Notes under the pieces: model-generated
What the model saw: the letters and a program-made list of their open reading frames with translations, nothing else
What the model was told of the DNA's origin: nothing
Database searches by the model: none
Shown here: positions 1 through 64,000 of the stretch, in pieces
Numbering within the stretch: the stretch's first letter is position 1
Layout: each line of letters begins with the position of its first letter
Assembly: GCA_016937575.1 (NCBI GenBank)
Contig: JAFHKN010000002.1
Location: 3,035,001 to 3,099,000, forward strand
Length of the DNA stretch: 64,000 bases
DNA from: Roseomonas aeriglobus
Lineage (GTDB): Bacteria > Pseudomonadota > Alphaproteobacteria > Sphingomonadales > Sphingomonadaceae
Direction of reading: 5' to 3'
Made by a program: the position numbers and the translations under genes

Positions 1-2
1 CG

Positions 3-1301
3 ACCGGTTTCCTGCATGTCGGCAATCTGCGCACCGCTCTACACAATTGGATGTGGGCGAAGAAGCATGGTGGGCAGTTCCTGCTGCGCATCGACGATAC
101 CGATGGGGAACGCAGCGAAGAGCGGTTCGTCGAGGCGATTCGCGACGATCTCGCGTGGCTCGGCCTGTCGCCCGATGGCGAGGCGCGGCAGTCGGCACGG
201 TTCGCCCTTTATGAGTCACGGTTTGCCGATCTGGTCGCGAGCGGGCGAGTCTATCCTGCATATGAGACGCCGCAGGAGCTCGACCTGAAGCGCAAGATCC
301 GGCTCGGGCGGGGACTGCCGCCGATCTATGACCGCGCCGCACTCTCTTTGTCGGACGCCGATCGCGCGACGCTGGAGGCCGATGGCGTGCGCCCGCACTG
401 GCGCTTCCGCCTGTCGGCCGATCCGATCCAGTGGGACGACCTGATCCGCGGCCCCCAGCGCTTCGATCCGGCGACGATGAGCGATCCGGTGGTGCGCCGC
501 GCCGACGGATCGTGGCTCTATCTGTTGCCGAGCGTCATCGACGACATCGACATGGGCATCACCCACGTCGTGCGCGGCGAGGACCATGTGTCGAATACCG
601 CAGCGCAGGTGCAGATGTTCGCGGCGCTGGGTGCGACCCCGCCCGTTTTCGCCCATGAAGCGTTGCTCACGGGGAGCGAAGGCAAGCTGTCGAAGCGACT
701 CGGCTCGCTCGGCGTCACGCACTTCCGGGACGAGGGCATCGAGCCACAGGCGATCGTATCGCTGCTCGCGCGGATCGGCACCAGTGATCCGGTCGAGCCG
801 GTCGTCGATCCCACGCCCCTGATCGATGCGTTCGACTTCGCGCATTTCGGGCGGGCGCCGGCTCGGTTCGACGAGGCGGAACTCGCCGGCGTGAATGCCA
901 AGGTGATCCACCAGCTGCCGTTCGACGCGGTGTCGGACCGGGTGCCCGGCGGCATGACCGCCGATGGCTGGTACGCGATTCGCCCGAACCTGGAGCGCGT
1001 CGCCGAAGCGGCCGATTGGTGGAACGTGGTCGAAGGCCCCATTGCCAGCGAGACCGCCGACGACGACCGTGCCTTTCTGGGCCAGGCCGCAGCGGTCGCA
1101 CGCGACCTCGATTGGAGCGCCGACCCATGGCCCGCGCTGACCGGCGCGCTGAAGGAGACGAGTGGGCGCAAGGGCAAGACGCTGTTCCTGCCATTGCGCC
1201 GCGCGCTGACCGGGCGCGAGCACGGTCCCGACATGGCCGCCCTGCTACCGTTGATCGGTCGCGACCGCGCGGTGGCGCGGCTCGACGCCGCAGCGGGCTG
1301 A
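3..1301 (+). CDS. gltX: Glutamate--tRNA ligase, 5'-truncated by the window edge
   Basis: This enzyme charges tRNA-Glu with glutamate in the cytoplasm. The reading frame is already open at base 3 and begins TGFLHVGNLRTALHNW, the class I synthetase HIGH-type region, so only the first few codons lie outside the window. The second class I signature is present as GKLSKRLGS (KMSKS-type, near base 670). A GEDHVSN segment typical of GluRS lies between them. The visible 432 residues are close to the full length of the shorter GluRS form. Alphaproteobacteria often carry two gltX paralogues, and I cannot tell which one this is. The next gene is tonB, about 120 bp downstream. Confidence 0.95.
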   Translation, partial: TGFLHVGNLRTALHNWMWAKKHGGQFLLRIDDTDGERSEERFVEAIRDDLAWLGLSPDGEARQSARFALYESRFADLVASGRVYPAYETPQELDLKRKIRLGRGLPPIYDRAALSLSDADRATLEADGVRPHWRFRLSADPIQWDDLIRGPQRFDPATMSDPVVRRADGSWLYLLPSVIDDIDMGITHVVRGEDHVSNTAAQVQMFAALGATPPVFAHEALLTGSEGKLSKRLGSLGVTHFRDEGIEPQAIVSLLARIGTSDPVEPVVDPTPLIDAFDFAHFGRAPARFDEAELAGVNAKVIHQLPFDAVSDRVPGGMTADGWYAIRPNLERVAEAADWWNVVEGPIASETADDDRAFLGQAAAVARDLDWSADPWPALTGALKETSGRKGKTLFLPLRRALTGREHGPDMAALLPLIGRDRAVARLDAAAG

Positions 1302-1419
1302 ATTTCTCGATCCTTATCCATATGGCGCAATAAAAGGGCGCTTGAGCGCATTTTGATATGGTGTAACATCACGCAACGGCCGGATGGTCCGGCGAGGAGT
1401 ATGATCGAGGAGAGACGTG

Positions 1420-2091
1420 ATGTATGCCGACCGGTACCAGCGTTCGAAACCCAATCCCGTAAGCCTGACTGCCGCCATCGGCATCAACGCGGTATTGATC
1501 GGCGCGCTCCTGTTCTCCGCACCCGATATCGCGACTCATATCGAGAAGAGCTTCACCAGCTACGACGTCCCGATCACGCCGCCCCCCGAGCCGATCAAGC
1601 CCGAGCCGGTGAAGGAAACCAAGGCCGCGACCAGCCCGACCGAACCGCTGATCGTCACCCCGATCCCCGAGGTGAAGACCGTGACGGTCGACACCCCGAT
1701 CGGCACCACGACCGATATTCTGACGCCGCCACCGTCATTGCCGGGACCGACCGCCACCGGCACGCCGACCGGCACGCTCACGGTCGATCCGCCCAAGCCC
1801 GCCCCGGTGATCGTCGGCGCGACGCCCGATCCGCGCGCGACGTTCCAGCCCGACTATCCGCCATCCGAGCGGCGCGCCGGAGCGGAAGGCGCGGTGACCG
1901 TTCGTGTGCTTGTCGGCACCGATGGCCGGGTGAAGTCGGTCGAACGCGTCGATGCCGCCAGCGACGCCTTCTATGAGGCCACCCGCCGCCAGGCGCTCAA
2001 CCGCTGGCGCTTCCGTCCCGCCACGCGCGACGGCGTGCCCTATGAGACATGGCGGACGATGACGGTGCGCTTCGTGCTCGAAGACGCGTGA
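1420..2091 (+). CDS. tonB: Energy transducer TonB
   Basis: TonB carries energy from the inner-membrane proton motive force to outer-membrane receptors, working with ExbB/ExbD. The protein has one N-terminal membrane anchor (around residues 20-40), a Pro/Glu/Lys/Thr-rich periplasmic spacer (about residues 50-145) and a C-terminal TonB domain with YPPSERRAGAEG and RWRFRPATRDG. A GTG at 1417 is immediately followed by ATG at 1420; I chose the ATG because GAGGAGA at 1407-1413 is well spaced for it. A short GCGC/GCGC hairpin followed by TTTT near 1335 may partly terminate gltX. No exbB or exbD is adjacent. Confidence 0.92.
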   Translation: MYADRYQRSKPNPVSLTAAIGINAVLIGALLFSAPDIATHIEKSFTSYDVPITPPPEPIKPEPVKETKAATSPTEPLIVTPIPEVKTVTVDTPIGTTTDILTPPPSLPGPTATGTPTGTLTVDPPKPAPVIVGATPDPRATFQPDYPPSERRAGAEGAVTVRVLVGTDGRVKSVERVDAASDAFYEATRRQALNRWRFRPATRDGVPYETWRTMTVRFVLEDA

Positions 2092-2147
2092 TCGACCAGG
2101 CGCGGGGGTGGTTCGACGCCGCCCCCGCGCCTATGTATAGAGGCGCA

Positions 2148-2495
2148 ATGCGATATTTCGCCCGCTTCTCGCCGTTCCGCGCCATCCAGGACCTGCGCCT
2201 GTATCTGGCATCGCGCCAGAAATACGAGCTGGTCTTCCTGTTCGTATCGATCGTCCTGACGACGCTGCTGATCGCCGGCTTCGTGAAGGATTCGCGGGTC
2301 GAGAAGCCGTACAAGCGCGACATCGTCTATGTCGAGAACTGGCGCGCCGACCGCAGCAGCGAACAGATCCGCGCCGACCAGCTGCGCGACATGGCGACCC
2401 GCACCAAGCTGGACGCGATGCAGGAAAAGGCGATGGCCGACCGCAAGGCGAGCTTCAAGCGGGTCGACGACAAGCTGACCTCGTGGGGTCTGTAA
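2148..2495 (+). CDS. Small single-pass membrane protein of unknown function
   Basis: The product is 115 residues. One hydrophobic segment (ELVFLFVSIVLTTLLIAGFV, about residues 27-46) is followed by a charged, probably helical tail rich in Arg, Asp and Lys. The ATG at 2148 is preceded by a purine-rich AGAGG. A longer frame reaching 2049 would overlap tonB and starts with non-conserved-looking sequence, so the short form is preferred. It overlaps the start of ribD by 13 bp, which suggests co-translation, but no role in riboflavin synthesis is known to me. Confidence 0.75.
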   Translation: MRYFARFSPFRAIQDLRLYLASRQKYELVFLFVSIVLTTLLIAGFVKDSRVEKPYKRDIVYVENWRADRSSEQIRADQLRDMATRTKLDAMQEKAMADRKASFKRVDDKLTSWGL

Positions 2496-3550
2496 CACCG
2501 GACGACGCCCGCTGGATGACCGCCGCGATCGCCCTGTCGGAGCGGTCGCGCGGGCGGACGGCGCCGAATCCCAATGTCGGCTGCATCATCGTTCGCGAGG
2601 GGCGCGTTGTCGGACGTGGCTGGACCCAGCCGGGCGGGCGACCGCATGCCGAGGCAATGGCATTGGCCGAGGCCGGCGAGCGCGCCCGCGGGGCGGCGGC
2701 CTATGTGACGCTGGAGCCGTGCGCGCATCAATCGACGCGCGGACCGGCCTGCGCGCCGTCACTGGCCGAGGCAGGCGTGGCACGAGTCGTCGCGGCGCTC
2801 ATCGATCCCGATCCACGGACGGCGGGGCGCGGGCTGGCGGTGTTACGGGACGCAGGGGTGGTGGTGGTCGAAGGCGTCGGCGCCGACGGAGCGCGGCGGG
2901 CGATGGCCGGCTTTCTTACACGACGCGCGTTGGGGCGGCCGTTCGTGACGCTGAAGCTCGCAATGTCCCTAGATGGCTGCATCGCGCTGGCTTCGGGCGA
3001 GAGTCGCTGGATCACCGGGGCGGAAGCGCGGGCGCATGCGCACCTCGAACGCGCGCGACACGAGGCGATTCTGGTCGGGCGCGGCACATGGGACATCGAT
3101 GCGCCGAAGCTGGACGCACGCTTGGCGGGGTTGGAAGACCGGTCGCCGATTCGGGTGGTGCTTTCCCATCGCCCTCACCCTTCCGCGGCTGCGCCGCTCC
3201 CTCCCTCTCCCGACGGGAGAGGGAAGGGGCCCGCCGCCGCAGGCGGTGGGAAGGGTGAGGGCGACCTAACATATATCGCCCGCCCCGAGGACATCGCCCA
3301 CCTCTCTGCCGACCACGTTCTGGTCGAAGGTGGCGCGCAGACCGCAGCCGCCTTTCTCTGCACGAATCTCGTCGATCGCCTGCTCCTTTACCGCGCGCCG
3401 ATCCTGATCGGCGGCGGCAAGCCGGGGCTCGGCGACATCGGCCTGAGCGATCTCGCCGTCGCGCACGGCCAGTGGCGCCGCACCGATACCCGGCGGCTTG
3501 GCAGCGATACGCTGGAGGTCTACGAGCGGCGCCCATGTTCACCGGAATAG
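2483..3550 (+). CDS. ribD: Bifunctional riboflavin deaminase/reductase RibD carrying an inserted palindrome
   Basis: RibD deaminates and then reduces the pyrimidine intermediate of riboflavin synthesis. The N-terminal zinc deaminase domain shows APNPNVGC, the HAE motif ([10 protein letters not shown]) and the PCxH-type [15 protein letters not shown]. The C-terminal reductase domain begins near [12 protein letters not shown] and ends with [13 protein letters not shown] and GGGKPGLGD. Between the two conserved parts of the reductase, bases 3171-3262 encode about 31 Pro/Gly/Ala-rich residues corresponding to a perfect-armed palindromic repeat, with the frame kept open. The start is GTG 2483; the in-frame ATG at 2516 would remove part of the first helix. 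Confidence 0.93.
3171..3262 (+). repeat. Palindromic repeat inserted in frame in ribD
   Basis: The 14-base outer arms GCCCTCACCCTTCC (3171-3184) and GGAAGGGTGAGGGC (3249-3262) are perfect inverted copies. An inner hairpin CCCTCTCCC-GAC-GGGAGAGGG lies at 3203-3223. The composition and arm style resemble the intergenic palindromes at 6653 and 17169. It is translated as a low-complexity Pro/Gly/Ala stretch without a stop. Confidence 0.9.
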
Positions 3551-4149
3551 TCAGCGACGTCGGCGAAATCGTCTCGGTCGAGGATCGCGGCGACCGGCGC
3601 GTGCGGATCCGCACCGCTTATGATCCCGCCACGATCGATCTCGGCGCCTCGATCGCCTGTTCGGGGGTCTGCCTGACCGTCGTCGGCACCGGCCCCGATT
3701 GGTTCGACGTCGACGTCTCGGCCGAAAGCATCCGCCGCACCGCTGATGACATGTGGACCGCCGGCCGCCGCCTGAACCTGGAACGCGCGCTGAAGCTGGG
3801 CGACGAGCTGGGCGGGCATATCGTCACCGGCCATGTCGACGGCGTCGCGCGCGTGACCGGCATCACGCCCGAAGGCGAATCGCACCGCGTCGGTTTCCGC
3901 GTCGATGCGAGCCTCGCCCCGTTCCTCGCGCCCAAGGGGTCGGTCACGGTCGATGGCGTGTCGCTGACCGTCAACGAGGTCACCGACCAGGCCGACGGCG
4001 CAACCCATTTCGCGATCAACATCATTCCACATACGCAGAGCGTGACGACATTGGGCGCCCTCGCGCCGGACCAGTCGGTCAATATCGAGATCGACGTGCT
4101 CGCCCGCTATCTGCAGCGCATGGAGGCCTATCGTGGCAAAGCCCGCTGA
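3535..4149 (+). CDS. ribE: Riboflavin synthase, alpha subunit
   Basis: This enzyme dismutates two molecules of 6,7-dimethyl-8-ribityllumazine into riboflavin and the pyrimidine precursor. It is 204 residues with two tandem lumazine-binding barrels: the first begins [12 protein letters not shown] and has [12 protein letters not shown], the second begins [13 protein letters not shown] and has [14 protein letters not shown]. Length and duplicated architecture match the family. It overlaps the ribD 3' end by 16 bp and the next gene by 17 bp, as expected of a translationally coupled riboflavin operon. The ATG at 3535 is chosen because MFTGI is the invariant family N-terminus. Confidence 0.96.
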
Positions 4150-5272
4150 AGTCGCGCGTCTCGCGCACGCCTTTCTTTCCAGTCCCGAAGAAATCATCGA
4201 CGAGGCTCGCAACGGCCGGATGTTCATCCTGGTCGATGACGAGGATCGCGAGAACGAGGGCGATCTGGTCATCCCTGCGCAGATGGCGACGCCCGATGCG
4301 ATCAACTTCATGGCGAAATACGGCCGCGGGCTGATCTGCCTGGCGCTGACCAAGGACCGCGTCGACCAGCTCGGCCTGGAACTGATGAGCCGCAACAACG
4401 GCACACGGCACGAAACCGCCTTCACCGTCTCGATCGAGGCGCGCGAGGGCGTGACGACCGGCATTTCGGCCGCCGACCGCGCGCGCACCGTCGCGGTCGC
4501 GATCGACGCGTCGAAGGGCCGGTCGGAGATCGTGACGCCGGGTCACGTCTTCCCGCTGGTCGCGCGCGACGGCGGCGTGCTGGTGCGCACCGGCCATACC
4601 GAAGCCGCGGTCGACGTCGCGCGCCTCGCCGGGCTCAATCCCTCGGGCGTGATCTGCGAGATCATGAACGAAGACGGCACGATGGCGCGGATGGACGACC
4701 TGGTCGGCTTCGCCCAGTTCCATAAGCTCAAGATCGGCACGATCCGAGATCTGATCGCCTATCGCCGCCGCTACGATCATCTGGTCGAAAAGAAGGCCGA
4801 GGTCCGATTCACGTCCGAATGGGGCGGCGAATGGACCGCACTGACCTATTGGAACAAGGCGACCGAGACCGAACAGCTGGTGCTGACCAAGGGGCGCATC
4901 GACCCGAGCAAGCCGACCCTGGTGCGCATGCACGCGCTGTCGCCGTTCGCCGACCTGCTGGGCGAGACGACCAAGCGGTCGGGCCTCCTGCAGCGATCGA
5001 TGGAAATCATCGGCCAGGAAGGCGCCGGCGTCATCGTCGTGCTGTCGAGCCCGCGCAGCGACGCGTTCACCGCGGCGCTGCGGATCAAGTCGGGCGAAGC
5101 GAACGCCGCCGACATGGAGGAACTGCGCGACTACGGCGTCGGCGCGACCATTCTTTCCGAACTCGGCGTGCACGACATGGTGCTGCTGACCAACACCCAC
5201 CACACGCTTGTCGGGCTGGAGGGCTATGGCCTCAGCATCGTCGGTGAGCGACCGATTCCCGAGGACCATTGA
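4133..5272 (+). CDS. ribB: RibBA-type protein: DHBP synthase with a degenerate GTP cyclohydrolase II domain
   Basis: The N-terminal half (to about residue 205) is 3,4-dihydroxy-2-butanone 4-phosphate synthase, with the acidic [11 protein letters not shown] motif, the T-rich [14 protein letters not shown] segment and [16 protein letters not shown]. The C-terminal half resembles GTP cyclohydrolase II, but the usual zinc site (Cys-x2-Gly-Asp-x2-Gly-Ser-x2-Cys-x-Cys) is replaced by [15 protein letters not shown], with no cysteines. The second domain is therefore probably inactive for GTP opening, as is known for some alphaproteobacterial RibBA proteins. The start is GTG 4133, overlapping ribE. 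A separate functional RibA would be expected elsewhere in the genome. Confidence 0.92.
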
Positions 5273-5691
5273 TGGCCAAGTTTCTCATCGTCGAAGCGCG
5301 CTTCTACGAACACCTCAACGACCTGCTGCTCGAGGGCGCCCGCGCCGCGATCGAGGCCGCGGGGCATAGCCATGAGACGGTTACGGTGCCAGGCGCGCTC
5401 GAGGTCCCCGGCGCGATCGCACTGGCGAGCGAGAGCGGGCGGTACGACGCCTATGTCGCTTTGGGCGTCGTCATTCGCGGCGAGACGTACCACTTCGAAA
5501 TCGTGGCGGGCGAAAGCGCGCGCGGGCTGATGGCACTCAGCATGGATGGCCTCGCCATCGGCAACGGCATCCTGACGACGGAGAACGAAGCGCAGGCGCT
5601 GACACGGGCCAGGAAGAGCGAGAAGGACAAGGGCGGCGAAGCGGCCAAGGCGGCGATCGCGATGCTGAACTTGCGCGGGCGGTTCGGCTGA
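5272..5691 (+). CDS. ribH: 6,7-dimethyl-8-ribityllumazine synthase
   Basis: RibH condenses the pyrimidine and the butanone phosphate into lumazine, the substrate of riboflavin synthase. The 139-residue protein shows [13 protein letters not shown] and the conserved [17 protein letters not shown] segment, and a late [14 protein letters not shown] motif. The ATG at 5272 shares its A with the TGA of the preceding gene (TGATG), indicating tight coupling. It is the last clear riboflavin gene; no nusB follows. Confidence 0.95.
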
Positions 5692-5717
5692 CCGGGCCGG
5701 TCCTCTCCACCCCGCGG

Positions 5718-6230
5718 TTGATCCTGCGGTTGCCCGAGCGTCGGGATTTCGACGCTTGGGCGGACTTTTGCGCCGATGCCGAGCAGATGCGCTTCCTGGG
5801 CGGCGCGATGCCGCGATCGGTCGCGTGGCGCGACATGGCGCTGCGTGCGGGCGCCTGGCTGACTCACGGCTTTTCGATGTTCTCTGTCATCGAGCGCGAC
5901 ACCGGCGCGTGGATCGGGCGGATCGGGCCGTGGCAGCCCGACGGCTGGCCGGGCACCGAAGTCGGCTGGGGCGTCGCGCGCGCATTCGCCGGGCGCGGCT
6001 ATGCCTATGAGGCGGCGGCGGCGGCGATGGAGTACGCGGTCGAGGTGCTCGGCTGGGCCCATGTGATCCACACGATCGATCCGGACAACACTGCGTCGAT
6101 CCGGCTCGCCGAACGGCTGGGCTCCACCAATGGCGGCCCGGTCACCCTGCCCGCCCCGCTCGCCCATTTCCGCGTCGATGCCTGGGGCCAGAGCGCCGAC
6201 CAATGGCGCGCGCGCCGGGCCGCCGAGTGA
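5718..6230 (+). CDS. GNAT-family N-acetyltransferase (RimJ/RimL type)
   Basis: The protein has a GNAT fold with the beta-1 segment LILRLPERRDFDAW, an acetyl-CoA loop region (GWGVARAFAGRGYAYEAAAAAM) and the late IDPDNTASIRLAERLG motif typical of RimJ/RimL-like acetyltransferases. The substrate is unknown. The TTG at 5718 cuts into beta-1. The frame stays open upstream and encodes TPRLILR, so the true start is probably a non-standard codon near 5688 (CTG) overlapping the ribH stop. It lies directly behind ribH and 4 bp over the next gene, so it may be a passenger in the riboflavin operon. Confidence 0.82.
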   Translation: MILRLPERRDFDAWADFCADAEQMRFLGGAMPRSVAWRDMALRAGAWLTHGFSMFSVIERDTGAWIGRIGPWQPDGWPGTEVGWGVARAFAGRGYAYEAAAAAMEYAVEVLGWAHVIHTIDPDNTASIRLAERLGSTNGGPVTLPAPLAHFRVDAWGQSADQWRARRAAE

Positions 6231-6652
6231 CCAGCCAGCCGCCCCCGTCCCGCTACCGCGTGGTGGAGCAGGGTCGGCGGCTGGTGGTGATCGATACCCG
6301 GACCGGCACGTCGGCCGACCGCGGCCGCGACGTCGCGCCGACCGGGGCGAAGACGCCGCTCGGCCCTGAGCGGATCGCCTTCGACGGCCGCGCGGTGCTG
6401 GTGACCCGCCCCTTCTACGACGACAAGGCGCCGCGTCGGCTGGTGCTGGACGAGGGCGCGGCGCGGTGGCTGGAGAATGCGCGGAGTCTGGGGATCGGGG
6501 CGGCGGTGCTGGCGGTCGTGGCGGCGATCCTAATCCCGCAAATCGTACCGATCGGCCTCATCGCGATCGTCGCCGTCGTCAACGGCAAGTCCCGGGCACG
6601 GCTCCGCGCAGGTCTGACCGCCTGGCTCGACCGCTTCGACAGTGACCGATAA
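6227..6652 (+). CDS. Hypothetical membrane protein
   Basis: The product is about 141 residues: an N-terminal polar region with short beta-like stretches (RYRVVEQGRRLVVIDTRTG) and a C-terminal hydrophobic hairpin (IGAAVLAVVAAILIPQIVPIGLIAIVAVV, about residues 90-118) that probably forms two membrane segments, ending in a basic tail. I place the start at GTG 6227, where GTGA overlaps the stop of the upstream gene; an ATG at 6203 is also possible. No family recognised. Confidence 0.65.
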   Translation: MTSQPPPSRYRVVEQGRRLVVIDTRTGTSADRGRDVAPTGAKTPLGPERIAFDGRAVLVTRPFYDDKAPRRLVLDEGAARWLENARSLGIGAAVLAVVAAILIPQIVPIGLIAIVAVVNGKSRARLRAGLTAWLDRFDSDR

Positions 6653-6779
6653 CCATCCTCCCCTGCAAGGGGAGGTGGCAGGCCGAAGGCCTGGCGGAGG
6701 GGTGTCGACCTCTCGATAGCGGGACACCCCTCCACCACCGCTTCGCGGCGGTCCCCCTCCCCTTACAGGGGAGGATTTT
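6653..6779. repeat. Long intergenic GC-rich palindrome
   Basis: The terminal arms ATCCTCCCCTGCAAGGGGAG and its near-complement CTCCCCTTACAGGGGAGGAT enclose a second nested pair (GGAGGGGTGTC / GACACCCCTCC). It lies between the 3' ends of a plus-strand gene and a minus-strand gene, so it may act as a bidirectional terminator. It is of the same type as 17169-17310. Confidence 0.85.
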
Positions 6780-6782
6780 CGG

Positions 6783-7853
6783 CTAAGCTGCCAGCGTCGG
6801 GTAATCGATGTACCCCTCCGGCCCCGAGGTATAGAAGGTCCGCTTGTCCGGCGTATTCAGCGGCGCGCCCGTGCGCAGCCGCTCGACCAGGTCGGGGTTC
6901 GCCAGGAACGGGCGGCCGAAGCTGATCGCGTCCGCGACCCCGCTGTCGAGATCGGCCTGCGCCTTTGCCGCGTCGTAATCCTGGTTCAGGATCAGCGGGT
7001 TGGTGAAGACCTCGCGGATCTTCGGGCTGAGCTTTGGCACATCGGTCTGTGCGAACGTGTCGGTCGGGCTCGATTCGCGCAGTTCGAGGAACGCGATGCC
7101 GAGCGACTGGAGGTGCGCGGCCGCCGGCACGAACACGGCTTCCGGGTTCGAATCATCGCAGCCCTGGACTTCGCCGTTGGGTGACAGGCGCACGCCGGTA
7201 CGGTCGGCACCCGCTTCGGCGACCAGCCGCTCCATCACCTCGCGCAGCAGGCGCAGGCGATTGTCGACCGAGCCGCCATAATCGTCGTCGCGGAAATTGG
7301 TGCCGTCGCGCATGAACTGGTCGATCAAATAACCGTTCGCGGCATGCAGCGCGACGCCGTCGAAGCCGGCGCGCATCGCATTGCGGGCGGCGCGCGAGTA
7401 GTCGTCGAGCGTGCGGGCGATATCGTCCGTCGTCATCGCGCGCGCCTCGACATTGACGTTCTCGGTCGCGCCCGGCCGCGCAGGCGCGGTGGTCGCGGAG
7501 GAGGAGAAGGGGGCGTCGCCCGTCACGTCCTTGCGCGCCAGCCGTCCCAGGTGCCACAGCTGGGGCACGATCCGCCCGCCGGCCTGGTGAACGGCGTCGA
7601 CGACCGGCTTCCACGCCTCGACCTGTTCGTCCGACCACAGCCCCGGGGCATTCGGCCAGCCGAGCCCTTCGCGGCTGATGCCGGTGCCTTCGGTGACGAT
7701 CAGTCCGGCGCCGGCGCGCTGGCGGTAATATTCGATCATCAGCGGCGTCGGCACATGCGCCGCCGTCGCCCGGCCACGGGTCAGCGGGGCCATGACGGTG
7801 CGGTTGGGCGCAGGAATCGCGCCGTAATCGATGGGGTCGAACAAGGTCGGCAT
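6783..7853 (-). CDS. Old yellow enzyme-type alkene reductase
   Basis: This is an FMN-dependent NAD(P)H:flavin oxidoreductase that reduces activated C=C bonds or nitro compounds; the natural substrate is unknown. Family features are the N-terminal NRTVMAPLTRGRA, the QLWHLGR segment, the substrate-binding HAANGYLIDQFMRDGTN, DYGGSVDNR near the middle, and the FMN phosphate-binding end SFGRPFLANPDL. At 356 residues it is full length. The ATG at 7853 begins MPTLFDPIDYG, typical of the family. It is transcribed divergently from the EamA gene with about 60 bp between starts. Confidence 0.93.
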   Translation of the reverse strand: MPTLFDPIDYGAIPAPNRTVMAPLTRGRATAAHVPTPLMIEYYRQRAGAGLIVTEGTGISREGLGWPNAPGLWSDEQVEAWKPVVDAVHQAGGRIVPQLWHLGRLARKDVTGDAPFSSSATTAPARPGATENVNVEARAMTTDDIARTLDDYSRAARNAMRAGFDGVALHAANGYLIDQFMRDGTNFRDDDYGGSVDNRLRLLREVMERLVAEAGADRTGVRLSPNGEVQGCDDSNPEAVFVPAAAHLQSLGIAFLELRESSPTDTFAQTDVPKLSPKIREVFTNPLILNQDYDAAKAQADLDSGVADAISFGRPFLANPDLVERLRTGAPLNTPDKRTFYTSGPEGYIDYPTLAA

Positions 7854-7912
7854 ATAGAAATTCTCGTGTCTTATGGTGGCGACGGCGCCCAGATAGGGCG
7901 TTAGGGGGCCGC

Positions 7913-8854
7913 ATGCATCGCGTGCCCGACGAAACAATCGCTACGCCGCCCCCAAGCAAAGCGTTGCCGCTGGCCGCTTTGATCATCGCGAACGTCGCGC
8001 TTGCCTTCGGCCCGTGGTTCGTACGGCTGACCGACGTCGGGCCGGTCGCAGCCGGCTTCTGGCGGGTGGGGCTCGCCGCGCCGGTCCTGCTCGGTGCCGC
8101 CGCGTTCGCCGGCCAACGGCCGGTCGCGCAGGCGAAGGGACTGTGGACCGTGCTCGCGGTCGGCGGGCTCGCCTTCGCCGGCGATCTCGCGACATGGCAT
8201 GCCGGCATTCACCATACCCAGCTCGCCAATTCGACGCTGTTCGGCAATGTCGCGACGCTGATCTTCCCGATCTACGGCTTCATCGTCGCGAAGAGCTGGC
8301 CGACCCGCACGCAGGGGATCGCGCTGGCGATGGCGGCGGTCGGCGGGGCGCTGCTGATGGGGCGGTCGGCGCAGCTCAGCCCGCAAAACCTGATCGGCGA
8401 CCTGCTGTGCCTGACGGCAGGGGTGCTCTACGCCGTCTATTTCATCATCATGGCGCGCGTCCGCGCGACGATGCACCCGGTGCCGGCACTCGCCTTCGCC
8501 TCGCTGTTCGGCACGGTGCCGCTGTTGGGCGCGGCGCTGCTGCTCGGCGAGCAGGTGTGGCCGGGTGACTGGGGACCGATTCTGGCGATTGCGGTCGTCA
8601 GCCAGCTGATCGGGCAGGGGCTGATGATCTATGCGCTCGGGCATCTGACTCCGCTCGTCGTCGGCGTGGCGCTGCTCACCCAGCCCGTCGTCGCCGGGGC
8701 GATCGGGTGGATCGCGTACGACGAGCGGCTGGGGCTGCCCGACGTTGCCGGGGCGATGCTCGTCGGGCTTGCGCTGGTGCTGGTGCGCAAGGGCGGTCCG
8801 TCGACGTCGCAAGCGCTTGAACCCGGCGCGCCGGAGGGCCACAAAGGCCGGTGA
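7913..8854 (+). CDS. EamA/DMT-superfamily transporter
   Basis: The protein is an inner-membrane permease of about 313 residues with roughly ten hydrophobic segments arranged as two EamA repeats. The first repeat begins LPLAALIIANVALAFGPWFVR and the second near LIGDLLCLTAGVLYAVYFI. The end of each half carries the family's conserved Pro/Gly/Thr-rich helices (HLTPLVVGVALLTQPVVA). The substrate cannot be told. It is followed, with a 1-bp overlap, by the COQ9-family gene. Confidence 0.88.
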   Translation: MHRVPDETIATPPPSKALPLAALIIANVALAFGPWFVRLTDVGPVAAGFWRVGLAAPVLLGAAAFAGQRPVAQAKGLWTVLAVGGLAFAGDLATWHAGIHHTQLANSTLFGNVATLIFPIYGFIVAKSWPTRTQGIALAMAAVGGALLMGRSAQLSPQNLIGDLLCLTAGVLYAVYFIIMARVRATMHPVPALAFASLFGTVPLLGAALLLGEQVWPGDWGPILAIAVVSQLIGQGLMIYALGHLTPLVVGVALLTQPVVAGAIGWIAYDERLGLPDVAGAMLVGLALVLVRKGGPSTSQALEPGAPEGHKGR

Positions 8855-9510
8855 TGGCTTACGAAGACGCGACCCTCGACGAAATCCGCAGCGCGCTGGC
8901 ACCCGAAGTGGCGGCCAATGCCGCGTTCGATGGCTGGAATGTCCGCGCCGTAGAGGCGGCCGCGGCGGCGCTCGGGATCGATGCCGACGTCGCGCGGCTC
9001 GCCTTCCCCGGCGGGCCGGTCGACATGATCGATGCGTGGTTCGCCCACATCGATGCCGAGATGCACGCGCGCCTGCCGGCCGAGGCGCTGGCGGCGATGA
9101 AGATCCGCCAGCGGATCACGACGCTCGTCGAAACGCGGCTGGAGATCGCCGCGCCGAACCGCGAGGCGCTGCGCCGCGCGCTCGCGATCCTGGCGCTGCC
9201 GCAGAATGCCCTGCGCGCCGCCAGGCTCGGCTGGCGATCGGCCGACGTCATGTGGCGCGCGGCGGGCGATACCGCGACCGACTACAATCACTATACCAAG
9301 CGCGCGATGCTCGGCACCGTCTATGCCGCGACGATCGCGGTGTTCCTGGACGACGACACCGAGGATTTCGCCGACACCCGCGCGTTCCTTGCCCGGCGAA
9401 TCGAGAATATCATGCAGTTCGAGAAGGTGAAGGCCGGGATGCTGGGCAACCGCGACCGGGTGCCGAGCCTGAGCCGGTTCATCGGGCGTCTGCGCTATCC
9501 GGCGGTGTGA
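8854..9510 (+). CDS. COQ9-family protein
   Basis: COQ9 proteins are TetR-fold lipid-binding proteins linked to ubiquinone biosynthesis. The 218-residue sequence shows the family layout: an N-terminal helical region (DGWNVRAVEAAAAALGID), a middle segment KIRQRITTLVETRLE, the characteristic WRAAGDTATDYNHYTKRAML and a C-terminal arginine-bearing helix ending in RFIGRLR. The ATG at 8854 overlaps the preceding stop (TGATG). In alphaproteobacteria this gene normally stands apart from other coq genes, as here. Confidence 0.88.
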   Translation: MAYEDATLDEIRSALAPEVAANAAFDGWNVRAVEAAAAALGIDADVARLAFPGGPVDMIDAWFAHIDAEMHARLPAEALAAMKIRQRITTLVETRLEIAAPNREALRRALAILALPQNALRAARLGWRSADVMWRAAGDTATDYNHYTKRAMLGTVYAATIAVFLDDDTEDFADTRAFLARRIENIMQFEKVKAGMLGNRDRVPSLSRFIGRLRYPAV

Positions 9511-9527
9511 TACCCAAGGCCCACCAC

Positions 9528-9622
9528 CGTCATCCCCACGGAGGCGGGGATAAATTCTGGCTGGCCCAAGTGAGTCCCACGATGTTCAGCGTCTATTTAT
9601 CACCGCCTCCGCGGGGATGACG
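9528..9622. repeat. Palindromic intergenic repeat (CGTCATCCCC family)
   Basis: CGTCATCCCCACGGAGGCGG at the left and CCGCCTCCGCGGGGATGACG at the right are near-perfect inverted arms around about 45 bases. The same outer sequence family recurs at 13408-13503. It lies between two convergent genes. Confidence 0.88.
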
Positions 9623-9641
9623 CAGGTATGGGAGGCGAGAC

Positions 9642-10424
9642 TTACCCCTCGATCCCCTGCGCGAAGCTGAGGCTGAGCATCTTCGAATTTGCCGGCACAT
9701 CGGTCCGCCCGCTCGCAAAGCCGATCGAGGCGTTGGGGCCCAGCGTCCGCTGTTTCGGCGTCACCGTCCAGTTATAGACCACGCGCCCCTGTGCATCGAG
9801 CAGCGCGACGCGCACGTCGGGGACGCGCTGGGCGGCGCCGGTCGGGTTCACGATCGTGCCGCTGACCGCGAACAGCTCGCTGCCCGTACCCATGTCGCGG
9901 CGTTCGATCGCCTCGCCGGTGAATTTGAGCGGCGTTTCCGCGGTGCCGACCGGCAGGCCGAGCTGCGCGGCGATGCCCGGCGCACCCGAATAGAGGATCG
10001 CACCGACGCCGAGCAGCATCGAACAGCCCGCGACCAGCGCCGCCGCGGTCCAGCGGCGCGCGGGGTTGGTGCGTGGGCGGAACGGCGGGCGATGCGCGAA
10101 GGCGTCATATTGCGGGCGCGGTTCAACCAGCGTGTCGTCGAAGGTCCGCGTCATGGCCGGGCGCGGCAACGGCTGGCTCTCGGCCGCGCGTGGCGCTTCG
10201 ACCGGAGCGGCCGGTGCAACGACCGGGGCAGCAGAAGCCGGCTGCGGCGCTGCAGCCTCGGGCTCGTACGCCGCGGCGCGCGTCGCGGCCGACAGGTCCA
10301 TCATCGCCGGCGGCTGAAACCAGCTGTGCCGGCAATTGGCGCAGCGTACGGTACGTCCGTCGGGGCCGATTGCGGTATCCGGCACCAGATACCGCGAGCT
10401 GCATTGCGTGCATTCGAGGATCAT
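9642..10424 (-). CDS. Zinc-ribbon (MJ0042-type) protein with DUF3426-like C-terminus
   Basis: The 260-residue protein starts MILECTQCSSRYLVPD with a second cysteine pair in VRCANCRHSWFQP, a CxxC...CxxC zinc ribbon of the MJ0042 type. A disordered Ala/Pro linker follows, then one transmembrane segment (WTAAALVAGCSMLLGVGAIL) and a C-terminal domain (FAVSGTIVNPTGAAQRVPD) like DUF3426. The gene is divergent from ftsE, a position often seen in alphaproteobacteria. The ATG at 10424 is chosen because the zinc ribbon starts there. Function is unknown. Confidence 0.86.
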   Translation of the reverse strand: MILECTQCSSRYLVPDTAIGPDGRTVRCANCRHSWFQPPAMMDLSAATRAAAYEPEAAAPQPASAAPVVAPAAPVEAPRAAESQPLPRPAMTRTFDDTLVEPRPQYDAFAHRPPFRPRTNPARRWTAAALVAGCSMLLGVGAILYSGAPGIAAQLGLPVGTAETPLKFTGEAIERRDMGTGSELFAVSGTIVNPTGAAQRVPDVRVALLDAQGRVVYNWTVTPKQRTLGPNASIGFASGRTDVPANSKMLSLSFAQGIEG

Positions 10425-10521
10425 GTGGCGGACTTCCCCCTTTGAGCGAAAAAAACTGGTTGCTCGAATTGGCTGAATCTTAAGCATTTCCACGAGTCGC
10501 GGGCAAGGCCTGTCCACCGGC

Positions 10522-10530
10522 TTATCCACA
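10522..10530 (+). promoter_or_regulatory. Perfect DnaA-box nonamer between divergent genes
   Basis: TTATCCACA matches the consensus DnaA box exactly and lies in the intergenic space between the zinc-ribbon gene and ftsE. It is a single site with no neighbouring cluster, so it is not an origin. It might allow DnaA to influence ftsE transcription, or be chance. Confidence 0.4.
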
Positions 10531-10599
10531 GCTTGAGCCCCGCCCGCCCCTGTGCGATGGCTCGAGGCTGTGTCCCGATCGAGGAATCCGGCCGCCGGC

Positions 10600-11304
10600 A
10601 TGGCGAACATCGTCCAGTTCGAGAATGTCGGCCTCCGCTACGGGACTGGCCCTGAGACGCTGATCGACGTCAGCTTCTCGCTGGCCGCGGGCGGTTTCTA
10701 TTTCCTGACCGGGCAGAGCGGCGCGGGCAAGACATCGCTGCTCAAGCTCCTCTACCTCGCTCAGCGCCCGACGCGCGGGATCATCCGATTGTTCGGCGAG
10801 GATGCGGTGATGCTGCCGCGCGACCGCCTGCCGGGCTTTCGCCGTCGCATCGGCGTCGTCTTTCAGGACTTCCGATTGATCTCGCACCTGTCGGCGGCGG
10901 ACAATATCGCCCTCCCCTTGCGCGTCGCCGGCGTGCCCGAAAGCGATATCGAGACGCCGGTACGCGAAATGCTCGCCTGGGTCGGCCTTGCCGATCGCGC
11001 CAACGCCCGGCCGGAAACGTTGTCGGGCGGCGAGCAGCAGCGCGTTGCGATCGCTCGCGCGGTCATCGGCCGTCCGGAAATGCTGGTCGCCGACGAACCG
11101 ACCGGCAACGTCGACCCGAAGATGGCCGCGCGGCTGATCCATCTGTTCGAGGGTCTGAATCGCCTGGGCACCACGGTCGTGGTCGCGACCCACGACCTGG
11201 GCCTGATCGGCCGGATCGACGGCGCGCAGCTGATGCGGATCGAGGGCGGGCGGCTGCTCGACCCGACCGGCGCGCTGCGCCACCCGCCAGCGCGGTCGGC
11301 ATGA
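10600..11304 (+). CDS. ftsE: Cell division ATP-binding protein FtsE
   Basis: FtsE is the ATPase of the FtsEX complex, which couples divisome assembly to peptidoglycan hydrolase activation at the septum. Visible motifs are Walker A (GQSGAGKTS), the ABC signature (LSGGEQQRVAIARA), Walker B (MLVADEPTGNVD) and the switch His (VATHDLG). The length is 234 residues. The ATG at 10600 (MANIVQFENVGLRYG) is chosen over an upstream ATG at 10552 because family homology begins there. It overlaps ftsX by 4 bp (ATGA). Confidence 0.95.
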   Translation: MANIVQFENVGLRYGTGPETLIDVSFSLAAGGFYFLTGQSGAGKTSLLKLLYLAQRPTRGIIRLFGEDAVMLPRDRLPGFRRRIGVVFQDFRLISHLSAADNIALPLRVAGVPESDIETPVREMLAWVGLADRANARPETLSGGEQQRVAIARAVIGRPEMLVADEPTGNVDPKMAARLIHLFEGLNRLGTTVVVATHDLGLIGRIDGAQLMRIEGGRLLDPTGALRHPPARSA

Positions 11305-12179
11305 GCACGCCCGCTGCCGGGACCGCGCGTCGCGCACTGCTCGACGACGGGCGCAAGACCCGCGCCATGGGCTGGGTGATGGCGGTCATGCTGTTCCTGA
11401 CCGTGCTCGCTGCCGCGCTGGGACTGGGGACATGGGCGGGCGTGACCAGTCTCGACCGCCAGCTCGCCGGACGGTTGACGGTCCAGCTGATCGGCACCGA
11501 CACCGCGCGGGTGAGCGATGTCGCCGACGCCCTGCGCCGCCAGGGCGGCGTCCGCGACGTCGCGGTCGTGCCGCGCGAAGACTTGATCGAACTCGTCCGC
11601 CCCTGGCTCGGCGATGCCGGTCTCGACGCCGACCTGCCGATGCCGGCGATGATCGACGTGACGCTGGCCGACGGCAGCACTGCAACCGCCGACGCCGTCG
11701 TCGCAAGCATCGGTCGCGCGGTGCCCGGCGCGCATGTCGACCGCGCGGCGCGCTGGCTGGCACCGGTGCGCAGCTTCATCGCGAGTCTCGCGTGGCTGGC
11801 GGCAGGCGTCGTCGTCCTGATGGCGCTCGCAACCTCGGCCGTCGTATTGCTGGCGGCGCGGGCGGGGCTCGACACCCACCGCGATACGATCGACGTGCTG
11901 CACATGCTGGGTTCGACCGATGTTCAGGTTTCCCGGCTGTTTCAGCGCCGCATCGCGCTCGACACGTTGGTCGGGGGCACGCTCGGGACGATCGCGGCGA
12001 TGGGCGCGGTGTTCCTGATCGGACGGCGGGTTTCGGCGATCGATTCGGTTCTGGTGTCCGGTGTCACGCTCGACGTCGGCGCCTGGGCGGTGCTTGCCTT
12101 GTTGCCGCTTCTCTTCGCGTTGCTCGCAACCATCGCCGCGCGGGTCGCGGTGTTGAAGACGTTGAGGGCACGGCTGTGA
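11301..12179 (+). CDS. ftsX: Cell division protein FtsX
   Basis: FtsX is the membrane partner of FtsE. The 292-residue protein has one N-terminal transmembrane helix (MGWVMAVMLFLTVLAAALGLG), a periplasmic domain (about residues 50-160) that would contact septal factors, and three further transmembrane helices with the family's LHMLGSTDVQVSRLFQRRI cytoplasmic loop. Position and overlap with ftsE support the call. The stop overlaps the GTG start of the next gene. Confidence 0.94.
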   Translation: MSTPAAGTARRALLDDGRKTRAMGWVMAVMLFLTVLAAALGLGTWAGVTSLDRQLAGRLTVQLIGTDTARVSDVADALRRQGGVRDVAVVPREDLIELVRPWLGDAGLDADLPMPAMIDVTLADGSTATADAVVASIGRAVPGAHVDRAARWLAPVRSFIASLAWLAAGVVVLMALATSAVVLLAARAGLDTHRDTIDVLHMLGSTDVQVSRLFQRRIALDTLVGGTLGTIAAMGAVFLIGRRVSAIDSVLVSGVTLDVGAWAVLALLPLLFALLATIAARVAVLKTLRARL

Positions 12180-12709
12180 CGATCATCCGCGTCCTCGCGC
12201 TCGTCGCGCTCGCCTATCTGCTGGGCTTCGCCGCCTTCATGCTGTCGCTCGGCAAGCCGGCGGGGCCCGAAAAGACCGACGCGATCGTCGTGCTGACCGG
12301 TGGCGCCGGGCGCGTCGCGCGCGGGCTGTCGCTGATGGAGGCGGGGGCGGCCAAGCGGATGCTGATCTCCGGCGCCGATTCAACCGTACGGCCGAACGAA
12401 CTCGCGCATGAATATCGCGTGCCGCGTCGCCTGTTCGCCTGCTGCATCGACCTCGGCTACGAAGCGGTCGATACGCGCTCCAACGGCGAGGAAACCGCCG
12501 AGTGGCTGGCGGAGAACGGCTACAGGTCCGTCCGCCTCGTCACCACCGAATGGCACATGCCGCGCGCCCGGATGGAACTGGCGCACGCCCTGACCAGCGA
12601 TGTCGAGGTGATCGGCGACGCCATCCCCAGCGACCCGCCGTTCGGCATGCTGGTGCGCGAATATAACAAGTATCTCGTGCGGCGTGCCGCCTTGTGGCTG
12701 GGGTATTGA
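12176..12709 (+). CDS. YdcF/SanA-like DUF218 membrane protein
   Basis: The 177-residue protein has an N-terminal membrane segment (VLALVALAYLLGFAAFMLSL) and a DUF218 domain with DAIVVLTGGAGRVARGL, LISGAD, SNGEETAEWL and TTEWHMPRARMELA, all typical of the family. DUF218 proteins are linked to envelope integrity, but the reaction is unknown. The start is GTG 12176 inside the ftsX stop; the end overlaps the plsC start. Its place between ftsX and plsC suggests an envelope role. Confidence 0.88.
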   Translation: MTIIRVLALVALAYLLGFAAFMLSLGKPAGPEKTDAIVVLTGGAGRVARGLSLMEAGAAKRMLISGADSTVRPNELAHEYRVPRRLFACCIDLGYEAVDTRSNGEETAEWLAENGYRSVRLVTTEWHMPRARMELAHALTSDVEVIGDAIPSDPPFGMLVREYNKYLVRRAALWLGY

Positions 12710-13434
12710 TGTTCGCGAGACTGCGCACCTGGGCGTTCAACGTCATCTTCTTCACCGGATCGGTCCCCTATGTGCTGGCGACCCCGCTGATGGCGGCGCT
12801 GGGTCCGGGCGTGCTGCGAAAATGGGTGCGGTCGTGGACCCGGTACAACCGGCATTGCGCGCGACTGTGCCTGAACATCCGGATCCAACGGAGCGGGCGC
12901 ATCCCGACCGCCCCGGCGCTCTATCCGGCCAAGCACCAGGCGATGTTCGAGACGTTCGAACTGGTCGCGATGCTCGATGCGCCGGTGATCGTGATGAAGC
13001 AGGAACTCGCGCGCATTCCGCTGTGGGGCTGGGCGGCGCAGCGCTACGGCATGATCACCGTCGACCGCAGCGGATCGGCCGCGGCGCTGCGCGCGATGAT
13101 GCGCGCGGCAGAAGCGGCCAAGGCGGAAGGCCGGTCGGTCATCATCTTTCCCGAAGGTACCCGCGTCCGCCCCGGCGAGACTCCGCCGCTCAAACCCGGC
13201 TTCTCCGGTCTGTATCGCGCGCTCGGCCTGCCGGTCGTGCCGATCGCGATCGACAGCGGGATCGCATGGCCGAAGACGGGGCCGAAAGTGCCGAACGGGG
13301 TGATCCACTTCGCTTTTCAAGAGGAGATCCCGACCGGCCTGCCCCGGCGCGAGATCGAGGCGAAGGTGCACGCCGCGATCAATGCGTTGGAGGCTCGACC
13401 AAACGGTCGTCATTCCCGCGAAGGCGGGAATTGA
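12709..13434 (+). CDS. plsC: 1-acyl-sn-glycerol-3-phosphate acyltransferase, PlsC family
   Basis: PlsC makes phosphatidic acid by acylating lysophosphatidic acid at the inner membrane. An N-terminal hydrophobic helix is followed by motif I KHQAMFET, which reads HX4E rather than the textbook HX4D, motif II-like ITVDRSGS, and motif III FPEGTR. The last residues (RHSREGGN) and the stop codon come from the palindromic repeat that begins at 13408, so the C-terminus is partly repeat-encoded. It closes the ftsE-ftsX-ydcF-plsC run. Confidence 0.9.
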   Translation: MFARLRTWAFNVIFFTGSVPYVLATPLMAALGPGVLRKWVRSWTRYNRHCARLCLNIRIQRSGRIPTAPALYPAKHQAMFETFELVAMLDAPVIVMKQELARIPLWGWAAQRYGMITVDRSGSAAALRAMMRAAEAAKAEGRSVIIFPEGTRVRPGETPPLKPGFSGLYRALGLPVVPIAIDSGIAWPKTGPKVPNGVIHFAFQEEIPTGLPRREIEAKVHAAINALEARPNGRHSREGGN

Positions 13435-13503
13435 TAGTCGCTGGACGCGCGACTCTTTTCGAAAGTTCAGCCAGATTTGATCCCCGCCTTCGCGGGGATG
13501 ACG
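13408..13503. repeat. Palindromic repeat overlapping the plsC 3' end
   Basis: CGTCATTCCCGCGAAGGCGG (left) and CCGCCTTCGCGGGGATGACG (right) form inverted arms around about 50 bases. The left arm is translated as the plsC tail and provides its stop. It belongs to the same family as 9528-9622. Confidence 0.9.
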
Positions 13504-13507
13504 AATG

Positions 13508-14419
13508 TCACTCGTGATCCGACCGCCCGAAGTCCGCCCGCGCGTCGTCCTGGCCCTGTTCGATGATCGAACGCCGCACCGCGCGCGTGCGCGTGAACGT
13601 TTCGAACAGCTGGTCGCCCTTTCCCCAGCGGATCGCGCGCTGCAGCTCCGACAGGTCCTCCGAAAACCGCTGGAGCATGTCGAGCACCGCGTCCCGGTTC
13701 GCCAAGAACACGTCGCGCCACATCGTCGGATCGGACGCGGCGATGCGGGTGAAGTCGCGGAAGCCGCCGGCCGAATATTTGATGACTTCGCTGGACGTCA
13801 CTTCCTCCAGGTCGCTGGCGGTGCCGACGATCGTATAGGCGATCAGGTGCGGCAGATGGCTGGTGACGGCGAGCACGCGGTCGTGGTGCTCGGGCTCCAT
13901 GATCTCGACATCGGCACCCAGCCGTCGCCAGAACGCGCTGACCCGCTCGACCGCGACGTCGGGGCTGCCGGGCGCGGGCGTGACGATGCACCAGCGCTTG
14001 TGAAACAGCGATGCGAAGCCTGCCTCCGGGCCGCTCTTCTCGGTGCCCGCGACCGGATGCGCCGGCACGATCGTCGCGCCGGGCAGCGCTGCGGTCAGCG
14101 CCTCGACGACGCTCGCCTTGCACGATCCGACGTCACTGACGATCGCGTCGTCGGGCAGGTCGCCGGCGAATTCTGCCGCCAGCGCGCCCATCGCGCCGAC
14201 CGGTACGCACAGGATGACCAGGTCGGCATCGATCACCGCGGCGCCGGCGGTGTCGGCGACATCATCGACCAGATCGATCGCGCGCGCCGTCTCGCGCACC
14301 TGGGGATCGGCGTCATAGCCGGTCAGCGCGACGCTCGGCATGCTCGTGCGCACGCCGCGAGCGACCGACGATCCGATCAGCCCGAGCCCGAGGACGGCGA
14401 CACGCGCGAACGGGAGCAT
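13508..14419 (-). CDS. Prephenate/arogenate (cyclohexadienyl) dehydrogenase
   Basis: This enzyme oxidatively decarboxylates prephenate or arogenate in tyrosine synthesis. The N-terminal Rossmann fold is VAVLGLGLIGSSVARG with an acidic residue at the second strand end (GYDADPQ), suggesting NAD. The catalytic-region motifs SDVGSCKASVV, PAHPVAGTEKSG and TSHLPHLIAY are present. It is 303 residues. The start overlaps the hisC stop by 1 bp, so it is the second gene of a hisC-tyrA unit. Substrate preference cannot be read from sequence. Confidence 0.92.
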   Translation of the reverse strand: MLPFARVAVLGLGLIGSSVARGVRTSMPSVALTGYDADPQVRETARAIDLVDDVADTAGAAVIDADLVILCVPVGAMGALAAEFAGDLPDDAIVSDVGSCKASVVEALTAALPGATIVPAHPVAGTEKSGPEAGFASLFHKRWCIVTPAPGSPDVAVERVSAFWRRLGADVEIMEPEHHDRVLAVTSHLPHLIAYTIVGTASDLEEVTSSEVIKYSAGGFRDFTRIAASDPTMWRDVFLANRDAVLDMLQRFSEDLSELQRAIRWGKGDQLFETFTRTRAVRRSIIEQGQDDARADFGRSDHE

Positions 14420-15513
14420 CAGGCCCCAGCCAGTTCCCTGAGCGCCGACATCACGCCGCGCGTCTCGTCCTCGGTGCCGATGGTGATGCGCAGCCCGTGC
14501 GGCAGGCCCTGCCCCGGCAGCCAGCGGACAATGTAGCCCGCATCCATCAGCCCCTTGTACGCGGCCTCCGCGGTCAGATCGCCCTCGAACAGGACCAGCA
14601 CGAAGTTCGCCTGGCTCGGCACGGCGCGCAGGCCTGCGTTGCCGAGCTTACCGATTTCCTCGGAGAACCACGTCCGCCAGCGCGCATTATGGTCGCGCGT
14701 ATTGTCGACGAAGTCGCGATCGTTCAGCGCCGCGACCGCCGCCGCCGTGCCGGCGATGGTGATCGAGAACGGCAGGCGGATGCGGTGCATCGCCTCGATG
14801 ATCGGCGCCGCGGCATAGCCCCAGCCGATCCGTTCGGCAGCCAGGCCGTACATCTTGGAGAAGGTGCGCGTCACCAGCACGTTCGAGGCGCGGGCGGCGA
14901 GCGCCATGCCGCCATCCTCGGCATCGCCCTCGATATATTCGGCATAGGCGTGGTCGAGGACGAGCAGGATGTCCTCGCGCAGGCCGGCGTGCAGCCGCGC
15001 GATCTCGTCGCGGGTCGAATAGGTGCCGGTCGGGTTGTTCGGATTGGCGACGAAAACGATTTTCGTGCGGTCGGTTACCGCGGCCAGGATCGCATCGACG
15101 TCGGTCGCATAGTCCTTGTCGGGCGCGATCACCGGGGTTGCGCCGACGCGCCGCGTCGCGATCTCGTACACCGCGAAGCCGTAGCGCACGTAGATCACCT
15201 CGTCGCCGGGGCCGGCAAAGGCGCCTGCGGCCAGGTGCAGCACTTCGTCCGAGCCGTTGCCGTAGATGATCCGCGACGCATCGAGCCCGTGGCGCTCGGC
15301 AAGCGCCTCGCGCAATTCGGTCGCGCTGGCGTCGGGATAGCGTTCCAGCCGGCCGGCGGCGCTGGCGAAGGCGTCGCGCGCGGCGGGGCTGGTCCCCAGC
15401 GGATTTTCGTTCGACGACAGCTTGGCGACCTTGCGGCCGTCATCGGTGGTGCTGCGTCCGGGAACGTACGGCGCGATGCCCATGATCCAGGGCTTGGGAG
15501 CGGGTGCGGTCAT
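14419..15513 (-). CDS. hisC: Histidinol-phosphate aminotransferase
   Basis: This is a PLP-dependent fold type I aminotransferase that converts imidazole-acetol phosphate to histidinol phosphate; in many alphaproteobacteria it also serves aromatic amino acids, which fits its pairing with the prephenate dehydrogenase gene. Seen motifs are [30 protein letters not shown] and the PLP lysine in [17 protein letters not shown]. The length is 364 residues. The gene is divergent from the amine oxidase gene. Confidence 0.93.
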
Positions 15514-15592
15514 AGCGCCAGCGCTATCGCCGCCGCGTGCCGCCTTGGCAAGCCGGCGACTTTATGACACGCGCTTCGCGGGGGTAAGGTTA

Positions 15593-17164
15593 ATGCGCGG
15601 ACCGACAGCTTTCTGGCAGGCGATGGAGGCCGCGCGACAGGCCAATCTGCGCGACCGTGGCGAACCGTTGCCCACGCACGGCGGCGACGGCCTGTCGCGT
15701 CGCCAGCTGATCGCCGCCGTCGCCGCGACCGCCGCGGTGAGCGCCCTGCCCCGCCCGGCACGCGCGGCGCCGGCCAGCGGGCCGGTCGCGATCATCGGCG
15801 GCGGCATCGCCGGGCTGTCGGCGCTCTACCACCTGACCCAGGCCGGGATCGAGGCGCGGCTGTTCGAGGCGCGGACGCGGCTCGGCGGGCGTATGTTGAC
15901 CGTGCGCGCGCCCGGCCAGCCGGCGCTGGAAATGGGTGGCCAGCTCGTCAACAGCGACCACCGCGACATCACCGACCTGTGCCGCCAGTTCGGCGTGACC
16001 CTGACCGATCGCAAGGGCGGTCCGCATCGCACGCTCGTCATCGATGGTGCATCCGAAATCCCGCGCGAGCGACTGATCGCGGGGCTGCGCGGGATCGCCG
16101 GCCAGATCGACGCCGACGCCGCGCGGCTCGACAAGGATTATGCGAGCGTCGCCGCCGAGCTCGATCGCATGTCCTTCACCGGATATCTCGATCGGTACGC
16201 GAAGCTGATGCCGCAGGGCTTCGCCCGCGCGCTGATGGAGGCAACGGCGCGCACCGAATACGGCGTCGAGCCCGACCAGGCGTCCGCGCTCGAGCTGGTC
16301 TTCAACCTGCCCTACGTCGACGGCAAGCGGATCGACGTGCTCAGCCGCAGCGACGAACGCTATGTCATGGCCGGCGGGTCGAGCGCGCTGGTCGAGGCGA
16401 TAGGCGCGCGGCTGGCGCGCCGCATCACCCTCTATCGGCGTGCCACGCGGATCGCGCCGCGCAGCGACGGCGGGGTGCGCCTGACCTTCTCCAACGACGA
16501 GACGTTCGACGCCGGCGCGGTCATCGTCACCACGCCTGCATCGATCATGAGCCGGATCGACTATGCAGTGCCGCTGCCGCCCAAATGGCGCCAGTTCATC
16601 GCGGAAGTCGGCCTGGGCCAGAACGGCAAGCTGCAGGCGATCGCGTCGAAGCGACCGTGGGAGGCGCCGATGGGTCGCGGCGGCGAAATCTGGCAGGTCG
16701 ACCACGGCGCCGGCGCCTCGCTCGGCTGGGACGGCGGCGTGCGCCCGACGAGCGGCCCGGGCAGCGTCTGGACCTGGTTCACCGGAGGCAGCGAAGTCCG
16801 CGCCGCCGACCTGCCCGACGCGCGCGCGCTCAGCCAGCGCTGGGCCCGCATGGCAGAGGGCGCTGTCCCCGGCCTCACCGCCGCGCTCGACGGCCCGGTT
16901 CGCCGCACCAACTGGCACGACGAACCCTTCACGCGTGGCGCCTATGTCAATTTCCGCCCCGGCCAGCTGACAAAATTCGCCGAGCTGATCTGGACCGAGG
17001 CCAACGGTATCGCTTCCGTGCCGCTGTCGGCCGGCCCGGTCTATTTCGCGGGCGAGCATCTGTCGGACGCGTATCCCGGCTACATGAACGGCGGTGCGCA
17101 GACCGGGCGGCTGGCCGCGCAGGCGATCATCGCCGCCAGGGCGCCGGCGCGGCGGATGGGGTGA
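15593..17164 (+). CDS. Tat-exported flavin amine oxidase
   Basis: The 523-residue protein is an FAD-dependent amine oxidase-family enzyme. The signal region [20 protein letters not shown] followed by ARA has a twin-arginine motif, a hydrophobic core and a likely cleavage site, so folded export to the periplasm is expected. The FAD-binding motif VAIIGGGIAGLSALYHL and the second dinucleotide segment ARTRLGGRM follow directly; the C-terminal flavin contact is YFAGEHLSDAYPGYMNGG. The ATG at 15593 has GGGGTAAGG upstream. The substrate (an amino acid or polyamine) is not predictable. Confidence 0.88.
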   Translation: MRGPTAFWQAMEAARQANLRDRGEPLPTHGGDGLSRRQLIAAVAATAAVSALPRPARAAPASGPVAIIGGGIAGLSALYHLTQAGIEARLFEARTRLGGRMLTVRAPGQPALEMGGQLVNSDHRDITDLCRQFGVTLTDRKGGPHRTLVIDGASEIPRERLIAGLRGIAGQIDADAARLDKDYASVAAELDRMSFTGYLDRYAKLMPQGFARALMEATARTEYGVEPDQASALELVFNLPYVDGKRIDVLSRSDERYVMAGGSSALVEAIGARLARRITLYRRATRIAPRSDGGVRLTFSNDETFDAGAVIVTTPASIMSRIDYAVPLPPKWRQFIAEVGLGQNGKLQAIASKRPWEAPMGRGGEIWQVDHGAGASLGWDGGVRPTSGPGSVWTWFTGGSEVRAADLPDARALSQRWARMAEGAVPGLTAALDGPVRRTNWHDEPFTRGAYVNFRPGQLTKFAELIWTEANGIASVPLSAGPVYFAGEHLSDAYPGYMNGGAQTGRLAAQAIIAARAPARRMG

Positions 17165-17168
17165 CGGT

Positions 17169-17310
17169 CAAAATCCTCCCCGCTTGCGGGGAGGGGGACC
17201 AGCCGCAGGCTGGTGGAGGGGGCTCTCAGCGAGCGATCTCCATGCGGCCTGCCCCCTCCACCACGCCGCTGGCGCGGCGCGGTCCCCCTCCCCGTACCGG
17301 GGAGGATTTG
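17169..17310. repeat. Long intergenic GC-rich palindrome
   Basis: Outer arms AAATCCTCCCC and GGGGAGGATTT, with nested inverted segments GGTGGAGGGGGC / GCCCCCTCCACC. It lies between the amine oxidase gene and metX on the same strand, so it may also shape the metX leader. It matches the type at 6653-6779. Confidence 0.87.
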
Positions 17311-17341
17311 CAGCCCTTCCCCCACTCCCCCCATCCATGCC

Positions 17342-18463
17342 ATGGGCGCCCGCATGACCGACCCCCGCTATGGCCTCGACCGCAAAGCCGCGCTCGGCAC
17401 GCTGGCGCTCGACAGCGGGGGAAGCCTCGCGTCGGTCGAGGTCGCGTACGAAACCTACGGCACGCTCAACGCAGACGCGTCGAACGCCATCCTCGTCTGC
17501 CATGCCCTGACCGGCGACCAGCATCTCGCGTCCGCCCACCCGCGCACCGGCAAGCCGGGCTGGTGGGTGCGGATGGTCGGCCCCGGCAAGCCGATCGACA
17601 CCGACCGCTGGTTCGTCATCTGCTCGAACGTGATCGGCAGCTGCCTCGGCTCGTCCGGCCCCGCGAGCATCGATCCGGCGACCGGGCGGCCGTACGGCAT
17701 GAACTTCCCGGTCATCACCATCCGCGACATGGTGCGCGCGCAAGCCATGCTGATCGATCATCTCGGCATCGATACGCTTGCGGCCGTCGTCGGCGGGTCG
17801 ATGGGCGGCATGCAGGCGCTGAGCTGGGCGGCGACCTTTCCGACACGCCTGCGCGCCTGCGTCGTACTCGCCAGCGCCGCGCGGCATTCGGCGCAGAACA
17901 TCGCATTCCACGAAGTCGGTCGCCAGGCGATCATGGCCGATCCCAATTGGGCGAACGGCGCCTATTATGACGGTACGCCGCCGACCGCGGGCCTGGCCGT
18001 CGCACGAATGGCCGCGCACATCACCTATCTGTCCGAAGCGGGTCTTACCGCGAAGTTCGGCCGCTCACTGCAGAACCGCACCGCCAAGACCTTCGGCTTC
18101 GACGCCGATTTCCAGGTCGAGAGCTATCTGCGCCACCAGGGCCTGTCGTTCACCGACCGGTTCGACGCCAACAGCTATCTCTACATCACCCGTGCACTCG
18201 ACTATTTCGACCTGGCAGAGGAGCATGGCGGGCATCTGGCGAATGCCTTTCGTCATTCGAAAGCGCGCTTTTGCATCGTCAGCTTCGACACCGACTGGCT
18301 CTACCCCACCGCGGAGTCGCGCAGCGTCGTCCATGCGCTGAATGCGGCAGGCGCACCGGCCAGCTTCGTCGAATTGTCCTCGCCGTTCGGGCATGACGCC
18401 TTCCTGCTGGAAAATGCCGCGCTCGACCGGGTGATTGCAGGCTTTCTGGGGGCTGCGGCATGA
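17342..18463 (+). CDS. metX: Homoserine O-acetyltransferase
   Basis: MetX activates homoserine for methionine synthesis. It is an alpha/beta hydrolase fold enzyme with the nucleophile elbow [10 protein letters not shown] (Ser), a late Asp in FDTDWLYP and His in FGHDAFL forming the triad, and the conserved VSYETYG-like [10 protein letters not shown] and CHALTGDQH. It may start at ATG 17342 or ATG 17354 (MTDPRYGLD); neither has a clear ribosome site because the palindromic repeat sits just upstream. Its stop overlaps metW by 4 bp. Confidence 0.94.
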
Positions 18464-19137
18464 CCACCCCTCTGAGCGGGTCGCAAATTCTGACTCCGGC
18501 GGCATTGCGCCCCGATCTCGCGATCATCGCTGCAAATGTCGCGCCGGGCTCGCGGATCCTGGATGTCGGGTGCGGAGACGGCGCGCTGATGGCGGCGCTG
18601 CGCGACACCCGCGGGTGCGACGCGCGCGGGCTGGAGCTGAATCCCGACGACGTCGCGACCGCGCTGGAGCGGGGGCTGTCGGTGATGCAGGGTGACGCCG
18701 ATACCGATCTGGCCGACTATCCCGACGCCGCGTTCGATTACGCCATCCTCAGCCAGACGCTGCAGACGACGATGCGGCCGCACGTGGTGCTGGAGCAGTT
18801 GCTGCGGATCGGCACCCGCGCGTTCGTGTCCTTCCCCAACTTCGCGCACTGGCGGGTGCGCGCGTCGCTGCTGTGGGGCGGGCGGATGCCGGTCACGAAA
18901 CTGCTGCCGCTCGAATGGTATGAGACGCCGAATATCCACCACGTCACGATCGACGATTTCCGCGCGTTCGTGGATACGCGCGGGATCGTGGTGGAGGGGG
19001 CGTGGTTCTTGAATCGTGGCGTTGCGACGAGTGCGGCGGCGGCGAATTTTCGGGCGGAGCACGCGGTGTTTTTATTGCGCAGCGCGGCTAGCGGCGTGCC
19101 GCCGCTTGACTCGCGCCATCACGGCCGGCGGGCCTAG
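18460..19137 (+). CDS. metW: Methionine biosynthesis protein MetW
   Basis: MetW is a small SAM-methyltransferase-fold partner of MetX. Seen features are the SAM motif [33 protein letters not shown] and the family-specific [18 protein letters not shown] and [10 protein letters not shown]. Family homology ends near [10 protein letters not shown]. The last roughly 18 codons ([15 protein letters not shown] and before) are supplied by an inverted copy of the 85-bp repeat found downstream, so the C-terminus looks altered by repeat insertion. Confidence 0.93.
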
Positions 19138-19158
19138 CCCGGCCGACGGCGGCGGCTT
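19077..19158 (-). repeat. Inverted, diverged copy of the 85-bp repeat
   Basis: The sequence is a diverged reverse complement of the units at 19206-19460 (shared blocks include GACTCGCGC, CACGGCCGGC and CGGCCGACGGC). It encodes the metW C-terminal tail. Together with the downstream copies it can fold into a long hairpin between the convergent metW and ssb genes. Confidence 0.8.
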
Positions 19159-19205
19159 CGCCGTCGCCCTGTTTGTGAGTGTAAGCGGGATAAAAAAGGC
19201 GTGGG

Positions 19206-19460
19206 CAAAGCCCACGCCGTCGGCCGAACTCCGTTCGCCGGCCGTGCTCGCGCGAGTCAGGCGGCAACACGCCGCCTGCCGCACTGCGCGCAAAGCCCAC
19301 GCCGTCGGCCGAACTCTGTTCGCCGGCCGTGCTCGCGCGAGTCAGGCGGCAACACGCCGCCTGCCGCACTGCGCGCAAAGCCCACGCCGTCGGCCGAACT
19401 CCGTTCGCCGGCCGTGCTCGTGCGAGTCAGCGCGCAGCGTGCGCGCTGCCGCACCTCTCA
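19206..19460 (+). repeat. 85-bp tandem repeat, three copies
   Basis: Units start at 19206, 19291 and 19376, each opening with CAAAGCCCACGCCGTCGGCC. Copies one and two differ at about one base. Copy three is diverged at its end, where the inner hairpin GGCGGC-AACAC-GCCGCC is replaced by GCGCGC-AGCGT-GCGCGC, keeping the stem paired. The array ends at the ssb 3' end. Confidence 0.92.
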
Positions 19461-20021
19461 GAACGGCACGTCATCGTCCAGATCGTCGCCGTAGCCACCA
19501 CCGAAATCGTTGCCACGGCCGGCGCCCGAGCTCTTCTGTGCGCCCGAGTTGAAATTGCCGCCGCCACGCGAGGAATTGCCCGCGAAGTCGTCGCCGCCGC
19601 CCCAGTCGCTGCCACCGCCCGAATCGCGCTGGCCGCCGCCGTAGCCGCCACCGCCGCCACCCTGGCCGGGGGCGCCGTCGAGCATCGTCAGGACCGAGTT
19701 GAAGCCCTGCAGCGTGATTTCGGTCGAATAGCGGTCGTTACCCTGCTGGTCCTGCCACTTGCGGGTCGTCAGCGCGCCTTCGATATAGACCTTGCTGCCC
19801 TTGCGCAGATAGCGCTCGGCGACATTGGCCAGGCCTTCGTTGAAGACCTTGACCGTGTGCCACTCGGTCTTTTCCTTGCGCTCGCCCGAGTTGCGGTCCT
19901 TCCAGCTTTCCGAGGTGGCGATACGCAGTTCGACCACCTTGCCGCCGTTCTGGAAGCTGCGGCTTTCCGGGTCGCGCCCCAGATTGCCCACCAGAATCAC
20001 CTTGTTGACGCTGCCCGCCAT
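19458..20021 (-). CDS. ssb: Single-stranded DNA-binding protein
   Basis: SSB coats single-stranded DNA in replication and repair. The N-terminal OB-fold has [37 protein letters not shown] and [17 protein letters not shown] Gly-rich disordered linker follows, and the protein ends with the acidic tip [10 protein letters not shown] used to recruit partner proteins. It is 187 residues. Its 3' end abuts the 85-bp repeat array. A short DUF4169 gene runs divergently from its start. Confidence 0.96.
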
Positions 20022-20065
20022 GTCCGCTCCAAATGCTTCGAAATCCCTGTTTAGATAGGCGTGCG

Positions 20066-20254
20066 ATGGCCGAAATCATATCCCTGAATCGCGCCCGAAA
20101 GGCGAAAGCGAAGGCGGTGAAATCGGCGCAGGCCGACGCCAACCGGGTCAAGTTCGGACGGACGAAGGCCGAGAAGGACGCCAGCGCGCTGGCCGAGGCG
20201 CAGCGTACGCGGCTGCTCGATGGCGCGAAGCGCGATCAGGAAAAGGAAGAGTGA
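20066..20254 (+). CDS. DUF4169-family small protein
   Basis: The 62-residue, strongly charged protein reads [17 protein letters not shown], then VNFGRTK-like [11 protein letters not shown] and a helical tail ending KRDQEKEE, as in the DUF4169 family of alphaproteobacteria. Function is unknown. It is divergent from ssb with about 45 bp between starts. Confidence 0.75.
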
Positions 20255-20322
20255 TTCAGAGAAGGCGCGAAGACACGAAGGCGCACGTTGAAGCTTCTTC
20301 GCGCCTTTGCGCCTTCTCTGAA
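20255..20322. terminator. Palindromic repeat, probable bidirectional terminator
   Basis: The perfect arms TTCAGAGAAGGCGC (20255-20268) and GCGCCTTCTCTGAA (20309-20322) flank a partly paired centre. The element sits exactly between the 3' ends of the DUF4169 gene and feoB, which converge on it. It is probably a third family of dispersed palindrome used as a terminator. Confidence 0.65.
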
Positions 20323-20348
20323 CTAATTTCCTTTTTCGCGCCGCGAGG

Positions 20349-22205
20349 TCAGCCCAAGCCAGCCCAGACCGCGATCCAATAGGTCGCGCCCGCCGCGACG
20401 TACGCCAGCGCGAACAGATAGCCGATCATGAACGCCGGCCATTTCCAGCCGTTCGTTTCGCGTCGGACGACCGCGATCGTCGATAGGCACTGCGGCGCGA
20501 AGACGAACCAGGCGAGGAAGGCGAGCGCGGTCGCCAGGCTCCAGCGGCCCGCCAGCCGCCCGCCGAGCTCCTGCGCGCCCTGCTCCTCGTCCGTCGCGTC
20601 GATCGCATAGACGGTCTGGAGCGCCGACACCGCGACTTCGCGCGCGGCCATCGCCGGGATGACCGCCAGACTCATCTCGTGATTGAAGCCGATGGGCTTC
20701 AGTCCGACTTCCAGCACGCTCGCGATGCGGCCGGCGATCGAATATTCGCTCTGCTTGGCCCCCTCCGGCGCGACCGGATAGCTCGCCAGCAGCCAGAGCG
20801 CGATCGTCACGCCCATGATCATCGTGCCCGCGCGGCGCAGGAACACCCAGGCACGCTGGAACAGGCCGATCGCGACGTCGCGAAGGTTGGGCCATTGATA
20901 GCGCGGCATTTCCAGCAGGAAGCCGCCGCCGACTCCCTTGGTCGCGGTCCGCCGGATTAGCACCGCCGCCAGCATCGCGCTGACGATACCCGCCAGATAC
21001 AGCGCCAGCAGCACCAGCCCCTGCAAGCCCACGCCCGGCATCACCTGGCGCGCCGGAATGAACGCGCCGATGATGACGGCATAGACCGGCAGACGCGCCG
21101 AACAGGTCATCAGCGGCGCGACCAGGATCGTCGTCAGCCGTTCGCGCGGGTCGCTGATCGACCGCGTCGCCATGATGCCGGGGATCGCGCAGGCGAAGCT
21201 CGACAGCAGCGGGATGAACGCCCGTCCCGACAAACCGACACCGGCCATCAGCCGGTCCATCAGCATCGCGGCACGCACCATATAGCCCGACGCCTCGAGC
21301 ATCAGGATGAACAGGAACAGGATGACGATCTGGGGCAGGAAGACGACGACCGATCCGACGCCGCCGATGATGCCTTCAACCAATAGATCGCGCAGGAACC
21401 CTTCGGGCAATGTGGCGACCGCGGTGTCGGCCAGCCATCCTTGCGCGCCCTCGATCCAGCCGATCGGCGCTTCCGACCAGCTGAACACCGCCTGGAACAT
21501 CACGAACAGCAGCGCGAGCAGGATGACGGGGCCGAGCACCGGATGCAGCGCGAACCGGTCGAGCGAGCGCGTCACGCCGCGCGACCGCGACGTCTCGGTG
21601 CTGGCAACCTTTGCGATGCGGCGGGCCTCGCGCTGGAAATGGCGGATGTCGGCGTCGATCGAATCGACCGCGACCTGCGGCACCGCGCGCGTCCTGAGCG
21701 CCTCGCCCAGCGCTTCGCGTAAGGGGTCGAGCCCGCGCTTGCGGACCGCAACGGTCTCGACGACCGGCAGGCCGAGCTCGCCCGACAGCGCGGCGGCATC
21801 GATCGTCATACCGTCGCGCGCGGCCATGTCGACCATGTTCAGCGCCAGTACCATCGGGAGGCCCAGCTGCTTCAGCTGCAGAACGAAGCGCAGATGGTTG
21901 TCGAGATTGGTCGCGTCCGCCACCACGACGATCGCATCGGGCCGGCGCTCGCCCGCCTGGCGACCATAGACGACGTCGCGCGTCACTTCCTCGTCGGGAC
22001 TCGATGGGTCGAGGCTGTAGGTGCCGGGCAGGTCAACCAGTTCGACGGGGCGGCCATCGTTCAGCGACAGGCGGCCGGTGTGCCGCTCGACGGTGACGCC
22101 GGGATAGTTGCCGACCTTCTGCCGCGCGCCGGTCAGCGCGTTGAACAGCGCCGATTTGCCGGCGTTGGGATTGCCGACCAGCGCGACCAGCGGAAGAGCG
22201 GTCAT
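20349..22205 (-). CDS. feoB: Ferrous iron transporter FeoB
   Basis: FeoB imports Fe(II) across the inner membrane. The N-terminal G domain has G1 GNPNAGKS, G3 DLPG and G4-like NMVD; the helical spacer follows, then a membrane domain of about eight or more helices with two Gate-type repeats (ACAIPGIMATRSISDPRERL and the later CLSTIAVVRRE). The length is 618 residues. I start at ATG 22205, which overlaps the feoA stop by 1 bp, rather than at an upstream ATG inside feoA. The C-terminal FeoC-like part is short. Confidence 0.94.
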   Translation of the reverse strand: MTALPLVALVGNPNAGKSALFNALTGARQKVGNYPGVTVERHTGRLSLNDGRPVELVDLPGTYSLDPSSPDEEVTRDVVYGRQAGERRPDAIVVVADATNLDNHLRFVLQLKQLGLPMVLALNMVDMAARDGMTIDAAALSGELGLPVVETVAVRKRGLDPLREALGEALRTRAVPQVAVDSIDADIRHFQREARRIAKVASTETSRSRGVTRSLDRFALHPVLGPVILLALLFVMFQAVFSWSEAPIGWIEGAQGWLADTAVATLPEGFLRDLLVEGIIGGVGSVVVFLPQIVILFLFILMLEASGYMVRAAMLMDRLMAGVGLSGRAFIPLLSSFACAIPGIMATRSISDPRERLTTILVAPLMTCSARLPVYAVIIGAFIPARQVMPGVGLQGLVLLALYLAGIVSAMLAAVLIRRTATKGVGGGFLLEMPRYQWPNLRDVAIGLFQRAWVFLRRAGTMIMGVTIALWLLASYPVAPEGAKQSEYSIAGRIASVLEVGLKPIGFNHEMSLAVIPAMAAREVAVSALQTVYAIDATDEEQGAQELGGRLAGRWSLATALAFLAWFVFAPQCLSTIAVVRRETNGWKWPAFMIGYLFALAYVAAGATYWIAVWAGLG

Positions 22206-22468
22206 CAGAGGGTGACGCGGATCGCCCGGGCGATGTGGCTGCGGAACGTGATGGTCATGCGTCCGATTCGGCACGCGAGCGGCCCGCCGCCCAACGTCGC
22301 GCCGTGCAGCAGCTCGATCTCGACCCCCTCGTCCAGCCCGAACTCGCGCAACCGCCGCCCTTCGGCATCACTCAGCTGCGTCCAATCGATCGCGGCCACC
22401 GTCGCCAGCGCGTGGCGCGGCAGGGCGGCAAGGTCGATCGGGAGGGGAATGGCGGAATGGGCGGTCAT
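22205..22468 (-). CDS. feoA: Ferrous iron transport protein FeoA
   Basis: FeoA is a small cytoplasmic SH3-like protein needed for FeoB activity. The 87-residue protein shows the fold's pattern LREFGLDEGVEIELLHGATLGGGPLACRIG and RSHIARAIRV. It lies directly upstream of feoB with a 1-bp overlap, the standard feoAB arrangement, and a Fur-box-like palindrome precedes it. Confidence 0.9.
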   Translation of the reverse strand: MTAHSAIPLPIDLAALPRHALATVAAIDWTQLSDAEGRRLREFGLDEGVEIELLHGATLGGGPLACRIGRMTITFRSHIARAIRVTL

Positions 22469-22472
22469 CAGC

Positions 22473-22490
22473 TGCGAGTGATTATCAATA
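22473..22490 (-). promoter_or_regulatory. Fur-box-like operator upstream of feoA
   Basis: TGCGAGTGATTATCAATA lies immediately upstream of the feoA start. It contains the TGATTATCA palindrome core of Fur boxes and matches the classical TGCAAATGATTATCATT form at most positions. Iron-dependent repression of feoAB would be expected from the family. Confidence 0.6.
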
Positions 22491-22625
22491 GAGTGGTGGT
22501 TTGACCAGCCCTAATGCGAAAACCCTGCGGACTTGCCAATGGGCGTGAAAACGCCATTGCCACGCCCCCCGGCCCTTGCTAGAGGCGCCCTCCTTGCCAG
22601 CCTTCCGGCCCAGCCGGTTGGGGTT

Positions 22626-24320
22626 TCACGTGCGGTCGTGGCGGAACTGGTAGACGCGCAACGTTGAGGTCGTTGTGGGCGAAAGCCCGTGGAAGTTCGA
22701 GTCTTCTCGACCGCACCATTCCCGATCAAGCGAGGGCACCATAGGTGCTTGATGATCGGGACCGCTGTTGGCGGCGATTTCGAGCGACTTGATCGGCCCG
22801 GTGATGGTGATCAGCTGCGGCGCGACCACAACCTTGGCGATAAACCGGCGCGCATAGCCCTGACGCAGGGTCGGGTCATCGGAGCGTAGCTTGGCCAGGA
22901 TGACCTCGCCGAGCCGATCGATGGCTTCTGGTGTTACCCGCCGGTCGGCGGCGGAGAGCTGGCGTTCGACCAAAAGGATTTCCTGTTCGAGATCGGCGCG
23001 GCGGGTGCGCTGGGCGGCGAGCCGCGCCGCAAAGTCCATGTCGCGGGCAGAGACAACGCCCTGCTCGATAAAGTCGAACATGTTCTGGATCGCGCCGTCG
23101 ACCCGCGTTCGCTCGGTGCGCAATGCCTTGAGATGCGCCTGCCGCTCGCGCACGGCGGCGGAGCTGTCGTCGAGCAGATTTGCAAGAAACTGCTGCAGCC
23201 GCTCAGGACGGAGCAGCCGCTCGGCCATTGCGTCGATCACGATCGTCTCGAGCTTCTGGTCGCGGATGCTTGTCCCTTCACAGGCGGTCTCACCGCGCCG
23301 CAGGTTGCGCGAACAGCGATAATAGCGGTAGCGACCGCCCTTGCCGGTCGCGATGGTCAGCGCGTTGCCACATTCGGAGTGACCGCACTTGGCGATACCG
23401 GCGAGCATGGTCGGTCCCGACACGAACGTCGGCGCGGTGATGTGGCGGGCATTGCGGACGATGCCGGCCTGGACCTCGAGCCATTCGGCCTCGGGGATGA
23501 TGACCGGCGCCGCGATCTCCTGCCATTCCTCCTCGGGCCGCCTGACGCCGTTGCGCGTGTCGTGGACGCCGTACAGATGCTTGCCGCGATAAGTCGAGCG
23601 GGTGAGGATGTCGCGGACGTTGGAGACATGCCACTTGCGCCCCCGCAGAGTCGCGCCGGTCGCGTTCAGATGGCAGACGATTTTCTTGTATCCCATCGGG
23701 CCGCGCCCGATGCCCAGCCGCTTCATGCGGAAGATCTGCTGGACCATCAGCGCCTCGGAGGGTTCGATCGCCAGCCGCTTCCTGGCCTTGTGTCCGCGCA
23801 TCTCGGCGATCTCGGTCGTGTAGCCGAACGGCGGGATCGCGCCGTTCCAATAGCCGTCGGCCGCGTTGCGCCGCATGGTGTCGCGGGTGAACTTGGCGGT
23901 CTGGCGCGACTGATATTCGTCGAAGTTGGAGAGGACCGAGCGGACGAGATCGCCTTCGGCATCCTGCCCAACATCCTGGGTGATGGCGACGATGCGCACC
24001 CCGGCGCGCTTCAGTCTCCGGCGGTAATGCTCGAGCAGATAATGATCGCGGAACAGCCGGGAGAAACTGTACACACCGATCTCGGTGACGCCGCTCCCTT
24101 GCCGCAACGCATGTTCGAACAACGCCTGGAGGCCGGGTCGGCTGTCGGTGGTGCCGCTGAGGCCGGCGTCGCGGTAGATATCGATCAATTCGACGCCGCG
24201 CTGCGCATAATGCGTGGTCAGCCGCTCCTGCTGGTTATCGAGGCTGATCCCGCCCTCGGCCTGGCGCTGGGTCGATACCCGGACATAGCCGAGCGCGCGT
24301 TCGATCTTCGGTGTCGGCAT
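22626..24320 (-). CDS. Large serine recombinase (site-specific integrase)
   Basis: The 564-residue protein begins with a resolvase domain in which the catalytic serine lies in YVRVSTQRQ and the arginine region in YSFSRLFRD. A recombinase domain follows (about residues 150-270), then a zinc-ribbon (CGHSECGNAL ... YYRCSRNLRRGETAC), a coiled-coil and a C-terminal segment. The last 30 or so codons (from EWCGREDSNFHG) are the antisense strand of the tRNA-Leu gene. This implies integration at that tRNA, or read-through of a shorter original gene into the tRNA. GAAAGG precedes the ATG at 24320. Confidence 0.93.
   Translation of the reverse strand: MPTPKIERALGYVRVSTQRQAEGGISLDNQQERLTTHYAQRGVELIDIYRDAGLSGTTDSRPGLQALFEHALRQGSGVTEIGVYSFSRLFRDHYLLEHYRRRLKRAGVRIVAITQDVGQDAEGDLVRSVLSNFDEYQSRQTAKFTRDTMRRNAADGYWNGAIPPFGYTTEIAEMRGHKARKRLAIEPSEALMVQQIFRMKRLGIGRGPMGYKKIVCHLNATGATLRGRKWHVSNVRDILTRSTYRGKHLYGVHDTRNGVRRPEEEWQEIAAPVIIPEAEWLEVQAGIVRNARHITAPTFVSGPTMLAGIAKCGHSECGNALTIATGKGGRYRYYRCSRNLRRGETACEGTSIRDQKLETIVIDAMAERLLRPERLQQFLANLLDDSSAAVRERQAHLKALRTERTRVDGAIQNMFDFIEQGVVSARDMDFAARLAAQRTRRADLEQEILLVERQLSAADRRVTPEAIDRLGEVILAKLRSDDPTLRQGYARRFIAKVVVAPQLITITGPIKSLEIAANSGPDHQAPMVPSLDREWCGREDSNFHGLSPTTTSTLRVYQFRHDRT
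22632..22718 (+). tRNA. tRNA-Leu (anticodon GAG)
   Basis: The acceptor arms GCGGTCG and CGACCGC pair fully and are followed by A and an encoded CCA. The anticodon stem-loop is CAACG-TTGAGGT-CGTTG with GAG in the loop. The long variable arm TGGGC-GAAA-GCCC marks a class II tRNA, and the T loop reads GTTCGAGTC. The 3' half is shared, antisense, with the C-terminus of the recombinase gene, marking it as the integration site of the adjacent element. Confidence 0.95.
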
Positions 24321-24337
24321 CGGCGAGACCTTTCAAC

Positions 24338-24343
24338 ATTATA
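24338..24343 (-). promoter_or_regulatory. Possible -10 box for the recombinase
   Basis: On the minus strand TATAAT lies about 17 bases upstream of the recombinase ATG. No convincing -35 hexamer is seen at the right spacing, so the call is weak. Confidence 0.35.
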
Positions 24344-24410
24344 GCGGAGCCGGTTTGTGCACGGGAACGGTAGCAACCCAGCGTCCGACACGTCAGTTTG
24401 CGAACGGGGA

Positions 24411-24926
24411 TCACGCGTTCGATTGCGGTCCATTGATGCTGTCCGTCTCGCGCAGCCTCTGCCGCAATGCCGCGACGACCATCTCGTGGCGCCGCTGTCC
24501 GGCTGGCGAGCGCTTGTAGCCCCTGACGGTCCAATAGTCCGCAGGCACGTCGTAATCGTCGCGAAAATCCTCGCCGCCAGGCGGCGTGTTGAACCAGCCA
24601 TAGCCCATCGAGCGATCGTCGTCCGCGATGCACTCGCAGTCGAAGGCCAGCGTCGGGAACAGCTTGGCCAGATCCTCGAACGTGTCTGTCGGGAAGATCG
24701 CGAGCGTATCGAACGCGAACGAATAATAGCCGGGCTCGGCCGGAAAAGTTTCACGGAAGTTCCAGGTGTCGTCACCGCCGATCCGGCAAAGCTCGATCGC
24801 GTGGGTGCTGCCTGCCCAGTTGTTGGCCGGCGCGGGGAAGATGAAGCGCCGCTTGAAGCGATCGATCTCGCTTTGCGGGCCGTAGATTTCGACGCTGTTC
24901 CACATCTCGTCGCACATGATATGCAT
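24411..24926 (-). CDS. YubB/Api92-like (DUF1281-type) protein, tentative
   Basis: The 171-residue protein begins MHIMCDEMWNSVEIYGPQSEIDRFKRRF. An opening of the form W-x-N-x-V/L-x-I-x-G followed by a helix, and a later DWCIENWGT-like region (here MGYGWFNTPPG), recall the YubB ferredoxin-like family found on plasmids and phages. The match is by pattern only. The function is unknown. It is the first gene after the recombinase, on the same strand, so it is probably cargo of the tRNA-linked element. Confidence 0.55.
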   Translation of the reverse strand: MHIMCDEMWNSVEIYGPQSEIDRFKRRFIFPAPANNWAGSTHAIELCRIGGDDTWNFRETFPAEPGYYSFAFDTLAIFPTDTFEDLAKLFPTLAFDCECIADDDRSMGYGWFNTPPGGEDFRDDYDVPADYWTVRGYKRSPAGQRRHEMVVAALRQRLRETDSINGPQSNA

Positions 24927-24945
24927 GATTACTCCCTTCACTTGG

Positions 24946-25158
24946 TCAGACTTGGGCGGTGGCGACGACGGCGGGACTGGCCGGGGCGGGCGACGGCTGC
25001 ACGCCAACGACGGGTTCTCCCTCGTCCGGTCCTTCGAAGATGTAGCGAAGCTCGTCCGCGCTCAGCAGGGTGAGGAGCCACTCCGATTCCGAGCGGTCGA
25101 GCGCGAACGCGTCCGGCAGCCGGTCGTCGACGAAAGGCAAGGGATCGAGGTTGCTCAC
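24946..25158 (-). CDS. Small hypothetical protein
   Basis: The 70-residue protein (MSNLDPLPFVDDRLPDAF...) has an acidic N-terminal half with DRSESEWLLTLLSADELRYI and a Pro/Ala-rich tail. It starts at GTG 25158 with no strong ribosome site and lies 19 bp upstream of the YubB-like gene. The family is not recognised; its same-strand packing supports it being real. Confidence 0.5.
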   Translation of the reverse strand: MSNLDPLPFVDDRLPDAFALDRSESEWLLTLLSADELRYIFEGPDEGEPVVGVQPSPAPASPAVVATAQV

Positions 25159-25215
25159 GCATGGAGCATCGCCCGATTCGTGAACGTCGCAGGGGTAACC
25201 CGAACCGCATGACGA

Positions 25216-26535
25216 TCACCGGCGGAACAGCGCGACGGGATCGATGCCGAACGTCCGCGACGCGCGCTCGGCGATCACGGGATCGCGCAGCTTGACCTGG
25301 AGCGACGCAAGCGGTCCGCGTGAACCCTTGTTGGCCGGATCGAGCCCACCATCGCCGCCACGCGCGGTGCCCAGCTGTGCCGCCTCGCGATCCGGCTGCC
25401 CCGCCGCCCTGAGTACGGTCGCGACGAAGATGGTTTTGGTCCTGGAGGGTTTGGTCGCGTGTGCCTCGAGCGCGCGCTGGTCCAGCACCGCCTCGACCAG
25501 CGCCTCGACCGCATTCAGCGCCTTGATCAGATCGATCGCCACGAACGTGGCGGCCTCGCTGGACTCGAGCCCGAACCAGAAGCCGCTCATGCTGGTCTGG
25601 GTCAGGTTCTGCTCGAAGATATCGCGGTTGGTAATCCCGGCGACAGCGGCGACCGCGTTGGCGATCGCGCCAAGCTTGGTGGTCACGCGCGCATCGGCAC
25701 AAGCCGCCCGGCGCAGCATCGCGCGGACCTCGATCGCGACCGCCCACACGAAGTCACCGGCTGCGCCGCTGGCGAGCAATTTGTCGCCAAGCAGCTTCTT
25801 GCGGACTGCATCATCATCACCGCTCATCGTCGGTGCCCGCGCGATCAGCTCGCTGACCGCGATCGCCGGTTCGGCAACCGATGTCAGCAGGACGTGGCCG
25901 GCGGACTTCCAGACGGTGTAGCCCGCGAAATGCCGTCCGTGCGGGCTGATGGCGAGGCGACGGATGTGCGCGATATTATCGTGCGCCATGCCGATCAGCA
26001 GGATACGCGCATGATCGCATAGCAGGTGCTTCAGCCTGGACCGGTCGATCCCGGCTTGCGTGCCTAGCCGCGCTGCCAAGCGCAACTGACGTTCGAACAA
26101 CGCCCGGAAGATGCGGGGATGCGTCTCGCGCAGTTCGTCCAGCGCCTCGGCATGGGCGTCGAGACGATCGCCCAGCCAGTCGCTGGTGATCCAGAAGAGT
26201 GCATCATCCCTGGCGAAGACCGAACTTGCCTCAGTTGAAATGATCGCGAGCAACTGCTCGCGGATCGCCTTGTAATCGCCAGGCAGCGTCCCGAAGTGCA
26301 GGCTGGACAAGGGGTGGCGCACTGCTGCGTTCCTGAGTTCGACAGCGGCGCGGATCGGGGCTGGCAACGATTTGGAACCCTGGCCCGTATCGAGAATGAA
26401 TGCGGCCACGAGCTGGGCCAGCTCATGCCGGTCGAACAATGCAACGTTACGGGCGGCAGCGGTGGCGCGCTCGGCGCGTGTCAGGACGCGGCGGATCTGG
26501 GGCGCCTTCGGGGGCTTGCGAACTTTACGCGGCAT
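25216..26535 (-). CDS. Helical protein of unknown function (439 aa)
   Basis: No family recognised. The protein begins very basic (MPRKVRKPPKAPQIRRVLTRAERATAAARN) and is then predicted almost entirely helical and soluble, with a central HDNIAHIRRLAISPHGRHFAGY segment and a run of hydrophobic helices near residues 215-340. There is no signal peptide. It is the last same-strand gene of the putative tRNA-linked element. The basic N-terminus could contact nucleic acid, but that is a guess. Confidence 0.7.
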   Translation of the reverse strand: MPRKVRKPPKAPQIRRVLTRAERATAAARNVALFDRHELAQLVAAFILDTGQGSKSLPAPIRAAVELRNAAVRHPLSSLHFGTLPGDYKAIREQLLAIISTEASSVFARDDALFWITSDWLGDRLDAHAEALDELRETHPRIFRALFERQLRLAARLGTQAGIDRSRLKHLLCDHARILLIGMAHDNIAHIRRLAISPHGRHFAGYTVWKSAGHVLLTSVAEPAIAVSELIARAPTMSGDDDAVRKKLLGDKLLASGAAGDFVWAVAIEVRAMLRRAACADARVTTKLGAIANAVAAVAGITNRDIFEQNLTQTSMSGFWFGLESSEAATFVAIDLIKALNAVEALVEAVLDQRALEAHATKPSRTKTIFVATVLRAAGQPDREAAQLGTARGGDGGLDPANKGSRGPLASLQVKLRDPVIAERASRTFGIDPVALFRR

Positions 26536-26857
26536 GCGACCATAGCCCTGGCTATGGATCGCGGTCCGGGAGCGATCTCGTGAGGTTAGCCCTTTCTAGG
26601 GGCTGAGCCACACTCAGGGATGGCCCGCGACCGACTGGGGGTTGACTGCGCCCCGCTGCTTCTCCTTTGGCGCCCAGACCTGCGCCAACACTACCCGATC
26701 GAATGCACGCGTCGTCAAAGCATCCGACCAGCGAAAGATAGCATGAGAGACAGGCCACGAAAAGCGCGAATTGAGCGCTATTGTCGTCGCGCGTGCTGCT
26801 TAGTGAAGGTGACGTGCAAAGGGGAAGGTTCCTGTGCCTCAACACAGGAGATGAAAA
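26536..26857. other. Intergenic region with a hairpin over a ribosome site
   Basis: These 322 bases hold no convincing gene. Near the right end CCTGTG (26831-26836) and CACAGG (26843-26848) form a perfect 6-bp stem with a CCTCAA loop. The second arm overlaps the AGGAG Shine-Dalgarno (26846-26850) of the exonuclease gene. The region may also contain the far border of the tRNA-linked element, but no copy of the tRNA end was found. Confidence 0.5.
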
Positions 26858-27598
26858 ATGACTATTATCGTACTCGATATCGAAACGATCGCCGATCCCG
26901 CCGCCTGCGAACGCGCCGCCGTTGATCCGGCGGACGGGTTCCCGGCATGGCCGCTGCACCAATTGCTGTGTGTATCGCTGCTGACGGTTGATCGCGACCG
27001 CGACCAGCGGCACCGTTTCGAAGTCGAGACCTTCTCACGCTCGGCGATGTCGGAGCGCGCCATCGTCGCCGAGGTCGAGCGGCGGCTTGAGAAATGTCGT
27101 GGCGTGATCACGTACAACGGACGCGGGTTCGATATCCCGGTACTACTCGCCCGGGCCGCCTTGACCGGCGAGTATGTGCCGAGCCTATTGCGCGCCGGTA
27201 ATCGGGCGAACGCTGGGTTCCATACGGATCTCATGGATGAGATCACCAGCTACGGCGCTGCGGTCAGACCGCGGCTGGTCGATGTATGCGCAGGCTTTGG
27301 TATCCCGGCGAAACTCGACATCGCTGGCAGCAGTGTCGCCGCGCTCGCGGCGCAGGGCGATTACGGGCGCATCGAGCGCTACTGCGAATCCGACGTCGTA
27401 TCGACATGGCTCGCCGCCCAGATGTGGTGGTCGGCACAGGCACCGGGGTTGGGCATCGAGCACTGGCGCGAACTGGCCGGATGGATATTCAGCAACCAGC
27501 CGCGATTGGCTCATCTGCTGCCCTATGTCCCGGCGCCCACCGTGCCCGGCGGCGGTTCCGCGTTCGATCCATGTGCGGCCGGGCTGATCGATCTTTGA
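26858..27598 (+). CDS. PolB-like 3'-5' exonuclease domain protein
   Basis: The 246-residue protein is a DEDD-type exonuclease of the DNA_pol_B_exo2 type. Exo I is IIVLDIETIADP (Asp-x-Glu), Exo II is ITYNGRGFDIPVLL and Exo III is IERYCESDVVSTW with the Tyr/Asp pattern. It stands alone without a polymerase domain. Such proteins are predicted to trim DNA or RNA 3' ends; the cellular role is unknown. A hairpin covers its ribosome site. It lies at the edge of the accessory region and has no obvious partner. Confidence 0.85.
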   Translation: MTIIVLDIETIADPAACERAAVDPADGFPAWPLHQLLCVSLLTVDRDRDQRHRFEVETFSRSAMSERAIVAEVERRLEKCRGVITYNGRGFDIPVLLARAALTGEYVPSLLRAGNRANAGFHTDLMDEITSYGAAVRPRLVDVCAGFGIPAKLDIAGSSVAALAAQGDYGRIERYCESDVVSTWLAAQMWWSAQAPGLGIEHWRELAGWIFSNQPRLAHLLPYVPAPTVPGGGSAFDPCAAGLIDL

Positions 27599-27724
27599 AT
27601 GGACAACCAGTCCCAGCTTTCCTGCGGCAGCTAGGCGCCCCAATTTCCGCCCTCTGGCCTCACTTGAGGCACTCCTAGAAGCGGCCGTTCTGCGTGGCTC
27701 AGGGGGGAGCCTCGGTCGGTTGAT

Positions 27725-28633
27725 CTAGCCGATCATTGCGCCTGCCAGATGCTGCAACTTGTCGGGGTTGCGAACGATGTAGATCGCTGCGATCTTGCCG
27801 TCCCGTATATCGAGGGCGGTAGTTTGCACGAGGCCGCGATCGACGCTGATGTAGCCAGGCAGGCCATCAATCTCGGCAGTGCGTAGCAGTTGGGCGGTCG
27901 GCGCGTTCTTGCGCTGCAGTCCGGCGAACAAGCGCAGCGCGCGATCAACGCCGCGGATCACGTTGCGGAAGGCCATGACCTTGCCGCCGCCGTCCGAGTG
28001 GATCTCCACCTCTTGGGCAAGCAGCGAGGCAAGTGAGGCGGTATCGCCATCGCGTGCGGCAACGAAGAACGCCTGAGTTATCCGGTCTGCCTCGGCTGCT
28101 TCCACGCTGAAGCGCGGTCGCGCGGCCTGGATATGCTTGCGTGCGCGAGAAGCCAGCTGGCGCACAGCAGCCGGCTCCCGACTAAGCGTCACCGCAACGT
28201 CGCTCAGAGCCACATCGAATACGTCGTGCAGCAGGAAAGCTGCGCGTTCCAGCGGCGACAGGCGCTCCATCGCGAGCATCAGCGTGACCGTGAGATCGTC
28301 GGCAATCGCTTCATCGGGATCGGTCGAGCCCACCAGCGGGTCTGGCAGCCATGGGCCGATGTAAGTTTCGCGGCGCGAGCGAGCGGATTTCAGGCGATCG
28401 AGGCATAGCCGGGTGACGACCCGCGTGAGATAGGCGGCGGGCGAGTCGATGCCACCCTCGACCTGCTCCCATTTCAACCAGCTATCCTGGACGACGTCCT
28501 CGGCTTCGCTGAACGAGCCGAGCATTCGATAGGCCAGGCGGACAAGACGCTTACGCTCGCGCTGAAAGTCACCCAAGCGAGAACTCGGTCCGATCGTCTT
28601 TGCTGACACCTTCGCGCTGTCGACCCTCGTCAT
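27725..28633 (-). CDS. ECF41-group sigma factor (SigJ type) with SnoaL-like C-terminal extension
   Basis: This is an alternative sigma factor. Region 2 (RLVRLAYRMLGSFSEAEDVVQDSWLKW) and region 4 (LSPLERAAFLLHDVF ... SREPAAVRQLASRARKHI) are clear. The ECF41 hallmarks are all present: the WLPDP linker motif, a SnoaL-like domain with DGGGK, and the late NPDKL, which in this group modulate sigma activity in place of an anti-sigma factor. ATG 28633 has GGAG upstream; a longer frame would run through the promoter. It is divergent from a carboxymuconolactone-decarboxylase gene, the classic ECF41 context. Confidence 0.93.
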   Translation of the reverse strand: MTRVDSAKVSAKTIGPSSRLGDFQRERKRLVRLAYRMLGSFSEAEDVVQDSWLKWEQVEGGIDSPAAYLTRVVTRLCLDRLKSARSRRETYIGPWLPDPLVGSTDPDEAIADDLTVTLMLAMERLSPLERAAFLLHDVFDVALSDVAVTLSREPAAVRQLASRARKHIQAARPRFSVEAAEADRITQAFFVAARDGDTASLASLLAQEVEIHSDGGGKVMAFRNVIRGVDRALRLFAGLQRKNAPTAQLLRTAEIDGLPGYISVDRGLVQTTALDIRDGKIAAIYIVRNPDKLQHLAGAMIG

Positions 28634-28663
28634 CTTGCGTCGCTCCAATGGTTTCCCTGATCT

Positions 28664-28690
28664 GACGAGCCAGCTCGCTGCAGTGTGACA
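28664..28690 (-). promoter_or_regulatory. ECF41-type promoter of the sigma factor gene
   Basis: On the minus strand TGTCACA (28690-28684), 16 bases, then CGTC (28667-28664). This equals the published ECF41 promoter motif TGTCACA-N16-CGTC exactly and ends about 30 bases before the sigma factor start, implying autoregulation. Confidence 0.85.
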
Positions 28691-28722
28691 TGGTCGCAGG
28701 CAGAACGAAAATTCCTGGGGCA

Positions 28723-28749
28723 TGTCACATCGCCAGAGCCCGCCTCGTC
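28723..28749 (+). promoter_or_regulatory. ECF41-type promoter of the decarboxylase-like gene
   Basis: TGTCACA (28723-28729), 16 bases, then CGTC (28746-28749): an exact ECF41 motif on the plus strand. It lies 46 bases before the GTG start at 28796. Confidence 0.88.
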
Positions 28750-28795
28750 AGTGCAGCGAGCGTCACTTGGGCGCTGCTGCAAGAGGAGTGATGGC

Positions 28796-29251
28796 GTGAA
28801 CGAGATCAAAAGGCTGGTGTGGCATGAGGTTGCGCCCGTGGGCGCCAAGGCACTGTTCGGCGTGCACCACTACGTAACAACGGGCACCAACTTGCCGGAA
28901 GAGATGATCCACCTCGTGTTCCTGCGCGTGTCGCAGATCAACGGCTGCGCGCACTGCATCGACCTGCATACGCGCGACCTGCTCAAGACAATGCCGCTCG
29001 ACAAGGTGGTGCTGCTGCCGGTGTGGGCTGAGGTGCCCCACCTCTTCGATCCGCGATACCGCGCAGCCCTTGCCTGGGCCGAAGAAGTTACGCGTGTCAG
29101 CGAGACCCATGCCTCGGACGACGCCTATGCCGCAGTAGCGGCAGTGTTCGAGCCACGTGACTTGGTCGACCTGACCATCGCGATCGCGGCGATGAACGCC
29201 TTCAACCGGCTTGGCGCGCCATTTCGTTTGCCGGTCAAAGCCAAGCCCTGA
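28796..29251 (+). CDS. Carboxymuconolactone decarboxylase/AhpD-like protein
   Basis: The 151-residue helical protein has the AhpD-type redox motif NGCAHCIDLH (CxxC...H), seen in peroxidase-like members of the family. It is the expected ECF41 target gene and has an ECF41 promoter motif upstream. The GTG at 28796 is preceded by AAGAGGAG with good spacing; earlier in-frame starts lie inside the promoter. The sequence suggests a thiol-dependent detoxifying or redox role; the true substrate is unknown. Confidence 0.9.
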   Translation: MNEIKRLVWHEVAPVGAKALFGVHHYVTTGTNLPEEMIHLVFLRVSQINGCAHCIDLHTRDLLKTMPLDKVVLLPVWAEVPHLFDPRYRAALAWAEEVTRVSETHASDDAYAAVAAVFEPRDLVDLTIAIAAMNAFNRLGAPFRLPVKAKP

Positions 29252-29280
29252 CACTTCCCGACGTATCGGATCTACTGATC

Positions 29281-29760
29281 ATGACCGAACGACTAAATCA
29301 CATGCGCCAGGTGCCGGCGCTGACGCAGAAGCTCACCGAACTTACCCTCACACTCAAGAAGGGGACAGTCGAGCAGACCATCCTGAGCTTGATCGAGATA
29401 CGAACGTCGCAGCTCAATGGCTGTGCCTTCTGCCTCGACATGCACGTCAAACAGGCCAAGCTCCACGGCGAGCGCGAGCTGCGCCTCCACCACCTCGCGA
29501 TCTGGCGTGAATCGACCCTGTTCAGTGATCGCGAGCGCGCTGCACTGACATGGACCGAAGCGCTCACCCGGCTCTCGCCCCACGGCGTGGCAGACGACAT
29601 CTACGCGGACGCACGCGCGCAGTTCTCGGAAGATGAGCTCGTCTACCTCACCTACATGGTGATGGTGATCAACGCTTGGAATCGCGCCTCGATTGCGTTC
29701 CGGCCGGTGCCCGGGTCGCAGGACAAGGCTTTTGGGCTGGATAAATCAGGGCTGTCTTGA
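29281..29760 (+). CDS. Second carboxymuconolactone decarboxylase/AhpD-like protein
   Basis: The 159-residue protein carries the same motif, NGCAFCLDMH, in a helical AhpD-like fold (LSLIEIRTSQLNGCAFC, then DRERAALTWTEALTRL). It follows the first copy by 29 bp on the same strand, so it is probably co-transcribed from the ECF41 promoter. The two copies are clearly divergent, not a recent duplication. They may form a hetero-oligomer or act on different substrates. Confidence 0.9.
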   Translation: MTERLNHMRQVPALTQKLTELTLTLKKGTVEQTILSLIEIRTSQLNGCAFCLDMHVKQAKLHGERELRLHHLAIWRESTLFSDRERAALTWTEALTRLSPHGVADDIYADARAQFSEDELVYLTYMVMVINAWNRASIAFRPVPGSQDKAFGLDKSGLS

Positions 29761-30295
29761 TCGAGAGCATGAGTTATTCATCGAGCGGTCGCCCAAAGGC
29801 GCTCAAGTCAAATGAACGGCCGCTCGTCCGAAGACTCGCAGTCTTCCGCTATGCGCCCTCATCTCCGCCATTCTGGTTCCGCTCGATCGATCCCGAAAGT
29901 TGCAGTTCGTTCAAGCCAGTTTGTCCGGTCAAAGACTGCGAGTACGCTTTCGGGTGGCGATCGCTGCCGTTCGTCCTGCGTCCGTCGCTTGAACCGGACA
30001 AGTCGGGTTGGCAGAGGACAGAGCATAGGTATGACGGCAAGGATCCGCCGTGAAGTCTGATCCACCTAACGACTACCGATCCAACTTGCGGACAGGGTCC
30101 GTGACCTTGATTTCGCGCCATCGTCGTCGAACGGGTTGTTCCGGCAGTTCGGAGTAATCGTCAACGAATCCCATGCCATCAAACTACGTGAGGACCCCTG
30201 CAATTCAATGCCCGCGGACTCGACCCCGGGACGTCAGCATCGCCCGTGCCTCGAAACGTCAGAGGCTACTCATATGAGCAGGTTGGCGATCCGGT
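29761..30295. other. Gene-poor stretch
   Basis: I see no convincing gene in these 535 bases. Short open frames are present on both strands but lack ribosome sites and conserved-looking sequence. A small perfect hairpin GAAGACT-CGC-AGTCTTC lies near 29827. The region may be a decayed gene or an old insertion border. Confidence 0.5.
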
Positions 30296-30550
30296 TCAGG
30301 TCCCGACGTACCGCAACCCTAACTTACCATCTGCTTGCGTCCAGCATACCAGCGCAGGCCGATCCGCTCTGTCCCAGCGTACGGCAATTTGCTGGCCCAC
30401 CTCGAACGCGTGCGTGCAATGCGCGCGTGCGCCAGTGTCGCTGACGTCCAGCAGATGCGCGCGATACTCGTTGCCGTTCGAAGTGATGATCGACACCTCA
30501 AACACTTTGATTCGGACAGCGTCGCGGCGCTCAGTGGCGGAGGTCGGCAT
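30296..30550 (-). CDS. PilZ-domain protein (84 aa)
   Basis: PilZ domains bind cyclic di-GMP. The protein opens TSATERRDAVRIKVFEVSI, an R-x-x-x-R-like basic segment, and has the second motif DVSDTGARAHC (D/N-x-S-x-x-G), followed by beta strands up to LGLRYVG. It consists of the domain alone, so it is probably an adaptor. Its start overlaps the TpsB-type gene stop by 1 bp, so the two are co-translated, linking cyclic di-GMP to that secretion pore. Confidence 0.82.
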   Translation of the reverse strand: MPTSATERRDAVRIKVFEVSIITSNGNEYRAHLLDVSDTGARAHCTHAFEVGQQIAVRWDRADRPALVCWTQADGKLGLRYVGT

Positions 30551-32187
30551 CAGAACACCTTCAGCAAGCGGAGGTTTAGGCGGGGGTCGTGACTATCGGT
30601 CTCGTAGCGTGGGCCGGACAGCGGCACCGCGACTTCGACATTGGCATCGATCGATGAACTGACGTCGGCCCTGACACCACCGCCGCCGGACACGAGTCCG
30701 CCACCACCGAACCCCCCGGCAAGGTTCGTCACCCGCCCGCCATCAACGAAACTGTAAAGTTGCGCCTTGCGGCCCAGGCCCAGGGGGTTGCGCCAGTCGT
30801 AGCGCAGCTCGGCGAGGCCCATATAACCCTGGTCACCGGACCGCTCGCTATAGTCATAGCCGCGCAGGAACGCGCTGCCGCCGATGCCGATCTCCTCGGC
30901 GACGAGAAGAGGGGCGCTCGAGACTTGGGCCTGGGTGGCGAGACGCAAGCTGACCCCACCGCCCAGCGGCCGGGTCCAGTCCGCCCAGCCGAGCAGCGCC
31001 GTGAACGTGCCGTCGGCATCGTCACGCGACGCCATCGGATCGCCGGCTCGCGTGGCGCCTAGGCCATCCAACCCACGCGAAAGCGTGAGCGTCCCGCGAA
31101 GAACACCGCCGGCGGCCTGCATGTTGCCGTTTACGCTGACCCGGACCGCGAAGATGCGGTCGCGCCGGCGCCGCTCACCCGCGCGGAACTGTTCAACGTC
31201 GCGCACGCTCAGATTGCCACCCAACCACAGGCTGGCGTTGCGACGACGGTGAAGAGGGTGAAGTAGGGAAATGGTCGCCGACACGCTGTCACCGGCAATG
31301 TCGAACGCATCCAGATAGGCACCCGGGCGCGTCGACGATGCGGCGACGGCGACCGCGACTTCGGTCCCGTCGCGGCTGACGCGCTTGCTGTATCCGGTAC
31401 GGACATATTGCAGCTCGTCGGGTTCGAACGGTGTAGTCACATACGTAACCGTGAATGCATCGTCGGACGAAAAGACACCGTTGATGTCGGCGTCGAGGCG
31501 CAGCTGTTCGGGACCGATCGGCGCCGTACTGTCGTTCTCCAGCACGGCACGGATGCGCGATTGGGTCGCGTGGGTCTTTACGACCAGCGTCCCGTGGCCG
31601 TCCTCGCGGACGAAGGCGCTGCGCAGGATGGTGACGCCGTCGATATCGCCGGCGACCAGCAGGCGACGCTCGACCTCGTTCATGCGCGCCGGTTTCCCGA
31701 TCAACGGCGCGAGCGCTGCGCGGACGGCGGAGTTGTCGTCGCCGTCGATGCGCACCGCCTCCAGCACGCCCGGATCATAGCGAATTTTGAGAACACCGGC
31801 GGCAAGGCGTTGTGGCACGATCGACGCGGAAGCAAAGACATAGCCGCGACCGCGCGCGCGGCTGCCGATCTCCTCTGTCAGCCGGATCAGGTCGTCGGCG
31901 CCGAGCGACCGCCCGATGTAGCGCGCGACGATGTCGGAAAAGTCGCGCTCCGTCAGGCCCTGCAAGCCATCGAACGTAATGGCGCCGACATCGATCGCGC
32001 CACTTGCCGGCACTGCCGTCGCAGGTCCGGTCGCCTCGACGACGGGTGTCGGTTCGCGAACCTTTGCGGGCTTGGGAAGATTGTCGCGCTCGATCCGCGC
32101 CGGATCGACCCGATCGATTGCTGTCTGGGCAAGCGCGGGCGACGCCATCGCGATGGCGCAAGCACTTGTCCAGACTCTGATGTGCAT
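30550..32187 (-). CDS. ShlB/FhaC-type outer-membrane transporter (TpsB)
   Basis: TpsB proteins are 16-strand Omp85-like barrels that secrete one large partner (TpsA). The signal peptide VWTSACAIAMASPALAQ is followed by a Pro-rich plug-like helix region, a POTRA domain (GAIDVGAITFDGLQGLTERD) and the barrel. The barrel includes the conserved FLRGYDYSERSGDQGYMG motif (family RGY/FRGY type) and ends in an aromatic residue (LRLLKVF). It is 545 residues, full length for the family. No TpsA is adjacent. The PilZ gene follows and the FecR-type gene is divergent. Confidence 0.92.
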   Translation of the reverse strand: MHIRVWTSACAIAMASPALAQTAIDRVDPARIERDNLPKPAKVREPTPVVEATGPATAVPASGAIDVGAITFDGLQGLTERDFSDIVARYIGRSLGADDLIRLTEEIGSRARGRGYVFASASIVPQRLAAGVLKIRYDPGVLEAVRIDGDDNSAVRAALAPLIGKPARMNEVERRLLVAGDIDGVTILRSAFVREDGHGTLVVKTHATQSRIRAVLENDSTAPIGPEQLRLDADINGVFSSDDAFTVTYVTTPFEPDELQYVRTGYSKRVSRDGTEVAVAVAASSTRPGAYLDAFDIAGDSVSATISLLHPLHRRRNASLWLGGNLSVRDVEQFRAGERRRRDRIFAVRVSVNGNMQAAGGVLRGTLTLSRGLDGLGATRAGDPMASRDDADGTFTALLGWADWTRPLGGGVSLRLATQAQVSSAPLLVAEEIGIGGSAFLRGYDYSERSGDQGYMGLAELRYDWRNPLGLGRKAQLYSFVDGGRVTNLAGGFGGGGLVSGGGGVRADVSSSIDANVEVAVPLSGPRYETDSHDPRLNLRLLKVF

Positions 32188-32338
32188 CAATTTTACGGCC
32201 TGCAGTATTCGCGAAGTCCAAGCAGTAGCAGCCAAAGTGTTACAAAAGGCTCAAATTTACGGAATTTAACCAAGAGTCAGAAGAGCGTGGAAATCTCTGG
32301 GTCCTATTGGCCACGATGAGTCAAAAGGGGATCCATTG

Positions 32339-34783
32339 ATGTCCACGATCTTTCGCGCCGGCGTTGCAGTGCTATGCCTGCTGTCGAGCACATCGGCGCT
32401 GGCGCAGGCGCGGGTCTGGCAGCTGAGCGAAGCGAGCGGTCGTGTAACGGTGACCGACGCTCGCGGAACGCGGCCGGCCGAGCGTGGCATGACGATCGCG
32501 CCGGGAGCCACGGTCCAGACAGCTCCCGGCAGTCGTGCGGTAATGGTGCGCGGACCCGAGTTCGTGACCGTCTCGGCGAACAGTCGCATCCGCGTGCCAG
32601 AGGCGGCACAGCAGACCGGCCTGATCCAGATCTTGCAGGATTGGGGAACGGCGCTGTTTCGAATCGACAAGCAGCCGAACCCGCATTTCGGTGTGAAGAC
32701 GCCGTATCTGGCCGCAGTCGTGAAGGGCACGACTTTTTCGGTCACCGTTTCCCGCGAAGGGGCGTCGATGCAGGTCGTCGAGGGCGCGGTCGAAGTTTCG
32801 ACCGACGATGGCGGCGCACGTGAACTCATCCGACCGGGTTCGCTGGCGCTGGTCACGGCGGCGGATCGATACCGATTGACGGTCCAGGGGGACAACGCGC
32901 ACAGCGTCGATTCCCCCGCGCGATCGGCACCGCCGGCGGCGCGGCCCGCGGTGGATACCTCGCCGACACCCACGCCGCCATCGGATACGCCGCCGCCTGG
33001 CACTAGCGATGGATCATCTGCACCGGCACCATCGACCGACGTTCCGGCGAACGACGTCGTCTCGACCGTGATCGTCGAGAAGCCGGTGGATTTGGGCAAG
33101 GTGACCAACGGCATGATCACCGGTCCAGCTCCCGTCCAGCTTGCGTCGATCGCGGTTTCGCCGGCGACGACCACGGTTGATGTGCGTCCCTTGCCCGCCG
33201 CTGATGCCGAAGCGCGGGCGCGTGCCGAACGCGAGGCGTCGGAGGCGGCTACCCGTGACGCGCAGGCGCGGGCCGCAGAAGCGCAACGACAGGCTGACGT
33301 CGCCGCGGAAGCTGCAGCACAAGCCGCACGGGAGAAGGTCGAGGCGGAGCAGCGTGCTGCCGAAGCAGCGGACCGTGCCGCTCGCGCCGAGGCTGCGGAA
33401 CAGGCACGTGTTGCAGAAGCTCGTGCGCGTGACGAAGCAAAGGCTGTAGACGATGCCCGGCAGGCCGCCGAAGCGGCACAAAGGGCAGCCGAACAAAGTG
33501 CCAGGAACGACGCCAAGACGGCCGACGACAAGGCGAAGCACGACGCAAGCGCGGCGGACGATGCAAAGAAGGCTGCCGATGACGCAGCCAAGAATGCGGC
33601 CGAGGCCGATAAGAAGTCCGCCGACGAAGCCAAGAAGGCAGTCGACGAGGCCAGAAAGGCGCAGGACGCGCTCGACAAGGCAGCGGCCGACGCTGCAAAA
33701 AAGGCCGCCGACGAAGCCAAGAAGGCAGCCGACGAGGCCAGAAAGGCGCAGGACGCGCTCGACAAGGCAGCGGCCGACGCTGCAAGAAAGGCCGCGGACG
33801 ACGCTAAGAAAGCCGCTGATGACGCGCGCAAGGCCGCCGATGACGCGACCAAGAATGCCGCTGAGGCCGACAAGAAGGCCGCCGACGAAGCCAAGAAGGC
33901 AGCGGACGAGGCCAGGAAGGCGCAGGACGCGCTCGACAAGGCGGCGGCCGATGCTGCGAAAAAGGCCGCGGACGACGCTAAGAAAGCCGCTGATGACGCG
34001 CGCAAGGCTGCCGACGACGCGGCCAAAAATGCGGCCGAGGCGGACAAGAAGGCCGCCGACGAAGCCAAGAAGGCAGCGGACGAGGCCAGGAAGGCCCAGG
34101 ACGCGCTCGACAAGGCGGCGGCGGATGCCGTGAAAAAGGCTGCCGAGGACGCGAAGAAGGCACAGGATGCGCTAGACAAAGCTGCCGCAGACGCCGCGAA
34201 GAAGGCGGCAGACGATGCAAAAAAGGCCGCCGACGAGGCGCGCAAGGCCGCCGAGGATGCGGCGAAAAAATCGGCTGAGGCTGACAAAAGGGCTGCTGAC
34301 GAGGCCAAGAAGGCGGCTGAGGAAGCAAAAAGGGCGCAGGACGCGCTCGACAAGTCGGCCGCCGACGCCGCGAAGAAGGCGGCCGAGGACGCGAAGAAGG
34401 CGGCCGACGACGCAGCGAAGGACGCGGCGGACACCGCGAAGAAGGCGGCGGACGCGGAAAAGAAAGCTGCCGAAGAGGCTAAGAAGGCTGCAGACGAAAC
34501 TGCCAAGCTCGACGCAAAGGCGGCGGAGGACGCGAAGAAGGCTGCCGAGGAGCAGGCCAAGCTCGACGCAAAGGCCGCAGAAGACGCGAAGAAAGCTGCC
34601 GAGGACGCCAAGAAGGCGGCGGACGAGGCGACCAAGGCTGCCGAGGATGCCGCCAAGAAGGCTGCAGAGGATGCGAAGAAGGCCGCTGACGAGGCCAAGA
34701 AGGCGGCGGACGATGCCGCCAAGAAGGCTGCCGACGAGGCCAAAAAGGCCGCCGAGGATCTTAAGAAGGGCGTGGGTATCTAA
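32339..34783 (+). CDS. FecR-domain protein with a long Ala/Lys rod
   Basis: The 814-residue protein has a signal peptide ([16 protein letters not shown]), a FecR-type beta domain (about residues 30-165, with [15 protein letters not shown] and VVEGAVEVS), a Pro/Ser/Thr linker (about 190-270) and then roughly 500 residues of Ala/Lys/Asp/Glu-rich helix made from repeats such as [20 protein letters not shown]. The rod resembles TolA domain II or LEA-type helices. There is no membrane anchor after the signal, so it is exported to the periplasm or beyond. It is divergent from the TpsB-type gene. A GGGG ribosome site precedes ATG 32339. Confidence 0.88.
33560..34760 (+). repeat. Tandem repeats encoding the Ala/Lys rod
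   Basis: The DNA is internally repetitive with an 87-bp (29-codon) unit clearly seen at 33620 and 33707, and longer block duplications around 33811-33980 and 33991-34140. Differences are mostly silent or A/V exchanges, so copy number may vary between strains. Confidence 0.85.
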
Positions 34784-34875
34784 CCTCGCCCCGCTCTGCG
34801 GCGGGCCCTGCAATATCGTTCAAGCCGGGTGCTATCCTTGGGAAAACATTAGTCATTCTCCGGTAGGATGCCGCG

Positions 34876-37209
34876 ATGGACCTTCGCTTCTTTGCCGCCG
34901 GAATTCGCAATCGCCTGTCCAAGCGTCATGTGATGGCCGGCATCGTCTCAGTGTCTTTGGCGCTCGCCGTGCTGTGTGGGGTGACCGGTAGTGGCATCGG
35001 TGTAGAGCGAATGCTCTCGGCCTGGAGCGCCGCGCTACGCAGCCATCCGGCGAGCGGCGACCTGCACATCGTCGAAGTCGATGCGGCCAGCATCGCCGCG
35101 ATCGATGACTGGCCATGGTCGCGCGCGGAACATGCGAAGGTGGTCGACCGGCTGCGTGCCGCTGGCGCAAGCGTGATCGCCTTTGACATCGACTTTTCCT
35201 CCCGCTCCAGTCGCGCGGGCGACGCAGCTTTCGCCGCGGCGATCGATCGGGCGGCCGGTCGTGTCATCCTGCCGACTTTCCGGCAGACGTCCGGTAGCCG
35301 CAATGAGAGCGAGATCGACGCACTGCCGGCGGCTGCGCTGCGGCAGAACGCTGCCCTCGCGGCCGTCAGCGTTCTGCCCGATCGCGATGGCGCCATCCGG
35401 GAGGCGCCGATCGGCACCGTCACGGCCGGGGTTCCGCGGCCATCATTGTCGGCGATGCTGGCGGGGCGGGCAGGGGCCGCGGGCGCATCCTTCCCGATCG
35501 ATTATGCGATCGATCCGACGACGATCCCCCGGCACAGTTTCATCGACATCCGCGACGGGCGGTTCGACCCGGCCACGGTTCGAGGCCGCCAATTCCTGAT
35601 CGGCGCGACCGCGATCGAACTGGGTGATCGCTATCCCATTCCGAATTACGGGGTCGTTCCCGGCGTTCTCGTCCAGGCACTGGCCGCGGAAACGCTCGCA
35701 CGCGGTGTACCCTCCCGGGTCGGCTGGCCCGTCGCCATTGTCATCGCCCTGTTGTGTGCGATCGGGATCGTCCGGACACGGCGCAGTTTTGACCTCGCCG
35801 TTGTCGGCGTGGCTTGCCCGGTCATTGTCTTTCTGTTGGCCGTCGGTCTGCAGGCGGCGTTCGGCATTGTCGTCGCGCTAGTCCCGGCGCTGCTTCTGCT
35901 CGGCTGCACCCTTTTCGCCACCATCGCGGCGCGTTTGGCCCTGGCCTGGCACGCACGACGCTTGCATGACCCGGTGACCGGCTTGCCCAATCGTCAGGCG
36001 CTGGCGGTGTTCCTGCGGGGCGGCTCGACGGGCGGTGTCGTCGTCGCGCGCATCGCCGATTTCGAGAAATTGGCAAGCGGCCTGTCTAGCGAAGCCACCG
36101 GGCAAGTCATGCTTCGGCTCGCTGATCGCATCCGCCTGGTCAGCGAGGACGCGCAGATCCATCGGATTAACGATCGCATGTTGGCGTGGCCGGCGACGAT
36201 CACCATCGACCAGGTGGCGGACCGATATGCGACGCTCCGCACGTTGATGCTGTCACCGATCGAGATCGGCGGACGCCGGATCGATGTCAGCCTGTCCATC
36301 GGTATCGCCGATAGCTGCGCCAAAGATTCCGAGCAGACGATCGCCAATGCCGCTCTTGCCGCCGAGCAGGCGCATGAGGCGCAGAGCGGATGGCACCTTC
36401 ATACGGACGCGGAGGGTGAGGCTGTCGACCGCGACCTCTCGCTGCTGGGGGAACTGACCGAAGCTGTCGAGCGGGGTGAACTGACGGTTCACTATCAGCC
36501 TAAGCTCGATATCGCTTCCGGCCGCATTGCCAGCGTTGAGGCGCTGGTACGCTGGGACCATCCGACGCGAGGCTTCCTGCGCCCCGACCTGTTCATCCCG
36601 CTTGCCGAGCGCAACGACCGCATCGAGGGGCTGACGCTGGCCGTGATCGAGCAGACCATTGCCGATCTGAAGGGTTGGGCGGCGCATGGGCACGCGCTGA
36701 CCGCCGCGGTCAACCTGTCGGCGAAGCTGCTTAGCTCCGACAGCTTCAACGCTGATCTTATCGCGCTCTTGCATCGCACCGGCGTCGCGCCCGAACGACT
36801 GATCTTCGAGGTGACTGAGTCGGCCGCAATGGTTGAGCCGGAAGCCGCCCAGGCGGCGCTCACGCGATTCCGGGAAATGGGCGTCGCGGTCTCGATGGAT
36901 GACTATGGCACGGGCCAGTCGACGCTGTCATATTTGAAGCGCTTGCCGCTCACCGAAGTGAAGATTGACCGGAGCTTCGTCCAATATGCCCATCAGAATC
37001 GTGGCGATGCCATCTTGGTACGCTCGACCGTCGACCTCGCCCACGAATTGGGGCTGAAGGTTGTTGCAGAGGGCGTTGAAGACGAAGCCTGCCTCGCTTT
37101 TCTCTCCTCTATCAATTGCGACATGGCGCAAGGATATCTCATCAGTCGTCCTGTCGATGCGAACGAGATTACCGCAATGCTATCCAGTAAGGCAGCAAAA
37201 GTCGCGTGA
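34876..37209 (+). CDS. CHASE2 - degenerate GGDEF - EAL phosphodiesterase
   Basis: The protein probably degrades cyclic di-GMP in response to a periplasmic cue. One N-terminal helix leads into a CHASE2 sensor (about residues 40-275, with HIVEVDAASIAAIDDWPWSR and FDIDF), then three or so transmembrane helices (about 280-355). A GGDEF-like domain follows in which the signature is INDRM, so it should not make cyclic di-GMP. The EAL domain has EALVRW, NLSAKLL, DDYGTGQS, KIDRSFV and AEGVED, all residues needed for activity. ATG 34876 has GGTAGGA upstream. It follows the FecR-rod gene on the same strand. Confidence 0.92.
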   Translation: MDLRFFAAGIRNRLSKRHVMAGIVSVSLALAVLCGVTGSGIGVERMLSAWSAALRSHPASGDLHIVEVDAASIAAIDDWPWSRAEHAKVVDRLRAAGASVIAFDIDFSSRSSRAGDAAFAAAIDRAAGRVILPTFRQTSGSRNESEIDALPAAALRQNAALAAVSVLPDRDGAIREAPIGTVTAGVPRPSLSAMLAGRAGAAGASFPIDYAIDPTTIPRHSFIDIRDGRFDPATVRGRQFLIGATAIELGDRYPIPNYGVVPGVLVQALAAETLARGVPSRVGWPVAIVIALLCAIGIVRTRRSFDLAVVGVACPVIVFLLAVGLQAAFGIVVALVPALLLLGCTLFATIAARLALAWHARRLHDPVTGLPNRQALAVFLRGGSTGGVVVARIADFEKLASGLSSEATGQVMLRLADRIRLVSEDAQIHRINDRMLAWPATITIDQVADRYATLRTLMLSPIEIGGRRIDVSLSIGIADSCAKDSEQTIANAALAAEQAHEAQSGWHLHTDAEGEAVDRDLSLLGELTEAVERGELTVHYQPKLDIASGRIASVEALVRWDHPTRGFLRPDLFIPLAERNDRIEGLTLAVIEQTIADLKGWAAHGHALTAAVNLSAKLLSSDSFNADLIALLHRTGVAPERLIFEVTESAAMVEPEAAQAALTRFREMGVAVSMDDYGTGQSTLSYLKRLPLTEVKIDRSFVQYAHQNRGDAILVRSTVDLAHELGLKVVAEGVEDEACLAFLSSINCDMAQGYLISRPVDANEITAMLSSKAAKVA

Positions 37210-37235
37210 CGATAGTCGAACCCTAGGCAGACGAT

Positions 37236-39008
37236 ATGCCCAAACGATCGATCAAAGAAATCTTGTCTATACTGCTCCTCGGCGTGCTTTATCTCACGCT
37301 AGCTGCTGCCGCGATTAAGCTGACCCGCTTCGAAGGCGGGGTTGCCTTTATCTCTGTGGCAAACGCCGCGCTCCTTGCCCGATTGCTGACGCTGCGGCCT
37401 CCGCGCTGGATGCCGCATTTGGCTAGCTGCGCACTCGCCGGGATGGTCGCAACCGCCTGGGTCGGCCTCGGGGTTGTCGCGGCCATCCCGATGGCATGCG
37501 TGAACCTTTTTGAGGTAGTAGCGGCGGCGTTAATCCTTCGGCGCGTTAGCCCGAGCCCCAGCAAGACGGGATCTCGGGCAAGCCTCCCTTGGTTTTTGTT
37601 CGCCGCAGGCGGGGCGGCTCCTGCGCTGAGTGCGTTCGGCGGCGCAGCAGTGGCGACGGTGCTTGGCGGTGACAGCTACTGGGGCAATTGGGCGCACTGG
37701 TACGCGGGCCATGCTTTGGGTGCGGTGACCTGCACCCCGATCGCCGTTTATTTCCTGCGCGGCGATGCCAAGGCTTGGGCTATGATGGCGAAGCCGGCGG
37801 CAGTAATTGAAGCGGCTGCGTTAATTCTGCTTGTCGCCCTTACCAGTGTGTTCGTGTTTGCGCAGGACGGATTTCCGCTATTGTTCCTGCCCATGCTTCC
37901 CATAATTTTGGCTACCTTTCGACTGGGTCGATTAGGTGCGGCCGCGTCTATCGTCTTGCTAACTGTGATCAGCGGATGGCTTACAATTGCTGGGCACGGA
38001 CCCCTTGGTCTGTTGACCGGGCCAGTCGGCGAGCGAGTACAATTCTTTCAATTCTACTTAGCGTGCATAGTCCTCACGATACTTCCAATCAGCGCGGAAC
38101 TCGCGCGCCGTAACGCACTCTATCGACGCTTGCACGAAAGCGAGGCGCGCTATCGGCTCCTCACCGAGAATTCGACCGACATCATCGTCAATCTCGATCT
38201 GAGCGGCCGCATACGGTTCGCTTCATCATCGATCCAACAGATTAACGGGTACACACCCAAAGGCGTGATCGGCCGTCGCGCTTCGCAGATGGTCCACCGG
38301 GAAGACCTGGGCGAGGTAATTAGAGCGCATGCAAGAGCTATCTCAGACCCAAATTGCACAGTCATCGCCGAATTCCGCGCTCGGGATTCGATTGGTAAGA
38401 CGCGATGGTTCGAGACCCAGACCCGTGCAGTCATCGATGAGGCGGGCAGGGTAAACGGATTGGTGAGCGCGATCCGTGACGTCGACCACCGCAAATCAGT
38501 CGAGAGACGACTTCTTGCGGCGGCGATGACCGACCAGCTAACCGGCATTGCGAATCGGGGCGCGTTTGACGCGCAGCTCAATCTCGCAATTGAGCGCGCG
38601 GGACCAGATGGCTTTGGATGTGTCGCGTTGTTTGACCTCGATCATTTTAAGGCGGTGAACGATTGCTATGGTCATGCTGCGGGCGACGCGGTTCTTCGCG
38701 TCTTCGCGGATCTTGTGCGTGATCGGATGTGCGACAGGGACTTCGTCGCGCGCTTCGGCGGCGAGGAGTTCGCGGTCATTCTACCTGGTGCGACAGCCGA
38801 ACAGGCCGAGTTGATCTGCGATCGGTTGCGCGTGGCTGTTGCCTCGGCCTCGATTTCGGTCGCGGGAGTCAGCATCCATGTTACCGTCAGCGGCGGTGTG
38901 GCTCGGTATGACAGAGCCGTCACAGCCGCAGGGGTTCTGGCCGCCGCCGACCGGGCGCTTTACGAGGCCAAGAAAGCGGGTCGGGATCGCTTGAGGCTAG
39001 CTGCCTAA
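37236..39008 (+). CDS. MASE1-PAS-GGDEF diguanylate cyclase
   Basis: The 590-residue protein should synthesise cyclic di-GMP. Eight or so N-terminal helices form a MASE1-type sensor (about residues 10-290), followed by a PAS domain (ESEARYRLLTENSTDIIVNLD) and a GGDEF domain with DQLTGIANRGAFD, DLDHFKAVND and the intact signature RFGGEEF. It lies 26 bp behind the EAL gene, so the pair has opposing predicted activities. Codon use and base composition look AT-richer than in the first 20 kb. Confidence 0.92.
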   Translation: MPKRSIKEILSILLLGVLYLTLAAAAIKLTRFEGGVAFISVANAALLARLLTLRPPRWMPHLASCALAGMVATAWVGLGVVAAIPMACVNLFEVVAAALILRRVSPSPSKTGSRASLPWFLFAAGGAAPALSAFGGAAVATVLGGDSYWGNWAHWYAGHALGAVTCTPIAVYFLRGDAKAWAMMAKPAAVIEAAALILLVALTSVFVFAQDGFPLLFLPMLPIILATFRLGRLGAAASIVLLTVISGWLTIAGHGPLGLLTGPVGERVQFFQFYLACIVLTILPISAELARRNALYRRLHESEARYRLLTENSTDIIVNLDLSGRIRFASSSIQQINGYTPKGVIGRRASQMVHREDLGEVIRAHARAISDPNCTVIAEFRARDSIGKTRWFETQTRAVIDEAGRVNGLVSAIRDVDHRKSVERRLLAAAMTDQLTGIANRGAFDAQLNLAIERAGPDGFGCVALFDLDHFKAVNDCYGHAAGDAVLRVFADLVRDRMCDRDFVARFGGEEFAVILPGATAEQAELICDRLRVAVASASISVAGVSIHVTVSGGVARYDRAVTAAGVLAAADRALYEAKKAGRDRLRLAA

Positions 39009-39271
39009 CAGGTTCAACCGACAACGGAGGTTCGAAGAAACTCGTCCCTCTGTAAACGTTGCGGATTCGCTCGAATTTTCCCTCGTATAACTCTCACGGA
39101 TAAGCCCGTTCGCTTTCTAAAGTTTCAGCCATCCGACGGCATTGCAGAAATCCCGCTCTCGCCAAGAAACGGATGAACGTTAAGCGGTTGTGTAGCTTGC
39201 AATTGAATTTTGTCGTTAACCCCCCGTTTACACCATCCTGTAATAATTCCAGCACTTAAAGGGCCGGGTTT
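39009..39271. other. AT-rich intergenic region before the Tad-like genes
   Basis: These 263 bases contain no gene. The sequence is markedly AT-rich and may hold the promoter of the three pilus-type genes, but I see no box I can assign. Confidence 0.45.
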
Positions 39272-41164
39272 ATGCCAGGATGGTTTAGCGCAAGTCGTGT
39301 CTTTCGTGATGATCATCGTGCGGCAGTGCTGCCCATGATGGCGATAGGGCTTATCCCTGTCATCATTGCTCTCGGGTCAGCAATCGACATGGGGCGGATC
39401 TACGTTGCAAAATCGGCGCTACAGGCCGGGGTTGATGCTGCGGCCTTGGCAGGCGCTCGAGCCTACAACGTATCCGGCAGTATGCCGACATCCCGCGAAA
39501 GTCAGGTTAACGCGTATTTCTTTGGCAACTTCCCGGACGGCACGATGGGTGCTCAAAACCTATCGCTGACACCGCGGTTTGAAACTGTAGCTAATCGCAA
39601 TCAAACGACGGTCAAGGCGACAATAGATTTGCCAATGACGTTCATGCGCGCGTTCGGGTTCTCACAGCAATCGATAGAGGCGATAGCGACCGCTGAAATA
39701 CAGCCGCACCCGCTTGAGGTCATGATGGTGCTCGATAACACTGGCTCGCTCAGGGCGAACCTGCCTGCCGATGCAACCGGGGTGATCAAGACGCGCATTT
39801 CGGCCCTCAAGGACGCCTCGCGCAGCTTTCTCGACATCCTTTATCAGGGCGCCGAGTCGCGCGCCGACCTGGCGCTCGGTTTCGTGATGTACGATATCAC
39901 CGTCAACGTCGGAAAGTTGCTGCCGTCGGGAATGGTGAAGCAAAAGGCAGCCTACAACGATCAGTATATGAACTCGTATGGCGGCACATGGCCAACACAG
40001 CCGCTGGCTTGGAAGGGATGTGTCTTCGGCGACACAACCGTGCGCGACCTGACCTCTACTGTAAGTTATGCCGACCCCGGCGCTTGGGACATCGACCGCA
40101 CGCTACCAGGTGAGAATGGACATCCGTCTATTGAGCCATATTTTATCCCGCCGTTCTACGTTCCTCGGATTGCTGCGAGCGCCGCCGATGCGGCAACAAA
40201 GTCCAACTCGACCGGTGATTTCTACAAATACTCGTCAGTAGAGCCTGGGTTCAACCTTTATCGGCTGCATGCGAGCTACGCCGACGCTATGCTGAATATG
40301 GACCTTTCTGGTGATAACTTTGCGTCGAATCCCTATCGGCGCTGGTTTTATCAATATTACCTCGGGCTCAATAACGGTGCTACGACGGCGGCCGACGACG
40401 TAATCACGACAACGAGTGGAGCCTACTACGATCCGTCCACCATGACGTGGGATTTCAAAACGAACACCGGAACGCCATTTAAGGTAAATTACGATCGCAT
40501 TCCGCGTTTAAGTGCGGATTGGCGCGACCCAACTGCTTACCGCATCAATCCTAACGGTGGATCCACGGACAACTCCAGTCAGAACAAGACTGAAACACCC
40601 TCCCCCAATTGGCAGTGTCCGGAAGAGGCCGAGCCGATCACCTACGGTCGATCGAAGAACTACTGGCTGAACGTAGTAAGTCAGAAAAACGCCGCGATCT
40701 ATCCCGCCAACGGCACACTGCATCACGCAGGTTTGTTGTGGGGATATCGATTGCTGGTCCGCGATGACATTTTCAAGCGGGTCAACCCTGTCAACGAACG
40801 GGCAAAACGTGCCTTAGTGTTCATGACAGATGGCGAGACGGCCCTGGGTACGACGCAGAACGGATATACCGACCGCACCTGGACTTTTTACGGAAATTAT
40901 GCGGATGCGCCGATTAGCGCAAACGCTGGTAACTTAATCAGTCAGTCGGAGCGGCGCTTTGCTAAAACCTGTGCGTCGTTGCAGGCTGAGGCGAACCCGC
41001 CGAAAGTTTATATCGTCGCGCTGACCACTACGGACGCCGGCACGCTATCGATGTTCGAGAAATGCGCGCCTAGCCACGTTTATCGGACGTCCGACGCGGC
41101 AACCTTAAAGGCAGCGTTTGACGACATCGCGTCCGAGCTCGTCGACCTGCACCTGGTCAAATAA
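39272..41164 (+). CDS. TadG-like pilus assembly protein
   Basis: The 630-residue protein begins with the Tad_N segment: VFRDDHRAAVLPMMAIGLIPVI and one transmembrane helix, then the family's RIYVAKSALQAGVDAAALAGAR. A von Willebrand A-type region starts at VMMVLDNTGSLR (MIDAS-like D-x-T-x-S) and resumes with LVFMTDGET. It is probably anchored in the inner membrane with a periplasmic body that helps assemble Flp/Tad-type pili. No tadA, tadB, tadC or flp gene is in the window. Confidence 0.88.
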   Translation: MPGWFSASRVFRDDHRAAVLPMMAIGLIPVIIALGSAIDMGRIYVAKSALQAGVDAAALAGARAYNVSGSMPTSRESQVNAYFFGNFPDGTMGAQNLSLTPRFETVANRNQTTVKATIDLPMTFMRAFGFSQQSIEAIATAEIQPHPLEVMMVLDNTGSLRANLPADATGVIKTRISALKDASRSFLDILYQGAESRADLALGFVMYDITVNVGKLLPSGMVKQKAAYNDQYMNSYGGTWPTQPLAWKGCVFGDTTVRDLTSTVSYADPGAWDIDRTLPGENGHPSIEPYFIPPFYVPRIAASAADAATKSNSTGDFYKYSSVEPGFNLYRLHASYADAMLNMDLSGDNFASNPYRRWFYQYYLGLNNGATTAADDVITTTSGAYYDPSTMTWDFKTNTGTPFKVNYDRIPRLSADWRDPTAYRINPNGGSTDNSSQNKTETPSPNWQCPEEAEPITYGRSKNYWLNVVSQKNAAIYPANGTLHHAGLLWGYRLLVRDDIFKRVNPVNERAKRALVFMTDGETALGTTQNGYTDRTWTFYGNYADAPISANAGNLISQSERRFAKTCASLQAEANPPKVYIVALTTTDAGTLSMFEKCAPSHVYRTSDAATLKAAFDDIASELVDLHLVK

Positions 41165-41166
41165 TC

Positions 41167-41739
41167 ATGGCCACACTGTCTCAGTGCGAGCGTGGCGTGA
41201 CAATCGTCGAGTTCGCCTTTCTGTCACCGATAATGTTATTTTTGATCTGTGGGGCGGTAGAGATCGGCCACCAGATATTTGCACGCCAAGTGCTTGAAGG
41301 GTCTGTGATGGAGGCCGCGCGCGCGGCGACGGCAACTCTTGAATCAAGTGAGGCTGAACGCATTGCGGTAATGAACGCACGGATCAAGCTCGACATGAAG
41401 CAGTTTCCCGCGCCGGCTGGACGCGAGATTTCCATAGTGACGAAGGTCTATGCCGATTTTGCTTCAGTGACGCCGGAACTGTACACCGATAGCAACAAGA
41501 ATGGCACATATGACTTGGGGGAGCCCTATGTTGACCGTAATAAGAACGGGCGCTGGGACGCCAGCGTGCCAAAGTCAGGAACGCTAGGCGGGCCGGGAGA
41601 CGTTGTTAGCTACACTGTCACTTATCCCAAGCGTGTATTATTCGGTTTCGTCGGGGTGGTCACCGGCATGACAGACGGCGTCGTCCCACTGTCAGCGACT
41701 ACTGTCGTGCGTAACGAGACGCTGAGGCGTAACTCATGA
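41167..41739 (+). CDS. TadE-like pseudopilin with calcium-loop-like repeats
   Basis: The 190-residue protein has the TadE N-terminus CERGVTIVEFAFLSPIMLFL (Gly, then Glu at +5, and a hydrophobic helix), as in prepilin-like proteins. The periplasmic part contains two copies of a D-x-N-x-N-G-x-x-D-type loop, DSNKNGTYDLGEP and DRNKNGRWD, like dockerin or EF-hand calcium sites. It starts 2 bp after the TadG-like stop and overlaps the next gene by 4 bp. Confidence 0.87.
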   Translation: MATLSQCERGVTIVEFAFLSPIMLFLICGAVEIGHQIFARQVLEGSVMEAARAATATLESSEAERIAVMNARIKLDMKQFPAPAGREISIVTKVYADFASVTPELYTDSNKNGTYDLGEPYVDRNKNGRWDASVPKSGTLGGPGDVVSYTVTYPKRVLFGFVGVVTGMTDGVVPLSATTVVRNETLRRNS

Positions 41740-42377
41740 TTATGAAACGACTACGCGACGACCGCCGTGGCGTCTCGTTCCTGGAATTTGGGCTTATCCT
41801 GCCAATCTTTTTAGGCTTCACGCTGACCGCGATCGAATTTGGAAACTTCGTCATGGCTACCAACCGGGTTCAACGCTTGGCCGCAATGTCGAGTGACCTG
41901 GTGGCGCAAAGCGGCAGCGGCGAGATCGGGGTCACCGAGGCGCAAATCTATGATTTGTTCAACGCGTTCGATCTTAGTGCAAAGCCCTATGATCTACGCA
42001 ATTTCGGGCGCATCGTAATTACAGGGGTACAGGGAACTGATAACGACAACAACTCGATAGTCGAGAACCGGATTCTATGGCAGCGCTTCGACGGCGGCTA
42101 TGCGACGATGGCGCCCCTTGTTGGCTGCAATCAGGCGAATGCACTTGCAACCTTGCCGAATGGGCGGACACTCAACCTAGACGAGGTACTGTTCCATGTC
42201 CAAATAAGCTACGAATACCAACCACTGTTTTCGATGCTACCATTTCGCATGGCGAGTCTTGACCCGGCAATCACTCGGGTTTCTATGTTCCGCGCGAGGT
42301 CTAAGGACTTCACGTCTCCGGTTCCCGACAACCGTTTCCCACCAAAGAAAAATTGCAGCAGCCCGACGGGGCTTTAG
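41736..42377 (+). CDS. Second TadE-like pseudopilin
   Basis: The 213-residue protein opens DDRRGVSFLEFGLILPIFLGF, the TadE/pseudopilin N-terminal helix with Gly and Glu in place. The rest is a periplasmic domain (MAPLVGCNQANALATLPNGR and the IPFRM-like LPFRMASLD). The ATG at 41736 overlaps the previous stop. The three genes form one unit, probably the minor pseudopilin part of a Tad system whose machinery lies elsewhere. Confidence 0.86.
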   Translation: MIMKRLRDDRRGVSFLEFGLILPIFLGFTLTAIEFGNFVMATNRVQRLAAMSSDLVAQSGSGEIGVTEAQIYDLFNAFDLSAKPYDLRNFGRIVITGVQGTDNDNNSIVENRILWQRFDGGYATMAPLVGCNQANALATLPNGRTLNLDEVLFHVQISYEYQPLFSMLPFRMASLDPAITRVSMFRARSKDFTSPVPDNRFPPKKNCSSPTGL

Positions 42378-42662
42378 TAACCCGTTTATTGGCCTCTGCT
42401 GATGCCAGCAGTCTGTTCACGGGGTTGTTATCAACTTTCAAGCAGAGTGAGTGGCATTGCCCTTTGGAAGTTCCCTTTTTGGCGTGATGGGCTGAGGGCG
42501 AATTGGACAGCCCTTCGCATCCTTCCCGCGTATGCACCGCCAGAACAGGTAGCGCGAGCGCGACAACCGTCGCGCGGCCGACGCCAAACGATGGTCCCGT
42601 GCGTCGGCGCGATCTGGCGTACCGGCAAGTCCCCCGCCGGTTGCGATAAAAAGCCTTAGGAC
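42378..42662. other. Intergenic region between convergent genes
   Basis: These 285 bases lie between the second TadE-like gene and the minus-strand PilZ gene. I see no gene, no strong terminator and no clear repeat. Confidence 0.45.
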
Positions 42663-42995
42663 TTAGCCGGAATAGCGTGTGCGGACATTTGAAGGCTGAG
42701 GCGGCTTTGCCGTTCGTGCCAACGCGGAGGCGGTTTCGATCGGCACAACAAATTGTAGCCCGATCAGACCGTCCTTTGCCCAGCGGACTTGCGCACCCAC
42801 TTCCGAGAGCGTTCCAATCCCGATAACGAGCGTCTCACCGACGCGGAACGTATCGCAGGCGTCGATGCATGCGCCCGCCGTGGAAAGATTGCGGACCCTG
42901 TGCATCGTCGTCGCGGCCCGCCCAAAGCGTTCCGCCGTGGCAGATAGGAACACGCTTTGACGGGGCATTCTAACTTGATGCACAGCTGTCGACAT
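42663..42995 (-). CDS. PilZ-domain protein (110 aa)
   Basis: The protein reads MPRQSVFLSATAERFGRAATTMHRVRNLSTAGACIDACD. The NLSTAGACI segment is the N-x-S-x-x-G motif of PilZ, and the preceding arginines could serve as the basic motif, although the usual RxxxR spacing is not exact. Beta-strand pattern follows (VGETLVIGIGTLSEVGAQVRWAKDGLIGLQF). The ATG at 42995 is preferred to an earlier in-frame start because homology begins there. It closes the cyclic di-GMP-related region. Confidence 0.8.
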   Translation of the reverse strand: MSTAVHQVRMPRQSVFLSATAERFGRAATTMHRVRNLSTAGACIDACDTFRVGETLVIGIGTLSEVGAQVRWAKDGLIGLQFVVPIETASALARTAKPPQPSNVRTRYSG

Positions 42996-43261
42996 GCTGA
43001 CCGTTTTTGCACGGAAAGGGTAAAGAAGCGGTGATAGCGGCGGACAGCGCTGCTGCGCGCCCGCACGACATCGCTCGACACGCAAGTTTCAAAGGTAGGC
43101 TAGCGCGTCGATGCGATCTGGCGGACGGTAAGGGTGCCGACCGAAGGGTCAAGCAAGAGAGATTTTTCTATTGCCTATTAAGGGCAGAACGATAGATTTA
43201 AATAACGCGATCGCTGATCGTTTCGGCTAACAACCCTTCCCGCTCCTTGCCCAAGCTGGGG

Positions 43262-43618
43262 TCAGGGGCCCGTTGTCTCGCCTGCGGATCGCAGTTCCGC
43301 ATACTTTCGTGTGATCGTCGGGATGCTGTCGAGAACGAGCTGTGCCTTCCGTTGCTCTTCGTTGAGCGACTGTTGGAGGGCGCTCTGCCGCCGGCCAAAG
43401 TCACCAACTCAACGATCGCTAGCAGCGAAGTGTATACGGCGATCTCAGAATTCTCGAATGCGTAATTGGCAAGCGAGTTCTTGATGATCTCGTCAGGGGC
43501 AGGGATTTGGGCGAGAGCGGCGACGTTGCCTGTGAAACTCAAAACGGCGTCCTTCACCGTCGAAGGCGAGGTTTCGAAGTCGGTAATGTCAGCTTTTGAA
43601 CACGTGCCGATTGGAAGC
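43262..43618 (-). pseudogene. Frameshifted ferritin-like (DUF892/YciE-type) remnant
   Basis: One frame on the minus strand reads VKDAVLSFTGNVAALAQIP, DEIIKNSLANYAFENSEIA and TSLLAIVELV, the pattern of the DUF892 ferritin-like helices. About base 43390 the coherent reading moves to another frame: SALQQSLNEEQRKAQLVLD then SIPTITRKYAELRSAG and a stop at 43262. The N-terminal half is missing. This is best read as a truncated, frameshifted pseudogene and not as the 119-residue frame that continues out of phase. Sequencing error at the shift cannot be excluded. Confidence 0.65.
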
Positions 43619-43872
43619 CGCTATTCCGGATACGGCCCAGTAGCGGCCATAAATCCCGCCCGCCCGGCCATTCCCAGACCGACACGGCACTCTATGCGCT
43701 GATGGGCATAACCGTCTGCTGCAGACACATCGGCATTGCAACTTAGACTTTGTCGGTGTGCGACAACATCTGTTGGTGCCCCGTGTGACCGATCGGCGAA
43801 GAGCACGAGAAGTGGAGTGGATGATGGAGGTCGAACGCTGACGTTCGGATGAAATTCACAAGGACCAGGTAG
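43619..43872. other. Intergenic region
   Basis: These 254 bases hold no convincing gene. They lie between the ferritin-like remnant and the start of the next gene and may contain its promoter. Confidence 0.4.
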
Positions 43873-44883
43873 ATGACCGACCACCCCGATGACCTGCAGG
43901 CCAAGCACCTCAAGCGCATCGCTCGGCGCGTGCGCGGGATCGCAACGAAGGCCGCCGCGGAGATCGGTGTCAAAGCCACCGTCACCATTAACCCGATGAT
44001 TGATCGGCGGAGCGGCTATGATGGCTTCCGGGTGGTGTTGACCCTGGCTGACGTCGAGCTGGTGCTGTTGGTCGACGAGGTGACCGCCGGCAATGACAAG
44101 ACGACGTTTCTGGCCGCCGCGATCCGCGCAAGGATCAGCGAGTTGCTGGCGCAACATGACCGCTTCGCCGAGCGCGTCGCGGCGCTCCGGGCACGGGTCG
44201 AGGCGTCGATCGATCGGGCCAACGCAGGCATGCGGCTCGCGGGGTTCAGCATGGCGCCCTTGCCGATACAGTGCCCGTTCGACTGGCGCCGTGAGGAGCT
44301 GGAAGCGGCGGTCGAGACGCTCGACCCGATGCTGCGACCGGAGGTGTCGGCGATCGGCGGTACGAACGGCCGTGATTTCGCGGGCAGCATGCGTCTTATC
44401 GCGCCGTCGCAACGACGCCGGCAGCGGCGCAAGGCCCGGCTTGACGCGCATCACGCGATGCTGGAAATCGACGCCCTGGCGGAGGCAGCGATCGCGCGCA
44501 GCGGGCGCGACCCCGCGGCAGTGATCGCCGACCTGCAGACAAAATATCGGCAGGCCGACCTTTACCGCAATGGCGATTCCGGCGTCGATGTCACTTCCGT
44601 GTCGGTCGTGTTGTGGGAAGGGCGCATTTCCTTGTGTGCCCGGCTGGCGACGACGTCGCCGACCGCGCTTATCCATGGGTCGGAGCTGCGGCTCGATCGG
44701 GCGCTGAACGACAGTGATCTGCAGCATGTGGTCGGCCTGTCAGCGGCCACTCTGCTGGACGGCGAGCCACTGCTCGGCGACGCGGTGATCACCTCGGCGC
44801 GGGCGCGCGGTGACCGTTATACCGACGTCCGGCTCGGCATGCGCCGACGGTTCATTCAGGTGGACGAGCTGCAAGCCGCCTGA
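43873..44883 (+). CDS. Protein of unknown function (336 aa)
   Basis: No family recognised. The N-terminal part is helical and basic (LKRIARRVRGIATKAAAEIG), then beta-rich (VVLTLADVELVLLVDE), then a long helix (ISELLAQHDRFAERVAALRARVEASID). A second basic stretch QRRRQRRKARLDAHH lies near the middle. No signal peptide or membrane segment is seen. It is followed by a strong terminator and faces a convergent unknown gene. It precedes the relaxase region and may belong to the same mobile element. Confidence 0.75.
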   Translation: MTDHPDDLQAKHLKRIARRVRGIATKAAAEIGVKATVTINPMIDRRSGYDGFRVVLTLADVELVLLVDEVTAGNDKTTFLAAAIRARISELLAQHDRFAERVAALRARVEASIDRANAGMRLAGFSMAPLPIQCPFDWRREELEAAVETLDPMLRPEVSAIGGTNGRDFAGSMRLIAPSQRRRQRRKARLDAHHAMLEIDALAEAAIARSGRDPAAVIADLQTKYRQADLYRNGDSGVDVTSVSVVLWEGRISLCARLATTSPTALIHGSELRLDRALNDSDLQHVVGLSAATLLDGEPLLGDAVITSARARGDRYTDVRLGMRRRFIQVDELQAA

Positions 44884-44920
44884 GCGGTCGCGACGCCATT
44901 TCACTGCCCCCGTAAGACAC

Positions 44921-44955
44921 AAGCCCGAGCGTCCGGGGCGACGCTCGGGCTTTTT
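44921..44955 (+). terminator. Rho-independent terminator
   Basis: GCCCGAGCGTC (44923-44933), loop CGGGGC, GACGCTCGGGC (44940-44950), then TTTTT: a perfect 11-bp stem and a U-tract. With AA before the stem it could also act for the convergent minus-strand gene. Confidence 0.93.
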
Positions 44956-44978
44956 ATGTACGACCCTGTGATCTTCGA

Positions 44979-45899
44979 TCACGATGCGGGATTGCCTGGC
45001 TCTTCATCTCCGTCGGCCGATGCGCCGACATCCAATCCGTCGAGCACTAACCCATAGTCGTTGCGCAGGCCTTCGCGCCGCACGCTGGTGCGGCGCTGGT
45101 CGTGATTGCGCATGGTGCGTTTTGCTCGGAGGCTGAGCGGCGTGCCATCCCGCTTCGCCTCGGTCCGCTCGGCTTCGACCGCGGCATAGGCCTCGGTCAG
45201 CACCTTGTGGATCGCGTGGTGCAGCTTGATCTCGACGCCAGCGTCGCCGGCAAGAAAGTCGAGCAGCTCCATGATCGTCCGCGCCGTGTCCTGGCGGTTG
45301 GTGATATGCTCGTCGATCCACGCGCGGCCATGCTCGTCGAGCGCTGCCTCGAACGCCGCGTCGCGCCGCTGATAGGTGCTGATCGCGCGCAATAGCGTGA
45401 ACGCCGGCCCCATTGCGAAGGCACCCGCAAGCAGCTTCGCCTCATCGATCCGGAGGCGGTAGCAGACCGCCGCGCGCAGATGCGCGTCGGCGTGCCTGAC
45501 CGCCAGCTCGCACTCCTCAAAATTGGCTTCGGCCTCGGCCAACTTCTCGCGCGCGACCGTAACCTGCTGCGCGGCCAGCTCGCGCCGGTCGACCGCCGAC
45601 TGCCATGCGCCGCGCGCCGACTTTTTCTGCCCGCGCTCGGGGTCGGTCAGGCGGTCGGCTGACGCCGGTGCGCGACCGCCCTCGATCCAGTCGAGCCACT
45701 GCCGCGCATCGATTTCCGCGGGCAGGATTTCGAGCGCCCGCGCCATCAGCCACGCATCGCGTTCGCCGCCGTCGACAAGCTCGGCGACGCGCTCGATCGT
45801 CAAAGGATCTTCCTTGCCGAGCAGAACGAGTTCGGCCAGCACCTTGACCAGTGCCTGCGCCACTTCGGGCGGCTGCTTGCCGATGTTGAATGCGTTCAT
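44979..45899 (-). CDS. Protein of unknown function (306 aa), possible plasmid or ICE gene
   Basis: No family recognised. The protein is almost wholly helical, with a probable coiled coil in the middle (ELAAQQVTVAREKLAEAEANFEECE) and a polar C-terminus. The start MNAFNIGKQPPEVAQALVKVL is preceded on its strand by GGAAAGGT at good spacing. It lies on the far side of the possible oriT from the relaxase gene, pointing away, the usual place for mobilisation accessory genes; this is context only. Confidence 0.72.
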   Translation of the reverse strand: MNAFNIGKQPPEVAQALVKVLAELVLLGKEDPLTIERVAELVDGGERDAWLMARALEILPAEIDARQWLDWIEGGRAPASADRLTDPERGQKKSARGAWQSAVDRRELAAQQVTVAREKLAEAEANFEECELAVRHADAHLRAAVCYRLRIDEAKLLAGAFAMGPAFTLLRAISTYQRRDAAFEAALDEHGRAWIDEHITNRQDTARTIMELLDFLAGDAGVEIKLHHAIHKVLTEAYAAVEAERTEAKRDGTPLSLRAKRTMRNHDQRRTSVRREGLRNDYGLVLDGLDVGASADGDEEPGNPAS

Positions 45900-46347
45900 G
45901 GTGCGACCTTTCCTGTCCGGTGCCCGACGAGGGGCGACCGGCGGAAATTACGGTCGATCGACACCCCCTTCAGGGTAACCTGAACCGCAGACACGGCCTC
46001 ACGCACGCGAGGCGCGCAACGGGCGCGTGCGACACGCACAAGCGGATGTGCCACGCGCGTGCGCATGCGCCACACGCATGCGAGTGAGGGAGGAAAGGAG
46101 GAAGGTTTTGCGCAATAAGGTAGTCGTCGGCGACTACCGATGGATGGGGGGAGCAGGATGCCGCTCAGGCCCAGTGGGCGAACGATCGCCCGAAAAATGG
46201 CCGGTCGTCGAGGCCGCGGTCCGGCAGGCATCGCGTTGGTCCGCCGCTGTCGCTCCGGAAGGCGAGAAGGTTTATTTCTGAGAAGGTCTGGCCGGCGCGG
46301 CGTGTCGGAGTCATCCTATTGCCATGACCTGAGCTTCGAGAGCCACC
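45900..46347. other. Intergenic region with candidate oriT hairpin
   Basis: These 448 bases hold no gene. A perfect inverted repeat GGTAGTCG-TCGG-CGACTACC lies at 46119-46138, flanked by ATAA on the left and GATGG on the right. About 60 bases further left are several GCATGCG/GTGCG direct and inverted motifs (46020-46085). Its position between two outward-facing genes, just upstream of the relaxase, fits an origin of transfer. Confidence 0.5.
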
Positions 46348-49300
46348 GTGAACCTGTCCGAGCGCCTGTTCCACGCCAATGCCGCCGTTCGCGCGATGAT
46401 CTCGCGGCAGGCGCTGGAGGAGCTCGGCGGGGCGAAGCCCGGGCGGCGGGTCAAGGCTGAGAAGCGATTGGAACGGCATCGCCAGGGCGGGGGATTGTCA
46501 CGCCGGAATATCGACCTGAGTTTTCCGGCACCGCCACGCTGGCGACCGATGACAACGGCCGGTGCGACGAGCTTTCACTTCTCGCTATCTTCCGTGAGCA
46601 ACGTCAGGCCGGCAGGCAGGAAGGCGCCGAATGGTGCCCTGGCGTTCGAGCGTTACATCACAGCGGAACAGGACCGGGCGACGGTCAACGAACGCTACGT
46701 CGTCGATAGAGACGAGGGTGTAGAAGGTAAGTCGCGAACGGCCTTCGTGGTCAGCAACATCTCGCGCGATGCGGCGGAGCGCGAGCGGTTCTGGACGGCG
46801 GTGAGTGCCGCCGCCTCGACACCATCGCCGCCAAGCTTGTGGGTCCGACCGGCTTGCGGCGACCTGTCGGAACTGATCCGCCTGAACGAAAACCCGGCCA
46901 CGCCGCGGTCGGTTTGCAAAGGGCTGCTGAAAGTCATCGGTGCGTCGAATGCCGGGAGCAAACCGACATGCCGTCGTGTCCATCGCATCGAACTCGATGA
47001 CCACGCTCTGGCGTGGGCAGAGGCGCTGGACATCAGCCGGTATGGATCGCGTCGCGATGAGCGGTTGATCCACTTCGTCCGTCCGCGCGGCGGGGTCCTA
47101 CAATGGCAAATCGAAGCCGAATTTCCGGATGAACTCGGCGACCACGACAACCGCGCAATCGCCGAGGCCTACGGCTCATTGCTTGATAAGTTGGGACTGA
47201 AGTACACGATAGCGGCACACGAGCCGACGCACCGCAACGACCCGCGAAATCGCCATCCGCACATCTTGATCTACCCAGGCGTATGTCGTCAGGGGTGTGA
47301 TGGCCAGTGGGAGTTTCGCGGCGGCAAATTGCAGCCTGGCGATCTCGCCGCCCGATTGGGCGGGGCGACCCGGGAAGAGCTCCTCCGCCTGAGTTTTAAG
47401 CAGCGGTCCGCTGCCGACGTCGCCGCGCTGCGACATGCCTTTGCAGAGATCGTCAACGACCGGCTGACCGCCTGCGGTGTCCGTCGTCGCTACGATCCGC
47501 GAACCTATAAGGAGATGGGGATCGATCAGGTACCCGGCGAGCACTTGGGCAGCGCCGCGGCCGCACTGGTCGACGCCGGTTTTGCGGTTGAGATCGACCG
47601 TCGCAATGCGGTGAAAGCCTGGTCCGCACGACAACGGCTAGCAGAGCGGGAGATCGCCGCCGAGCTCGATCGGCACGACGTCATTCTGCACAAGCTCGAT
47701 GCTGCCGCACCGGCCGGCGACGAAGACGAGTTGGCCAGATTGCGCCGGGCCTATGAGAACGCTCGCGACCGTCTGGCCACGACCCTACGCGCCGTAGCAG
47801 ATTGGGATCTTTCGACCGAGATGGCCCGGTCCGCGGCAGAGCGCCTGGCGGCGAAAACCTCCGACATTCTGGCCGCAATCGAGGACGGTTCGGCCAGCCC
47901 CGCGGAGGCGCGAGCGGTCGCGACTTATCGTGCGCGCAGCGAGATCGCGTGTGCACATCTCGACGCCGTGCACGAAGCGATTGAGCCGCACGGCGATACG
48001 GTGCGCGCGGCGCGACGCGAGGTCGCCGATCTTCGTCAACACCTCGCCCAATTCGATCGGCAGATCAATGAAACGATCGAGCGGCGGAGCGTTCCTCAGG
48101 CGAATGAGTGGGCGGCCCGGCGGTGGGGCGAGGGCACCGTTTTATTGCCTGCCCACCATCCCGAGCCACGCGATACCGAGGCGCATTTCGATGCGCTCGT
48201 CGAGCATCTGTCCCGGCAGCGGTCGGTCGAGTGGTCGACTCCGGCAGACCGCTTCGTCTTCATCGTTCGATCGGGTAGCAAGAGCGAACGATATGTCGCT
48301 ACTGGACTACGCCAGGCTGACCGCGCGTTGATCGCGCAACAGCCCTACAAGCGGCGGTTCGATGCCGTAGTGCAAGAGGCCGGCAAGCTGCAGGACAAGG
48401 AGATCGGGCGCGTCATCGACTACATCGCGGCCCACGGTGAGGCGTCACTGCTCGGATCTGACGGAGGCGCACCGCATCGGACCGTCAGGCGCCACTACAG
48501 GCTATACCGGCATCATCCCAGGTTCGGCGATCTGCTGCCGAGCGCGCAGGCCAGATTCGATGCCTCACAACGGCCTGTGGTGAAGCCGCAACCGGTAGAG
48601 GCGTCACCCGCCGCCGCGCTGATCGTAGAACCCGCCCCCGTTGCGCTCACGGCTTCGAAACAGCGGCCGATCGAGTTGCCCCCTCCCGTGACGGCGGTAG
48701 TGATCAAAGCTGCTCATTCAATGACGACGTCCCGGAATCTCAGCGAGGCAAATGCCAAGGCCAGCGCCGTCGCGTCGGCATCGCAGGCCGTGACGAATAC
48801 GACTATTCAATCGGCGACGCGCATCCCGCCACATATATCCGCCGATGCTGACAGAGGCGGCGATAAACCGGATCAAGGAAAGGACTCTATGTCTCCTCGG
48901 ATCCGTCCGGATGCGCCGCTGCGCGAAGCTAGCGATGACAAAGTTGAACTCGGCTACGGTGATGGACCGACGCTGCCACCCAAGGCCAGTTCTCCATCGC
49001 CAGTTGGCCCGCAGACAGTCGAAAGCGCCGAGGTTGAAGCGATCAATCGACCGTCGCTGCAGACGCCCGACGAGCGTCAGAAACAGATGGAATCGCTGAC
49101 GCGCGAAGCCGTGCCGACGCAGGTCGCCTCACCTTCCGACACCGCGGACGAGAAACACGAATCCGCCGCAGTGCCGGCAACGCTGGATGACTCTGTTGTT
49201 GCTAATCGAGAAGCGCTTGAGGCCAGAGCCGACGCTAAAATCGCTCCCAAGCTTACAACAGCACCGACGCCGCCGAGACGTCGTCCGCAATCATCGCCAG

Positions 49301-49800
49301 AAAGCGACGAAGTTACTTCTCGACCGACGCCGATGGAGCAAGCTCGCCGCCTCGCACAACAGCGTGGGCCGATATCCTCTACCGCCACGGTTTCGTCACC
49401 GACCACCACGTCGCCGTTCGTTTCAAATCGCAAGGCCGAACGGCTAGAGCTGGCCCGGCAAGTCGTAAGCGACTTCCGAGAACATACACTCTATCAGCGC
49501 CTGTCGACGGCAGACCTCAAAGCCTTCGAAGCCGCGCTCGTCGGCCCGATGACCGATCTGGTGAACGGGCGTATTTCTCTCAGGATTGAGAATGGCAAGC
49601 TGCTCGCTGCAAGCCGGCATGAGGAGATCATCGATCGACTTCGCGTCTTCGCCACGGTCGATTGCGGTTACTGGCTTCTGGCCCAGGCGGCGACAGTCAT
49701 GCCGGCCGAACCGCAGACCGGCGAGGAGTGGGCGGTGATCGATCAGACAGGCGTGGCTGCCGCCGCGCCAGCACCACGGGACCACGGCCGCGGGCACTAA
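46348..49800 (+). CDS. MobA/MobL-type relaxase (1150 aa)
   Basis: A relaxase nicks the origin of transfer and leads the strand into the recipient. The His cluster is in HEPTHRNDPRNRHPHILIYP (H-P-H metal ligands after a conserved N), and the downstream DPRTYKEMGIDQVPGEHLG matches the MobA/MobL pattern D-x-R-S/T-Y-x4-GI-x3-P-x2-HLG. A helical region follows (residues 430-600), then a long Ser/Thr/Pro linker (about 750-1020) and a compact C-terminal domain ending YWLLAQAATVMP. The N-terminal 75 basic residues are extra. The start may be GTG 46348 or a downstream ATG at 46396. The nucleophile tyrosine is not assigned. Confidence 0.82.
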   Translation: MNLSERLFHANAAVRAMISRQALEELGGAKPGRRVKAEKRLERHRQGGGLSRRNIDLSFPAPPRWRPMTTAGATSFHFSLSSVSNVRPAGRKAPNGALAFERYITAEQDRATVNERYVVDRDEGVEGKSRTAFVVSNISRDAAERERFWTAVSAAASTPSPPSLWVRPACGDLSELIRLNENPATPRSVCKGLLKVIGASNAGSKPTCRRVHRIELDDHALAWAEALDISRYGSRRDERLIHFVRPRGGVLQWQIEAEFPDELGDHDNRAIAEAYGSLLDKLGLKYTIAAHEPTHRNDPRNRHPHILIYPGVCRQGCDGQWEFRGGKLQPGDLAARLGGATREELLRLSFKQRSAADVAALRHAFAEIVNDRLTACGVRRRYDPRTYKEMGIDQVPGEHLGSAAAALVDAGFAVEIDRRNAVKAWSARQRLAEREIAAELDRHDVILHKLDAAAPAGDEDELARLRRAYENARDRLATTLRAVADWDLSTEMARSAAERLAAKTSDILAAIEDGSASPAEARAVATYRARSEIACAHLDAVHEAIEPHGDTVRAARREVADLRQHLAQFDRQINETIERRSVPQANEWAARRWGEGTVLLPAHHPEPRDTEAHFDALVEHLSRQRSVEWSTPADRFVFIVRSGSKSERYVATGLRQADRALIAQQPYKRRFDAVVQEAGKLQDKEIGRVIDYIAAHGEASLLGSDGGAPHRTVRRHYRLYRHHPRFGDLLPSAQARFDASQRPVVKPQPVEASPAAALIVEPAPVALTASKQRPIELPPPVTAVVIKAAHSMTTSRNLSEANAKASAVASASQAVTNTTIQSATRIPPHISADADRGGDKPDQGKDSMSPRIRPDAPLREASDDKVELGYGDGPTLPPKASSPSPVGPQTVESAEVEAINRPSLQTPDERQKQMESLTREAVPTQVASPSDTADEKHESAAVPATLDDSVVANREALEARADAKIAPKLTTAPTPPRRRPQSSPESDEVTSRPTPMEQARRLAQQRGPISSTATVSSPTTTSPFVSNRKAERLELARQVVSDFREHTLYQRLSTADLKAFEAALVGPMTDLVNGRISLRIENGKLLAASRHEEIIDRLRVFATVDCGYWLLAQAATVMPAEPQTGEEWAVIDQTGVAAAAPAPRDHGRGH

Positions 49801-49938
49801 CGATGGTAGAGCGCCATCGATTTATCGGTGGCGCGAAGAGGATTGGGAAGGAGCCTAAGGCTGTACCGTGAGGTGAAATTTCCCCGTGCGCCTCGCACGC
49901 TCGCAGCCGGCGGCAGCGCCGAACGAGAAGACCTTCAA

Positions 49939-50469
49939 GTGACCAACGACAATCGCATGCGCCGCCTAGCGGATGTGCAAATTATCGGCGCGACCCTCGC
50001 GCTCGTGAAAGCCGCCGGATGGACGGTAGAGAAGGACGCCGCGACCGCGCTGCCGATCGACTTCTGGAATTATCTCTACGTGCCGGAGGCTTCGTTATTG
50101 CTCGTGCCGGCCATCGAAGACCCACGGACGATGGGTGGATCGGTTGCTGCCGGTGTCCGCGCGGCACGTAGCGACGCGCTGGTCGTGTCGCTCGGCCAAG
50201 GCGCCGATGGTATTCGGCATATGTCGATGTCGATCTGCCAATGGTCGATGCTCGAAACCCATTGGCATGGACCGCACTTGCCGTGGCTGGCAGCTGACGG
50301 CGCCGTGTGGTTGGTGCCCGATCACCGCGCACCCGTTGATGCTCAGCCTTCGTTCCGTCTTGGCGACGACGCTCTCGATCTGCGCTCAGCGCCCTTCACC
50401 AATCATATCGATCACCGTCGTGGCCTCATCGCCGCGCGCGATCTGATCAATCAGGCTCTGGAGGGCTGA
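49939..50469 (+). CDS. Protein of unknown function downstream of the relaxase
   Basis: No family recognised. The 176-residue protein has LADVQIIGATLALVKAAGW near the start, a central hydrophobic segment (YLYVPEASLLLVPAIEDPR) and a Trp/His-rich stretch (MSICQWSMLETHWHGPHLPWL). GTG 49939 has GAGAAG upstream; a frame starting at 49828 is longer but its first part looks non-coding. It lies between the relaxase gene and the next unknown gene on the same strand. Confidence 0.65.
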   Translation: MTNDNRMRRLADVQIIGATLALVKAAGWTVEKDAATALPIDFWNYLYVPEASLLLVPAIEDPRTMGGSVAAGVRAARSDALVVSLGQGADGIRHMSMSICQWSMLETHWHGPHLPWLAADGAVWLVPDHRAPVDAQPSFRLGDDALDLRSAPFTNHIDHRRGLIAARDLINQALEG

Positions 50470-50472
50470 GCG

Positions 50473-51105
50473 ATGGATTGGATCAGCCCTGCGAACGCGA
50501 TGAGCATGGTGTTCGACGACCCAGCACGAGTCGGACCGGACTCGGATTTCGGCTTCGCCCTGCTTTGGTCGGGCGATGGCAAGGGCGGCAGTCATCGCAC
50601 TGCCGACCTTGCCCGCGCGAAGTTACAGCCCCGGAAGCCCTCCGCAGCTGATATCAAGGCTGCGGGACCAGAGTGGGCGGTCACCGCCGCCGACCATCGG
50701 CTGCTTCTGGCCGATGGCGTGGCTGATGTTTGCGGCGCCCGGGTGTTCTTCGAAAGCTATGACGCAGCGGTACGGCCTGGTCAGAACCTCCTCGCCGTGG
50801 TGCAGACGTTGCGCTTTCCGCCGTCGCTGCCCCGTCATGCTATGATGCACGCCGCCTACATGTACGTGGCGCTGTGCCTACAGCCGAAGGCGCTCAGCAG
50901 CCTGATTGTGCAGCACATGCCTTCGGACATTCGATCGAATCGCGCACCGCACCTTCACATCGTAACGCCCGTTCTGACCCATCACTTGTCCGGATACAGC
51001 GCTGTCCATCCAATGTTCGAAGATACACCTGCTGTAATGCACCGTTCCTTTGCGTCGGACTGGCAACGTGTACGCCAGGCGCTGGCAACGCTGTCTACTG
51101 CTTAG
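50473..51105 (+). CDS. Protein of unknown function with an HxHxV motif
   Basis: No family recognised. The 210-residue protein contains RAPHLHIVTPVLTHHL in its C-terminal third, a histidine cluster that could bind a metal or phosphate. It begins 3 bp after the previous gene. The IS5-family element starts at the last base of its stop codon, so TAG uses the first G of the insertion sequence; the original stop was probably TAA. The protein sequence is unchanged by the insertion. Confidence 0.7.
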   Translation: MDWISPANAMSMVFDDPARVGPDSDFGFALLWSGDGKGGSHRTADLARAKLQPRKPSAADIKAAGPEWAVTAADHRLLLADGVADVCGARVFFESYDAAVRPGQNLLAVVQTLRFPPSLPRHAMMHAAYMYVALCLQPKALSSLIVQHMPSDIRSNRAPHLHIVTPVLTHHLSGYSAVHPMFEDTPAVMHRSFASDWQRVRQALATLSTA

Positions 51106-51165
51106 GGTCAGGACCCATTGATGTGGGAGGCGCGATCTGATTCAGGCTCCGTGAGGAGAGAGTGG

Positions 51166-51513
51166 ATGAGCGACCTGTACTGGCTGACGGATGAGCAGAT
51201 GGCGCGTCTGCAACCGTTCTTTCCCAAGAGCCATGGCAAGCCTCGGGTCGATGATCGGCGGGTGCTCAGCGGCATCATTTTCGTCAATCGCAACGGGCTA
51301 CGCTGGTGTGATGCACCGAAGGACTATGGGCCGCACAAGACGCTCTACAATCGCTGGAAGCGGTGGAGCGAGAGGGGTATTTTCCTGCGAATGATGGAAG
51401 GTCTCGCGGCAGCGGAGGCCGTGCCGAAGACCGTCATGATCGACGCGACCTACCTGAAGGCACACCGCACGGCATCGAGTCTGCGGGTAAAAAAGGGGAT
51501 CTCGGCCGTCTGA
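51166..51513 (+). CDS. IS5-family transposase, first frame
   Basis: The frame encodes the N-terminal transposase part: MSDLYWLTDEQMARLQPFF, GIIFVNRNGLRWCDAP, the KTLYNRWKRW helix and the first catalytic Asp in VMIDATYLKAH. It stops just after the run of six A (51489-51494) that probably shifts ribosomes into the second frame. ATG 51166 has GAGGAGAG upstream. Confidence 0.9.
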   Translation: MSDLYWLTDEQMARLQPFFPKSHGKPRVDDRRVLSGIIFVNRNGLRWCDAPKDYGPHKTLYNRWKRWSERGIFLRMMEGLAAAEAVPKTVMIDATYLKAHRTASSLRVKKGISAV

Positions 51514-51923
51514 TCGGCCGCACGAAAGGCGGCATGAACACCAAACTGCACGCCGTCAGCGATGCGGACGGGCGGCCCTTGAGCTTCTTCATGACCGCCG
51601 GGCAGGTCAGCGACTACACCGGCGCGGCAGCCTTGCTCGACGATCTGCCGAAAGCACAGTGGCTGCTTGGCGACCGTGGTTATGATGCCGATTGGTTCAG
51701 AGACGCCCTGGAAGCCAAAGGCATCCAGCCCTGCATCCCGGGCCGCAGATCGCGCAACGAGCCGGTCAGATACGACAAGCGCCGCTACCGGCGCCGCAGC
51801 CGCATCGAGATCATGTTCGGCCGTCTGAAGGATTGGCGCCGCGTCGCAACTCGCTACGACCGCTGCCCAACCGTCTTCTTCTCTGCCGTCGCCCTCGCGG
51901 CCACCGTCATCTTCTGGCTATGA
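51363..51923 (+). CDS. IS5-family transposase, second frame (DDE catalytic part)
   Basis: After the slip site the product reads GRTKGGMNTKLHAVSDADG, GDRGYDADWFRDALEAKG (second Asp) and RRRSRIEIMFGRLKDWRR (catalytic Glu with the Y/R-type signature). Together with the first frame it makes a full IS427-group transposase. The nominal first ATG is internal to the other frame, so this part is expected as a frameshift fusion. Confidence 0.9.
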   Translation: MEREGYFPANDGRSRGSGGRAEDRHDRRDLPEGTPHGIESAGKKGDLGRLIGRTKGGMNTKLHAVSDADGRPLSFFMTAGQVSDYTGAAALLDDLPKAQWLLGDRGYDADWFRDALEAKGIQPCIPGRRSRNEPVRYDKRRYRRRSRIEIMFGRLKDWRRVATRYDRCPTVFFSAVALAATVIFWL

Positions 51924-51940
51924 CCAATGAGTCCTGACCC

Positions 51941-52561
51941 TAATTCGCGCGTACATCGACTGCCTGTGCGGGTTGAAACCCTCCGCAGGCAGTCGCCGAG
52001 GTTCGGTCCCCGTGACACCAGCGCCCAGCCCTTCCTCACGGTAGAGCCGCTGGGTCTTCTTGCGGTTGATCGTAATGCCGTCTCGGCGCAGCAGGATGTG
52101 CAGCCGTCGGTAGCCAAACCGCCGGCGCTGCTGCGCCAACTCACGCAAACGCGACCGCAGGTCGCTATCATCCGTCCGGCAAGACCGATACCGCATGCTC
52201 GTGCGGTCCGCCACGACGACAGCACACGCCCGCCGCTCGCTCATCCCGAGTGTCGCCTGGAGATGAGCGACCGCTTGCCGCTTCGCGGCGGGCGTCTCCA
52301 CTTTTTTGACAGCAGGTCTTTCAACCCCGCATTGTCGAGCATCGTGTCCGCAAGCAGCCGCTTGAGCCGCGCGTTCTCCTCTTCGAGCGACCGCAGGCAC
52401 TTCGCGTCAGATACCTCCAGGCCGCCGAACTTCGCCTTCCATGCATAGTAAGTCGCGCTCGACATGCCGTGCTTGCGGCACAGCTCCGTCACCACGCACC
52501 CGCCTCGGCCTCCTTCAGGATGCCGATGATCTGCTCTTCCGAAAACTGCTTCCGCTTCATT
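51941..52561 (-). pseudogene. IS3-family transposase remnant (orfA and truncated orfB)
   Basis: On the minus strand orfA begins MKRKQFSEEQIIGILKEAEAG near 52561, then loses phase; the rest continues in another frame as VTELCRKHGMSSATYYAWKAKFGG and SLEEENARLKRLLADTML. OrfB starts in an overlapping frame and shows RRFGYRRLHILLRRDGITIN and RLYREEGL, then breaks off near 52030 before the DDE domain. It is therefore inactive. The IS5-family element lies at its truncated side. Confidence 0.85.
51957..51995. repeat. Inverted repeat at the truncated IS3 edge
   Basis: CGACTGCCTG (51957-51966) and CAGGCAGTCG (51986-51995) are perfect inverted copies around a 19-base loop. It lies just outside the recognisable IS3 sequence and may be the end of an older element. 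Confidence 0.6.
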
Positions 52562-52938
52562 CCGTCCGTCCCTTCGAGGGGCCGGTCTCTAGTTCCAGGT
52601 GGATGAAGAAACGGGGGTCACGTCATACCGCTTGTATCGAGCCGGGTCTGCCAGCCATCTGCTGCCGCAACGCCCGATGACCGTTCTGGGTGGAAACTGG
52701 TGTGGCCGCCTTGGGGTGGTGTGACCAGGGACCTGCTTTTCATTCATAATAGCCGATTTCGTAGCAACGCGTAGCGGTCATTCTAGATATCCGCACCATT
52801 TTACGGCCAGCGCATTAGCTTTGACGATGCCAGCGCGACAGAAAATACGCGCTCCGGCCACAGCTTATATTCTCTATAGAAAAAAACTTTCCGATATGCG
52901 AAAGCGTTCGGATGGGGGGAGGACGAACCGGGCCTGGT
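52562..52938. other. Gene-poor stretch before the catabolic cluster
   Basis: I see no gene in these 377 bases. The right part is AT-rich; TTGACG (52821-52826) with AATACG 17 bases later is a weak promoter candidate for the phosphotransferase gene. Confidence 0.4.
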
Positions 52939-53985
52939 ATGAGCGAAAAAGCAATCTCATCGCCGTTTTTCGACCAGAGGCGTCTGTCTGCGTGGCTGAA
53001 CCTTCAGGCGCCGGAGGTCGGGGACGTTGAATCCGTCGAACGATTCGCAGGTGGCCAGTCTAATCCAACGTTTGCACTGCATGCCGCCGGCGGACGCTAT
53101 GTCTTACGTCGGAAGCCGCAAGGCGCGCTGCTCAGGGGTGCGCACGCCGTAGAACGCGAAGCTCGGGTGCAGAGCGCGTTGTACGCGGCAGGATTTCCAG
53201 TGCCGCGCATCATTGCCACCTGCGAAGATGCGGGCGTCGTAGGATCGCCGTTCTACGTAATGGCGCTCGTGGAGGGGCGGATGTTTTGGGAGTCGTCCTT
53301 TGCGGCGGCGTCGCCGAGCGAGCGGCCGTTGCTCTTCGATGCGATGAACGCCACGCTCGCGCGGTTGCACGCGATCCGACCGGGGGACGTGGGTCTCGGT
53401 GACTATGGTCGGCCTGACCGATATGTCGAGCGCCAGATCGCCCGCTGGTCGGCGCAGTATCGCGCGGATGGCGGCGCCGGGCGGGTGCCGGAACTCGAAG
53501 CGCTTGCCGCATGGTTGCCGACGGCGGTGCCTAAAGATGAAGAAACCGCGATCGTCCACGGCGATTTTCGCGTTGATAATCTGATTTTTGCGCCTGACCG
53601 GCCCGAGATTGTCGCGGTAATCGACTGGGAACTATCGACGCTGGGGCATCCGATCGCGGATTTCGCCTACCATCTCATGATGTATCGGTTGCTACCGAGC
53701 TTTCCTGGCGGCCTGCTCGGTGTCGATATCTCGGCAGCGAGGCTTCCGACAGAAGCTAGTTATGTGGAGCGCTATAGCGAGCGTACCGGGCGCAAAGGCG
53801 TCGCCGATCTTGATTTCTACCTTTGTTATAACCTGTTCCGCTTCGCAGCGATCATTCACGGCATCAAGGGTCGAATGCTGCGCGGTAACGCTTCGTCGGC
53901 GGAGGCGGGTCGCCTGGTCGAGCAACTTCCAACGATTGCTCGCCTCGCTCATGAACAGGGTGTTCGTGCCGGAATGCCCGCGTGA
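52939..53985 (+). CDS. Phosphotransferase (APH/ACAD10-like) family protein
   Basis: This is a kinase-fold protein of the aminoglycoside phosphotransferase superfamily, the subgroup found with acyl-CoA dehydrogenases. Seen features are GGQSNPTFAL, the ATP lysine region YVLRRKPQG, the catalytic loop VHGDFRVDNLIF and the metal site VIDWELSTLGHP. In catabolic clusters this type is thought to phosphorylate hydroxyacyl-CoAs as a step toward their dehydration. The length is 348 residues. ATG 52939 is chosen because family homology begins there. It overlaps the hydrolase gene by 4 bp. Confidence 0.9.
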   Translation: MSEKAISSPFFDQRRLSAWLNLQAPEVGDVESVERFAGGQSNPTFALHAAGGRYVLRRKPQGALLRGAHAVEREARVQSALYAAGFPVPRIIATCEDAGVVGSPFYVMALVEGRMFWESSFAAASPSERPLLFDAMNATLARLHAIRPGDVGLGDYGRPDRYVERQIARWSAQYRADGGAGRVPELEALAAWLPTAVPKDEETAIVHGDFRVDNLIFAPDRPEIVAVIDWELSTLGHPIADFAYHLMMYRLLPSFPGGLLGVDISAARLPTEASYVERYSERTGRKGVADLDFYLCYNLFRFAAIIHGIKGRMLRGNASSAEAGRLVEQLPTIARLAHEQGVRAGMPA

Positions 53986-54830
53986 CCGAGCGTGTCCAGA
54001 CGCGCGATGGTGAACTCGCGCTCGACCGGTTGGGACCGGAGACCGCGCCAGTGGTCGTCCTGCTGCACGGAGGCGGGCAGACGCGGTATAGCTGGTCGGG
54101 GGCCGCGGAGCAGCTTGCGGCAAACGGCTATCATGTGCTCAATTTCGATGCGCGGGGGCATGGCGAGAGCGCCTGGGCATCGGACGGCTGCTACACCCTC
54201 GATGCCAGAGCCGAGGATTTGCGCGCTATCCTTGGTGACGCGCCCGTTTATGCTCTGATCGGTGCCTCGTTGGGCGGTGCGACCGCGATCCATGCGGTCG
54301 CGCTTGGCCTGCGCCCACAAGCGTTAGTGCTTGTCGACGTCGTTCCCAATGCCGAGCGCGCCGGGATCGAACGCATCCGGCGCTTCATGCTTTCGGCGCC
54401 CGACGGCTTCGCCTCACTCGACGAGGCGGCCGATGCCGTCGCGGCGTATAATCCCGAGCGCCCGCGACCCCGCGATCCCGAAGGGCTGCGCCGCAACCTG
54501 CGCCTACGAGACGATGGCCGACTTCACTGGCATTGGGATCCGGCGATCCTCGGCGACGAAAAAGCGACAATGCGATCGGTGCTTGCGGCATCGAGCCGCA
54601 GGCTTGCCGAAGTGGCAGATCTACGGACGCTGCTGGTGCGGGGTCTGCGCAGCGATGTTGTAAGCGACGCGAGCGTTGCGGCGTTTCGGGAGATGCTGCC
54701 GTCGCTCGAAGTCTTCAATGTAGCAGGCGCTGGCCACATGGTTGCGGGCGACCGTAACGACGCGTTCAATACCGCCGTTCGCGCTTATCTGGAGAAGCAC
54801 ATGCCACCGCTAGCACGGGTCGCTCTATGA
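53982..54830 (+). CDS. Alpha/beta hydrolase
   Basis: The 282-residue protein has the oxyanion segment VVLLHGGGQTRYSW, the FDARGHGES loop, the nucleophile elbow GASLGG and the late histidine in GAGHMVAGD. A late acidic residue in VRGLRSDVVSD would complete the triad. It could hydrolyse an ester, lactone or C-C bond in the pathway. The GTG at 53982 overlaps the preceding stop. Confidence 0.9.
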   Translation: MTERVQTRDGELALDRLGPETAPVVVLLHGGGQTRYSWSGAAEQLAANGYHVLNFDARGHGESAWASDGCYTLDARAEDLRAILGDAPVYALIGASLGGATAIHAVALGLRPQALVLVDVVPNAERAGIERIRRFMLSAPDGFASLDEAADAVAAYNPERPRPRDPEGLRRNLRLRDDGRLHWHWDPAILGDEKATMRSVLAASSRRLAEVADLRTLLVRGLRSDVVSDASVAAFREMLPSLEVFNVAGAGHMVAGDRNDAFNTAVRAYLEKHMPPLARVAL

Positions 54831-55597
54831 CCGCGCCATTCGATTGCAGCGGACGGGTTGCGCTGGTCACCGGGGCATCGTCGGGTATCGGTCGGCGCTT
54901 CGCGACTATCCTGGCGCAGGGTGGCGCTGCGGTCGTGGTCGCAGCGCGCCGCGCGGACATGCTCGCCGAGTTGGAGGCGGAGATCCTAGCCGCCGGTGGC
55001 CGTGCGCGGGCGGTGGCGATGGACGTCGCTGACGAGACATCGGTGATCGCGGCGTTCGATGCGGCAGCCGCTGCCTTCGGCCCGGTCGACACGGTGATCG
55101 CAAATGCCGGGATGAACGCCCCTGGCAGCGCGCTCGGCCTGGACGTTGATGCGCTCGACCGACTGTTGTCGGTGAACGTGCGGGGCGTATTCCTGACTGC
55201 GCGTGAGGGCGCGCGGCGGATGGTGGCGGCCGGTTCGAGCGAGCACGGTCGCGGGCGGATCGTGCTGGTCTCGTCGATAACCGGCGCCTGGGTACCGACA
55301 GGCACAGCCGCCTACGCCGCGTCGAAGGCGGCTGTGAATCAGATGGGTCGTGCGCTGGCAAACGATTGGGCCGGAAAAGGGATCAACGTCAACGTCCTCG
55401 CGCCGGGCTATATGATGACTGAGTTGACCGATGACATGTGGGAGTTGCCGATGGGCCAGAAACTGCTGGCGCGCTTTCCACGTCGCCGCATTATGTCGGC
55501 AGCGGCGCTCGATCCGATGCTGCTCTATCTGGCATCGGACGCGAGCGCTGAAGTGACCGGCTCCGTATTCACCATCGACGACGGTCAGACGCTGTGA
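54827..55597 (+). CDS. SDR-family oxidoreductase
   Basis: The protein is a classical short-chain dehydrogenase/reductase of 256 residues with cofactor motif TGASSGIG, NAG (IANAGMN), the catalytic Ser in VSSITGAW and YAASKAAV (YxxxK). The arginine pair after the second strand (AARRADM) suggests NADP(H) could be used. It is the third of a run of genes joined by 4-bp overlaps; it probably oxidises or reduces an alcohol/ketone intermediate. Confidence 0.92.
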   Translation: MTAPFDCSGRVALVTGASSGIGRRFATILAQGGAAVVVAARRADMLAELEAEILAAGGRARAVAMDVADETSVIAAFDAAAAAFGPVDTVIANAGMNAPGSALGLDVDALDRLLSVNVRGVFLTAREGARRMVAAGSSEHGRGRIVLVSSITGAWVPTGTAAYAASKAAVNQMGRALANDWAGKGINVNVLAPGYMMTELTDDMWELPMGQKLLARFPRRRIMSAAALDPMLLYLASDASAEVTGSVFTIDDGQTL

Positions 55598-56754
55598 GCG
55601 CGCGTGCCGAGGAGATCGCAGGCCGGGTCGAGGCCTTCGTGCGCAATACGGTGGCACCGTTCGAGCGCGATCCACGCTGCGGCGCGCACGGACCCTCCGA
55701 AGATCTGGTGGCCGAGTTGCGCGGGCTTGCACGAACGGCGGGCGTACTCACGCCGCATATCTTGCCTGGCGGAGAGCATTTGCATCACCGTGAAGTGGCG
55801 ATCGTGCTTCGCAAGGCCGGGCTCTCGCCGCTCGGGCCCGTCGCGGTCAACGTCGCGGCGCCAGACGAGGGCAACATGTATCTGCTCGGCGCGCGCGCAA
55901 CCGATGAGCAGAAGGCACGCTTCCTCGCGCCACTGATCGCCGGTGAGGCGCGATCGGCGTTCTTCATGACCGAACCGGCTGTCGAGGGCGGCGCGGGCAG
56001 CGACCCTTCGATGATGCAGACGACGGCCATGCGCGACGGCAACCACTGGCGGATCGACGGGCACAAGGCTTTCATCACGGGTGCGGACGGAGCGCGCGTC
56101 GGAATCGTGATGGCGAAGGCCGACGAAGGCGCCTGCCTGTTCCTGGTCGACCTGCCCGATCCCGCGATCCGGATCGAACGCGTGCTCGACACGATCGACA
56201 GCTCGATGCCCGGCGGTCACGCGATCGTTGCGATCGACGGGCTGCGTGTGCCTGCCGACCAGATGCTTGGCGAGCCTGGCGATGGGTTCAAGCTTGCGCA
56301 GGTGCGGCTCGCCCCGGCACGCCTGACGCACTGCATGCGGTGGCTGGGCGCCTGCACACGGGCGAACGAGATCGCAGTCGACTATGCGAACCGCCGCCAC
56401 GCGTTCGGCAAGCCGCTGGTCGATCACGAGGGCGTCGGTTTCATGCTGGCCGAGAACCTGATCGATCTGAAACAGGCCGAACTGGTGATCGACTGGTGTG
56501 CCGGCGTGCTCGATGGCGGATCGCTGGGCACCGCGGAAAGCTCTATGGCGAAGGTTGCGGTGTCCGAGGCGTTGATGCGGATCGCCGACCGGTGTGTCCA
56601 GGTGATGGGCGGTACGGGGGTCAGCGGCGACACGATCGTCGAGCAGGTGTTTCGCGAGGTCCGCGCGTTTCGCATCTACGACGGACCGACCGAAGTTCAC
56701 AAATGGAGCCTTGCGAAGAAGATCAAGCGCGACTGGAAAGCGGCGCAGGCATGA
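55594..56754 (+). CDS. Acyl-CoA dehydrogenase family protein
   Basis: This is an FAD enzyme that desaturates acyl-CoA. Features are the FAD/substrate loop [15 protein letters not shown], the mid-domain [14 protein letters not shown], the C-terminal [14 protein letters not shown] helix and the end [19 protein letters not shown]. The late region resembles the ACAD10/11 subgroup, which fits the neighbouring phosphotransferase gene. It is 386 residues and joined by 4-bp overlaps on both sides. Confidence 0.93.
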
Positions 56755-57992
56755 CGACGGGCGATGTCGTGATCGTTGGTGCGGGCCACGCCGGCGCGGC
56801 CTGCGCGATCACCCTACGGCAACAAGGTTTCTTGGGATCCGTCCACGTCATCGGGGCCGAGAACGAGCTGCCTTACGAACGACCGCCACTGTCGAAGGAG
56901 TATCTGCAGGGCGACAAGCCGTTCGACCGGATGCTGATCCGCCCGCCCGGCTTCTGGCGCGACCGTGATATCGTGTTCCAGCTCGGAACTCGGGTTACCA
57001 CGGTCGATCCTGACGCCCGCACGGTTCGAACCGATGCCGGCGATATCATCGGATTCGGCGATCTCGTGTGGGCGACCGGCGGCGAGCCGCGTCGGTTGAC
57101 CTGCGACGGCCATGATCTGGCGGGCGTGCACACCGTCCGCACCCGAGCCGATGCCGATCGCATGCGCAGCGAACTGCCCGGTGTCGAGCGCGTGGCGGTG
57201 ATCGGCGGCGGGTATATCGGTCTCGAAGCCGCGGCGGTCATGGCGAAGGCTGGCAAGTCGGTCGTGCTGCTCGAGGCACTCGACCGCGTGCTGTCACGTG
57301 TGGCGGGGGCCGCGTTGTCGGACTTCTTCGAAGGCACGCACTGCGCGCACGGTGTCGATGTCCGCGTCGGAACGATGGTCGAATGTCTGCTCGGCTCCGG
57401 GCGCGTCGAGGGCGTGCGACTGGTCGGCGGTGAAGTCATCGCGGCCGATCTGGTCGTCGTGGGTGTCGGCATCGTGCCCGCAGTCGACCCGTTGCTGGCG
57501 GCGGGTGCAGAGGGCGGAAACGGCGTACGCGTCGACGCGCAGTGTCGCACGACCCTGCCGCATGTCTTCGCGATCGGCGATTGCGCGCTCCACGCCAACC
57601 GCTTCGCCGACGGGGCGGCGATCCGGCTGGAGTCGGTGCAGAATGCCAACGATCAGGCGACGGTGGCCGCTCGCGCGATCGTCGGCCATGCGATCGACTA
57701 TGACGTCGTGCCGTGGTTCTGGTCGAACCAGTATGACCTCAAACTCCAGACGGTCGGGCTGTCGTCCGGGCATGACGTCGCGGTGGTCCGCGGCGATCCG
57801 CAGACCGGCAGCTTCGCGGTCGTCTATCTCAAGGACGGGGCAGTGATCGCGCTCGACTGCGTCAACGCGGTCAAGGACTATGTCCAGGGACGCAAGCTGG
57901 TCGAAGGTCGGGTGCGCGCCGATCCGGCGGCGCTGGCCGATTTGACCGTGCCGCTAAAGACGTTAGCCCAGGAACAAGGATCTCAACCATGA
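56751..57992 (+). CDS. NAD(P)H:ferredoxin reductase of the putidaredoxin-reductase type
   Basis: This FAD protein passes electrons from NAD(P)H to a [2Fe-2S] ferredoxin that feeds a class I P450. Seen features are [39 protein letters not shown], the NAD motif [17 protein letters not shown] and the FAD-binding [10 protein letters not shown]. The C-terminal part [16 protein letters not shown] is typical of the family. The 413-residue frame starts at ATG 56751, overlapping the previous stop. The likely end acceptor is the P450 encoded at 61139; no ferredoxin gene is seen in the window. Confidence 0.92.
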
Positions 57993-59242
57993 CCGATGCC
58001 CTGATCATCGATGCCGTCCGTACGCCACGCGGCATCGGCAAGGCCGGCAAGGGCGCGCTTGCCCATATGCATCCACAGCATCTGGCGGCGACTGTGCTGC
58101 GGGCGATAGCGGAGCGCAATGCGATCGACACGGCGGACGTTGACGACATCATCTGGTCGACCTCGACGCAGCGTGGCTTACAGGGCGGCGATCTCGGGCG
58201 GATGGCGGCGCTCGATGCGGGCTACGATATCAAGGCATCGGGGGTGACGCTCGATCGCTTCTGCGGCGGCGGCATCACTTCGGTCGCCCTGGCGGCGGCG
58301 CAGATCATGAGCGGGATGGAAGACCTGGTCATCGCCGGCGGGACCGAAATGATGAGCTACACCGGTGCGGTCGCCGCCGAGGACATGGCCGAGGGCAAGC
58401 CGGCGACGCTGATGGGATCGCATAATGCCCGCCTCGATGCCGCGCACCCGCAGTCGCACCAGGGCGTGTGCGGCGATGCGATCGCATCGATCGAGGGCAT
58501 CAGTCGTGAGGACCTCGACGCATTCGGGCTCGACAGCCAGCGCAAGGCTGCGCGCGCGATCGCCGAAGGAAGGTTCGAGAAGTCGGTCGTGCCGGTGATC
58601 AACGACGACGGGACGGTCGTGCTCGACCGCGACGAATATCCGCGACCCGAGACCACGTCGGAAGGTTTGGCGCAATTAAAGCCCGCGTTCGCCGGCCTCG
58701 CCGACTGGGCATTCGACGACAGCGGCACGACGTTCCGCCAGCAAATCAACCGGCGGTATCCCGACGTCGATATCCGGCCGGTCCATCACGCCGGCAACTC
58801 GTCAGGCGTGGTCGATGGAGCCGCAGCGCTATTGCTGGCGTCGCCCGACTATGCGGCGCAGCATGGCCTGAAGCCGCGCGCACGGATCGTCGCGACCGCG
58901 AATATTGGCGATGATCCCACGCTGATGCTCAACGCCCCTGTGCCGGCGGCCCGGAAAGTGCTGGCGAAGGCCGGGTTGACCAAGGACGACATCGACCTGT
59001 GGGAGATCAACGAGGCCTTTGCGGTCGTCGCCGAGAAGTTCATTCGCGATCTCGAGCTCGATCGGTCTAAGGTGAATGTGAATGGCGGATCGATCGCCCT
59101 TGGTCATCCGATCGGTGCGACGGGCGCGATCCTGATCGGAACGGTGCTCGATGAGCTTGAACGTACCGGCGGGCGCTACGGCCTTGTGACCATGTGCGCA
59201 GCGGGCGGCATGGCGCCTGCGATCATCATCGAACGAGTTTGA
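57989..59242 (+). CDS. Acetyl-CoA C-acyltransferase (thiolase)
   Basis: The 417-residue thiolase has the nucleophilic cysteine in [15 protein letters not shown], the GTEMMS segment, [41 protein letters not shown] and the second cysteine in [10 protein letters not shown]. It would release acetyl-CoA (or propionyl-CoA) from a 3-ketoacyl-CoA, the final step of beta-oxidation. It overlaps the ferredoxin reductase stop by 4 bp. Confidence 0.95.
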
Positions 59243-59253
59243 AGGGCTGGCAC

Positions 59254-60036
59254 ATGAACATTTCGAACGACATCGCCGCGGTGGTGACCGGCGCCGCATC
59301 GGGCCTGGGCGCAGCGACCGCGCGGGCGTTGGCGGCCAAGGGCGCAAAGGTCGCAATCTTCGACTTGCAAGCGGAAAAAGGCGCGGCGCTGGCAGCCGAG
59401 ATCGGCGGCGTGTTCTGCGAAGTAGACGTGACATCGGACGACAGCGTTGACGCGGGCTTCGCCAAGGCGCGCGCGGCGCACGGGCAAGAGGCGGTGCTGG
59501 TGTGCTGCGCTGGCACCGGCAACGCGATCAAGACTGCCAGCCGCGCGAAGGAAGACGGGAGCATCAAGCACTTCCCGCTCGACGCGTTCGAGCGGATCAT
59601 CCAGATCAACCTGCTCGGCACGTTCCGCTGCGTCGCGAAATCCGCGGCGGGGATGCTGACGCTTTCACCTGGCAAGGATGGTGAGCGCGGCGCCATCGTC
59701 ATGACGGCAAGCGTCGCAGCAGAGGATGGTCAGATGGGACAGGCGGCCTATTCGGCGTCGAAGGGCGGCGTCGCCGGCATGACGCTGCCGATCGCGCGCG
59801 ACCTGATGAGCGAGGGCATTCGCGTCAACACCATCCTGCCGGGCATCTTCGCGACCCCGCTGATGCTCGGGATGGGCGACAAGGTCGTCGACGCCCTGTC
59901 GGCAACCGTGCCGTTCCCCAAGCGGCTGGGCGATCCGGCCGAGTTCGCGCATCTGGCGGTGACGATGATCGAGAACGGATATTTCAACGGTGAGCGCGTC
60001 CGCCTCGACGGCGCGATCCGCATGGCGCCTCGCTAA
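59254..60036 (+). CDS. SDR-family oxidoreductase, 3-hydroxyacyl-CoA dehydrogenase type
   Basis: The 260-residue SDR has VVTGAASGLGAATARAL, an Asp after the second strand (AIFDLQAEKG) that favours NAD, an unusual VCCAGTGNA in place of NAG, the Ser/Tyr/Lys set in MTASVAAEDGQMGQAAYSASKGG and the IPGIF-like LPGIFATPLM. The overall pattern resembles the type II 3-hydroxyacyl-CoA dehydrogenases (HSD17B10-like). Its place 11 bp behind the thiolase gene supports a beta-oxidation role. I start at ATG 59254. Confidence 0.9.
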   Translation: MNISNDIAAVVTGAASGLGAATARALAAKGAKVAIFDLQAEKGAALAAEIGGVFCEVDVTSDDSVDAGFAKARAAHGQEAVLVCCAGTGNAIKTASRAKEDGSIKHFPLDAFERIIQINLLGTFRCVAKSAAGMLTLSPGKDGERGAIVMTASVAAEDGQMGQAAYSASKGGVAGMTLPIARDLMSEGIRVNTILPGIFATPLMLGMGDKVVDALSATVPFPKRLGDPAEFAHLAVTMIENGYFNGERVRLDGAIRMAPR

Positions 60037-60067
60037 CCCAAAGCGCGCGACGCGACCGCAAGCGCGG

Positions 60068-60820
60068 TCAGATGGAAAACAGCTTCGCTAGGCTCGTCAT
60101 GCGCGCGCTGACGTCGGCGATCCGATCGTCGTCGAACCGCGCTTCGAAGTCGCTGGCGGTCAGCCCATAAAGCGGGCGTCCGTCGCCGCCCGATATGATG
60201 ACGCCGATCGACACGATGCCGGGATACAGCGTTCCGCGATCGATGCCGTACCCCGTCTCGCGCGCCGTGCGAACCTGTTCGACATAGTCGTCGGCGCTGA
60301 TCGGGCCCTCCCACCTCAGTTTCCTGAACGCCGCGCGAAGCTGGGGATCGGTCATCTTGAGATATGCCGCCATTGCGCGACCGACAGCGCCCATCATGAT
60401 CGGCAGGCGCTGTTTCACCGGCATGTCGAGCCGCATCGGCTGATCCGATACCGCCCGTTCGATCAGGATCATGCGGTCGGGTGTCGCCTGCCATATCCCG
60501 ACCAGGCACGATGTCTCGGTTGCGAGACGATTGAGTTCGGGCCTGATCTCGGCGACCAAGCTGTGTCCCAGAAGCTTGCGAGACAGCGTGAGCAGTCCGC
60601 CGCCAAGCGCATAGGTCTTTGACGGCTCATCGAAGTTAACCAGCTTCTCGACTACCAACGTCCGCAGGATGTTGAATGCTGTCGATGGGTTGATCTTGGT
60701 CTCCCGCGCCAATGCGCTGACGCCCATCGGTTTGTCGCTGACCTCGAGCGCGTGAAGCAGCTTGACCGCCTGTACGACCGCTCCCACGAGCTTGACATTG
60801 CTATCGTCCGGATTGCCCAT
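60068..60820 (-). CDS. IclR-family transcriptional regulator
   Basis: The 250-residue protein has the N-terminal winged helix (VKLLHALEVSDKPMGVSALARETKIN, PSTAFNILRTLVVEKLV) and a C-terminal GAF-like effector domain (VGIWQATPDRMILIERA, RLPIMMGAVGRAMAAYL, GTLYPGIVSIGVIIS). IclR proteins usually respond to a pathway metabolite. It stands between the two SDR/thiolase-type genes and the P450 gene, divergent from the latter, so it is the likely regulator of the cluster. Confidence 0.92.
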   Translation of the reverse strand: MGNPDDSNVKLVGAVVQAVKLLHALEVSDKPMGVSALARETKINPSTAFNILRTLVVEKLVNFDEPSKTYALGGGLLTLSRKLLGHSLVAEIRPELNRLATETSCLVGIWQATPDRMILIERAVSDQPMRLDMPVKQRLPIMMGAVGRAMAAYLKMTDPQLRAAFRKLRWEGPISADDYVEQVRTARETGYGIDRGTLYPGIVSIGVIISGGDGRPLYGLTASDFEARFDDDRIADVSARMTSLAKLFSI

Positions 60821-61138
60821 GCGGCATCGCTATTGGCTGGAGCAGGTTCGGTCAATTAGGGCGGCCTCGCCAGCGGCCTGCTTTGCCGTGCTCGTCAGCC
60901 CGGTGCGCGGCAGCGCGCGTGCGGGCGCGGGGGAAGCCGATACATACACCATCTTTCTCATGTCGGAATGTCATTCTCTATTGTTGACACGGTTCGTCAG
61001 GCATGTGACGTTTGTCTCCTGATCGGACCTGGTGGGCCGGTCGAGACGGAAAAAATCGAGAGCGGACGTTATGGTGGCCAGCAAGCCTGTGGCGCTGGCA
61101 AGCTGCAAACGATCCGATCCGGCGAGAGGATGGATCGC
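60821..61138. other. Divergent promoter region between the IclR and P450 genes
   Basis: These 318 bases contain no gene. TTGACA at 60984-60989 could be a -35 for the P450 gene but its -10 is poor (GACGTT, 17-base spacer). A palindrome at 60965-60977 lies just upstream. Confidence 0.5.
60965..60977. promoter_or_regulatory. Candidate IclR operator upstream of the P450 gene
   Basis: GGAATGTCATTCT is a near-perfect palindrome that resembles the centre of the E. coli IclR consensus TGGAAATNATTTCCA. A related palindrome recurs before the aldehyde dehydrogenase gene. Confidence 0.5.
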
Positions 61139-62362
61139 ATGCACACTTCCAGCACGGCCGAAGTCGACATTCCGTCGCACGTGCGCCCCGAGCAGGTTCA
61201 CACCTTCGATATCTACAGCGATCCCCGACTGCTAAAGGATGTCCACACCGGCTACCGCGCTTTGCAGCTCGAAGCGCCAGAGATTTTTTTCACGCCGCGC
61301 AACGGCGGCCATTGGATGGTGACCCGCTACGACCTGATCGAGACGGTCATCAAGGACACCAACAATTTTTCGAATCGCGAACTCGAAGTTCCGAAAACGC
61401 GCAGCCCGTTCGTCGCCATTCCGATCAACCTCGATCCCCCCGAGCATACGCCGTACCGCAAGATGCTCATGCGGCATTTCACACCGCGAATGGTCGCCGA
61501 TCTCGAAACGCAAATGCATGACTGGGCGACGCGGCTGATCGACAAGGTCTATGATGCGGGGACGTGCGACTTCGCCGAGCAGCTTGGCGCGCTCTATCCG
61601 GTCACGATCTTCATGGAACTGGCCGGTTTGCCTCTCGATCGCTACGTGGAGTTCCGCGAGATCGTAACGGAATTTTTCAGTCACATCACCAAAGAGCGTC
61701 GTATCGAACTGCAGCGGCAGATTTTTTTCGAACTCGAGACGGTGTTCCGAGCGCGTATGGAGAAGCCGCGCGACGACCTGTTCAGCCGGCTCGTCGCCGA
61801 AGAGATCGACGGGCGGAAGCTGACGATGGACGAGCTCCTGTCGATCGGCTTTCTGCTCTTCGTGGCGGGTCTGGACACCGTCGCCAATGCGCTCACCTTC
61901 GCCTTTCACTTTCTGGCACAGCATCCGGAGATCCAGGACCGCCTGATCGCCGATCCGGCAGCGATCCCTAAATTCGTTGACGAGGCGATGCGCCGTTTCC
62001 CGGTGACCAACGGTGTGCGCGAGATTCGAAACGACATCGAGCTTGGCGGGGCTCAGCTGCGAGCGGGCGAAATGATCGTTGCCCCGATGACGCTAGCCGG
62101 GCTCGACGATAGGCGTAACCCGGATCCGGAAAGTTTCGACATCGATCGCCAGCGTCGCCAACACATCAGCTTCTCGACCGGTCCGCATCTTTGTCTCGGT
62201 CACTATCTCGCCAAGGCGGAGATGCGCATCTTCATCGGTGAGTTTCTGCGCCGCATCCCGCGCTTCGAACTTGCGGACGGCTTCGTGCCAAAGTTTCGTG
62301 CCGGCATCGTGATGGCGCTCGAAACGCTACCGATCACGTGGCGGGCAGCGCCTGAGACCTGA
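61139..62362 (+). CDS. Cytochrome P450, CYP101-like
   Basis: This is a class I bacterial P450 with clear likeness to P450cam: NGGHWMVTRYDL, INLDPPEHTPYRK, the I-helix LFVAGLDTVANAL with the proton-relay Asp-Thr, the K-helix-type EAMRRFP, and the heme loop FSTGPHLCLGHYLAKAEMR with the cysteine ligand. At the position of the camphor-binding tyrosine of P450cam the aligned residue is Phe (SPFVAIPINL), so a different substrate is likely. ATG 61139 has GAGAGGA at good spacing; ATG 61130 is the alternative. It needs a ferredoxin and the reductase encoded at 56751. Confidence 0.94.
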   Translation: MHTSSTAEVDIPSHVRPEQVHTFDIYSDPRLLKDVHTGYRALQLEAPEIFFTPRNGGHWMVTRYDLIETVIKDTNNFSNRELEVPKTRSPFVAIPINLDPPEHTPYRKMLMRHFTPRMVADLETQMHDWATRLIDKVYDAGTCDFAEQLGALYPVTIFMELAGLPLDRYVEFREIVTEFFSHITKERRIELQRQIFFELETVFRARMEKPRDDLFSRLVAEEIDGRKLTMDELLSIGFLLFVAGLDTVANALTFAFHFLAQHPEIQDRLIADPAAIPKFVDEAMRRFPVTNGVREIRNDIELGGAQLRAGEMIVAPMTLAGLDDRRNPDPESFDIDRQRRQHISFSTGPHLCLGHYLAKAEMRIFIGEFLRRIPRFELADGFVPKFRAGIVMALETLPITWRAAPET

Positions 62363-62401
62363 TCATCACCTGCATCACGCGGAGCCGCGACTTCGCTATT
62401 C

Positions 62402-62430
62402 AGAATGATATTCTTTTAGCGGAATATCCG
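62402..62430. promoter_or_regulatory. Two palindromes upstream of the aldehyde dehydrogenase gene
   Basis: AGAATGATATTCT (62402-62414) and CGGAATATCCG (62420-62430) lie 15-43 bases before the start. The first matches the palindrome at 60965 at most positions, suggesting the same regulator, probably the IclR protein. Confidence 0.5.
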
Positions 62431-62444
62431 TTTTGGGGTTTCCA

Positions 62445-63905
62445 ATGTTTTTTGACCCGGCAGCAGTGAATGTAATTGGCGAGCAGATCATTGGCGGCCG
62501 CGTGCCGGGCGAGCGCTCAGCGGAGGTCGTCAGTCCATCGGATCACGAAACGATGCGTTCCATGACCTGGGCGTCCGACGCGCAGGTCGACCTGGCCGTG
62601 ACGACTGCGCGCGCCGCTTGGTCCGAAAGCGGCTGGGGGCGGGCGGGACCACGCGAACGTGCCGCCGTGCTCACGCGCTTCGCCGATTTGGTCGATGCAA
62701 ATGCCGAAGAGCTCTGCCGTTTGGAATCGCTAGTTTCCGCCCGCATCTATTCGGAGGCGATGGCTCGCGACGTGAAGGTGGTCTCGGGCGTGCTGCGGTA
62801 CTTCGCCGAATACGCTGACAAAGTGGACGGCAGCGTCACGCCGACACCGCGCAATTCGCTTTCTCTGACGGTTCACGAGCCGCACGGCGTGGTCGCGGCG
62901 ATTTCGCCGTGGAATTTTCCGATGATCTTAGCCGCGTGGAAGTTCGCGCCGGCGCTCGCTGCCGGCAACGCGGTCGTCCTGAAGCCATCCGAGATGACTC
63001 CGTTCAGTGCGGCGCGGATTGCCGAGCTCGCAGTCGAGGCAGGGTTGCCTCTGGGCCTGTTCAACGTCGTACAGGGGGACGCGTCGGTGGGGGCGGCGCT
63101 CGTTAGCCATCCCGGCGTCGATTACGTAACTTTCACTGGATCAAGCGCGACAGGCGCGCGCATCATGGCAGATGCGGCGATGACGGGACTGAAGCCGGTC
63201 AGCCTGGAGCTCGGCGGCAAGGGGCCGCAGCTCGTGTTCGATGATGCCGGCGAGATCGATCGGCTAGCGAGGATGATCGCGCGCGGGATCACCTACAATT
63301 CTGGTCAGGTTTGCTTCGCGGGATCGCGGCTGATCGTGCAGCGCGGGATCGCCGACGAATTGCTTGACGCGGTCGCAAGGGTGATGCGCGACTTTCGCGT
63401 CGGGGCGACGTGGGATGAGGCGACGACGATGCCGCCGATCATCAACGCGAAGCAGGCGAAGCGGATCGACGACATCGTCCGCGCCGGGATCGCCGACGGA
63501 GCGACCGCGCTGTGCGGGGCGGCGCCGGTCGAGCATCCCGATGGCGCGTTCTATGCCCCTACCATCCTGCGCGGCCTGCCGAGCGACAGCCGCGCGCTGC
63601 GGGAAGAGATATTCGGGCCCGTCCTAGCGGTGCAGGAATTCGACGATCCCGACGAAGGCGTCGCGCTCGCCAACCACGCCGACTACGGTCTGACGGCGTC
63701 GGTGCACACCCGAGACATCAATCGCGCGTTCGAAGCCGCGCGCGCGATCGAGAGCGGAACCGTGTGGATCAACGACTGGGGGCGCCGCACTGACTTCACC
63801 GCACCGTTCGGCGGCTACAAGCGCTCGGGCCTGGGCAAGGACATGGGGCGCGCAGGCTTCGAGAAATATTTGAAGACCAAAGCGATCTGGGTCGAATTCG
63901 CATGA
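62445..63905 (+). CDS. Aldehyde dehydrogenase
   Basis: The 486-residue NAD(P)-dependent enzyme has the cofactor segment SPWNFPMILAAWKFAPAL, KPSEMTP, FTGSSATGARI, the catalytic Glu in LELGGKGPQ, the nucleophilic Cys in NSGQVCFAGSRL and EEIFGPVLAV. It would oxidise an aldehyde formed after P450 hydroxylation and alcohol oxidation to an acid that can enter CoA-dependent degradation. ATG 62445 is chosen over an upstream ATG at 62433, as the palindromes end near 62430. Confidence 0.94.
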   Translation: MFFDPAAVNVIGEQIIGGRVPGERSAEVVSPSDHETMRSMTWASDAQVDLAVTTARAAWSESGWGRAGPRERAAVLTRFADLVDANAEELCRLESLVSARIYSEAMARDVKVVSGVLRYFAEYADKVDGSVTPTPRNSLSLTVHEPHGVVAAISPWNFPMILAAWKFAPALAAGNAVVLKPSEMTPFSAARIAELAVEAGLPLGLFNVVQGDASVGAALVSHPGVDYVTFTGSSATGARIMADAAMTGLKPVSLELGGKGPQLVFDDAGEIDRLARMIARGITYNSGQVCFAGSRLIVQRGIADELLDAVARVMRDFRVGATWDEATTMPPIINAKQAKRIDDIVRAGIADGATALCGAAPVEHPDGAFYAPTILRGLPSDSRALREEIFGPVLAVQEFDDPDEGVALANHADYGLTASVHTRDINRAFEAARAIESGTVWINDWGRRTDFTAPFGGYKRSGLGKDMGRAGFEKYLKTKAIWVEFA

Positions 63906-63930
63906 TCGCGCGCTCTTTAGGAGATTTGCG

Positions 63931-64000
63931 ATGCCGTTAGCCCAGATAACGCTGGTCGAAGGTGCGTCCGAAAGTCAGAAGCGCGCGCTGATCGCGAAGA
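63931..64000 (+). CDS. 4-oxalocrotonate tautomerase-family protein, cut by the window end
   Basis: The visible 23 residues read MPLAQITLVEGASESQKRAL. A Pro directly after Met is the catalytic base of the tautomerase family, and the strand-helix pattern fits 4-OT. AGGAG at 63920-63924 is well placed. The gene runs off the window; only the start is supported. Confidence 0.8.
   Translation, partial: MPLAQITLVEGASESQKRALIAK

Follow-up and report, generated by a model that had tools for sequence, protein, structure and literature searches.

The window, the whole stretch of DNA analyzed here, consists of 64,000 nt from Roseomonas aeriglobus, and the features considered in this study are listed in Table 1. 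Open reading frames and a Pfam scan bear out the four genes named in the initial annotation: genes for a PilZ protein and a TpsB-type pore, a divergent gene for a FecR-domain protein, and a gene for a CHASE2-EAL protein. The true translation start of TpsB likely lies at position 32190.

Table 1. Features of the TpsB-FecR-CHASE2 locus (window coordinates unless another contig is named).
Feature	Coordinates	Strand	Remarks
PilZ protein, single-domain, 84 aa	30296-30550	minus	PF07238; accessory
TpsB-type outer-membrane pore	30550-32235	minus	PF08479 POTRA_2 + PF03865 ShlB
Intergenic region between tpsB and fecR	32236-32338		divergent gene order
FecR-domain protein, predicted exported, 814 aa	32339-34783	plus	PF04773 at residues 58-152
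FecR domain, residues about 25-192	32411-32914	plus	all-beta solenoid-like fold; contains 13-residue stretch
Short conserved motif, 12 aa, residues 251-262	33089-33124	plus	proposed TpsB-docking element
Hypervariable low-complexity tail	33125-34780	plus	Ala/Lys/Asp/Glu-rich in the window protein
CHASE2 (periplasmic sensor) - degenerate GGDEF - EAL phosphodiesterase	34876-37209	plus	PF05226, PF00563; EAL motifs
Duplication copy 1, about 13.8 kb, holding the whole module	29853-43639		blastn
Duplication copy 2, same genome	C2:3178125-3193052		carries inserted element of about 840 bp

The CHASE2-EAL protein retains the EAL, DDYGTG and EGVE motifs and lacks a GGDEF motif (its GGDEF domain scores slightly under the Pfam cut-off), a set that fits an active phosphodiesterase. 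None of the module proteins reaches the cut-off of an NCBIfam model; the cut-off is exceeded only by a neighboring gene, which matches generic models for GGDEF and PAS among the best 25 of its 27 matches. An Rfam scan of the window gave no match at gathering scores, and a promoter scan did no better than chance. Directly 3' of the CHASE2-EAL gene lies one for a MASE1-PAS-GGDEF diguanylate cyclase (37236-39008), which could act as a local opposition to CHASE2-EAL. It is not conserved with the module and was rejected as a core part, since it does not recur as a family across the 69 loci described below. At 27725-29760 the domain scan shows an ECF-type sigma factor adjoining two carboxymuconolactone-decarboxylase-family proteins, a set that by function I take to be ordinary oxidative-stress genes. 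The genome contains a third CHASE2-EAL gene (L189:5986-8334), about 77 kb before the window, whose product is 32% identical; no FecR or TpsB match adjoins it.

The pore has an N-terminal helix followed by two POTRA domains and a barrel of 16 strands, which is the architecture of the Omp85/TpsB superfamily. Its fold matches FhaC and CdiB, and it has the conserved R-G-Y loop motif. Pores of this kind were sought in 150 genomes at the level of its own genus, its own genome included. A clade defined by scores of at least 219 bits (the next match has 165) comprises 30 loci in 28 genomes, and the twelve next-best ShlB loci (L069-L080, 24-30% identical) served as a control. The initial annotation had remarked on the absence of a TpsA and had named a typical TpsA linked to this pore in related genomes as the finding that would overturn its reading. 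A frame with a TPS domain is found within about 2 kb at 12 of the 12 control loci and beside TpsB at 0 of the 30 clade loci (Fisher 9e-11, uncorrected for relatedness), so the module lacks the linked TPS-domain (PF05860) TpsA of a type Vb system. Its own genome has no match to PF05860 at all, in a search that finds matches in 45 of the 150 genomes and none in 14 built-in control genomes; the 45 therefore act as its positive control. As far as PF05860 sees, therefore, the absence stands, and the suggestion that the TpsA lies elsewhere fails for this genome.

What accompanies the pore is a FecR-domain protein and a CHASE2 protein. When the CHASE2 region of the window protein served as the query against the same 150 genomes, the top group (at least 262 bits, the next match having 180) came from exactly the 28 genomes of the TpsB clade. 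Among the 28 clade loci outside its own genome, FecR lies beside TpsB in 27 and CHASE2-EAL in 27, the one miss in each case falling at a contig end (L067 for FecR, L043 for CHASE2); neither partner is present at any of the 12 control ShlB loci. In the order as a whole, the FecR clade (at least 93 bits, the next match having 54) occurs in 58 of 396 genomes, all from one family. Loci from 40 of these 58 genomes, drawn from 17 genera, were inspected, and TpsB proved to be adjacent in 38 and CHASE2-EAL in 36, with the four CHASE2 misses (L156, L163, L165 and L173) at contig ends. Clustering of the predicted genes of 69 loci yields three recurrent families, found in 61, 58 and 57 loci, and the next family is found in 8. 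The layout is similarly regular: TpsB and FecR are divergently oriented in 64 of the 68 loci scored (in the other four the longest frames overlap), and CHASE2-EAL follows FecR in 45 of the 68 and lies behind TpsB in 14.

The two loci of the family without an adjacent TpsB (L183 and L185) belong to one genus, g40, and their genomes have no ShlB match anywhere. Both (L183:8696-11217 and L185:6809-9417) contain CHASE2-EAL, then a FecR protein with a tail of Val-Glu repeats, then a protein of 306 residues that appears to be an outer-membrane barrel, with a Pfam score over cut-off in L183 (a marginal match to SlipAM) and under it in L185. A third species of g40 (L184) retains a TpsB, though a divergent one.

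In the class at large, the FecR profile matches 28 of 385 genomes, 25 of them outside the family, and one place was taken from each of 20 of those 25. TpsB is adjacent in 12 of these 20 loci (L220-L231) and CHASE2 in 17; the contig ends before CHASE2 in L221, L225 and L233 and before TpsB in L232. The remaining places, L234-L239, have FecR-CHASE2 pairs and no TpsB. Of ten CHASE2 proteins scanned outside the Sphingomonads, eight are histidine kinases and two have EAL domains (L231, which also has GGDEF, and L239). Seven of the eight that are linked to TpsB are kinases, so TpsB and FecR remain constant while the output of CHASE2 is swapped. Three genes make up the core, which is conserved in Sphingomonas and in further alphaproteobacteria. 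They encode a genuine TpsB pore, a CHASE2 transducer, and a FecR-domain protein whose tail is of low complexity. Sphingomonas strain Leaf33 is among the carriers, at locus L009. The set of four envisaged in the initial annotation holds for these three, which co-occur in many genomes, and must give up PilZ. Together, the three probably form a signaling line across the cell envelope.

The case of PilZ is different. In the window, the ATG of its gene overlaps the TpsB stop by one base, and the initial annotation had the two co-translated. That pairing is only local: at 12 of the 70 Sphingomonad loci (the window, L009, L048, L055, L062, L068, L157, L164, L167, L171, L183 and L184), a PilZ frame lies no more than about 230 bp from a module gene, variously following TpsB or FecR, falling between FecR and CHASE2, or adjoining CHASE2-EAL. 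None of the 12 class loci with TpsB has one nearby. A dedicated search of 82 loci gave 17 PilZ frames, with L062, L184 and the window stretch contributing a pair apiece; ten of the 17 were checked against Pfam and nine confirmed, all but that of L167. PilZ was rejected as a core part, not recurring as a family in the clustering of 69 loci, and kept as an accessory. Its scattered positions and its low frequency suit the role of an accessory c-di-GMP receptor.

At its N-terminus the FecR-domain protein has a signal-like helix; the tail, about 550 residues long, is dominated by Ala, Lys, Asp and Glu. Its N-terminal part is conserved in an alignment of 30 rows (A1), and the FecR domain has the periplasmic FecR fold, its best fold matches being other FecR domains. 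I considered whether it might be a TPS domain in disguise, a comparison suggested at the outset. The two profiles are unrelated (hhalign probability 0.1), and the idea was rejected at the level of sequence; that both are beta-solenoid-like amounts to a loose analogy. The helical rod proposed earlier is a real repeat frame, whose units include some of 87 and 174 bp. It does not define the protein, however, because orthologues have exchanged it for tails of different chemistry (Ala-rich, Pro-Glu, Gly-Asn or Asp-Gly repeats) while the neighboring genes stay fixed. Tail lengths vary widely, up to 656 residues. The count of tail classes covers 56 of 69 rows, excluding tails that are short, open-ended or of other composition, and the tail tree excludes L151 (short domain) and L067 (no FecR on the contig).

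Between the variable tail and the FecR domain, and separated from the latter by a variable linker, lies the motif (D/N/S)(L/I/V)xxxTxGL(V/I), with L252, T256, G258 and G262 (numbered as in the window protein) fully or almost fully conserved. This fixed pattern occurs in 68 of 81 TpsB-linked FecR proteins, as against 0.54 expected from shuffled linkers, and in every case follows the KGT of the FecR domain at a distance of 80-151 residues. (The 81 include both copies in its own genome and L232, where the TpsB side is off the contig and the pattern is present.) In seven of the 13 misses the motif is recognizable on inspection and differs at a single position (L162, L053, L056, L057, L064, L180 and L227). 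The other six, all TpsB-linked, lack it: L174-L176, L178 and L179 of genus g30, and L231. None of the nine FecR proteins without TpsB has the pattern. Eight of these have a CHASE2 neighbor (the ninth, L233, is at a contig end), so the motif is not needed for the FecR-CHASE2 pair. The fixed pattern was used because a weight-matrix scan gave low scores to distant motifs that look true (L222-L225, L227 and L228). It was chosen after the sequences had been viewed, and the tree offers only two independent changes in TpsB state, so the link between motif and TpsB is suggestive; shared ancestry could explain it. I do not claim the motif as a proven TpsB signal. The groove of POTRA2 in FhaC has been described as suited to amphipathic segments, in the accessible part of that account (PMC5422565), and by analogy it is where an element like the motif would fit.

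FecR-CHASE2 operons are already known, and no description of a TpsB-FecR-CHASE2 unit was found in the openly licensed literature, so within those bounds the combination may still be called undescribed. In the accessible portion of its description, the BiofilmReg operon of Burkholderia shares with the module an exported FecR-domain protein and a CHASE2 transducer, and differs in having LysM rather than a low-complexity tail, a kinase and response regulator as output, and no TpsB (PMC5192318). The module has the corresponding adjacency, a FecR-domain protein (predicted to be exported) next to a CHASE2 transducer; in the window, the FecR protein gives no match to LysM, and EAL replaces the histidine kinase as output. 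Genomes of its own genus also have four loci with LysM-FecR proteins and CHASE2 histidine kinases (L191, L196, L197 and L198), which are of the BiofilmReg type so far as the published excerpt defines it (PMC5192318). NsrA of Sinorhizobium meliloti is an outer-membrane barrel that, as proposed for the pore here, feeds CHASE2 nucleotide-messenger enzymes of the inner membrane, the adenylate cyclases CyaK, CyaD1 and CyaD2; according to the available sections it is a receptor barrel, not a TpsB, and the messenger is cAMP, not c-di-GMP (PMC7529298, PMC13001267). Clusters in Campylobacterota combine CHASE2 adenylate cyclases with an outer-membrane protein that has a FecR domain, a combination for which a single pathway has been suggested; they differ in their cyclase output, their TPR protein and cAMP phosphodiesterase, and, in the text accessible, in that no TpsB is named (PMC9239204).

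Two-partner secretion by FhaC and CdiB uses the same kind of pore, with two POTRA domains and a 16-strand barrel, whereas the module has no TpsA, TPS domain or beta-helical passenger such as the accessible part of the account describes (PMC5422565). From what is accessible of two accounts, CdrA/CdrB with LapD/LapG, and LapA, have a surface protein held at its pore from the periplasmic side in a manner tied to c-di-GMP, CdrA being a TpsA retained by a periplasmic C-terminal tail and released by LapG (PMC5422565, PMC13090378). The likeness of the module to these is a proposed one, with FecR and CHASE2 in place of the retention and release parts; a loose LapG site pattern after the FecR domain appears in only 4 of 90 FecR proteins (L050, L061, L065 and L239) and is absent from the window protein. 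As compared to FecA-FecR-FecI and PupB-PupR-PupI, so far as the accessible text describes them (PMC7186176), the FecR protein of the module is soluble, predicted to be exported and devoid of an anti-sigma or membrane part, and the output runs via CHASE2. The Pfam scan of the window protein finds FecR only and no anti-sigma domain, and neither sigma factors nor TonB-dependent transducers recur as families beside the module in the 69 loci.

How might the three proteins work together? The FecR protein, apart from TpsB, is the only predicted exported product that travels with the pore, and the notion that it is a partner or substrate of TpsB survives to that extent, its export resting on prediction. 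I consider it an even question whether the FecR protein is indeed an unconventional partner of TpsB, its tail directed outward and its FecR domain in the periplasm, where it is read by CHASE2. The protein would be exported by Sec to the periplasm, using the signal peptide seen in its sequence, and would dock on TpsB through its motif. The repetitive tail would then pass out through the barrel and reach the cell surface. The FecR domain, to judge by its fold, would be left folded on the periplasmic side, where it would act as a plug or a reporter. CHASE2, in the inner membrane, may sense whether the domain is free, docked or under load, and respond by breakdown of c-di-GMP through EAL in the Sphingomonads or, in most of the scanned relatives outside them, through a histidine-kinase phosphorelay. 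PilZ, where present, might serve as a local c-di-GMP receptor added to modules of the EAL type. The basis of the model is the conservation of the unit, the absence of TpsA, the identities and folds of the domains, the swapping of tails and outputs, and the co-occurrence of the motif. Its steps are made plausible by precedent: NsrA with its CHASE2 cyclases, outer-membrane proteins with a FecR domain that cluster with CHASE2 cyclases, and CdrA/CdrB with its control by c-di-GMP. The initial annotation had c-di-GMP set export or display; the pairing of FecR with a CHASE2 sensor speaks for signaling instead of secretion under a mere c-di-GMP switch.

Several observations count against this model. 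A protein tail would scarcely fit through the substitute barrel of 306 residues in g40, although L183 does give a marginal match to SlipAM. FecR-CHASE2 pairs exist without TpsB, which is therefore unneeded for that pair. Moreover, the tails resemble in their chemistry linkers that span the periplasm, TolA in the case of Ala/Lys and TonB in the case of Pro-Glu, and so need not leave it. The main rival, somewhat unlikely in my estimate, is that the FecR protein stays in the periplasm with its tail as a spacer to the outer membrane or peptidoglycan, TpsB being an outer-membrane receptor or sensor that contacts the FecR domain in the manner of FecA or PupB and CHASE2-EAL the read-out. A spacer would leave the chemistry of the tail free to vary, a barrel other than TpsB does substitute for it in two g40 genomes, FecR domains of the PupR type do bind an outer-membrane transducer in the periplasm, and LysM on the FecR proteins of the CHASE2-kinase loci in its own genus suggests binding to the wall. 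On the other hand, a receptor has no need of the full translocon architecture that TpsB possesses, with POTRA domains and the R-G-Y loop motif, and tails of widely varying length, the longest of 656 residues, would if extended far exceed the periplasm.

There are two further explanations. TpsB might free the whole FecR protein as a surface or matrix protein, with CHASE2-EAL tuning biofilm formation and no signal coming from outside. The locus has no other conserved exported product, and low-complexity tails of the Gly-Asn or Ala-rich type resemble matrix material, but the FecR domain is a known periplasmic signaling fold and pairs with CHASE2 even where TpsB is absent. Both facts argue for FecR-CHASE2 contact as the core function, and plain secretion seems to me improbable. 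I regard as very improbable the last explanation, that TpsB exports an unlinked TpsA or some other substrate, the FecR-CHASE2 pair being a separate neighbor. A TPS match does exist somewhere in 9 of the 28 module genomes of the genus, in 20 of 38 of the family and in 3 of 12 of the class (the latter two at E 0.001, unlinked, with 8 of the 20 under the family cut-off). However, there is none in the other 19 of the 28, its own genome included, nor in 18 of the 38 or 9 of the 12. In the nine, the match lies at a distance of over 500 kb or on a different contig, and in five of these genomes the TPS gene adjoins a second TpsB; the TPS match closest to any module is about 56 kb distant (G355). A variant with a remote substrate that has no TPS domain lies outside the reach of PF05860; the nearly perfect linkage of the three genes over 17 genera of the family, extending to other families, speaks against this explanation as a whole.

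A more far-reaching form of the partner model, which I put forward tentatively as a possibility that I would sooner doubt than accept, is that FecR proteins of this kind are a second class of TpsB passenger, with some 12 residues of motif in place of the TPS domain of 250 residues. In that case, a chemically arbitrary, fast-evolving tail of low complexity would be displayed through the pore, the periplasmic FecR domain would be wired to CHASE2, and the pore would be a surface antenna that sets c-di-GMP or a phosphorelay across many families of Alphaproteobacteria. If the partner model is correct, CHASE2, few of whose inputs are known, gains a defined partner and a point of entry at the outer membrane, and a TPS domain is not required of every partner that a TpsB pore uses. 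Orphan TpsB genes that now bear the annotation of hemolysin secretion proteins would then belong to a signaling line. A changing tail beside fixed neighbors also raises the question of which job needs only low complexity.

The module is present twice in the genome, in two copies of a segmental duplication about 113 kb apart. Identity between the copies by blastn is about 91-93% over the module and about 99% downstream, which hints at uneven homogenization. The proteins are 99% (PilZ), 98% (TpsB) and 94% (CHASE2-EAL) identical. The FecR open frames have 815 and 917 codons, and since their N-terminal parts are 98% identical, the difference in length sits in the tail repeats. A transposon-like element of about 840 bp with an apparent two-frame transposase lies at 51103-51942 of the window, and several identical or nearly identical copies are found nearby (L003, L006/L007 and L008), one of them inside the second copy of the duplication.
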